39,850 bases of DNA, from positions 1 through 39,850 of the IMG/VR virus record IMGVR_UViG_3300003177_000067; one strand, given 5' to 3'. The position numbers and the translations under genes were made by a program. The notes beneath the pieces were generated by a model. It searched no databases. It saw only the letters and a program-made list of their open reading frames with translations, and was not told where the DNA came from. The stretch is from a virus. Below are positions 1 to 39,850 of the stretch, one piece after another. The number at the start of each line of letters is the position of its first letter. Position 1 is the stretch's first letter.

Positions 1-2
1 AA

Positions 3-326
3 GGCAAAGAAGGTACATCTTATGGTCTAAATAAAATGCTTAATTCAGTAGGTTTATATGGTGGAAATGATAAAGATATATTAAATAAACAAATCATATC
101 TACAAAACCAGATGTTAAGAATAAAAGAAAGAAAGATATACCTTTAGATAATCAAACTAGAAAACTTATAGCTAATGCTAATAAGCCTAAAAAAGTGGAA
201 AAAAATAATAGCGAAAAACCTAATACAACTATAATAAATAATAGTTCAAATGGTGTAAAAGAAGTAAGTCTTAGAGATTTAGAACCAGATAAATCTCTTG
301 TTGCTTATGTCGGCGAGTGGATATAA
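3..326 (+). CDS. C-terminal end of an upstream phage structural protein (partial)
   Basis: The reading frame is already open at the left edge of the window, so this is the 3' end of a longer gene and the ATG at 36 is probably internal. The visible 108 residues are lysine- and asparagine-rich, low in complexity, and end in a short acidic segment (DLEPDKSLVAYVGEWI). I do not recognise a domain. In T4 the gene before gp48 is the tape measure gp29, and the next gene here is gp48-like. A tape-measure or other tail-assembly C-terminus is therefore possible, but this is inferred from position only. Confidence 0.6.
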   Translation, partial: GKEGTSYGLNKMLNSVGLYGGNDKDILNKQIISTKPDVKNKRKKDIPLDNQTRKLIANANKPKKVEKNNSEKPNTTIINNSSNGVKEVSLRDLEPDKSLVAYVGEWI

Positions 327-329
327 ATA
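322..329 (+). promoter_or_regulatory. T4-type late promoter (TATAAATA)
   Basis: An exact TATAAATA octamer overlaps the stop of the upstream gene and ends 20 nt before the ATG at 349. T4 late promoters consist of this single -10 element, read by the gp55 sigma factor with gp33 and the sliding clamp. The same octamer recurs at similar distances before six other + strand genes in this window, which is the main support. Confidence 0.6.
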
Positions 330-348
330 GTAATAAAAGGAAATCTAA

Positions 349-1050
349 ATGGCTATATACCCACTTAATATATTTACACCTGACCCGGTATCTAAGTCTG
401 TTAGACCTTTTGTTATTTTTATTGCTAGTGAAATAAAATGGAATATACAAAAAAGTTTATCTTACGAGTCTGTTAAACCTATATCTGTTTTAAAGGGTGG
501 ATTTGTTTTACCTATGCCCGCTGGAGGTTTAGTTGATTCAAGTACAAATCAATTTTCAGAAGAACCTGGTTTTCTTAGTAGTTATACAGTAGGAGCACAG
601 GACACAATAAATGGTGCAACAAATAAAGCAGCGCAAAGATTAGGTTTGAATGCTGATCCTAAATTAACTCAAATTTATCAAGGAACTTCATCGAGAAAAT
701 GGTCTGGAACTTGGCAATTAATACCGCAATCTATAGGAGAATCAGCCGCAATTGCTTTTATATTATGGGAAGTTAAAAGACTAGCTGCACCTAGTGCACC
801 TATAACAAGTGAAAAGGTCGGTATATTAACACCACCGTGTGTATTTAGAATAATATTTTCTAATCCAGCAATACAATTAGCAATGCAATTTGATAAAATG
901 GCTATAGAAAGCTATTCTATAAATTTCTTTGCTCAGGGTTATGCTAGTACATATTGGGATATGATGCCTAAACAGATAGAATTATCAATGAGTTTTGCAG
1001 AATTCGGAATAAAAACAAGGCAAGACTGGGAGAAATTACCATGGAACTAA
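349..1050 (+). CDS. gp48-like baseplate tail-tube cap / tube initiator
   Basis: This 233-residue protein resembles the T4 gp48/gp54 family, which sits on the baseplate hub and starts tail-tube polymerisation. The family-like stretch is in the middle and C-terminal half: QIYQGTSSRKWSGTW near residues 107-121, then IPQSIGESAAIAFILWEVKR, FRIIFSNPAIQ, and a closing FDKMAIESYSINFF. Residues after that (QGYASTYWDMMPKQIELSMSF) also fit. T4 gp48 is longer (364 aa), so this is a compact member; a gp54-like assignment is the main alternative. An AAAAGGAA ribosome site precedes the ATG. It heads the baseplate operon behind a TATAAATA element, and its end overlaps the next gene. Confidence 0.72.
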   Translation: MAIYPLNIFTPDPVSKSVRPFVIFIASEIKWNIQKSLSYESVKPISVLKGGFVLPMPAGGLVDSSTNQFSEEPGFLSSYTVGAQDTINGATNKAAQRLGLNADPKLTQIYQGTSSRKWSGTWQLIPQSIGESAAIAFILWEVKRLAAPSAPITSEKVGILTPPCVFRIIFSNPAIQLAMQFDKMAIESYSINFFAQGYASTYWDMMPKQIELSMSFAEFGIKTRQDWEKLPWN

Positions 1051-1520
1051 TGTCTAATAGTTATTTAATATTTAAAAATATTGGATTTGATGGTTTATTA
1101 ATAAAAAACTTTACAGATACAGCATATTTACCCAAAATACCGCAAAAATATTTAGATAAAAATAATTTAGAGAGTGTTAGAGTAAATGATAACATGTTTA
1201 TTGAAAAAATATCATACGACATATATGAAGATACTGCTTATTGGGATATATTAATGGCCATAAATGGTATGACAAAAATGGACCAGTTACCAACAGATTT
1301 TGATACTGTTATTGCAAAAGCGGACATTAAATTTAATAAGTGGAAACAAAGCTTATTAACGTTAAATAAAACGTATACAGATCAAGAAATAACAACTAAA
1401 TATAATACTTTTATAGAAGAAGAAACAGTAATAAATGAGAAGTTTAGGGTTATATATTATGTACCAGTAATAAAAATAAATGAGTTGATGACAGAATTAA
1501 ATGCTATAAGGGGTATATAA
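1041..1520 (+). CDS. gp53-like baseplate wedge protein
   Basis: A 159-residue protein that fits the T4 gp53 family (baseplate wedge, joins wedges around the hub). Family-like elements are a short N-terminal strand segment, the VNDNMFIEKISYDIYEDTAYWDILMAINGM block around residues 48-78 (the usual isoleucine-tyrosine-glycine, YWDIL, IN pattern), and a long charged helix afterwards. T4 gp53 is 196 aa. Two starts are possible: the ATG at 1041, preceded by GGGAG at good spacing, and the ATG at 1050, which forms a TAATG overlap with the upstream stop. I chose 1041 because of the ribosome site. The next gene also starts in a TAATG overlap. Confidence 0.65.
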   Translation: MELMSNSYLIFKNIGFDGLLIKNFTDTAYLPKIPQKYLDKNNLESVRVNDNMFIEKISYDIYEDTAYWDILMAINGMTKMDQLPTDFDTVIAKADIKFNKWKQSLLTLNKTYTDQEITTKYNTFIEEETVINEKFRVIYYVPVIKINELMTELNAIRGI

Positions 1521-2638
1521 TGGCATATTTTCCTGGCGTTCCGTCTAATATACTAAATGATAGTTCTATATCTATAAATGGTGTAAATGTCGTTCACAAA
1601 CAAATAATAGGCTTAGAAATAAGTTGGGATATATATGGTCTAAAGGTTCATGGTAGAATAACGTTTACAGACATTACGTCTCTTATAGAGCAAAGCGGTA
1701 CGAGAGGTGGTGACGATATAGTAATAAATTTAACAGATTTTGATAATAAGAAATATAAAGAAACTTTTACTATAATAGAAATAAAACATACTATGGATAA
1801 AGCTGGCGAGATAATAACAATTATTAATTTTATAGATAAAGTTACTGAAAATGCTGTTAAATCTTATCCCGAAAAGTCTTGGGCCTCGGCTGATATGGTT
1901 ACAGTAATAAAAGATAATCTTACACTAAGCAAATATTTAAATAAAAAGACTCAATCTTTTACAAAAGGGTCAGAAAAATTTGAAAATTTTGTTATACCAT
2001 TAAATATGAGTTTTAACGTTGTTATATCTTGGTTAATAGAAAACAGCAATTCTCTATTCTATCAAACAAGAGATAAATATGTTATAGATTCTGTACCTTC
2101 TATATTTTCTAAACCTTCTACAGGCGATAAATTTATATATAAAACAAATAATCAATCTTATAGAAGTAATATATACGAATATAAAACAAAATTTGGTGGT
2201 ATGCTTATGGCAGATGCATTAATGGCAACAAGTAAAATAGCATCTTTTGATATTTTTAATAAAAATGCGAAGTGGATAGATGAAGATTATAGTAGTTCTA
2301 TTAATAAAGTTGGCGGCTTAGGCAGTAGTCCGCACTCTTTTGGTAAAACACTAGGTGCAAGACACTCATATAAAACAGACTATAATACGCAGCAAATAAT
2401 AGACTTTCAATATCAGAAAAATATAACTAGAGAAATGCAATTAGAGATTCTCGTTCCTGGTAAATTCGATAATAATATTGGAAACTCTATAAATGTTGAT
2501 CTAGTATCAATGACAGGTTCAAATACAGAATCTGAAAAAAATATATCTGGTGATTGGACAATTATAAAAATTGCTGATATAATAGGTACAGACTTTATAC
2601 AAAAACTAACTCTAGCAAGAAATAAATTTGCTACATAA
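1520..2638 (+). CDS. gp27-like baseplate hub protein
   Basis: This 372-residue protein matches the size and position of T4 gp27 (391 aa), the trimeric hub cup that carries the gp5 spike. The N-terminal half alternates short strands typical of the tube-like beta-barrel domains (VHGRITFTDITSLIEQSG, then TIIEIKHTMDKAGEIITIINFIDK). The middle holds a helical NVVISWLIENSNSLFYQTRDKYVIDSV-like segment, and the C-terminal part has KNITREMQLEILVPGKF and a conserved-looking SGDWTIIKI. It starts in a TAATG overlap with the gp53-like gene and is followed 9 nt later by the spike gene, the usual gp27-gp5 pairing. No lysozyme or protease motif was seen. Confidence 0.72.
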   Translation: MAYFPGVPSNILNDSSISINGVNVVHKQIIGLEISWDIYGLKVHGRITFTDITSLIEQSGTRGGDDIVINLTDFDNKKYKETFTIIEIKHTMDKAGEIITIINFIDKVTENAVKSYPEKSWASADMVTVIKDNLTLSKYLNKKTQSFTKGSEKFENFVIPLNMSFNVVISWLIENSNSLFYQTRDKYVIDSVPSIFSKPSTGDKFIYKTNNQSYRSNIYEYKTKFGGMLMADALMATSKIASFDIFNKNAKWIDEDYSSSINKVGGLGSSPHSFGKTLGARHSYKTDYNTQQIIDFQYQKNITREMQLEILVPGKFDNNIGNSINVDLVSMTGSNTESEKNISGDWTIIKIADIIGTDFIQKLTLARNKFAT

Positions 2639-2647
2639 GGAAAATAA

Positions 2648-4120
2648 ATGAATATTTTAGAAAATAAGTCAGTACTTAATAATAAACATACATTTTATAG
2701 AGCTGTAGTAGAAGATAGAAATGATCCTAAACTATTGAATAGAGTTAGAGTTAGAATTCTAGGTATACATAGCGGAGATGAAAGTAAAATACCTACAAAT
2801 ACGTTACCTTGGGCAGAAATGAGCATGCCTGCCCAATATGGGGGACAAAATGCAGGAATAGGTATTTCTAGTGTGCCTGTATTAGGCACATGGGTATGGG
2901 TATTTTTTGACGCAGGTGACTGGAATAGACCTATAATAGTTGGTTCAATGTATGGTATCCCAACAAAAAATAACTCTAAAACAAAAGGTTTTTCTGACCC
3001 AGAAGGAACTCACCCAGTACAGAAAAGACTAGATGAAGCGGATACAAATAGATTAGCTAATCAAAATAAATTTGGCGAAACACCTATTAAAAAAATAAAA
3101 GATGCTAATAAAGTAACAGGTACACCAACAGCAACAGGTGAAGATTGGGACGAATTACCAGAAATGACGAGCTCGGCTAAGTACCCTGATAATCATGTTA
3201 TAGAAACAATATCTGGTAACTTTGTAGAATTTGATGATACAGATGGTAATTCTAGAATGCATTGGTTTCATAAGTCTGGCACATACTGGGAAGTAGTAGA
3301 AGATGGTGATTATTCTTCTAAAGTGGTTAGAGATCATTACGAAATAGTCGACAGAGATGTAAAAAGATTAGTAAAAAGAGATGAAACTCATACGATACAA
3401 AGAAACCAAGAATATAAGATAGACGGTTGGCAAGAAATATTAATAGATGGTTATAGTCACGAAGTAATTAATGGATACGTATTCCAAGAATATGATGACT
3501 ATTTTCACAACGTAACACAAGGTTATGTAAAAGAAGAATATAAAAGTTACCAACATACTATAGTAGATGATTACGTAAAAGAAGAATATAAAAACTATCA
3601 ACATACTATAGTAACAGATTATGTTAAAGAAGAATATAAAAGTTATCAGCATACCATAGTAACAGATTATGTTAAAGAAGAATATAAATCTACTTTTGAC
3701 ACGATAGTAGAAAAAGCGAACACGCAAAAATATAAAGATACATTAGACACAACTGTAACGAAGGCAACAACAATGACTCATAAAGACACTTTAGATGAAA
3801 GCGTTACAGGTTCCGTCTCAAAAACATATGATAATACATATGATTTATCTGTTACAGGACAGGCGACAGAGTCATATAGTTCAACATATGATAAAAAAGT
3901 TACAGCTCCAGCATCATATAAATTTAATGCAACGTATGATCTTAAAGCAATGGGACCAGCAACGTGCACATATAATACAACGTACGAAGAAAAAGTTACT
4001 GGACCTTGTAATAAGAAGTGGTCCGCAGGAGCTACAATAGATGGCGGACCACAAATAAAGATAACAGGTGGAGATAACAAGCTTAACTACTGTAAAGACT
4101 TGTGGTTTACGAACCGCTAA
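2648..4120 (+). CDS. gp5/VgrG-like central spike, OB-fold plus beta-helix, no lysozyme domain
   Basis: The 490-residue protein starts with a gp5-type OB fold (about residues 14-110: YRAVVEDRNDPKLLNRVRVRI, then LPWAEM, GTWVWVFFDAGDW and PIIVGSMYG). A linker follows, then the gp5 C-terminal start (HVIETISGNFVEFDDTDGNSR, HKSGTYWEV). The last ~200 residues are a long run of short strands that should form the trimeric triple-stranded beta-helix needle, ending near ATIDGGPQIKITGG. T4 gp5 (575 aa) has a lysozyme between these parts; here none is visible. It is preceded by AAGGAAAATAA. The downstream frame (4068-4973) opens at the very end of this gene without a clear ribosome site, so the true spike may be longer (774 residues) if one extra base is present in the sequence. 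Confidence 0.8.
   Translation: MNILENKSVLNNKHTFYRAVVEDRNDPKLLNRVRVRILGIHSGDESKIPTNTLPWAEMSMPAQYGGQNAGIGISSVPVLGTWVWVFFDAGDWNRPIIVGSMYGIPTKNNSKTKGFSDPEGTHPVQKRLDEADTNRLANQNKFGETPIKKIKDANKVTGTPTATGEDWDELPEMTSSAKYPDNHVIETISGNFVEFDDTDGNSRMHWFHKSGTYWEVVEDGDYSSKVVRDHYEIVDRDVKRLVKRDETHTIQRNQEYKIDGWQEILIDGYSHEVINGYVFQEYDDYFHNVTQGYVKEEYKSYQHTIVDDYVKEEYKNYQHTIVTDYVKEEYKSYQHTIVTDYVKEEYKSTFDTIVEKANTQKYKDTLDTTVTKATTMTHKDTLDESVTGSVSKTYDNTYDLSVTGQATESYSSTYDKKVTAPASYKFNATYDLKAMGPATCTYNTTYEEKVTGPCNKKWSAGATIDGGPQIKITGGDNKLNYCKDLWFTNR
3521..3688 (+). repeat. 48-bp tandem repeat encoding 16-residue needle repeats
   Basis: Three and a half tandem copies, starting at 3521, 3569, 3617 and 3665, encode DYVKEEYKSYQHTIVT with few changes. 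The period of 16 is two turns of the 8-residue strand pattern of gp5-type beta-helices. Weaker 14-17-residue versions flank it on both sides (for example YKDTLDTTVTKA, YSSTYDKKVTAP). This suggests the needle length evolved by repeat gain and loss. Confidence 0.8.
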
Positions 4121-4973
4121 TAAAAATATAGGTAAAGAAAATACGTCTGTAACAACAGCCTGTTCTATAAGACTAGATGAACAACAAAAAATAGGAATAG
4201 AACTTAAATCGGTAACGAACGGAATAGTTGTTATATCTAACAAGATAAAAAAAGTACTTAGTCCAATGTTATTGTTACAACAAACTTATGACGACATGGC
4301 AGATGTTACTTTAAATCACGACAGTATAATAAAGAAGGTTACAGATACAAAGGTGGAAAAAATACCAAAGTGTTTGGCTGAAGCAATATCTGGCATAAAA
4401 GATAACTCTCAAGACACACTCTCAGGCGTTGCTGAGAGTGTATTAAATAAGAAAATAAATAGTGATAAAAACAGTCCTGAAAAACAAATTAAAGAGATTA
4501 TAGATTATTTTGACAGAATAGCCCCATTTATATATAGGCAAGAGGATAAAGAAATATTTAATCTTATAGATAAATTAGTAGTTTACGTAGATAAAGTTAA
4601 TTATATTAAAAAAGTTGCTGATTATTATGATGTTACAAATTGTATATTAGATAATTGCGAACATTTAATAGATAGCATAGTTATTGATGATTTTCTATGG
4701 AATAAGAATGATAGGAATATACCTAGAGTACCTTTAGATTTAGGATCTGGTAAATTTAAGTTATTTAAAGTTTTATATGGTATATGTCCAGAGTATAAAG
4801 TAAAAGCCGATATAATAGAAACAAGATATTATAAATATATTAAAAGAAAAGAAAAAATATTAAAAGAAGGTAAAGCTTTAGTCGATGCTAATAAAGATTT
4901 TAAAGGACAAAACCCTTTTGATTTAGTATTAAAATCTATAAAAAGTAATACACCTATAGATATTTTATTATAA
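4068..4973 (+). CDS. Unassigned 301-codon frame after the spike; separate gene or spike extension
   Basis: The frame opens with GTG at 4068 inside the last 53 nt of the spike gene. No convincing ribosome site precedes it, and the first ATG is far inside (4266). Codon use looks coding from the first codons. The first ~60 residues alternate strand-like residues (ACSIRLDEQQKIGIELKSV, NGIVVISNKI), as in the needle. The rest is helical and lysine-rich, with KQIKEIIDYFDRIAPF, and a C-terminal KYIKRKEKILKEGKALVDANK. I do not recognise a family. Either it is made by frameshifting or translational coupling from the spike gene, or a single inserted base has split one 774-residue protein. The gp25-like gene follows after 12 nt, so a baseplate or assembly-chaperone role is likely from context alone. 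Confidence 0.55.
   Translation: MEITSLTTVKTCGLRTANKNIGKENTSVTTACSIRLDEQQKIGIELKSVTNGIVVISNKIKKVLSPMLLLQQTYDDMADVTLNHDSIIKKVTDTKVEKIPKCLAEAISGIKDNSQDTLSGVAESVLNKKINSDKNSPEKQIKEIIDYFDRIAPFIYRQEDKEIFNLIDKLVVYVDKVNYIKKVADYYDVTNCILDNCEHLIDSIVIDDFLWNKNDRNIPRVPLDLGSGKFKLFKVLYGICPEYKVKADIIETRYYKYIKRKEKILKEGKALVDANKDFKGQNPFDLVLKSIKSNTPIDILL
4416..4441. other. Perfect 10-bp inverted repeat (hairpin) inside a coding frame
   Basis: ACACTCTCAG and its exact reverse complement CTGAGAGTGT flank a 6-nt loop (GCGTTG). It is one of the two strongest hairpins I saw in the window and is GC-richer than its surroundings. No T-run follows, so it is not a classical intrinsic terminator. It lies within the 301-codon frame and encodes DTLSGVAESVL. 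Confidence 0.7.
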
Positions 4974-4985
4974 AGGATAAATTAA

Positions 4986-5348
4986 ATGGCTTATACTGAT
5001 ATAAATAACACTATTAAAAATAGAAATGGAACATTTTCATCTTTGAGTGCCGATATTAATGCCGTAAATAATTCATTAAATAATATATTAAGCATAAGAC
5101 CTGGTACTTATCCAGGAAATCCTTTATTTGGTTGTAATATAGGTAAATTTGTATTTGAGCAAATTAACCCGTTAACGGTACAGTTAATGGAAGAAGAAAT
5201 AAGATACTCAATAAGTTTATTCGAAAAAAGAGTAAAAATCAAAAAAATAGAAATAAAAGAAGATTTAGATTATAATAGAGTCATTATAAATATACTTTTT
5301 AATATAACGGGTACATTAGATAAAACAGATAAATTTAAAAGAGGATAG
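4986..5348 (+). CDS. gp25-like baseplate wedge protein
   Basis: A 120-residue member of the gp25 / GPW_gp25 family, the wedge component conserved from T4 phage to type VI secretion (TssE), which sits at the sheath-baseplate junction. T4 gp25 is 132 aa. Typical elements are the N-terminal strand region, NPLFGCNIGKFVFEQINPLTVQLMEEEIRYSISLFEKRVKI at about residues 44-84, and a C-terminal strand pair (NRVIINILFNITGT). The family's EPR motif reads EKR here. AAAGGATAA precedes the ATG. The gp6-like gene begins 4 nt after the stop, as in T4 and many contractile systems. Confidence 0.8.
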   Translation: MAYTDINNTIKNRNGTFSSLSADINAVNNSLNNILSIRPGTYPGNPLFGCNIGKFVFEQINPLTVQLMEEEIRYSISLFEKRVKIKKIEIKEDLDYNRVIINILFNITGTLDKTDKFKRG

Positions 5349-5351
5349 TAG

Positions 5352-8300
5352 ATGTTAAAGGTAAATGCTTATAAACTTGATGATATAAAAAACGAGCTAA
5401 AAAGAATAGCTATAGATAATTATGGTTTAACAGATTCAGAGTTCGTCGGATCTAATATAAGTAATCTTATAGGTCTTCTAGCATACTCTTCCGTAATAAA
5501 TAATACTAATTTTACGTTTGGCATAAATGAGATGTTTCTATCTAATGCATTAGATAGAAAAAATGTATTAAAACACTCTAGAGATATGGGCTATATCCAT
5601 AAAAGAAAAATATCGTATCAATATAAAATAAAATTACAATCTCAAAAGACAGGTCTAGTTGGTTTAGATAAGTATTCGACGTTTAATGACGGCACTAATA
5701 GCTATGTTTATATGGGTGAATCGTTAAATACTCTTTTCGGAACATATGTTTACATAAATAAACTAACTAATGAATTCAATAATAGTCTTAAGAATTCATA
5801 TAAAGACGTAGTTAATGATTCTTATGTTGTATCTGAGCAAGGAGTTGTTTGTAAGGTTCTTGAGAATATTGACGCTACGTCAAGTAGACTACTTGTAGAA
5901 CAAGTAAATAATCAACAAATACCATTAAAAAGTAATATAGGTCAAGACGTCTATATAATGGATATAAATGATGGCTTTAACGGTAGAGATACTGTAACAG
6001 GTTATAGAAATTTTATAAAAGTCGGTAATATAGATACGTTCATTTATGACAAAGAGAATTCCCATTCTATACAAATATACAACATGTTGACACGACTTTA
6101 ACAGAATTACCTAATGGTAATTTTTCGTTAACAACACCAACTGAATTCAGTATAAAACATCTAAATACAGTCCATATGACAGACGTAGATGGAAATGTTA
6201 GTGAATTAGATACATTCATCCGGCTGATACTGTTCGTAACTATGGTTTAACATCTGCTATTATTACATCTAGACATGATATATTACCAAATGAGCCTATA
6301 GAAGCTGTTATATATTTTTCCAATAAAACAGATACGAGACTAGGAGATGGTAATGTTGTTTTTGTAGATGGTAGATGGTTATTCTTAGATGGTGTTTATC
6401 AAGATGCAGCGACTGGTACATATTTACCAACAGATCTTAGTACAACTGGTATTTCTGTCGTTAAAGACGGGTCGTATGTTCTCGTAGACGGTAACTATAT
6501 TTTTATTGACGGAAGTAGAAACTACCTAAAAGACCAATATCAAAAAATAGATGGTAACTATGTTTTTGTTGATGGAGTTTATAGATATGTAAACGGTTCT
6601 GATAATTATATATCTTTTGATGGAAATACTGTATTTATTGACGGTTTAACATATACACTTGATGGAAATACGAACTATGTATTAACACCTGTAAATGTTG
6701 CAGATGGTAGATATATACTTGTTGATGGTAATGAAGTTCTTTTAGACTCAGTTGGAAACCAAAATTTATCATCTTTACAAGATGGTAACTATGTACTATC
6801 AGATGGTAATTACTATACTTATATAGGAACAAAAGATGTTGGTCCTCAATATACAAGTGGTATGTCTTTTAAAATAGATGGTAACTCTATGTTTGTTGAC
6901 GGTACATTACCTGATTTAAGTTTAATAGATGCTCAATATGTTATGATTGACGGACAATACAGACTAATTAGTAATACAGTATTTACAGGACAAGATTATA
7001 GAACAACGGTAGATGGACAATATATTTTCATTGACGGTAACTATTCTTGGATTGACGGTAATATACCAAATAACCAAGCACAAATAACTATGACACAAGC
7101 AGAAATAGACGCGCAGAACGCATCAGGTAATATAATCTATTTGGATGGTAATATAATATTTACAGACGGTAACGAGATATTTTTTATGAAACAAAATACA
7201 AGTACAACAGATTATACTGGTAATAGTATAAATGCAAACGTTACAAAGATTAGAAGAATACTAAAACAAGACTTAATTATTAATGAAAATAATGTTATAA
7301 TCCCTTCCCAAACAACATTTATAAAAGGATTTGTTGCTAGCAATTGTGGAGCAAGAATAGAAATCCCATACGGCATAGTTAAATCCGTACAGTCAATAAG
7401 AATAGATACGCCTGATGGACAGGTTATATACCACGATGAACACTTACTAGCAGATAATGTTATAGTACTAACTGCTGGAGGAGTACCTGTTCCTTGTTAC
7501 CCTGCAGGAAGTACTATAACGGTTGACCTTGAATATTTTGAAAAAGTTTCTAGATCTAATATAATTTTAAAATATAGTTATGGTGGTTCTCCTAAGAATT
7601 CTATTATATCTATAAACTATGCTTATGACAAAAATAATGACGGATTTTTAGATAGACGTTTTTTCTTTTCAGATATAAGAGGCGATATTATAGAAAATGA
7701 GTATGATTGGTCTCCTACAGTAGACAACGTAACAGGAGCAAATCCTCTAGGATTTAACGGGTTTGTTGCTAGTAACTTTGATGATATAACTAGTGTATTA
7801 ACATTTCCATTAGACCCTAGAGTTGGTTTAATACCTGGAATGCCAGATTTACCAGAAAATTATTATGAACATGGAAAAAATAATAATAGAAGTTATTCTA
7901 CTATTGTAAATGGTGTAACAACTATGGGTGGTATGCTTAACGAAGTATTAACTAGTCCATACAGAGATACAAGATTTTCTAAATGCGAACAACTAATAGA
8001 TCAATCTGGGAATGTCACATATTCAAGCTTCGACGAAACAACTTGTTTTGGTAAAGTACAAGAGACAATAGTAAAAGATACAATAGATATAATAGTAAAA
8101 GAGGGTTCTATAAGAAGATGGGATACAGAAACACCTCAATCTATTATAGATAGACAAAATGCTATAGATAATAATACGCTTATCCCTGATAAAGTATACG
8201 TAAATAATGATTTAACCGTTTATCCTACTGTAGATATGGTTAATGCAGGTTATTTTTCTATAGAAGATCCTAATATAGAAGACGATGGTATAGAATTATA

Positions 8301-10014
8301 TGTAACAAAATATGTTAACAGTTCATTAGTAGAAAATATACCTTATAATAGAAGTAAAACATTAATAGCTGAAAAAAATGTTTCATCTAATACTTTTATA
8401 AGTGCAACAGATATTGAAAATGAAAATATGGTTAGAATATATACAAAATATGCAGAAAATGGACAGGCATTTGATTTAAATACTATATTTAGAATGAATG
8501 TTTTTGACTCGAGTGGTTTATTAGGTTTTGCTTCTGGTATAATAAAATCTGATAATAAAGATTTTGTTACTATAGACTATATACCTAATACACCTTATGT
8601 TTTACATATAGCGGGTTCTGATATAGAAAAAGATACTGATATAAAAACTAATGCGCCTTTATTCTCAAATACAGGTAATAGAGCAGTTACAACGAAAGAT
8701 TATAAGACTATAGCTGATTCTCAAGATTTTGTTAATTATTCTCAAGTATGGGGTGGTGAAAGAGAGGTTCCAGTAGAAAATCCCGGTAATGTTTATTTTT
8801 CTATAATACCTTATTCTAGACCAACTACGTTTACAGGCACTGTAGATAATTATTCTCTAGATAATATATCGTCATCAGAATTATTTTACCCAACTTATTA
8901 TCAAGTTACAGGTAAAAACACCTATATAGATATAAACGATAATAATCCTACGTCTCTATTTAATATATTGTCAAATTATCAGATAATAACATTAAAGTTT
9001 AATTATGTAAAACCTGTATATATAGATTTTGATGTTAATGTAAGGGTTTTAAAATATAAACTAGGTACAACTAGAAAAGACACAAATAAATTAATGTTTG
9101 ATAGTATAAATTCTTTCTTTAAAAATAAAATAGAACTATTTAACTCATCATTTTATACATCTAGTCTATCTAGAAATATGGATACTGTATTAGGTGATTA
9201 TTATGGACTTGTTTCATCTGTAAATATGAGTGTTGACTTATTTGATGATAAAACTAATCCAGATAAAGGAACATTTTTTAATGCAACAATGAGAGATCTA
9301 GAAGTAGATAATACAACAGGTTTTATAGGTGATAGAGATTATTGGAAATTTGAAATGATGTTAGCATTTCCTGTAGAACCATTATTTACACAAACAATAA
9401 CAAGAAAATTATCTGTAATAAAGAGAGGAGAAATAATATTTGATAATTTAACTAAATGTGATACTATAGACTTTATAGTACCGGGCGATAAATTATATCT
9501 TGAACCAGTAGATTTAAATTATACTTCTAGAGATACATCTGGTAACATAGAAAATAAAGATCCTTTAATAGATGTTGTAGTAAGACCATCAGACATGTCT
9601 AGTGTTATTACAATACCATTAATTTATATGCCTATAGCTTCTGATCTAAATGCTGTAAGATATAAAGTAGGCGATTTAACAATATACAAAAAAGAAAATC
9701 TATGTAAGTTAACAATTAATACACATTCTAATGTGAATATAGATTCTTCTTCAGGTAATACAACTATAAGTAATGTATTTGTTTATGATGAAATACAACA
9801 AAGAATAATTAATAAAGATGTAACATTAAATTCCGGAACATATATAGAATACAATTCTAACGGAACAGAAACTCATTATAATTGGATAGAGGCTCCTCTT
9901 AGAAGAGACTCATTTACAGGTTCTATTAAAAAATTAAATATAACAGCAAAAAATGATAATATAAAAATAGAGAGAAATACATTTAGTAGACTAAGAAATG
10001 TTACTTTTAACTAG
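5352..10014 (+). CDS. gp6-like baseplate wedge protein, enlarged, with two frame breaks
   Basis: Read as one gene it would be 1554 residues, far longer than T4 gp6 (660). The N-terminus is clearly gp6-like (ISNLIGLLAYSSVINNTNF, then NEMFLSNALDRKNVLKHSRDMGYI). The frame breaks near 6055-6060 and again near 6220-6226. Each fits one missing base, and protein-like sequence continues in the next frame each time (VDTTLTELPNGNFSL; then HPADTVRNYGLTSAII). Between about residues 330 and 615 lies an Asp-Gly repeat region described separately. The C-terminal ~900 residues carry two GFVASN segments, the strand-rich wedge core and a closing KKLNITAKNDNIKIERNTF. gp6 dimers form the inner baseplate ring that holds the wedges together. 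An AGAGGATAG ribosome site precedes the start. The breaks are probably sequence errors, because this protein should be essential. Confidence 0.72.
6340..7190 (+). repeat. Asp-Gly (DG) repeat region inside the gp6-like protein
   Basis: About 23 Asp-Gly pairs occur in ~280 residues, in units like VDGNYIFIDG, VDGVYRYVNG, VDGRYILVDG and VDGQYIFIDG spaced about 8-16 residues apart. Gly-Asn-Tyr and a hydrophobic strand usually lie between two DG turns. At DNA level the units share GATGGTAACTAT-like stretches. The pattern suggests a beta-solenoid or beta-prism formed by strand-turn units, possibly metal-binding at the DG turns. T4 gp6 has no such region, so I read it as an inserted domain. Confidence 0.75.
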
Positions 10015-10022
10015 TATAAATA
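10015..10022 (+). promoter_or_regulatory. T4-type late promoter (TATAAATA)
   Basis: Exact octamer immediately after the gp6-like stop codon; it ends 18 nt before the ATG of the gp7-like gene. The gap also holds the AAAGAGG ribosome site. Confidence 0.6.
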
Positions 10023-10039
10023 AATAAAAAGAGGCATAA

Positions 10040-12326
10040 ATGAGTAGCATAGATAATTTTGTTAATGTAGCTGTACCAAAAACTCTTCGTGAAAAAGAAA
10101 TAATGTCTACTCTAATGCAAATTTATATAGATCACGAAAAAGATAGAACAGATATAAATATAAACAAAGTAATAATTACGACTTTATAGACTTTAAAAAT
10201 GAAATACTAAAAACGTACTTAAACGAAATATGGAGTGTTTTCGCCGATGTAAAAACAAACGAAAACATCCAAAATACATATAGACAAGCATATGATTTAA
10301 TTGGTACTACTTCTATAGGAGTTACAGAGTCTAAACTTAACCAGAACGTAACAAATCAGCATAGAAGTATAGCTAGAGAATTTAATACAAAAAAAGGAAC
10401 AAAAAACTCATTCTTTTTATTATATGATCTTGTTAGACTTTCTGAGTTAGATAGTATAGGTAAAGACGCATTTTTTAATTTATTAGAAGGAACAAAAAAA
10501 GACCCTAATAAAACATTTTATTATAGAGTTGAAAGCTCAATATATAAAGACGTATTTAAAGATGTTGTTGTACCTCTAGTACACCCTGTAGGTTTTGTAT
10601 GGGATTTTATAAGAATAATAAGTCTAGAAAATGAAGACTTATTCAACCTAGAATATAAAAAAGAAATAAGTTCATTAGAATTTACTGAATTTGACTCTAT
10701 AAACAAAAAACATAATAAATATACATTAGTACAAGAGAACATAATAGATATAAAACCTAGCGACTGTGGTTTTTTCAACCTTGGCCAAAACAAAAAAACA
10801 ATAATAGATAAAATATATGAGCCATTTGGTTTTCTTAATTCATTTATAATAAATATTGACGAATTTAAAAAAGAACGTTTAGAATTAGACTTTGTAGATA
10901 ATAAAAATAATCCTTCTTATAAACTAGTAAGAGATATAAATGATAATATCAAATTATATTCTAAACATAAAGAATTAGACGGAATTAAACTAAGAATAAA
11001 AAATGTTATATTAAAAGATGCGTCTAAAGGATTCTTAACATTAGATTTAAATTCAGAATTAATAAACGGTATAGAAAGAGAATATGTACAAGGTATATCG
11101 TTTAAAGAATTTGTTGTAATCGATGCAACTCATCTTGATGTTATATATGAATTTCACGACTCAGATACTATAGAAGAAGCATCTATATTATTACCACCTA
11201 AATTTATATCTTTTAATAAAAAATATTTCGATCGAGTTGAGTTTATTGTGTCAGATATAATAAACTCGTCTAAAACATACAACGGTAGACTAATTAAAAA
11301 TTATTATAAAAGTGCTATTATAAGATATACAACAAAAAATATAGTTTCTAAAGTTCTAACAAAAGATATAGGTACGTACGTTTCAAATATAAGACAAAAT
11401 GAAAGTTTATTACCTTTATCTTCTTGTGACCCTATATATAATCCTACAGACGAAAATGGTAATATAATACAATATAATGGTCTAAGAAACACAACAGATA
11501 ATACTATACCAGAAATAGATATAAAAGATACGTATGAAAATTTTGCTAGACTATCACCCGGTAATCTTGGTAAAAATACCCCTTGGCAAGTTGGTCATAA
11601 AGCATTAAATCCAATAGATTTTGGACACTGGAATGATGCCGATATGCGAATAGAATCTTATTTTAGACCTAAAACGCAAGACGATCTGAAACTTTTAGGC
11701 TCAACTATACCACCATCAAGATATGAAAATGATAACTTAGAAGTAGGTATACGTAGACAAGATATAGATGTAAATAATGCACACTATGTTGCTTGGGAAA
11801 ATAGAACAGAAATAAGAAAAGATCTTATTTGCGGTAGAGAAAAATATAATGTATTAAATTTTATATCAGGTGTAATTGGTAGAGGTATAAAAATAGGTGA
11901 CCCTAATGGAAAATTTATAATAGGTTCTGGTTATGACTCAGATACAGTACATAATTATCAACCGAGTTCATATTATAAAAATAATAGATACGTAGATGCA
12001 GAGGTATATAAGGCTGTATGGAATTTTGGTGATCTAAAATTTACAAAAGAAAATGACGAGCAACCTTAAACGAGTCTTCTTCAGATATTTTAAAAGTAAT
12101 GGTTACACCTGGAACGAAGAAATCTCTAGAGTCTCTTGGAAATGTATATAATATAGGGGATAATTTTACAATAGGACATGAAACGTTCTATATTGGATAT
12201 AAATTAGAATATGTTACTGTAGATAATGTAGAACAGTTTGGAACAGAAACAATAAATGATACATATGATTTTGGCGTGTATAGAAATAATGTACTTTTAA
12301 CAGATAACAACATTTCAGTGTTATAA
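10040..12326 (+). CDS. gp7-like baseplate wedge protein with two frame breaks
   Basis: Starting at the ATG at 10040 behind AAAGAGG, the protein reads MSSIDNFVNVAVPKTLREKE and continues through two single-base losses (about 10155-10165 and 12055-12064) to 762 residues. Its N-terminal ~150 residues carry a gpI/gp7-like pattern: AYDLIGTTSIGVTESKLNQ followed by AREFNTKKGTKNSFFLLYDLV, where the KGT..S motif is typical of wedge proteins that dock on gp6. The rest is strand-rich without a motif I can name. A segment near 11560-11660 (LGKNTPWQVGHKALNPIDFGHWN) may be a folded outer domain. T4 gp7 is 1032 aa. Position directly after gp6 and size support a gp7 role in linking the inner ring to the fibre network; homology is not proven by eye. 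Confidence 0.58.
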
Positions 12327-12329
12327 ATA
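12322..12329 (+). promoter_or_regulatory. T4-type late promoter (TATAAATA)
   Basis: Exact octamer overlapping the end of the gp7-like gene; it ends 25 nt before the ATG at 12354, with AAAAAGGTAGGAA in between as ribosome site. Confidence 0.6.
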
Positions 12330-12353
12330 AATATAAAAAGGTAGGAATTAGTA

Positions 12354-13016
12354 ATGAAATTACAAGATAATACAGATTTAAGAGGCGAATTTTCTATAAA
12401 AGCCTATAAAAAAGATGGTAGTGTAGAAGTTTACTCTGATAAAAATCTTATTATGGACGATGCGAGAGTAAATATGGCTAAACTAATCGGTGGCTTAACT
12501 TTAGGTACACCGATTAATAAAATTGTTTTAGGTACAAAAGGACATGTTGATCCAAATATAATAGATTATAAATTAGTTGGAGAACATAACTTTATATCTT
12601 CTAGACAATTTATTTTTTCTGAAGATATAGCTGCTGATGGAGCTTTAGGAGCTCCATCAGCAGATGGTAGTACAATACCGAATTTTTCTTATGAAATAAC
12701 TTTTGACACGGCTTCTTCATCATTAGATTATACAGACGTAAATGCCCAAGGTAGTATTTCAAACGTTGGTAAAACAATAACAGATCCTAATCCAGCTGTT
12801 AATGTATGTTCTGTTCAAAGAATAATTAATAACAGAACGTGTACATTCATAGTAAATATACCTGATTATGCTGCAAACTCTGCTACAGACGGTACTGTTG
12901 CTTATACTGAAGCAGCTCTTTATGCGGGTCCAGATATATTCTCAATGAAGACTTTTCCTGCTAGAGTAAAAGAGAATACTGTTAGATTAGAACTAACTTG
13001 GTCTATAATTTTCTGA
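12354..13016 (+). CDS. Phage structural protein, probable baseplate or fibre-attachment component
   Basis: A 220-residue protein with its own late promoter. The N-terminal pattern (LRGEFSIKAYKKDGSVEVYSDKNLIMDDARVNMAKLIGG, then INKIVLGTKGHV) recalls a protein type I have seen near the baseplate genes of large myophages, where a strand hairpin and a DGSV-x-NLI motif precede a jelly-roll-like domain. The C-terminus (YTEAALYAG, then FSMKTFPARVKENTVRLELTWSIIF) resembles the closing strands of baseplate or fibre-connector proteins, where a Trp-x-Ile-x-Phe end is common. No enzyme motif is present. It lies between the wedge genes and the fibre cluster, which suggests a peripheral baseplate part. It contains a perfect 13-bp hairpin. 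Confidence 0.6.
   Translation: MKLQDNTDLRGEFSIKAYKKDGSVEVYSDKNLIMDDARVNMAKLIGGLTLGTPINKIVLGTKGHVDPNIIDYKLVGEHNFISSRQFIFSEDIAADGALGAPSADGSTIPNFSYEITFDTASSSLDYTDVNAQGSISNVGKTITDPNPAVNVCSVQRIINNRTCTFIVNIPDYAANSATDGTVAYTEAALYAGPDIFSMKTFPARVKENTVRLELTWSIIF
12631..12663. other. Perfect 13-bp inverted repeat (hairpin) inside a structural gene
   Basis: CTGCTGATGGAGC and its exact reverse complement flank a 7-nt loop (TTTAGGA). The repeat encodes AADGALGAPSAD, which is itself a near mirror of small residues. It is GC-richer than its surroundings, lacks a following T-run, and lies about 385 nt upstream of the homing endonuclease. Confidence 0.75.
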
Positions 13017-13020
13017 TTAA

Positions 13021-13042
13021 TTAAGTATACATATTATATAAT
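13021..13042 (+). promoter_or_regulatory. Early-type promoter, TTAAGTATA-N7-TATAAT
   Basis: TTAAGTATA (13021-13029), seven bases, then TATAAT (13037-13042). The same two elements with the same 7-nt spacing precede both minus-strand cassettes. Here the -10 element ends only 5 nt before the endonuclease ATG, so transcription would begin at or next to the start codon. Confidence 0.6.
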
Positions 13043-13047
13043 ATAAT

Positions 13048-14625
13048 ATGATAAAAGAAATAAAAAAAGAATATCTTAAAGGTAAATCCAAAAGATATTC
13101 TCAAACAAAAAATCTAAAGTTATACAATTATGTAGAAGAAAAAATAACTTTAGATGTCCCTCATAAAGAAAAAGTTTATTGTCTAATAAATAATATAATC
13201 CCTAAATGTAAATTGTGCGATAATATACCTTCTTTTGAAAATTTTAATGTAGGTTTTAAAACATACTGTAGTATCTCTTGTCAAGCAAAAGGCGAAAAAT
13301 CCATACAAGAAAAAACAAATATTGTAAATATCCAAAAAAATGTAGCAAACTTATCAATAGAAGAAATTATAGATGGACTTTATAATAAAACATTAAAAAT
13401 ACAAAAGTGGAGATATATTGATAAACTAAGTAATTTTAAAAACTTTAAAACATTAGAACAAGTATATAAACATGTTATACTTAAGGATAACCAGATATGT
13501 AAATATTGTAATAATATACTTGATTATGATAAGAAAACACGAGAAAAAAGAAGTTGTATCTGCTTGAATAAATATGAGAAAGCTGTTATAGACTATAAAA
13601 ATTTATCTAATAAAGAATTTCTAGAAAAGGTTATAGAAAATAACATTTATCTATACACTAATGGCGTAAATAATAAATTTAAAAACGAATACTATAAACG
13701 ATTTGATAAAATAAGTGATGATTTTATGTTACAATTAGATACGAATTGTAAAGAATTAGATATTCATTTTAGTGGTTATCATTCATCTATTTCTAACGGA
13801 GAAAAAGAATTATTGGATTTTATAAAAAGTTTTTACACAGGTAATATTATAGAAAATGATAGACATCTTGGTAAAGAATTAGATATTTATTTACCGGATT
13901 TAAAAATTGCAATAGAGTACGATGGCGTATATTGGCATAGTTCTAAATTTAAAGATAAAAACTATCATTTAAATAAAACAAAAATATGTGAAGAAAATGA
14001 TATACAACTAATACACATTTTTGAAACAGAATGGTTAAATAAAAAAGATATAGTAAAAAGTATATTAAAAGCTAAATTAGGTTATTCAAATAAAAAAATT
14101 TATGCTAGAAAATGTATTATTAAAGAAATATCCAGTAAAAAGTCTAATAGATTCCTGGAAATGAATCATATCCAAGGAAAAGATAATGCACCTATACGTT
14201 ATGGTTTATTTTATAAAGATGAATTAGTACAAGTTGTTACATTTAAAAGATCCCATAGATCTAAAGACAAATATATTGAATTAAAAAGAAGTGCAACTAT
14301 ATTAAATACAACTGTAGTAGGCGGTTTTAGTAAATTATTAAAATATTCTAAGTCTATAATAAAAGAAGACATTATAACTTTTGCTGATAGAAGATATTCT
14401 AAATTAGATAATATTTATTTAAAAACAGGAATGTATTTAGATACAATTAAGCCTAATCATTTTTACATAAATGGCGATAAATTAGAAAGTAGAGAGAAGT
14501 ATCAAAAGCATAAGTTAGAAGATATATTAGAAGTATATGATGATAATAAAACAGCAATGGAAAACTGTCATAATAATGGGATATTTGAAATATACGATAG
14601 TGGAAATTATAAATACGTTTTATAA
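13048..14625 (+). CDS. Homing endonuclease, zinc-finger plus Vsr/EDxHD-type nuclease
   Basis: A 525-residue free-standing endonuclease. Two zinc-binding clusters precede the nuclease: C54-x2-C57 with C74-x3-C78, and C151-x2-C154 with C170/C172. The nuclease core lies at about residues 248-330: E252 in NGEKELLDF, E277 before LDIYLPD, then AIEYDGVYWHSS (E290, D292, W296, H297), H307 and QLIHIFETEW. This is the Vsr-like (EDxHD) fold seen in phage homing enzymes, which cut intron-less or intron-free alleles to spread. A second domain (about 353-490: RKCIIKEISSKKSNRFLEMNHIQG, then GLFYKDELVQVVTF and ITFADRRYSKLDN) often follows such nucleases in phages. It has no visible ribosome site and an early-type promoter right at its start. 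It sits between two structural regions, as a mobile gene would. Confidence 0.85.
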   Translation: MIKEIKKEYLKGKSKRYSQTKNLKLYNYVEEKITLDVPHKEKVYCLINNIIPKCKLCDNIPSFENFNVGFKTYCSISCQAKGEKSIQEKTNIVNIQKNVANLSIEEIIDGLYNKTLKIQKWRYIDKLSNFKNFKTLEQVYKHVILKDNQICKYCNNILDYDKKTREKRSCICLNKYEKAVIDYKNLSNKEFLEKVIENNIYLYTNGVNNKFKNEYYKRFDKISDDFMLQLDTNCKELDIHFSGYHSSISNGEKELLDFIKSFYTGNIIENDRHLGKELDIYLPDLKIAIEYDGVYWHSSKFKDKNYHLNKTKICEENDIQLIHIFETEWLNKKDIVKSILKAKLGYSNKKIYARKCIIKEISSKKSNRFLEMNHIQGKDNAPIRYGLFYKDELVQVVTFKRSHRSKDKYIELKRSATILNTTVVGGFSKLLKYSKSIIKEDIITFADRRYSKLDNIYLKTGMYLDTIKPNHFYINGDKLESREKYQKHKLEDILEVYDDNKTAMENCHNNGIFEIYDSGNYKYVL

Positions 14626-14719
14626 TAGTTATAAATTATAGTTATAATAAAGATATATAGACGCTTCTTTATTGTGCTAATATTTTATTTTCGCGTTTTT
14701 ATTTTTTTATTAAATATAT

Positions 14720-15142
14720 TTATGTATCTTTTATAAATGATTCATAATACTCAAAATCCTTTTTTAATTGTTCAGGATATATGTCTTTAGATATATCATC
14801 AGAAGCAATATCTAACCAATATTCTGCTCCACAAGATGTAGATAATAATTCTCCACATATAAGTCTATTAATAATATCCATCTTATCTTCGTTTTCTTTT
14901 TTTAATACTATTGTATTTTTATCTAATTTAGTATATAAGTTTTCTTTGTACTTCTTTAATTCATAATAAAACTCCATACTTTCATATTCGTTAGTATTTT
15001 CTTTACACATATTACATACCGCTTTTTCCATCATATTAACCATAACAGATATATTATTTGAATATAGTGTAAAACTCGGCGTAGATAATTTATCTAACGA
15101 ATATTTTTCTGTATGATTATTTTTTCTATTTAATTCATTCAT
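14720..15142 (-). CDS. Hypothetical protein, last gene of minus-strand cassette 1
   Basis: I do not recognise this 140-residue protein. I chose the start at 15142 because its ATG forms an ATGA overlap with the preceding stop and has GGTGGA just upstream; an in-frame ATG 15 nt earlier is the alternative. The sequence is mostly helical and charged, with ISVMVNMMEKAVCNMCKENTNEYESM (two Cys in CNMC) and a long ELKKYKENLYTKLDKN helix. The C-terminal CGELLSTSCGAEYWLDIASDD holds two more Cys, so a CxxC...C...C metal site is conceivable but unproven. No signal peptide or membrane segment. Confidence 0.65.
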   Translation of the reverse strand: MNELNRKNNHTEKYSLDKLSTPSFTLYSNNISVMVNMMEKAVCNMCKENTNEYESMEFYYELKKYKENLYTKLDKNTIVLKKENEDKMDIINRLICGELLSTSCGAEYWLDIASDDISKDIYPEQLKKDFEYYESFIKDT

Positions 15143-15408
15143 ATTAATCCACCCCATGACATACTATATTCTTCTTTATTAGATAATTTTTTGCACCATT
15201 TTCCGTTTTTGTAAATTCCTGTAAAAGACTTTAAACCACTAAAACTACCACCACAGTTTTCACAAGGAGCATATGAATTAATAGAATTATCTGCAATGTG
15301 CATTTTACAATCTTCGCAAACAGCTACTTTTTGAAATCCGCCAAAATTTAAATTAAATAATTTAGGTTTTATATGTATTCCTTCTTGTACTTCTAATTCT
15401 ATAATCAT
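15139..15408 (-). CDS. Small zinc-ribbon protein
   Basis: An 89-residue protein with a clear four-cysteine zinc ribbon: C31-E-D-C34 and C49-E-N-C52, the second followed by GGSF. The knuckle spacing (14 residues between pairs) fits a rubredoxin-like zinc ribbon. Flanking parts are a strand-rich N-terminus and a basic tail (GIYKNGKWCKKLSNK). Such small ribbons in phages often bind host transcription or translation proteins or nucleic acid, but no specific role can be read here. It overlaps both neighbours by ATGA, so it is translated in step with them. Confidence 0.72.
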   Translation of the reverse strand: MIIELEVQEGIHIKPKLFNLNFGGFQKVAVCEDCKMHIADNSINSYAPCENCGGSFSGLKSFTGIYKNGKWCKKLSNKEEYSMSWGGLI

Positions 15409-15692
15409 ATCATTTTCCTTTCTTGTATATTATCACATATGTTGCTAAGAGTTTCTTCCCATCCTCTATGATATTCTATTAATTCATTCTCTCGTTCAGA
15501 TATTGATCTTTTATATTTTTTCTTATCTATTACGATACTTTGTCCATTTACTAAAATAGCTAACTGCATATATGTACGTCCATCTAAACTTGATCTATAA
15601 TGTTCTGAATAAATACCGTTTATATCAGATTTTTTAAACGTATACAGAGAGTTTATAGTTATTCTGTCGTCACCAAATATTCTTTTATTCAT
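15405..15692 (-). CDS. Hypothetical small protein of minus-strand cassette 1
   Basis: A 95-residue protein of unknown function. The N-terminal two thirds look strand-rich (RITINSLYTFKKSD, RTYMQLAILVNGQSIVID), like a small beta-barrel or PH-like fold; the C-terminus is a charged helix (SERENELIEYHRGWEETLSNICDNIQ). It starts in a TAATG overlap with the 33-codon gene upstream and ends in an ATGA overlap with the zinc-ribbon gene. No motif identified. Confidence 0.65.
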   Translation of the reverse strand: MNKRIFGDDRITINSLYTFKKSDINGIYSEHYRSSLDGRTYMQLAILVNGQSIVIDKKKYKRSISERENELIEYHRGWEETLSNICDNIQERKMI

Positions 15693-15793
15693 TATATGTA
15701 TGTCCTTTTCTTTTCATTCCCTAAGTACATTTCAAGAAAAACATTTTCTTGTCCTTCTTGAACATAAATATAAGGATATTTAGAGTTTTTCAT
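15692..15793 (-). CDS. 33-residue protein of minus-strand cassette 1
   Basis: A very short gene, MKNSKYPYIYVQEGQENVFL at its start, ending KKRTYI. It is supported by coupling on both sides: its ATG forms ATGA with the stop of the preceding gene and its TAA forms TAATG with the next. A conserved chain of such overlaps is hard to get by chance. Two short strands separated by a QEGQEN turn are all that can be seen; function unknown. Confidence 0.6.
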   Translation of the reverse strand: MKNSKYPYIYVQEGQENVFLEMYLGNEKKRTYI

Positions 15794-16202
15794 ATTAATT
15801 TTTTGTAAGTTAATTTAAACATTCTTATACCTTGGGTTTCATTAATTGAACCACGTGATAATTCTAGTTGTGTTATACTAGAAGTACTAAACATTAATTG
15901 AATATATTCTAATCCTCTATGATTTTTTGCTATTTCATCAGGTATATAGAACATTTTAGGAGAAGAATTCTTATCTATTCTTATATCTTTTTCTTTAATA
16001 TAATTTTCTCCTATATTGGGATCATATTCTATTTCAAGATTATATTCATCTAAAAAAGAGCTTAAACCTTTATCATTACCCAATCGGCGAACATACTCTT
16101 CTAATATAGTTGATCGAGCATTAGAAATATTCTTTATGTTTAAATATCCTAGTATATTTTCCCTTTATAAAAATAATCGTCATCAAAAGAATTGTGTATC
16201 AT
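15790..16202 (-). CDS. Hypothetical protein, first gene of minus-strand cassette 1, with one frame break
   Basis: The reading frame covering 15790-16083 lacks a proper start, but continues upstream with protein-like sequence (ENILGYLNIKNISNARSTIL). An ATG at 16202 (MIHNSFDDDYFYKG) joins it if one base is missing near 16157-16162, in a GGG run. The joined product has 137 residues. It starts acidic and aromatic, has a helical ARSTILEEYVRRLGNDKGLSSFLDEY segment, and ends with a strand pair (GIRMFKLTYKKLI). I recognise no family. An AAAAAAGG ribosome site precedes the ATG and the early-type promoter lies about 21 nt upstream. Confidence 0.6.
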
Positions 16203-16222
16203 GAGCGTACCTTTTTTGTTTT

Positions 16223-16244
16223 ATTATATAAAAAATATACTTAA
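16223..16244 (-). promoter_or_regulatory. Early-type promoter of minus-strand cassette 1 (TTAAGTATA-N7-TATAAT)
   Basis: Read on the minus strand: TTAAGTATA (16244-16236), seven bases, TATAAT (16228-16223). A start near 16216 would give a short leader of about 14 nt before the ATG at 16202. It is divergent from the late promoter at 16258. Confidence 0.62.
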
Positions 16245-16257
16245 TAAAAATCTAGTT

Positions 16258-16265
16258 TATAAATA
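16258..16265 (+). promoter_or_regulatory. T4-type late promoter (TATAAATA)
   Basis: Exact octamer in the divergent intergenic region, within GTTTATAAATATTA, a 14-nt context also found intact at 34183-34196. It ends 31 nt before the ATG at 16296, which has AAGAGGATAA as ribosome site. Confidence 0.65.
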
Positions 16266-16295
16266 TTAATATAAAACGCAATAAGAGGATAATTA

Positions 16296-16994
16296 ATGCT
16301 TACTAATAATATAAATTGGATGACTGATGGCGAAAAAGGAGATGCTGTTGTATTAAATAGAGCTCTTAAAGAGCTTGTAGGTTTAATAGATAGTAAAGAC
16401 TTTGATCCTGTAGTTAATAAGAATGGTTTAAAAGTAGATCCTGCTACTATTCATACAAGTGTTGTAGACGGAGATTTTGTTTATAAAGATATTGATGGAA
16501 TATACTATAGAGCCTTAGGTTCAGATACAATTAGAGAAAAAACTATAGGAGTTTATAAAATAATAGATACTGTTCCAGTTATTTTATTTAATGGGGCTGT
16601 TACATTAACAGGTTTAACTAAAGGTATGACATATTATTTAGATACAATAAATGCTGGAAAAATAACTAGTACAGATTATTTTCATAGTACACAGGTCGGT
16701 ATAGCTTTATCTAGTACTCTTTTATTAGTATCTATAATACCTGTTGTAAAGAGAACACAAAGACACGATAAAGAATTTGCTCAGTTGGATGTTACAAATA
16801 TAAATTATGATATAAATTCTAATGTAACAGATATTTCATATTCTACAGGAAATAAAGAAATATGGGATAGAACAGGTGATATTTTGAATGGAATAAGATA
16901 TTTTGCTACGGATGGTATAACTCTAATAGCGCAAAATATATTCACATACGACGTTAATAATAATTTAATTAGTACAACTTGGACGGAGATATAA
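16296..16994 (+). CDS. Small tail-fibre / appendage protein with YD-like C-terminal module
   Basis: A 232-residue protein that opens the fibre region. The N-terminus (NINWMTDGEKGDAVVLNRALKELVGLID) looks like a fibre connector helix. The middle has a small beta domain (GDFVYKDIDGIYYRALG, then LTGLTKGMTYYLDTINAGKI, then VGIALSSTLLLVSI) of the kind found in phage structural proteins that display carbohydrate-binding-like barrels. The last ~65 residues form a module, TNINYDINSNVTDISY ... FTYDVNNNLISTTWTEI, that returns at the ends of the genes at 16996 and 21426. A role in fibre attachment or as a short fibre is inferred from context. Confidence 0.6.
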   Translation: MLTNNINWMTDGEKGDAVVLNRALKELVGLIDSKDFDPVVNKNGLKVDPATIHTSVVDGDFVYKDIDGIYYRALGSDTIREKTIGVYKIIDTVPVILFNGAVTLTGLTKGMTYYLDTINAGKITSTDYFHSTQVGIALSSTLLLVSIIPVVKRTQRHDKEFAQLDVTNINYDINSNVTDISYSTGNKEIWDRTGDILNGIRYFATDGITLIAQNIFTYDVNNNLISTTWTEI

Positions 16995-16995
16995 T

Positions 16996-17802
16996 ATGAT
17001 AACAGTATTAAATAATCAGTATGAAAAAAATAAAAGAGATTTAGGTTTTTTAGATACTAACTTAAATGCCACAATAGCAACATTAGATTCTACTTTATCA
17101 CTACAGATAAATACAGCAGAGCAGAATATAACGAATTTAAGTACATCTTTAGGTAACAGAGTAACAGCAACAGAAACAGATATAACAACATTATTGGGTA
17201 CACAAAGCACATTATTATCGGCTGAGGCAGGTATTAGAACAGATTTTGCTGCTGCTGATACAGTTTTGAATACAAGAATAACTAATGAAATTACAACAAT
17301 AAATAATGATTATCTTACTTTAACAAACGAAGTTGCATTAGTACGAACAGATTTTTTAGCTGCTGATACAGTAATTAATAATACAATTATAGCAAACAAA
17401 ACCGAGTCAAATGCAAAAGATACGCAGTTGGCAGCAGATATAACTTTAGTACGAACAGATTTTGAAGCGGCCGATATAACTATAAACTCTAGATTAACAG
17501 CTATAGAAACGTTCGACTCTAATCTAGTTATAAAAAGGTTAGATAAAATATTAGAACAAACAGATTTTACAGCAATTAATTATGATGTTAATGGAAACAT
17601 AACAGATAAAATATATGCACCTATAACTTATAATTCTTTAGCAAATCAAATATATAAAGAGGTTTATACATATGATATATCTTTAGCATTATTAAAGATA
17701 GACTACGTAAATACAACTAATGCTAATACTATAGAGCAAACTAATACTTTTACTTATGATTTAAATGGTAAATTATATAGTAGTACATGGACAATTATAT
17801 AA
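16996..17802 (+). CDS. Coiled-coil fibre protein with YD-like C-terminal module
   Basis: A 268-residue protein. Residues 1-185 are a heptad-rich, Thr/Ile/Asn-rich coiled coil with repeats such as LVRTDFLAADTVINN and LVRTDFEAADITINS, which should trimerise. The C-terminal ~75 residues (TAINYDVNGNITDKIY, EVYTYDISLALLKIDY, TFTYDLNGKLYSSTWTII) are the same YD-like module as in the preceding protein. The pattern is a fibre shaft with a small distal domain. The start lies 1 nt after the upstream stop, behind GGAG. Confidence 0.65.
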   Translation: MITVLNNQYEKNKRDLGFLDTNLNATIATLDSTLSLQINTAEQNITNLSTSLGNRVTATETDITTLLGTQSTLLSAEAGIRTDFAAADTVLNTRITNEITTINNDYLTLTNEVALVRTDFLAADTVINNTIIANKTESNAKDTQLAADITLVRTDFEAADITINSRLTAIETFDSNLVIKRLDKILEQTDFTAINYDVNGNITDKIYAPITYNSLANQIYKEVYTYDISLALLKIDYVNTTNANTIEQTNTFTYDLNGKLYSSTWTII

Positions 17803-17813
17803 AAGGATAATAT

Positions 17814-18521
17814 ATGCAATATTTTTACCATTCATCAATAAAAAATTATACTATAGCTTTATTAGATATGTTTAATGACATAAGAATCCCTAGGATAAAT
17901 GCTAATGGCGATAGAATAGCTGATATAATTATTCCTATAAAATTTGGTAATAAAGATAAAGCCTATACTATATCTGAACACGATATAGAAAATCTACATA
18001 CGGGTAATGTTAATACATTGCCTAGAATGGTATTAGCGTTCGATAGTATGGTTAAGGCGCCTGAAAGAGATACTAATAAATTAAATAAAGTAAATAGACG
18101 AAATTTATCTACAACAGATAAGCTTATAATGGATTTTCAACATAATCCTGTTGCTTACGATTTTAATTTTACCATATATGTAGCAACAAGAACATTTACA
18201 GACGCAACAATTATAGTAGAACAGATAGCTCCAATGTTTAGACCTGATATATCTCTTAAAATACAAGAGTTGGACGTACAAGATGTACCAACTACTGTAC
18301 CTGTTACACTAGGCGATTTTAGTATAGAATTACCGGATGAAATGGATGATGAAGATATAAGAATAATTCAAACAGAATTTAGTATAACATTAAAAGGTAA
18401 TTTATATTTACCTATAAAAGATAGTAAGCTTATTAATAATATAAATTTACATATGGATATAATAGAACAAGAAAGAAACAAAGCAGCTACAACATATAAT
18501 ATAGATACAATAGTTATATAA
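17814..18521 (+). CDS. gp15-like tail sheath stabiliser and completion protein
   Basis: This 235-residue protein matches the T4-like gp15 family, which caps the tail tube and sheath at the head-proximal end. T4 gp15 is 272 aa. Family-like features in order: FYHSSIKNYTIALLDMFNDI at the start, IIIPIKFGNKDKAY, the NTLPRMVLAFDSM block near residues 62-75, FQHNPVAYDFNFTIYVATRTFTDATIIVEQIAPMF near 110-145, and IIQTEFSITLKGNLYLP near the end. These closely follow the order in cyanophage and T4 homologues. It sits inside the tail-fibre cluster, away from the baseplate operon. AAAAGGATAA precedes the ATG. Confidence 0.8.
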   Translation: MQYFYHSSIKNYTIALLDMFNDIRIPRINANGDRIADIIIPIKFGNKDKAYTISEHDIENLHTGNVNTLPRMVLAFDSMVKAPERDTNKLNKVNRRNLSTTDKLIMDFQHNPVAYDFNFTIYVATRTFTDATIIVEQIAPMFRPDISLKIQELDVQDVPTTVPVTLGDFSIELPDEMDDEDIRIIQTEFSITLKGNLYLPIKDSKLINNINLHMDIIEQERNKAATTYNIDTIVI

Positions 18522-18548
18522 AATAAATAATATAAAAGGCTAATAGTT

Positions 18549-19241
18549 ATGAGTAAAACTGGTATAATATTTAGAAGAGATACTAAAGCTAAGTTGTTAA
18601 TGGATCCTCCTGCTCTTGGCGAATTAGTTTTTGCAACTGATACAGGGGAACATGGTTGGCTATCAGCAACAAGAAATGTTTTGTGGAGAAAATTGTCTGT
18701 TGATAATGCAATATCAGGAGACCTCACAACAAAATGTTATAATACAGAACATATAAACACAGAAAGTACGCAAAATCCTGACGGAATTTATGCTGAATTA
18801 CTAACATTAGACTATTCTAGTACAAATAATTATACTGTAAGTTATCATATTAATATAATTGTTACTATAGTTATACCAGATCAATTAGCTACAGCAACTT
18901 CACCTTTTATACCGTCTTATACAGAATACGAACATATAGATTGCTCTGGAAAATTTCAAATACCTAGTGATATATTGCAAACAGACGGTATAGTTGATAC
19001 ATTTATAAGCCTAAAAGGCTATAGTAATATGAATAAGAATGACACAGCGCCAATATATTTAGACAAGTATAAAGATAAAAAGTTATCTTTCAGAAAAAAT
19101 ATAGATGGAACACTAACTGTACTATTAAAAACAGACAGAGGCGACGGTCTTGATAAAACATTTAATTATATATCAGATTTTGTTGTTTCAGATAATTCTA
19201 TAGGTATAAGTATAAATAAAATACTACAGGTGAAAATATGA
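18549..19241 (+). CDS. Receptor-binding protein with N-terminal docking module (paralogue 1)
   Basis: A 230-residue protein. Residues 1-50 are the shared docking module: TGIIFRRDTKAKLL, then DPPALGELVFATDTGEHGWL and a closing Trp-Arg-Lys-Leu. Its architecture (short strand, PP turn, GE-V-F-ATDT, GW) recalls the N-terminal domain of the Bordetella phage major tropism determinant, which anchors that protein to the particle; this is resemblance only. The distal ~150 residues form a strand-rich domain (LLTLDYSSTNNYTVSYHINI, IDCSGKFQIPSDI, LSFRKNIDGTLTVLLKT, YISDFVVSD) shared with the next two genes. An AAAAGGC site precedes the ATG; the end overlaps the next gene by ATGA. Confidence 0.68.
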   Translation: MSKTGIIFRRDTKAKLLMDPPALGELVFATDTGEHGWLSATRNVLWRKLSVDNAISGDLTTKCYNTEHINTESTQNPDGIYAELLTLDYSSTNNYTVSYHINIIVTIVIPDQLATATSPFIPSYTEYEHIDCSGKFQIPSDILQTDGIVDTFISLKGYSNMNKNDTAPIYLDKYKDKKLSFRKNIDGTLTVLLKTDRGDGLDKTFNYISDFVVSDNSIGISINKILQVKI

Positions 19242-20107
19242 GTGTATCAGCATTAACAGGTAATAGATATTATATTGCAAGTAATTGTGGTGAAGTTATA
19301 GTAGATCAGGGTAATATAGAACCAAAAACAGGTGCCTTTTTAAGAAGAGCTAGTAAATTAGTATTAACGGCAAATCCCCCAAAAATAGGTGAAATGGTTT
19401 TTGCAACTGATACAGGGGAACATGGCTGGGCAGATGAAAATAATGTTCTTCAATGGAAATCTCTAGCAGAAGATAAAACAACAGTTGTTACTACGGATTG
19501 TACCTGTGTTCCTGAACATGTACATACAGTAAATGAGAATATTTATAATGATGAATTCATAACATTACATCAAATATCTTATACTAATGAAAATAAAAGT
19601 TTGTCATATAATATAAATGGTTATACAGATTTAGTTGATACTGTAACAACTGTATTACAACCGGCTGTTACTGAAATATTATATGATATTAATGGTAACG
19701 TAATATATGATAGTAATGGTGATCCTACCATTAATATAATAACACCCGAAGTAATAACATGGACAAAGACTTTTAAGGAATATATATGGGATATGTCTGG
19801 TAAATTTCATATACCGAATGATTTAATAGAAGGAGAACTTTATGCTTCTGGTATAAAATTATCGTCTCTTAGAACATTAATAAATTATACAGAAACAGAT
19901 TCTGTATATAATAATGATAGAACTATAGTAAAAGATCAAAATATAGGTGATATAGAAATATATTTTTTATTATCCGCTAATGGAGTATTAGATATAAAAG
20001 CTAGAAATATAGAGTTTGCTAAAGGTAATTCTGTATTTTATTCAGATTTTCACGAGCAAGTTTCTATAAGAAGCATTAGCAAAACAGTTTACGGGAGATT
20101 AGCATAA
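19238..20107 (+). CDS. Receptor-binding protein with docking module (paralogue 2)
   Basis: A 289-residue paralogue of the preceding protein. A 30-residue lead precedes the docking module (GAFLRRASKLVLTANPPKIGE, MVFATDTGEHGW). The distal domain follows the same strand order (FITLHQISYTNENKSLSYNING, WDMSGKFHIPNDLIEG, VLDIKARNIEFAKGNSVFYSDF) with an insertion rich in DINGN/DSNGD. Part of the docking-module DNA (about 29 bp near 19397-19425) is identical to the same part of paralogue 1. ATGA overlap upstream; ATGA-type overlap downstream. Confidence 0.68.
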   Translation: MSVSALTGNRYYIASNCGEVIVDQGNIEPKTGAFLRRASKLVLTANPPKIGEMVFATDTGEHGWADENNVLQWKSLAEDKTTVVTTDCTCVPEHVHTVNENIYNDEFITLHQISYTNENKSLSYNINGYTDLVDTVTTVLQPAVTEILYDINGNVIYDSNGDPTINIITPEVITWTKTFKEYIWDMSGKFHIPNDLIEGELYASGIKLSSLRTLINYTETDSVYNNDRTIVKDQNIGDIEIYFLLSANGVLDIKARNIEFAKGNSVFYSDFHEQVSIRSISKTVYGRLA

Positions 20108-20691
20108 TGACAACATCAGGAATTTTTTTTAGAAGGTCAATAAAATCTGAACTAATATTAAATCCACCTATAGAGGGTGAAATGGTTTTTGCTTTAGACA
20201 CAGGCGAACATGGTTGGTTAGATGAAAACGGCACTTTACAATGGAAAAGGTTAATAGATGATATTGTTAATTCGTCTGGTATAATATATGAAACATGTGC
20301 AAAGCTACATATATCTGTAGACTCAACTAACTGGGGAACATTATAATATGGCTGCAATAATACCCTATGCAACAATACTAACATTAGACTATAGTTTAGG
20401 TGTGAACTATTCTGTCAGCTATAACATAGAAATACAAATAGAAGATATAATGATTTAGTAGATACAGACGGCTTATTTGAAACAACGTTACAATTAAGTA
20501 CAAGTACAGACAGCGGCCTTCAACGTAGAAATATAGTTTTTAGAAAAAACGTAGCAAATACTGTAGATATAATATTAAAATATGATAAGATAGTAAATGA
20601 TATAAATAATTATAAACAATACTATATATGTGATTTTGTTGTAAATAAAACCGCTAAAGGTTTTACAAAAGATATGTTTATAGATCACTAA
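20107..20691 (+). CDS. Receptor-binding protein with docking module (paralogue 3), two frame breaks
   Basis: The first 79 codons carry the docking module (SGIFFRRSIKSELILNPPIEGE, ALDTGEHGWL). The frame then stops at 20344. The distal domain known from paralogues 1 and 2 continues in another frame (MAAIIPYATILTLDYSLGVN, then RYNDLVDTDGLFETTLQL, RRNIVFRKNVANTVDIILK, YYICDFVVN) up to the TAA at 20691. One extra base near 20333-20336 (a GGGG run) and one missing base near 20440 would give a single 194-residue protein. Alternatively the distal domain is a separate gene starting at 20348. The two-error reading fits the paralogues better. Confidence 0.6.
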
Positions 20692-20703
20692 AGGATATAT
20701 TTA

Positions 20704-21405
20704 ATGAATAAGCCTACTATACCTAAAATAATTCATCAAATATGGATAGGTGAAGATATGCCTCAATCTATAATGATAGCTATGAAATCTATAAAAGACT
20801 CTAATCCTAATTATAAGTATTATTTATGGACAGATAAAGACATAGCTGAATTTAATTTACACGATAGTTATAAAAATTATAGTAATGTAAGATTAGCAAA
20901 TGAACTAAAATTTAAGATTTTAACAATATATGGTGGATGGTATGTAGACGCAGATATGATGTCGTCTACACCTATAGAGTCCTTACCATCAATATTTTTA
21001 GAATCAGATATTTGTTCTTCTACTGACTCTAGTGAACCTTCCAGTAATTCTAATTCTGTTATTGGTTGTCTTAGAAATACTGATTTTAGTCTATTATTAA
21101 AATACTATATGGAAACTAGTTCTACATCTGTTAAACCTCATTGGAAAAGATGGTGTAGAGAACAAAATGTTTTAAAGATACCACTAGAGCTAATAGGTTT
21201 CGGACCTAAAACAGTATTTAGAGATTTAAGACTAAAAACTTGGCATAATGAAGTTATAAAAACTGAAGTCAAGCAAAGTAATACACATTTCTTAGGTTCA
21301 GATAGAGACGTATTACCATTGGACATAAGAGAAGTTAAGTTATTAGAGGACGTCGGCAATCATAAACAAACAAAAAATAAGTTCTATAAAAAAAGTTATA
21401 AATAA
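20704..21405 (+). CDS. Glycosyltransferase, DXD-type sugar transferase (GT32-like)
   Basis: A 233-residue enzyme of the Gly_transf_sug / GT32-like family. Motifs in order: IPKIIHQIWIG (residues 6-16), YYLWTDKDI (39-47), the helix ANELKFKILTIYGGWYVDADMM with the nucleotide-sugar-binding Asp-Ala-Asp at 82-84, and GFGPKTVFRD near 165. These transfer a hexose from an NDP-sugar, using a divalent metal, in polysaccharide or protein glycosylation. The C-terminal tail is basic (KQTKNKFYKKSYK). No signal peptide or membrane segment, so it acts in the cytoplasm. It sits inside the fibre operon, which suggests that a fibre or a host glycan is the acceptor; that part is inference. AAAGGATATATTTA precedes the ATG. 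Confidence 0.85.
   Translation: MNKPTIPKIIHQIWIGEDMPQSIMIAMKSIKDSNPNYKYYLWTDKDIAEFNLHDSYKNYSNVRLANELKFKILTIYGGWYVDADMMSSTPIESLPSIFLESDICSSTDSSEPSSNSNSVIGCLRNTDFSLLLKYYMETSSTSVKPHWKRWCREQNVLKIPLELIGFGPKTVFRDLRLKTWHNEVIKTEVKQSNTHFLGSDRDVLPLDIREVKLLEDVGNHKQTKNKFYKKSYK
21397..21404 (+). promoter_or_regulatory. T4-type late promoter (TATAAATA)
   Basis: Exact octamer at the 3' end of the glycosyltransferase gene; it ends 22 nt before the ATG at 21426, with AAACAAGAGGC as the ribosome region. Confidence 0.58.
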
Positions 21406-21425
21406 CAATAAAACAAGAGGCTAAC

Positions 21426-23813
21426 ATGGCAAAAGCAGGAATATTATTTAGAAGAGCACTAAAAGAAAAGCTTATCATGTCTCCACCATTAGTAGGAGAA
21501 TTGGTATATGCAATAGACACAAACGAGCATGGATGGTTAAATGCTGAAGGAGTACTTAAATGGGGTACATTCGTAGAGTATAAAACACCTACATTATCTA
21601 TAGCAGCTAAACAGTTCTTTATAGAAAATCTTCCTCCAGCTGGTTCCATTGTTTATGCTAGTGATACAGGTGAACATGGTTGGTTAGATGGGGATGGTAA
21701 ACTCGTATGGTCTAAACTAAATAGAACATTAGTCGCGTCTGCTATGGGTACAGAATTAAATACTTCTAATTTTAATGGACAATTATCATCTACAGACAAC
21801 AATGTACAAATAGCAATAGAAAAATTAGAGAAATTTTATTATAATGCACTTTTTACGGCTGCAGATATAAATACTGATACTGTTGCTTTTAACAATAATT
21901 TATCGCCAACAGAAGATAATATACAAAAGGCATTAAATAAAATAGATTCTCTACAATTAGGCGATAAAAACGAAATAATTAATCCAGCAAACTACACGGG
22001 AAATCTTTCTAATATAAGTAATACATTAACATCTGTTTTATCTGTTATTGATAGATTACAATTAGGCGATAAAAATATAGTAATAGATACGAGTGCTTTT
22101 ACAAAAAATCTATCTTCACTAGATGTAGATATACAAACCGCGTTAAGCACAATAGATAAATTAGATGTAGGTTTCGTTAGCACAGGTTTAGAAAAAATAA
22201 CTCAAAATCTTAAATCAGGTTGGAGACTAAGTAATACAGACCCTTTATCTCAAGCAAATATAGGTATAAATGCAATAGATTTAAGTATTAGTACGAATTT
22301 AAATAATGTAAATGGCGCATCTGGTGATAATAGTTTTAGTATAGGATTAAATTCTGTTTCTTCAGCGAAATCAAGCTCAGCTATAGGAAATAGTTCAAAA
22401 GCGACAGGTAATTATTCTACTGCTATAGGCGGAGGAGATGCTTCGGGTGTTGGTTCATTTGCAGCTGGTATAAACAACATTAGTTCTGGGAATTACTCAA
22501 CAACTTTTAATAGTAATACAAAGGCTATATCAGATTATTCAACTTCATTTGGTAGATATAATGTTGGTACAGATATAAACAATATTTTTGAAATAGGTGA
22601 TGGTACAAGTTCAACTAATAGAATAAACTTATTTGAACTGAATAGAAATGGAGATATAACATTACCTATTTCGAACGTAAATAACATAACTAATCCTAAA
22701 AATATAATAACAAAAGAATATATAGATTCAGTCGTTGCTAAAGGTTTAGGTAATAATAACACTAGTACAGGTTTATATGCATATTCTATAGGTTTAAATA
22801 CAACTGCTATAGGCGATTATTCTACATCTATAGGAGAAAATACAATATCGCTTAATAAAAACTCATTTTCTTGTGGTATGTTTAATGTGGGAACAGATAC
22901 AGCAAATATCATAGAAGTAGGTATGGGTACAGACGATTTAAATAGAGCAAATGCATTAGAGATAACATCTACTGGACTAGTATTAGCACCTAATTCGTCT
23001 TTGCTTGATATGACTTCGCCTAAGACATTAATAACAAAAGAGTATCTAGATTTAAATAAAGATTCGTTCATGAGTGGACTAGAAAAAATTGTAGATGTAG
23101 AAACAGGATGGAGACTTATAGGTAGAAATGTAGCTAATTATTCACCTATAGGAAAAGGTGCTATTGATTTTAGTGAATCAACACTGACTTCTCTTGGTTC
23201 TAGTGGTAATTATTCTGTTTCTTTTGGTTTAGATACAAAATCTGTATCAGATTATTCTGTTTCTTTTGGTAAATATAATATAGGAACAGCAACAAATATA
23301 TTAGAATTTGGATATGGTACAGATGATTTAAACAGAGCAAACGCATTAGAATTAAGTAATACAGGTATAATGAGTTTACCATTATCTACTATATCTAATA
23401 TATTAAAACCTAAAGACGTTGTTACGAAAGAGTATTTAGAAGCGAATTCCAGTACTACAGCGTTAGATACGTCTGTTGATACAACTCTTTTTAATAATAA
23501 TTTAAGTTCTACAGATGTAAACGTGCAAACGGCTTTAAATACGATAGATTCATTGGTTTTACAAGATACGAACGAATTCATAGATAGATCACTAGAGTAT
23601 GCTAATATTGTTAGTATAGATTACGACGCTGTAAATAATATGACACGAACAAACTATTTATATAGAAATATAGCATATTATTGCTTATATACTTACTCGA
23701 ATGATCAACTTATAACAGAAAAATATTACCTTACTACGGGTGATGTTTTATTATTAACTAAAACTTATGCTTATAATCTAGCAGGAAACTTAGATTCGTT
23801 AACTAGAAGCTAG
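21426..23813 (+). CDS. Long tail fibre, two docking modules, YadA-like head repeats, YD-like end
   Basis: A 795-residue fibre. Two docking modules follow each other (residues 1-45: AGILFRRALKEKLIMSPP, NEHGW; and about 55-100: FFIENLPPAGS, SDTGEHGWL). Helical repeats follow at about 110-255 (LSSTDNNVQIAIEKLE, LSPTEDNIQKALNKID). Two larger modules then start with GLEKI...GWRL and hold YadA-like beta-roll repeats (FSIGLNSVSSA, STAIGGGDASG, SVSFGLDTKSVSD). These modules end with an acidic cap and PK-x-x-TKEYLD. The last ~80 residues repeat the YD-like module of the genes at 16296 and 16996 (VSIDYDAVNNMTRTNYLY, KTYAYNLAGNLDS). It should form a trimeric shaft with a distal binding tip. Confidence 0.78.
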   Translation: MAKAGILFRRALKEKLIMSPPLVGELVYAIDTNEHGWLNAEGVLKWGTFVEYKTPTLSIAAKQFFIENLPPAGSIVYASDTGEHGWLDGDGKLVWSKLNRTLVASAMGTELNTSNFNGQLSSTDNNVQIAIEKLEKFYYNALFTAADINTDTVAFNNNLSPTEDNIQKALNKIDSLQLGDKNEIINPANYTGNLSNISNTLTSVLSVIDRLQLGDKNIVIDTSAFTKNLSSLDVDIQTALSTIDKLDVGFVSTGLEKITQNLKSGWRLSNTDPLSQANIGINAIDLSISTNLNNVNGASGDNSFSIGLNSVSSAKSSSAIGNSSKATGNYSTAIGGGDASGVGSFAAGINNISSGNYSTTFNSNTKAISDYSTSFGRYNVGTDINNIFEIGDGTSSTNRINLFELNRNGDITLPISNVNNITNPKNIITKEYIDSVVAKGLGNNNTSTGLYAYSIGLNTTAIGDYSTSIGENTISLNKNSFSCGMFNVGTDTANIIEVGMGTDDLNRANALEITSTGLVLAPNSSLLDMTSPKTLITKEYLDLNKDSFMSGLEKIVDVETGWRLIGRNVANYSPIGKGAIDFSESTLTSLGSSGNYSVSFGLDTKSVSDYSVSFGKYNIGTATNILEFGYGTDDLNRANALELSNTGIMSLPLSTISNILKPKDVVTKEYLEANSSTTALDTSVDTTLFNNNLSSTDVNVQTALNTIDSLVLQDTNEFIDRSLEYANIVSIDYDAVNNMTRTNYLYRNIAYYCLYTYSNDQLITEKYYLTTGDVLLLTKTYAYNLAGNLDSLTRS

Positions 23814-23821
23814 GATAAAAT

Positions 23822-25756
23822 ATGATAAATTTAAAAACAAATATTGATCTATTAAGAAAATCAGGCGGAAATGTTATTAATAAAGAAGGTGTAGATACAA
23901 ATTTATTATTTGCTCCACCAAGTAATCACTTTACAGAAGTACAAAATATAGCATATAATGGTATAAATTATACTGAATATTTTTCTATAGATGGTGTTGA
24001 TTATCTATTTGCTCCTATAAAGTTTGATGCAAATAATAGTCCTCTTACTAATTCTATATTATATAAATGGGATGGTACATCATTAATAGAACATCAATTA
24101 ATACAGACGACAGGAGCTGTTCATGGTAATTTCTTTACTATAGGTTTTGATAAGTACATTTTTATATCGCAAAATTATAATGAAGTATATAATTGGTCAA
24201 CCAATTCAAAATTATATAAATGGGATGGTAACAATTTTATATTATTACAAGATATACAAACAAATGGTGCTAATTATTCTTCGCATAAAAATATAAATGG
24301 TGTAGATTATTTAATGATAAGTAATTCTTATGATAACGTTACTACTAATATAAACTCAGAACTATTTGTTTGGGACGGATTTAAATTTGTATTAGATAAA
24401 GCATTCCCAACGAAGAAATGCTTAATGAATACGTTTCATACTATAGGGTCAAACGAATATCTATTTTTACCGAGCTCTTATGACGAAACAACATTATCAT
24501 ATAATAATACAATAGATATATACAAATTTGATGGTACAACATTTATATTAGAGCAAAGTATTAATTCTACAAATCCAACATTTATTAATGCTTTTGAAAT
24601 AAGTGGGGATACATATATATTATCATCAAATTCTAGAACCAGTTTATCTAGAAATGTAGATCAGATATTATATAAATTTGACGGTGCAAATTTCGTCCAA
24701 TTACAAACACTTTTAACAAACTTTAGTTCAGTTGGCTCTAGATTCTTTATACATAACAATTTAAATTACCTACTAGTATCATTTAATAACGATAATAATG
24801 GACAGGAGGGTTCATCTATACTATATAGATGGTCTAATAATAAATTTATTATAGCTGATATTAAACATTCAAGTACTGGTATAATTGATACGGTATTACC
24901 ATTGTCTACAAATACTTATATATTTTCTTCTAATTTAGAAAAAACAGTAGACATAAATAGCATAAATAGTAAATTATATCAATTTACAGCCCCTTTAGAT
25001 GTACTAACAATACCTATAAAGAAAGAAAGAAATTTATTAGGTATTAGTACTGTTGATACACTCGATATATTAGGGGATAATTCTTGTATATCATTATATA
25101 GATTTAACGGCAATCTATTAGACGATAGTGGTAGTAATAATGCTGTTTCAAATGGTATAGTCTCATATATAGACGGTTTTTGGAACAAATATTTAAGAAT
25201 ACAAGATGGTTTAAATAATTTTGTAACAATAGCCCCTGCGAATATAATAAATGATGATGAAAGTCATAGTATGAGTATATGGATTAAAGGAGAAGTAAAT
25301 AATATACCATTTTTTGGCAATCATGGTTTACTAGATGCTAATACAGTCGGTGGTGGTTATGGTTTTGGTTTTGAAGATGGAGCAATCGTATCGAACACGT
25401 ATGTTGTAGATAGTGGTATATTTTCAAATGAGATACCCGTATATATAGGACTAACTAAAGGTTTAAGAGATGGTATTCTAGTTATATTAAATGTTGAACC
25501 GGATATTTTCAATAATATAACATATACTTATAATGGATATAAATTTACAGTATATAAGAACGGTATAGAAAGAATATCTATACCATATACGAAAGGATTT
25601 ACATCTGGTACATATCCTATAATAGCAGGAAATCTAAATTCGTATACGTCTTTAAGTGATACTTCTAGTCAAAATCTTAATATAGAACAAGTTAGAATAT
25701 TTAATAAGTCGTTGAGAGAGTCAGAAGTAATAACAGTCTTTAAAGAGGAGAAATAA
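23822..25756 (+). CDS. Receptor-binding protein with seven EAR/EPTP beta-propeller repeats and LamG-like lectin domain
   Basis: A 644-residue protein. Residues 37-392 contain seven repeats of about 48 residues with the EAR (EPTP/epitempin) pattern: a strand with DYLF/KYIF/DYLM/EYLF/TYIL/NYLL/TYIF, a loop, then S-x-LYKWDG-x-x-F or variants (FVWDG, IYKFDG, LYRWS) and a hydrophobic-QxI strand. The extra N-terminal NHFTEVQNI strand would close the ring, as in a seven-bladed propeller. Residues about 418-644 form a LamG/concanavalin-like jelly-roll (SCISLYRFNGNLLDDSGS, MSIWIKGEV, a final FNKSLRESEVITVFKEE). Both folds bind partner proteins or glycans in other systems. It lacks the docking module and lies right after a fibre gene, so it probably rides on a fibre. 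AGGATAAAAT precedes the ATG. Confidence 0.75.
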   Translation: MINLKTNIDLLRKSGGNVINKEGVDTNLLFAPPSNHFTEVQNIAYNGINYTEYFSIDGVDYLFAPIKFDANNSPLTNSILYKWDGTSLIEHQLIQTTGAVHGNFFTIGFDKYIFISQNYNEVYNWSTNSKLYKWDGNNFILLQDIQTNGANYSSHKNINGVDYLMISNSYDNVTTNINSELFVWDGFKFVLDKAFPTKKCLMNTFHTIGSNEYLFLPSSYDETTLSYNNTIDIYKFDGTTFILEQSINSTNPTFINAFEISGDTYILSSNSRTSLSRNVDQILYKFDGANFVQLQTLLTNFSSVGSRFFIHNNLNYLLVSFNNDNNGQEGSSILYRWSNNKFIIADIKHSSTGIIDTVLPLSTNTYIFSSNLEKTVDINSINSKLYQFTAPLDVLTIPIKKERNLLGISTVDTLDILGDNSCISLYRFNGNLLDDSGSNNAVSNGIVSYIDGFWNKYLRIQDGLNNFVTIAPANIINDDESHSMSIWIKGEVNNIPFFGNHGLLDANTVGGGYGFGFEDGAIVSNTYVVDSGIFSNEIPVYIGLTKGLRDGILVILNVEPDIFNNITYTYNGYKFTVYKNGIERISIPYTKGFTSGTYPIIAGNLNSYTSLSDTSSQNLNIEQVRIFNKSLRESEVITVFKEEK

Positions 25757-25757
25757 A

Positions 25758-26543
25758 ATGAGTACAGAACTAGGTATATTAAATAAAGTAAAACTAAAAA
25801 GAGACTTTTATTCTGTAGATATATATTCTTTAACAGATAAAATGTTAGACTGTACAAAACTATTTAGTGGTTCAGATTTAAAAGGTAGATTGATTGTTCT
25901 TGATATGCCTAGTGTTTCAACAGTAGACAACGTAGATCCTTTTAATGATAGTTCTGGAATAAACTTATATAAATTTAACAATGATTTACTAGATTATTCT
26001 ACAAAAAATAATGCAACAAATCCGCTAAATATAACATATTCTAATGTATCTGCATTTGGACCTAATTCTATCGTTTTTAATTCATCCGAAATAACAATGT
26101 ATGATTTTTTAAGTAATAAAACACACCTTACAATAAGTTATTGGATAAATTCTATAGACTCTCTTAGTAAAAATATATTAAGTACTGTAAACGTGGGTCA
26201 ATCTGGTTCTTTACTAATTAATAATTATTCTATAGAATATTGGGATAGTACTTTAACAAAACATATAATTAATTTACCTATAGAGCCAAATAAATGGAAT
26301 AATGTTATAATAACAATAAGTGGAAGTATTATAACAGCATATTATAACTCTGTGCTCGTTAGTGCAATAAATATGAATAATACTGTTATAACACAAACAT
26401 TTTCAGGAATAATTGGCAAAGCAGACACATTGTATGCTAACTATTTAACAGAACAACTAACATCTAGTATTGATCAATTTAGAATTTTCAGTAAAGCAAT
26501 AGTACAAAGCGAAATAGATATACTTTATATAGAGGAAAAATAA
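25758..26543 (+). CDS. LamG-like lectin-domain fibre protein
   Basis: A 261-residue protein with a short N-terminal attachment region (about 1-65) and one LamG/ConA-like domain: INLYKFNNDLLDYSTKNNAT, LTISYWINSIDSL, NKWNNVIITISGSIITAYYNSVLV and the closing SSIDQFRIFSKAIVQSEIDILY. The order (edge strand with N-DLLD, Y-W, W-N-V, D-Q-FRIFSKA) is the usual LamG_3 order. It resembles the last third of the preceding protein and the gene at 26725, so the three form a family. Starts 1 nt after the upstream stop behind AAGAGGAGAAATAA and ends in a TAATG overlap. Confidence 0.72.
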   Translation: MSTELGILNKVKLKRDFYSVDIYSLTDKMLDCTKLFSGSDLKGRLIVLDMPSVSTVDNVDPFNDSSGINLYKFNNDLLDYSTKNNATNPLNITYSNVSAFGPNSIVFNSSEITMYDFLSNKTHLTISYWINSIDSLSKNILSTVNVGQSGSLLINNYSIEYWDSTLTKHIINLPIEPNKWNNVIITISGSIITAYYNSVLVSAINMNNTVITQTFSGIIGKADTLYANYLTEQLTSSIDQFRIFSKAIVQSEIDILYIEEK

Positions 26544-26728
26544 TGTCAGCAAATATTTTTTATACAAATAAAATAAATAATCAAACAGGCGATACGAGAG
26601 TAATAAAAGAAATATATTTTGATCCGGCTAAACATGTTGATATAAGTTATCAGTTTATAAATGTTGGTATAGATTTAGAAATATATAAGGGTTCTGGAAC
26701 ATATTATAAAGTGGTGGTAATGAAATGA
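26543..26728 (+). CDS. Small 61-residue protein between two lectin-domain genes
   Basis: Coupled on both sides: TAATG with the upstream gene, ATGA with the downstream gene, and an AGAGGAAAAA ribosome site. The sequence (NQTGDTRVIKEIYFDPAKHV, then VDISYQFINVGIDLEIYKG, TYYKVVVM) is strand-rich and could form a small beta sandwich. I recognise no family; an accessory or chaperone for the flanking lectin proteins is possible. Confidence 0.6.
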   Translation: MSANIFYTNKINNQTGDTRVIKEIYFDPAKHVDISYQFINVGIDLEIYKGSGTYYKVVVMK

Positions 26729-27723
26729 GTATAGATTTTAATATAAAAAACCAAATAAAAGAATATGGTATGCGTATAATAAATAGTACAAGTTTTGACA
26801 GTACTACTATGGTAAACGTTACACCGTCATTAATCAATAAAGGTATAAGTATAGAAGCAAATAAAATAGTTGTAATTCCTTATAGAGGTGATAATAGAAG
26901 GAATTATTTATCGTTTGATATGTTTAATGACTCTAGCTCTATATCACATTTTAAACTTGACGATAATTTCCCTATTGAAACACTTGTTCTAAATGAAGCC
27001 TCTAAAGCAATAAATGGTGGTTTAGGTCTAAACGGTTCTGTTGAAAAGGTTGGTACAATAAACTCTTCAGTGGGCGCATTTTATCAAAATGCTCTATTTG
27101 ATGGTACTTTAGGCGGTATAATAAATTTTGGTAATACCACTGTTTCTAATAGACTATTTATGGGAGAACCTCAGGATTTGGTTATGTCTTGTTGGCTAAA
27201 TATAAGTAGTATAAAAGATAGTACAAGTGCTGTTGGTAATATAATAAGATATATGTGCGTAAATTATGGGATAGGAAATTTAAATAATTCTGGTATAGAT
27301 ATAGAATTGACACCTCATGCTATAGATCCTCTTAATTATTATACGATTAAAGCAAATAGAATATCTATAAATTCAGAGACATATATAGATTTTTTAGGTA
27401 ATACAACAACTAGTAATAAAATATCTTGTTCTACAGGTAATCTTAATATATCGTTAAATAAAGACGTACATTTATGCGTTTTTATGTCTCTAGGCAATAT
27501 AAAGATATATATAGATGGTGCACTTATAAATTATTTGACTACATATATAAATAACAATATAATATATAATTTAGCAGAAGACAAATTTACAACAATTGCT
27601 GGTAAATTAGATAATGGCGTTTATTCTAACCAAATAAAAGGTTCTATTGATAATTTTAGATTTTTCTCTAAAGCTAATTTTTCCGATGGTGACGCGCTAG
27701 TGTTATTTAATGAAGGTATATAA
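26725..27723 (+). CDS. LamG-like lectin-domain fibre protein (third copy)
   Basis: A 332-residue protein. After an N-terminal attachment region (about 1-70) comes a LamG/ConA-like jelly-roll: SSISHFKLDDNFPIETL, FYQNALFDGTLGGIINFG, DLVMSCWLNISSIKD, KDVHLCVFMSLGNIKIYIDGALI and the closing GSIDNFRFFSKANFSDGDALVLF. The order matches the two preceding LamG proteins. ATGA overlap with the small gene upstream. The next late promoter begins at its stop codon. Confidence 0.7.
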   Translation: MSIDFNIKNQIKEYGMRIINSTSFDSTTMVNVTPSLINKGISIEANKIVVIPYRGDNRRNYLSFDMFNDSSSISHFKLDDNFPIETLVLNEASKAINGGLGLNGSVEKVGTINSSVGAFYQNALFDGTLGGIINFGNTTVSNRLFMGEPQDLVMSCWLNISSIKDSTSAVGNIIRYMCVNYGIGNLNNSGIDIELTPHAIDPLNYYTIKANRISINSETYIDFLGNTTTSNKISCSTGNLNISLNKDVHLCVFMSLGNIKIYIDGALINYLTTYINNNIIYNLAEDKFTTIAGKLDNGVYSNQIKGSIDNFRFFSKANFSDGDALVLFNEGI

Positions 27724-27726
27724 ATA
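27719..27726 (+). promoter_or_regulatory. T4-type late promoter (TATAAATA)
   Basis: Exact octamer overlapping the stop of the lectin gene; it ends 33 nt before the ATG at 27759, with ATAAAGAGG as ribosome site. Confidence 0.6.
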
Positions 27727-27758
27727 AAATAAAATAAAATATAAAGAGGTATATTAAT

Positions 27759-29349
27759 ATGGCACAAACAGGAATATTATTTAGAAGAGCTTTAAAAGCT
27801 AACTTGGTTATAGATCTCTTCTGGCGTTCTAAATTGGGGTAATTTTAACTTAACAGGAACAACTTCTGCTGGAGCAGTTTTATTAACGGGCGTTAAAGCA
27901 GATTTTATTGCGAATCCACCTATATCTGGAGAAATGGTATTTGCAACTGATACAAACGAACACGGTTGGATAAATTCCGTAGGTGCCTTAACTTGGAGAG
28001 ATTTAAGCGTTAGTACTAGTAGTACGTCTGTAGCAACTAGTACAGATGTAACTAACTTTAATACCAATCTTACAGCTGCAGATGATACAGTTCAAAAAGC
28101 GTTAGATACTTTGGATAATTTAACTCTAGGATCTGGAACAGGTGATATAATTTCTTTAGATGTAACAACATTTAATAATAATTTAAGTGTAACAGATAAT
28201 ACAGTTCAAAAGGCACTAAATACATTAGATAATATAGTTATTTCTGGTATAGACGGTACTTTAGATACGAGTTTATTTGCTGGTAATCTTAGTGTTGCAG
28301 AGAATACCATGCAACAAGCTTTTAATAAGCTAGATAAACTATTTGTACCAACTTTAGCAGGTGAATTAAATGTTGATACGACATTATTTAATAATAACCT
28401 TACAGCAGCAGATATTAGTATACAGGCTGCATTGAATACAATAGATAATCTTGTTCTAGGTGATATTAACCCTGTATTAAGAGCTTTAGATAAATTAGAT
28501 AAACTTGTTACAGTAGATCCTTTAGATTCAACAGCTTTTGTTGGTAACTTAGCTACAACAGATAATACATTACAACTTGTTGCTAACAAAGTAGATGCTT
28601 TAGTATTTACTGATATTATAGATGCTACTGGATTTACGGGTAACTTAGCTACAACAGATAATACATTACAAGAAGTTGCTATAAAATTAGATCAACTCGT
28701 AACAACAGATCCTTTAGATGCTTCTTTATTTGCAGGTAACTTAGCTACTACAGATAATACATTACAACTTGTTGCTAACAAAGTCGATGGATTACAATTA
28801 GGTGAATTAAATGAAGTTTATACATCTGTAGGATTTGCTGGTAACTTGACTCCAGCAGATAATACATTACAAGAAATATTTAATAAGTTTGATACATTGG
28901 TAACAGCAGATCCTTTAGATGCTTCTTTATTTGCGGGTAACCTAACTACAACAGATAATACTTTGCAACTTGTTGCAAACAAAGTAAATGGATTACAATT
29001 AGGTGAATTAAACGAAGTTTATACATCTGCAGGATTTGTTGGTAATTTAGCTACAACAGATAATACATTACAGTTAATATTTAATAAGGTAGATGGATTA
29101 CAATTAGGACAAGTTAATGAGGTTTATAGTTCAGCAGGATTTGCAGGTAACTTAGCTACAACAGATAATACATTACAACTTATATTTGATAAAGTCGATT
29201 CATTACCTATATTAAAAGCTTCAACTGGTACATCAGCTACAAGACCTACTACACCTTCTATTGGTGATTATTTCTGGGATACTACTTTACTTAAACCTAT
29301 ATGGTTTAATGGTACAAGCTGGACAGATGCTACAGGTACAGTGGTTTAA
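27759..29349 (+). CDS. Fibre with docking modules and ~10 helical repeats; first docking module interrupted
   Basis: The ATG at 27759 (AQTGILFRRALKANLVI) opens a docking module that stops at 27840. The frame continues differently from about 27811 (SSGVLNWGNFNLTGTTSAG), and a complete second docking module follows (DFIANPPISGE, VFATDTNEHGW). This matches the two-module start of the gene at 21426, except that about 20-22 codons are missing from the first module, with a frame change. From about 28060 on there are about 10 repeats of about 33 residues: FAGNLATTDNTLQLVANKVD, GLQLGELNEVY and variants, likely a trimeric helical shaft. The C-terminus (STGTSATRPTTPSIGDYFWD, PIWFNGTSWTDATG) is a common phage fibre end domain. 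The missing segment may be a real deletion or an assembly loss. Confidence 0.7.
28060..29210 (+). repeat. Degenerate tandem repeats of about 100 bp in the fibre gene
   Basis: The coding repeats share near-identical DNA cores, for example AACTTAGCTACAACAGATAA followed by TACATTACAA at several positions between 28540 and 29170. Similarity is highest in the later copies, which suggests recent duplication. Such DNA is open to copy-number change and to assembly errors. Confidence 0.75.
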
Positions 29350-29366
29350 TAAAAGGATAATATAAT

Positions 29367-29759
29367 ATGTCTTTACCAGGTATATTGTTAAGATCAGCTT
29401 GTAAAAAAGTTATACAAGCTAATCCGCCTGTTAAAGGTGAATTAGTATTTATAAATGATACAGGCGAGTTTGCTTGGTTAGATGAAAATTCATTTCTAAA
29501 TTTTGTTATATTGGATAATCGATATAGTACAAATAATATAGTATTTAAGGGAATAGATATACCGTCTGTAGATTTGGGAACAAATGGCGATAAATATATA
29601 CAATATCCAGACGGATATTCACAAACAAATTATTATACAGAGTGGACTAAAGATAATAACAAGTGGATAACACTAAATTTTTATAGAATATTAAATAAAG
29701 ACCCTCTACCTGATGAGTTCCCTGAAGATTCTGATGGAACATTATATTATATAGTATAA
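29367..29759 (+). CDS. Short docking-module protein (type B, paralogue 1)
   Basis: A 130-residue protein. The N-terminus is a diverged docking module (PGILLRSACKKVIQANPPVKGE, FINDTGEFAWL). The distal part (NIVFKGIDIPSVDLGTNGDKY, YYTEWTKDNNKWITLNFYRI) recurs in the next two genes. The VFKG-x-x-x-PS-x-x-LG-x-NGD-x-Y motif looks like the small carbohydrate-binding-like or chaperone-dock modules seen in fibre adaptor proteins; the GTNGDxYxQ pattern also occurs at fibre tips. AAAGGATAATATA precedes the ATG. Confidence 0.65.
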   Translation: MSLPGILLRSACKKVIQANPPVKGELVFINDTGEFAWLDENSFLNFVILDNRYSTNNIVFKGIDIPSVDLGTNGDKYIQYPDGYSQTNYYTEWTKDNNKWITLNFYRILNKDPLPDEFPEDSDGTLYYIV

Positions 29760-29769
29760 GGAAAAAATA

Positions 29770-30183
29770 ATGAAATCAGGCATAACATTTAGACATGCTA
29801 ATACCGAAATTTTATCTTTATCTCCGCCTGTTAAAAGAGAAATAGTTTTTAATACTGATACAGGCGAACACGGGTGGATAAACGAAAACAATGAAGTAGT
29901 ATATAACAATCTACGTAAGTCTAACGATTCTGTGGCAAATATTTACAAGGGTACAAATACTCCATCTAAAAATTTTGGCTCAAATGGTGATATTTATATG
30001 CAAGAAGCTGCTTCTGATATATTCATAAACGAAATAACAATAATTAGAAATAATTATACAGAATGGTGTAAAATAAACGATAATTGGCAAGAAGTAAATA
30101 AATATAGAATAATACCTGAAAGAGAAAATTTTAGAGAGTATACAGCTGATCCGCAAGGTACTGTAATATATTATATAAGATGA
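29770..30183 (+). CDS. Short docking-module protein (type B, paralogue 2)
   Basis: A 137-residue paralogue of the preceding protein: docking module (SGITFRHANTEILSLSPP, VFNTDTGEHGWI), then NIYKGTNTPSKNFGSNGDIY and a closing NYTEWCKINDNWQEVNKYRI. It ends in an ATGA overlap with the next gene. AAGGAAAAAATA precedes the ATG. Confidence 0.65.
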   Translation: MKSGITFRHANTEILSLSPPVKREIVFNTDTGEHGWINENNEVVYNNLRKSNDSVANIYKGTNTPSKNFGSNGDIYMQEAASDIFINEITIIRNNYTEWCKINDNWQEVNKYRIIPERENFREYTADPQGTVIYYIR

Positions 30184-30945
30184 TTAAACATAAAAGACTT
30201 AATGGAATAATATTAAGAAATAGCTGTAAACAAAACCTTACAGATAATCCACCGGTTCCGGGCTTGGGTTAAACTAAATAGTAATAACCAATTAAAAGCA
30301 AATATAGTCTTTAAAGGTGAAACTATACCGAGTAATACGTTAGGTACTAATGGCGATAAATATATACAATACAATTCTTCACCTATTATAAACTATTATA
30401 AACAAAATCTACAATTGATATATTCAATACCTAATAATGGCCCTAGTGTGGTATTAGTAGAAGATCCTAATTTAGAGAAAATAGGTATTTCATCTGGAGA
30501 TGAAATTTTCTCGATTTTTTCAATAACAAATAATGATTCTATAGTTGACGGCAAAAATTATATAGATTTTTCTATAACACTTAAATTAAAATCTACAAAG
30601 ACTCCTGTTAATTTAAATTTAAATATAGATGGTATAGATATAGTTATACCAGATGGCTTATATGATTCATCTACAGGTATATATAAAGCAGAATTTAAAG
30701 GATATGAAAGAGATTTTTATGGTTATAGTAATTTTGTACAATTATATATGCTTGTTAAAAATATTAATAAACCTGTTATAGATTATTTAAACACAGGTAA
30801 TAGTATAGGTGTAAATAGTATAATAAATATTATTCCATTCTCTATAATAAGAAACAAACTAGATAACCAACCATATACTGAATGGAGTAAAATTAATAAT
30901 ATTTGGAAAAAACAAATATTTTATTATGTATTGGGGTCTTTATGA
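30180..30945 (+). CDS. Docking-module protein (type B, paralogue 3), interrupted in the module
   Basis: The ATG at 30180 forms an ATGA overlap with the upstream gene and reads NGIILRNSCKQNLTDNPPVP up to a stop at 30273. The frame continues from about 30272 as AWVKLNSNNQLKANIVFKGE, then TLGTNGDKYIQY, to a TGA at 30945. Compared with paralogues 1 and 2, about 11-12 codons are missing at the join, exactly the GE-x-VF-x-x-DTGE core. The rest is longer than in its paralogues: a strand-rich insertion (YSIPNNGPSVVLVEDPNLEK, FSITLKLKSTKTPVNLNLNI) followed by the usual YTEWSKINNIWKKQIFYYVL end. Confidence 0.6.
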
Positions 30946-32456
30946 GTTTAAAAACGCCTAGTGGAAGAATAGATAATAAAATAATAAAGAAAATGTTTGT
31001 TAAACATAATAATCTAAATAAAGAAATAGTAGATGGTTATATAAAAGACTATAATATTAAAGCATGGTGGCAGAACTTTAATATTTTATCTTATAAAATG
31101 AATATTTACAACATCTATGGTGATGGATATACAGATATAAACTGTAATGGTTCATATATAGTTGTTGATTATAATAATGGATTAAAGAGTATTACTTATA
31201 GAGATTATGCTAAAATAGAACATAATAATAAAAAAGTTGTAACAGTATCTATATATCAAGACAAAAATTATATAGATCTAGCCAATATAACAAGTACGGC
31301 ACCTACAGATATATCTATATTAGCATGTGAAATAAGTACATTAAAAGGACTATTTAAAAATAATACGAATCTTAGAAACGTAGAATTCAGATATGATTCA
31401 AAAAATATAGAAAGCTTGGAAGAATTTTGTTTAAATTGTACATCTTTAGAAACAATAAATTATTTTAATACAGAAAACGTAAATAATTTCAACTCTGCGT
31501 GGGAAAATTGTACAAATATGTTAAGTTTTCCTGAAATACTGTTAACATCATCTGATTCATTAATTAGAACATGGAAAAATTGTAAAGCTTTACATGATTT
31601 TCCAATATTAAATACAACACATATAAAAGGCTTCTATAGTACATGGGAAGGTTCTGGCGTAATTAATTTTCCTTTAATAGATACAAGTTCGGCTATAGAT
31701 TTGATTGCAACTTGGAAAGATTGTACGATAATGAATACGTTTCAAGCAATAAATACAATAAATGTTACACGAATGAATTCAACATGGGAAAATTGTTCGT
31801 CTCTTATAATTTTTAGACAAATAGATACAGAAAACCTAAAAGAATTAGATTCAACATGGAAAGGATGTGATAAGTTTACGTCATTTCCATTAATTAATAC
31901 AAGAAATACTGTAACAATGAAAAATACATGGCAAAATTGTATAGGTTTAATTACTTTTCCTTTAATTGATACGGGAAAAGTAAAGAACTTAGAAAGTACT
32001 TGGGAAAATTGTTCTAGTATAATTCTATTCCCAGAAATAGAATCTACTTCTTGCGAAAATTTTACTAGAACATGGAAAGGATGCGTATCTATGACGTCGT
32101 TTCATGTAATAATTATAAATAAAACTAATAATTTAATAGAAACATGGAGAGATTGTACATCACTAACGAAGTTTCCTGTTAGTGATTTTTCTACTATAAG
32201 AAGTTATATTTTGACATGGGATGGATGTGTATCTTTATTAGACTTCCCAATGCTTAATAGTTTTTATGCTTATAATTTTGATAAAGTATGGAGAAATTGT
32301 TCAAGTTTAAAATGTTTATCAAGTATAGATACTACTTCAGCTATAACTATAAATAATGTCTTTGACGGTTGTACTTCTTTAGTTAGACCAAATACAACAG
32401 AAATAGATTCTATTTATAGTAACATAAAATTTATTAATAATTCGCCTTGTTATTAA
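30942..32456 (+). CDS. Receptor-binding protein with BspA/DUF285-type leucine-rich solenoid
   Basis: A 504-residue protein; I start it at the ATG at 30942, which overlaps the upstream stop as ATGA and follows GGGGT, rather than at an in-frame ATG at 30903. An N-terminal domain (about 1-130) is unassigned. From about 150 to the end there are 14 repeats of about 24 residues with the pattern W-[EKQR]-[NGD]-C-[ST]-x-[LM]-x-x-F-P-x-[IL]-[DN]-T, for example WENCSSLIIFRQIDTENLKE and WKGCDKFTSFPLINT. This is the BspA-like / DUF285 repeat, a right-handed LRR-type solenoid common in bacterial surface proteins. The Trp and Cys stack once per turn. In a phage fibre cluster it is best read as a receptor-binding or tip protein. 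Confidence 0.78.
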   Translation: MSLKTPSGRIDNKIIKKMFVKHNNLNKEIVDGYIKDYNIKAWWQNFNILSYKMNIYNIYGDGYTDINCNGSYIVVDYNNGLKSITYRDYAKIEHNNKKVVTVSIYQDKNYIDLANITSTAPTDISILACEISTLKGLFKNNTNLRNVEFRYDSKNIESLEEFCLNCTSLETINYFNTENVNNFNSAWENCTNMLSFPEILLTSSDSLIRTWKNCKALHDFPILNTTHIKGFYSTWEGSGVINFPLIDTSSAIDLIATWKDCTIMNTFQAINTINVTRMNSTWENCSSLIIFRQIDTENLKELDSTWKGCDKFTSFPLINTRNTVTMKNTWQNCIGLITFPLIDTGKVKNLESTWENCSSIILFPEIESTSCENFTRTWKGCVSMTSFHVIIINKTNNLIETWRDCTSLTKFPVSDFSTIRSYILTWDGCVSLLDFPMLNSFYAYNFDKVWRNCSSLKCLSSIDTTSAITINNVFDGCTSLVRPNTTEIDSIYSNIKFINNSPCY

Positions 32457-32459
32457 TTA

Positions 32460-32687
32460 TTATTTATTATTAAATTTTCTATATTTAATTAATAGTAGAA
32501 GAGATTTTATTTTTGGTTCGAAAATAAACCAAATTTTATCAAAATAATAGTAATAAATTGTTGCTATTATAGCGTCTATAGAAGAAATACTAATAGCTAA
32601 ATTGATGTTACCTAATATAATAAAAGAAACTACTAATAATAGTAATATTCTTATTATTCTATAAACTATAGATTTTAATATTAGCAT
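32460..32687 (-). CDS. Small DUF2061-like membrane protein
   Basis: A 75-residue protein with one long hydrophobic stretch (RIIRILLLLVVSFIILGNIN) and a second one after a short turn (LAISISSIDAIIATIYYYYF). The pattern K-S-I-V-YRI near the start and YYYYFDKIWF near the end fits DUF2061 (KTI-x-WR-I ... YY-x-x-E-x-W), a family of small two-helix inner-membrane proteins. The tail is basic, so the C-terminus is likely cytoplasmic. It ends 4 nt from the stop of the convergent + strand gene; no terminator is obvious between them. Confidence 0.55.
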   Translation of the reverse strand: MLILKSIVYRIIRILLLLVVSFIILGNINLAISISSIDAIIATIYYYYFDKIWFIFEPKIKSLLLLIKYRKFNNK

Positions 32688-32691
32688 TAAG

Positions 32692-33516
32692 CTATATACT
32701 TTCTTTAATTAAAGCTTCAACGTCTGCATCTATATTATTAGAAACAGACTTATTATTAGAAACATTATCTCTAATATCTGTACCAGATACGCTACCATAT
32801 CTAGGAACGTGCTTAAGTATACAATTCGAACCTTTAAATTTTTCTATAACCATGGGATTACCTTGAACATAATAATCAAATTTATTAACAAATTCTATCC
32901 AATCTTCATTTATATTTGGCGTTTTTATGGTTTTGTAACCTTTTGATTCAAGTAATTTAATATTTCTATCTAAATCTATAACATCATCATCGTCAACTCT
33001 TAAACCTACAGTAATATTTGGTGAAATTCTTTTTGCTTCTTCTAAAACAACTTTATGTCCTTTATGAAAACCTTGAAATCTCGCTGGTACTAATACTTTA
33101 GGTATAAATTCGTCATAAAATGTTTCAGGTGTAAAATCTTGTAATACGAGATTTTTTGTAACATCGCTATAATCTGGATTGAAGTTTTTATTATAACCTT
33201 TTAAATCTTTTGGATTATCACCATTATTTTCTACAACAATTTGTATATCAAATTCGTTTAAGTATATATTTCTTATTTCTTTAAAAGGCGCTTGCATAGC
33301 TACAAAAACAGTAAAACCTAAATCACTTAATCTTCTTGCTCTAGAAAGACCTGTATGCATATTTATTTCTCTACCATGGACACCTACGTCCATATTTTTC
33401 ATTTCTTCTCTTAGTTCGTCTCCGTCTATAACAAAACTATCTTTTATATATTTTTCCATTGCTTGCGCAACTGTTGTTTTACCTGCGCCAGATTTACCTA
33501 ATAATAATATTATCAT
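32692..33516 (-). CDS. APS-kinase-like / nucleotidyltransferase fusion (PAPS-synthetase-like or NMNAT-like)
   Basis: A 274-residue two-domain enzyme. Domain 1 (1-~95) is a P-loop kinase of the adenylylsulfate-kinase type: GKSGAGKTT (7-15), DGDELR (31-36), then GREINMHTGLSRARRLSDLG and FVAMQAPFKEIRNIY, the order of CysC. Domain 2 (~138-260) is a HIGH-type nucleotidyltransferase: PARFQGFHKGH (144-154) and SGTDIR (244-249). That pair occurs both in NMN adenylyltransferases and, with other surroundings, in ATP sulfurylase; domain size is nearer to the former. The neighbour upstream is a sulfotransferase-like gene, which would use PAPS, the product of APS kinase. A role in making PAPS is my preferred reading; NAD-related or nucleotide-sugar chemistry is the alternative. 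The start lies 3 nt after the sulfotransferase stop, so both are co-transcribed. Confidence 0.72.
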   Translation of the reverse strand: MIILLLGKSGAGKTTVAQAMEKYIKDSFVIDGDELREEMKNMDVGVHGREINMHTGLSRARRLSDLGFTVFVAMQAPFKEIRNIYLNEFDIQIVVENNGDNPKDLKGYNKNFNPDYSDVTKNLVLQDFTPETFYDEFIPKVLVPARFQGFHKGHKVVLEEAKRISPNITVGLRVDDDDVIDLDRNIKLLESKGYKTIKTPNINEDWIEFVNKFDYYVQGNPMVIEKFKGSNCILKHVPRYGSVSGTDIRDNVSNNKSVSNNIDADVEALIKESI

Positions 33517-33519
33517 TTT

Positions 33520-34128
33520 TTATACCTTTATATTTAATGCATTATAAAATCTTTTATGATTTTTTCTTATTTTATTTATCGTTTCTTTACTAACACTTTT
33601 TATTGAAAAATCCGATAAACTAACTGTTTTATTTGAGTGTTTTTTCATAGGAAAACCAAATATATTTTCTATATTAGCAGACATATTTTTATCCATTCTT
33701 ATTATATTAGCTGTGTCGCCACCAGTACCTCTCCAGAAAAAATCGAATAACGACATATTGTAATCATTTATATTTCTATCATCTATAATATCTGTAAAGA
33801 ATGTTGCTCTTGTAATATAGAATTAACTATATTTAATCTTTCAGGATTTTTTATAAAAAAGTCTTTTAAATTCATTGCTCTTTCTACAAATGTGTCAAAA
33901 TCAGACATTTCTTCTCTGAAACCTTCTGGTTCATTTTTATCTTCGAATCTATCTTTTATAATAAAACTAAAAAATCCTTTAGTCTCTGAGAAGAACTTAT
34001 AGAATGAAACATACCAATCTTCCGGTTTTCTTAGTATTATATATCTAGGATAATAGTGAATCATGGAAACTTATTCCAGCTGTTTTTATCATATGTAAAA
34101 ATACTTTATTATCATGTGTTACGTACAT
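33520..34128 (-). CDS. Sulfotransferase-like protein with frame breaks
   Basis: Three frames together give one protein. The ATG at 34128, behind AAGGAC, opens VFLHMIKTAGISFHDSL, the usual 5'-phosphosulfate (PAPS) loop of sulfotransferases (H-x-x-KTAG-T/S-S). The frame breaks near 34060 and continues as YPRYIILRKPEDWYVSFYKFF, the 3'-phosphate-binding R-x-P-x-x-x-x-x-S motif. A second break near 33795 fits one missing base, and the protein ends FTDIIDDRNINDYNMSLFDF ... LSDFSIKSVSKETINKIRKN. The distance between the first two motifs is shorter than usual, so some sequence may be missing at the first break. It transfers sulfate from PAPS to a hydroxyl or amine, often on glycans. First gene of the cassette, with an early-type promoter. 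Confidence 0.62.
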
Positions 34129-34154
34129 TAATAGTCCTTATTTAATTTATCATA

Positions 34155-34176
34155 ATTATAACACGATTATACTTAA
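34155..34176 (-). promoter_or_regulatory. Early-type promoter of minus-strand cassette 2 (TTAAGTATA-N7-TATAAT)
   Basis: Read on the minus strand: TTAAGTATA (34176-34168), seven bases, TATAAT (34160-34155). It would start transcription near 34148, about 20 nt before the sulfotransferase ATG. It is divergent from the late promoter at 34186, as at 16223-16265. Confidence 0.62.
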
Positions 34177-34185
34177 TATTTTGTT

Positions 34186-34193
34186 TATAAATA
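34186..34193 (+). promoter_or_regulatory. T4-type late promoter (TATAAATA)
   Basis: Exact octamer within GTTTATAAATATTA, the same 14-nt context as at 16255-16268; it ends 23 nt before the ATG at 34216. AATAGGGAC serves as ribosome site. Confidence 0.65.
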
Positions 34194-34215
34194 TTATTAA
34201 AAATAGGGACTATTA

Positions 34216-37200
34216 ATGAATATAACTGGTATATTTTTTAGAAGAGCTTGTAAAAGTGTTCTTACAGCGAATCCACCTAGACCAGGTGAAATGGTTTTTG
34301 CTACAGATACAGGCGAACATGGTTGGTTAGATGAAACTAACACGTTAGTATGGAAATCATTAATAGATTCAGGTGTTGCTAGCGGCAACTCTGGACTAGA
34401 ATCAATCTATGAAGCTTCTACCCTTGGTTGGAGACTTATAGGTAAAAACCCTATTAAATATAATAATACAGGTCTAATGGCTGTAGATATAAGCGAAAGT
34501 ACATTATTATCTGGATCTTCTGGAGATTATTCTTTCGCTACAGGTTTTAATACTATAGCTCAAAACTTAAGTCAATCAAGTTTTGGACAATATAATGCAG
34601 GTACTTCTAATAGTACTATTCTAGAAGTTGGTATGGGTACTGACGAAAATACTAGAACAAATGCGTTTGAAATACATACATCTGGGTCATTAATTGCCCC
34701 TAACTATAAACTTATTAATATTGATACACCTAAATCATTAATAACAAAAGAATATATAACAAATAAAGTTGGATTAGAAAATTTAACTGAAGGTAATTAT
34801 CAGGGTTGGAGATTATTTGCGTCTGACCCTAACAATTTTAGTAATATAGGTCATAAAGCAGTAGACTTAAGTATAAGTTCAAGTGCTTCTTCTACAATGG
34901 GAGCAGAAGGTAGATATTCTTTTGCTGCAGGATTAAATAACTATGCTCAAGGTACATATTCTACTGCTCTTGGTTATAAAACGTCTGCAACAGGTTCTTA
35001 TTCTTTATCTGCAGGTAATAATACTATAGCTGCAGCTGACTCTAGTTTTTCTATAGGTAAATTTAATAATGGAACAAACCTTAATAACGTTTTTGAGATA
35101 GGTTATGGACAAGATGACTTAAATAGAAAAAACGTTATGGAGGTTTCACAAGATGGTATAATATTAGCTCCTGAATTAGGTCTTGCTGAAATAGCTAATC
35201 CTAAATGTCTTATAACAAAGGAATATTTTGATGCAAATGTTGGTGGAACTTTTTTAGGCCTACCAGATACACCTAGTTCTTATGTACCAAAAAAGTTTGT
35301 TACGGTTAATCCACAGGGTACAGGTTTAGAATTAACAGATCCCCCTGAGGGCCTTATATCTCAACTAGAGATAATATATGAAGCTGGTAACAGAGGATGG
35401 AGATTATTTGGCAAAGATCCTTTAAACCATACAGATATAGGTCAAGGTGCTATGGATTTTAGTGAAAATACATATCTAAATGGAGGAGGGGCTTCTGGTA
35501 ATTATTCTTTATCTTTAGGACGATTTGTACAGTCTAGTGGCGATTATTCTTTAGCTATAGGTTCATATAGTAATGCGTCAGGCGCTTATTCTCAATCTAA
35601 AGGTAATTATGTATCTGCGACAGGTTCGTACTCAGAAGCAATAGGAACAAGACTAGGATATAAATATCCTAACACAACGGCTTCGGGGTCATTTTCGAAA
35701 GCAGTGGGAATAAGTTCTATATCATCTGGATCTTATTCAAAAGCAATAGGTTATTATGCTACGGCGCCTGGCTCTTATTCTTTGTCTATTGGTACATATA
35801 CTAGATCTGCTGGTTCTTATTCATTTGCTTTAGGTTCACATACAAGTGCTAATGGTAGTTATTCTACAGCAATAGGTCCAAGTAATACAACTAATGGTAA
35901 TTATTCTCATACATTAGGATATAATCTTATAGGTAACGCATCATATTGTACTGTTGTAGGCGCTTTAAATACAGGAACAAATTTAACAAATGTATTCGAG
36001 GTTGGTAATGGTTCTTCATTAGAAGGTAGAACAAATGCGTTGGAAGTTCATAGAAGTGGAGACATTATAGCTCCTACGTTCGACAGTACTTCTTATACAA
36101 ACCCTACTGCGACACATCCCAAAATGCTTGTCACACTAGAGTACTTAAAGATTTACTATGCTGATGTACATGATGGAACAGGCTTACAAGAAGTTGCTGA
36201 ACAATTAAGCCAAGGTTGGAGATTTATAAACACCAATCCAGATAACTACGGTGATATAGGTGAAAAAGCCATAGATTTTTCACAGAGTACATTACCAAGT
36301 TTAACAATTGGTGCAACAGGTAATTACTCTGTTGCGTTTGGTTTAAATAATACTGTATCTGGTTCTTATTCTATTATACATGGTACAGAAAGTATAAACT
36401 CAGGTTCTCATTCTCTTACAATGGGTTATAAACAAAATAATGCTGGTTCTTATTCTATAAGTATAGGTTCTAGTCAAAATAATACTAATAATTATTCATT
36501 ACAAATTGGTACAGATAATGCCAATTATGGGAGTCATTCTTTACAACTTGGTACAGGATTATTAAACTATAGAGATAATGGGATATCATTAGGTTCTTAT
36601 AACAAAGGTCAAGCATATGCATATTATAGAAATGATGGTATAAGAAACTATTCTTTTAGTGAATATAATATACTAGAAATTGGTAATGGAACATCAAGTG
36701 GTAGATCTAATGCTTTTGAAATTCAATCTAGAGGACAAATTATAGCTCCTAGTAGTCTATTAGAAGAAATAATAGAACCTAAAGCATTAGTAACAAAAGA
36801 ATACGTTGATTTTTTTAGATTAGGAACAGGATTAGAAAGAATATTTGAAGCGGCTGTTTCAGGTTGGAGATTAATAGGTGAAGATGCTACTCTTAGAGGT
36901 GATATAGGATTAGATGCTATAGATATGACTCTTAGAGGTAATGGTTTTACTGGAGCAATAGGTGATAGATCATTTGCTATTGGCGATAATAATAAATCTT
37001 ATGGAAATTATAGTACAACGACAGGTAGAAACAATATATCTTCTGGTACAGCATCTTTTACAACTGGTATTGGTAATACTGCTTATGGTTATGCATCTAC
37101 AAGTATAGGTAAAAGCAATACAGCTTATGGTCATTATTCTTTCAGTACAGGTTATCAAGTTAAGTCTAATTCAAATTATAGTACTTCAATAGGTAGATAT

Positions 37201-39632
37201 AATTTACCAAATTATAATAATCTTTTTGAAATAGGCTATGGTAGCAGCGATACTGTTAGATTCAATGTATTCGAAGTAAATAAATACGGTCAAGTTTTAG
37301 CACCAGGTTTAGCTGTATCTGAAATAATAGATCCTAAATGTCTTATTACTAAAGAATATTTTGATCTATATAACTCTGGTTTAAAGAGTCTTTTTATAAA
37401 TGATACAGTTACTGATATGATATATAATAGTACTTATATGCTTGCAGATACTAGTATCGTAACGAACAAAACCTGGAGTTCTTCTTATATAAACTCTAAG
37501 ATAACACCCCTTGCATCAAAAGTTTATGTTGACGCTGCTATAGGTAATGTTGTTCTTAACTCCGGTTTTGATGATAGCATTATAACTCTAACAACAGGAT
37601 GGAGTTCTTCTAAAATAAATAGTACTTTCGCAACCTTAAATTACGTAGACTCTAGTATAACTAATGCAATAAATGGTACTGTTGTATCTAGCCTTATAGA
37701 CGACACGCAAATACTTGCATCTAAAACATGGAGTTCTTCTTATATAAACTCTAAATTAATTGCGACAGCAACAAAAGCGTATGTGGACACTGCTGTTTCT
37801 TCTGTTAATACAGCTAACATAATAAATGATACTATTATATCTCCATCTAATACATATAGTAGTACCAAAATATCTAACGATTACGCTCTAAAAGTAGATG
37901 TAAGTTCGTCTATAACAACACAAGTAAGTGTAGCCACGTCTGCTTTAATAGATGATACTAAAACCGTTATAACAAACACTTGGAGTTCTTCTAATATAAA
38001 TTATAAAATTAGTTTGATTGTAGACGACACATTAACAAATACAACAAATACATGGAGTTTAATGGTACAGTAGATATGGATATAGGTTATTCACCAGTTA
38101 ATCCTCTATCTATAAGTACAAAAGAATATGTAGATACAGCAGTAACAGGTATGCTCAAAAGTGATGGTTCTGTTAAAATGAATTCAACATATGTTCCATC
38201 TATAGCCACAGATTTAATAACAAAATCTTATTTTGATAGTAATACAGCAGGTTCACCTACTTTTAGTGCTTTAACAGATACACCAGCTAGTATGGTAGCA
38301 AGCCAGTTCGTTGCTGTTAATGCTACAGGAACAGCACTAGAGTATGTTAATTTACCCCCAGTTGATTTAACATCAACTTTATTAAAAGATGGTACAGTAC
38401 CACTTATAGCAACATATACACCCACTCTAGCACAAGATATAGCAACAAAAGCTTATGTTGACGCCGGTATAGGATCAATAAATAATAGTAATTTCCTAGC
38501 AATAGACGGCTCAGTTAAGATGAATCTATCTTATGTACCAAGTGTACCAGAAGATGTTATAACTTTAAATTATTTTAATAATAACGTTGCAGGTAATGTT
38601 TCTTTCAATAACTTAATAGACACGCCTTCTCTTTTCGTACCTAATCAGCTTGTTGCTGTTAATGCTACAGGTGATGGATTAACTTATATACCTCAACCAA
38701 GTACTTCAGGTGAATTATTAGCATTCGAAGGAGGATGGATACTTTCTGCTGAAAATCCCTTAAATCATGCGACTGTAGGTACAAAATCTGTAGATTTAAG
38801 TATATCATTTACATCATCTAATTATAATGGGGCATCTGGAAATTATTCACTTGCTATGGGAACAAATACAAGAGCTTCAGGTCTATATTCTACAGCAACG
38901 GGCGTAAATAACAAATCTGTTGGTAAAGCATCTTTTTCTGCTGGTATGGGAACGTCAGCTAATTCTGATTATTCTACTGCATTAGGTAAATATAATATAG
39001 GTTTAGCTACTACAGTATTAGAGGTAGGTATAGGTATAACTAATACACCTAAAAATGCTTTGGAAATACATAATGACGGTAAAATAATAGCACCATCTTT
39101 AGTAACTATTACTGATCCTAAGTCTTTAATAACAAAAGAATATTTTGATTCGAGTACGCCTAATTTAGCTGGTTATGCAACGCAAACATATGTAGATACA
39201 GCCGTTGCTGGAGCTAGTAAAATAGATGATACGGTTACTAATACAACTAATTCTTGGTCTGGTTCTTATATTAGTACAAATTATAGTACTAAAACATATG
39301 TAGATACAGCTGTTGCAAATGTAAGTACTATAAATGATACTGTAACAACATCAACAGATTCTTGGTCTGGTTCTTATATTAGTACAAATTATAGTACTAA
39401 AACATATGTAGATACAGCTGTTGCAAATATTGTTCATCCTAAAAATCCTAGAGAAAGATTTACAGCAACATTATACCAAACTGTATTTACAACGACTTTT
39501 AACATAGAAGTAGATAGTTTAGTATATGTAGATGGAATAATACAAAAACCATCTACATATACAATTAATGGAAAAACATTAACGTTCGATCAGTCTATGC
39601 CTAAAAACACAGATATAGTAATATTATTATAG
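34216..39632 (+). CDS. Giant tail fibre with docking module and six YadA-like supermodules; one frame break
   Basis: About 1805 residues if one missing base near 38054-38060 is allowed (the first frame stops at 38073; the second continues FNGTVDMDIGYSPVNP). Residues 1-60 are a docking module (TGIFFRRACKSVLTANPPRP, VFATDTGEHGWLDE). Six supermodules follow, starting near 34391, 34771, 35356, 36178, 36828 and 38707. Each opens with E-x-x-x-x-GWRL/F/I and an IG-x-x-A-DLS pattern, carries YadA-like beta-roll repeats (GSYSLSIGTYTRSAGSYSFA), a N-x-FE-x-G-x-G cap, and closes with PK-x-LITKEYFD. Between copies 5 and 6 are Trp-Ser-Ser-Ser-helical repeats (TWSSSYINSKI) and DGSVKMN...TKxYVD units. The last 60 residues (FNIEVDSLVYVDGIIQKPST) form a common phage fibre end domain. 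It should be the long host-recognition fibre. Confidence 0.78.
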
Positions 39633-39641
39633 GAGATAAAA

Positions 39642-39850
39642 ATGGTTAATTTACCGATAGTATCGTTTTCAAATTTAACTGAACCTGGTATAGATTTAGT
39701 ACCCCTTGGTTCAATAATACATGTACAATTACAAACAGAATTAGTTATTTATGAATTAATAAATAATACGGGAATAACTAGTGTATCTACAATACAAAAT
39801 GCAATAGATAATGGTAATATAAAAAGAATAGGTTCTACCATAAATGATAC
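39642..39850 (+). CDS. Start of a further structural or fibre-associated gene (partial)
   Basis: An AGGAGATAAAA ribosome site precedes the ATG. The 69 visible codons begin VNLPIVSFSNLTEPGIDLVP and contain GSIIHVQLQTELVIYELINN, strand-rich and without a motif I can name. The gene runs off the right edge. By position it continues the fibre operon. Confidence 0.6.
   Translation, partial: MVNLPIVSFSNLTEPGIDLVPLGSIIHVQLQTELVIYELINNTGITSVSTIQNAIDNGNIKRIGSTIND

Follow-up and report, generated by a model that had tools for sequence, protein, structure and literature searches.

The EAR (EPTP) beta-propeller has so far been known almost only from animal proteins of neurobiology and deafness. In the epilepsy protein LGI1, seven EAR units form seven four-stranded blades (PDB 5Y2Z, 9KZC), blade 7 is completed by an N-terminal strand together with the last three strands, and D334/E336 and D381/E383 are reported to coordinate Ca2+ in the central channel, either as ligands or through water (PMC5906670). 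In TSPEAR, a thrombospondin-type laminin G (LamG) domain is joined to EAR repeats (PMC5065119). Beta-propellers are also found in phage proteins with a proven or suspected function in receptor binding, namely phi11 gp45, PRD1 P2 and PhiKZ gp131C; these belong to propeller families other than EAR, and that of PhiKZ gp131C is seven-bladed and sits at the baseplate periphery (PMC4901313). EAR propellers, LamG domains and phage propellers are each known, and EAR in phage tails is apparently undescribed: a search of openly accessible papers returned none that links EPTP/EAR to phage tails.

Here we analyse an IMG/VR virus record of 39,850 bases, linear and probably a fragment, the whole of which is referred to as the window. 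The initial annotation of this DNA had placed the gene at 23822-25756 in a phage fibre cluster and had read its product as seven EAR repeats, matching the propeller best known from animal LGI/epitempin proteins and fused to a LamG domain. Each of these points was upheld by the evidence described below.

Sequence evidence for a seven-unit EAR propeller

The open reading frame at 23822-25756 (plus strand) encodes a protein of 644 aa with Pfam matches to EPTP and Laminin_G_3, hereafter the EAR-LamG protein. An N-terminal segment (residues 1-33, 23822-23920), predicted with pLDDT below 50 and a single short helix, is followed on the same strand by EAR unit 1 (residues 35-85, 23924-24076), unit 2 (86-136, 24077-24229), unit 3 (137-186, 24230-24379), unit 4 (187-238, 24380-24535), unit 5 (239-288, 24536-24685), unit 6 (289-339, 24686-24838) and unit 7 (340-389, 24839-24988). 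The protein scored 55.4 bits (E 6.3e-15) against Pfam EPTP/EAR (PF03736), for which the cut-off is 21 bits, with five stretches passing singly; the Pfam search of the whole record placed two EPTP units above the cut-off. WD40, kelch and other propeller families gave no match to the protein in Pfam up to E 10.

To avoid circularity, a repeat HMM was built from 26 other propellers of seven units each (182 units in all), with the window protein left out. This profile matched seven contiguous units in the EAR-LamG protein (164.6 bits, E 2.5e-53) at residues 36-85, 89-136, 138-186, 189-238, 241-288, 290-337 and 363-388. The seventh match is partial, since unit 7 is the most diverged and is recognised in its second half only. 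The propeller region shuffled 1000 times scored no higher than 11.7 bits. A profile of the relatives finds LGI1 from sequence alone (E 1.2e-30), whereas phmmer against the PDB with the single window sequence returned noise only. The EAR-LamG protein had no family in PHROGs, and neither IMG/VR nor a set of 50,697 named phages yielded a relative of the entire protein.

Predicted fold of the propeller

The AlphaFold2 monomer was modelled from an alignment of 24 bacterial and prophage relatives, which covers neither the first 32 residues nor the C-terminal part. The model contains 28 strands within residues 37-388, arranged as a seven-bladed ring with four strands per blade, and its pLDDT is mostly above 90 over residues 50-320. 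Because the propeller was modelled with an EAR alignment, the model and the family assignment are not independent lines of evidence. In Foldseek, the human LGI1 EPTP domain ranked first (E 2.4e-19), with the next family at 4e-8. Structural alignment to LGI1 EPTP gave Z 37.9 and an rmsd of 2.1 A over 311 residues at 21% identity; the next entry reached Z 31.3. Taken together, the profile and the predicted fold assign residues 35-389 to a closed seven-bladed EAR/EPTP beta-propeller.

As in LGI1, the predicted ring is closed by an N-terminal strand. The initial annotation had anticipated this closure, and had counted the strand concerned as an extra one preceding the repeats. The closure stands; the strand is not extra, being the first strand of unit 1 (residues 37-43) and one of the 28 that make up seven blades of four, and by this strand count it is the one expected to complete blade 7. 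LGI1 is an animal synaptic ligand, whereas the window protein is the product of a phage gene, carries a LamG domain and has no LRR.

The C-terminal LamG domain and its paralogues

Residues 421-640 (25082-25741, plus strand) match Laminin_G_3 (PF13385) at a borderline 27.7 bits against a cut-off of 27.6. Homology to the next gene and the fold nevertheless make the assignment secure. The gene directly 3' of the EAR-LamG gene (25758-26543, plus strand) encodes a LamG paralogue without a propeller (41.8 bits), which matches the C-terminal 270 residues of the EAR-LamG protein (blastp 1.9e-9 / 8e-12, 281 aa). A model built from 17 LamG sequences is a jelly-roll (pTM 0.70, mean pLDDT 64.8) that matches the ConA-like or jelly-roll domains of many binding proteins with Z 18-20. 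Paralogy and predicted fold thus support a ConA-like LamG jelly-roll at residues 421-640. Matches of this model to clostridial-toxin binding domains were set aside as reflecting the shared jelly-roll fold only, as other LamG-type proteins, GH43 AbnA among them, score almost equally.

A second LamG paralogue (29.9 bits) is encoded at 26725-27723 on the plus strand, so that three LamG genes are adjacent, with a 61-aa ORF between the last two and a propeller in the first only. An origin by entry of the propeller into a LamG paralogue, within its N-terminal part, was also considered and rejected: the likeness between the N-terminal segment and the N-termini of its neighbours is not significant (p 0.04-0.57).

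In TSPEAR the LamG domain comes before the EAR repeats. The window protein differs from TSPEAR in having LamG after EAR, and its sequence link to TSPEAR and to ADGRV1, another animal EAR protein, is no closer than that of the EAR family.

Tail genes and the fibre neighbourhood

T4-like baseplate genes, encoding a tail tube cap, a gp53-like wedge, a gp5 hub and a gp6 wedge, occupy 349-10014 of the plus strand, and a T4 gp15-like tail sheath stabiliser (151 bits) follows at 17814-18521 (plus strand). The baseplate proteins are only ~28-35% identical to those of named phages of Vibrio, Pseudomonas and Campylobacter, and the virus is therefore distant from described phages. Beyond the baseplate and gp15-like genes, fibre-like genes form a cluster in which several have YadA-head repeats. 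The EAR-LamG gene lies in the middle of this cluster and shares its strand with the fibre and baseplate genes around it: immediately upstream is a fibre protein with YadA-head repeats and an Mtd_N-like N-terminus (21426-23813, plus strand), and downstream of the LamG paralogues is a fibre-like repeat protein (27934-29349, plus strand).

Many of the fibre genes have a common N-terminus of ~45 aa (PPxxGELVFATDTGEHGW) that weakly resembles Mtd_N (22 bits, under the cut-off). It is found in the ORFs starting at 18549, 19238, 21426, 29367, 29770 and 34216, and in part in that starting at 27934. Judged by its sequence, this weakly Mtd_N-like stretch may be a common attachment module. The EAR-LamG protein is without it, and no attachment domain was recognised in its N-terminal 33 residues, which are a possible attachment segment. 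A gene for a glycosyltransferase with a DXD motif (Gly_transf_sug, 36 bits) is also present within the cluster at 20704-21405 (plus strand), and its product might modify fibres or host glycans.

EAR propellers in other phages

Other phages were surveyed for EAR by repeated motif scans of IMG/VR and, separately, among the 50,697 named phages. In IMG/VR, the only true EAR contigs to emerge from the scans, apart from the window, were L003 and L032. Most of the WDG motif matches there were unrelated tail proteins. Another candidate, L027, has a viral ORF of 470 aa (11927-13336) with IYKWDG repeats of roughly 39 aa; it was rejected as EAR since these are not EPTP by Pfam, and possibly represent another propeller type. 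Contig L003 contains three canonical EAR units cut off by the contig end, and a phage tail context was not discernible there.

L032 is a contractile prophage, in which sheath, tape measure, baseplate J and tail protein I genes are followed in order by a gene for an EAR fibre. This fibre combines a tail-collar N-terminus (PF12571, 61.8 bits) with seven EAR units (EPTP 165 bits), and it agrees in length, scores and unit positions with a locus of Desulfoluna spongiiphila AA1 (L096). Its propeller lies in the fibre body, beyond the N-terminal baseplate-binding domain.

Among the named phages, EAR was found in one of the 50,697, Vibrio phage vB_VcorM_GR7B. Its protein gp155 contains LamG, SPRY, EPTP and DUF7483 and matches tail-fibre PHROGs; the gene is located downstream of the baseplate genes, two genes after that of the paralogue gp153. 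Both ends are conserved between gp153 and gp155, but the middles differ, that of gp155 containing SPRY and EAR. The EAR repeats of GR7B have diverged greatly, with good scores for only three of them. Both fibre paralogues (L064:5742-9011 and L064:9475-13848) are annotated as hypothetical only.

The L032 and GR7B propellers thus show that, in at least two proteins recognisable as phage fibres, EAR lies in the part that is exchangeable. A survey of this kind had been proposed by the initial annotation, and it places EAR in at least two further phage tail proteins, that of the Desulfoluna prophage and GR7B gp155. The window protein is the third phage case. All three have an EAR propeller in a contractile-tail phage, and GR7B gp155 also has LamG, as the window protein does; the arrangement differs, the other two being built on other fibre backbones (a PF12571 N-terminus in L032, a DUF7483 C-terminus in GR7B). 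EAR propellers are rare in phage tails.

Bacterial relatives and the source of the phage propellers

A single GTDB genome scan recovered 35 EAR loci from many phyla, nearly all of the intact domains having seven units. The family is nonetheless sparse among bacteria: EAR was present in 5 of 194 genomes of the Desulfoluna order, and in 1 of 395 genomes of a phylum-wide sample, the one being the Desulfoluna genome itself. The bacterial EAR proteins, including those of Thiomargarita (L067) and Desulfonema (L078) and L074, resemble the window protein in having seven units, with up to 30% identity. They differ in having the D-W-E and AxAN motifs preserved in most of their units, and in being secreted or surface proteins encoded outside tail clusters; one carries a signal peptide and dockerin-like modules, as read from its sequence without a profile. 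Three giant proteins (L074, L087 and L091) pair EAR with LamG. In L074, LamG (1575-1786) comes directly after EAR (1225-1566), which is the order of the window protein. These giants, with EAR propellers and several LamG domains, are an unstudied type of adhesin.

These data alter the framing of the initial annotation, which had described the EAR propeller as best known from animal proteins. Seven-unit EAR propellers are not confined to animals but occur in many bacterial phyla, some with LamG, and an animal source is therefore not needed. The pairing of EAR with LamG is real and recurs in the bacterial giants, in GR7B and in animal TSPEAR (PMC5065119). The EAR type is unusual for a phage, as had been claimed, although a seven-bladed propeller at the baseplate has a precedent in PhiKZ gp131 (PMC4901313). 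We infer that the phage EAR propellers originate from bacterial surface proteins. The phage propellers sit on long branches in the tree, which does not fix their placement relative to the bacterial ones.

Loss of most D-x-E positions in the phage copies

In bacterial EAR units D15, W16 and E17 are each conserved in about two thirds of 225 units, and by alignment D15/E17 correspond to D334/E336 and D381/E383 of LGI1. These positions are acidic in 1 of 12 cases in the window propeller, 3 of 14 in L032 and 1 of 6 in GR7B. Judged by sequence, the window propeller lacks the LGI1-type central-channel Ca2+ site, defined by D-x-E on adjacent blades; this site is a feature of LGI1 and lies outside the Pfam definition of PF03736. 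The framework is retained, with 12 framework positions kept to 91% in the window, 94% in L032 and 86% in GR7B. Of all proteins scored for the second motif, AxAN, the lowest were the three from phages, and the longest end branches of the tree are those of GR7B (9.4), the window (4.4) and L032 (2.8), compared to a median of 0.72.

Low retention of D-x-E is also seen in bacterial L093, L094, L097 and L098, and likeness to canonical repeats had played a part in choosing the bacterial comparators; of 14 D-x-E positions, 7-12 are still kept in the few bacterial proteins that were identified with the Pfam profile alone. The sequences are suggestive of fast divergence in the phage propellers, with D-x-E largely lost and the blade framework kept, as a pattern rather than a proven rule.

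Function of the EAR-LamG protein

The position of the EAR-LamG gene in the tail-fibre/baseplate cluster is one trait of a phage receptor-binding protein, and we consider it probable that the product is an exchangeable tail-associated adhesin module of a T4-like contractile-tail phage. As part of the virion, the protein would probably be attached to the baseplate or to a fibre, with the short N-terminus, LamG or a partner fibre providing the link. The exposed loop surfaces of the propeller would be presented to a receptor, either a host-surface protein or a glycan, and LamG would provide a second contact or dock to the neighbouring LamG paralogues. EAR propellers would then be exchangeable phage-tail modules, as their place inside recognisable fibres in two other phages suggests, and would join the folds that phages use for host recognition. 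The window protein would offer a minimal, Ca2+-poor version of EAR to set against LGI1, and the largely unstudied EAR and EAR-LamG surface proteins of many bacterial phyla would be the likely source. A wider reading, which we advance tentatively as a possibility, is that EAR is a recurring receptor-binding module of contractile tails, independently acquired from bacterial surface proteins, in which the constraint of the Ca2+ channel has been lifted and the blades diverge rapidly.

A ring alone is no proof of binding, because PhiKZ gp131C likewise has no proven role (PMC4901313). The main alternative gives the propeller a structural role as connector or hub of the tail, host contact being made by the LamG paralogues or other fibres. 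Propellers often serve as protein-protein platforms, those of phi11 gp45 lying between stem and tower (PMC4901313), and the loss of D-x-E tells us no more than that a single conserved site can be dispensed with. However, the Desulfoluna prophage propeller is found past the domain that binds the baseplate, the GR7B propeller is in the variable middle of the fibre, where binding modules usually swap, and fast divergence would be less expected of a conserved hub than of an exposed surface; we regard a connector as unlikely. That the protein is instead a virus-encoded adhesin off the tail, decorating the capsid or displayed or secreted by the infected cell, would fit the secreted or surface nature of bacterial EAR and EAR-LamG proteins and the want of a recognised tail-attachment domain, but it appears quite improbable given a start (MINLKTNIDLLRKSGG...) without an obvious signal peptide and same-strand fibre and baseplate genes all around. 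An enzyme, such as a depolymerase or glycosidase on an endosialidase-like propeller scaffold, is hardly credible: endosialidase NF chains do appear lower in the Foldseek list (E about 1e-7), but LGI1-type structures are far ahead in fold and sequence, EPTP is the sole propeller family matched, enzyme propeller families giving none, and EAR domains have no known catalytic site.

Other features of the window

Rfam and tRNA scans of the window gave no matches. An HNH/homing endonuclease gene (13048-14625, plus strand; phrog_3339, E 3e-102) lies between the baseplate and fibre genes, and Rfam returned no intron. The gp6-like wedge protein is seemingly split between ORFs 5352-6101 and 6862-10014 (plus strand), the second of which has ~450 extra N-terminal residues. 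At 30903-32456 (plus strand), an adhesin-like member of the fibre cluster encodes a 517-aa protein with BspA/DUF285-like repeats of the pattern TWxNCxxL, scoring 22.5 bits for DUF285, under the cut-off of 25. A gene with an APS-kinase-like P-loop and a cytidylyltransferase-like part is located on the opposite, minus strand at 32692-33516.
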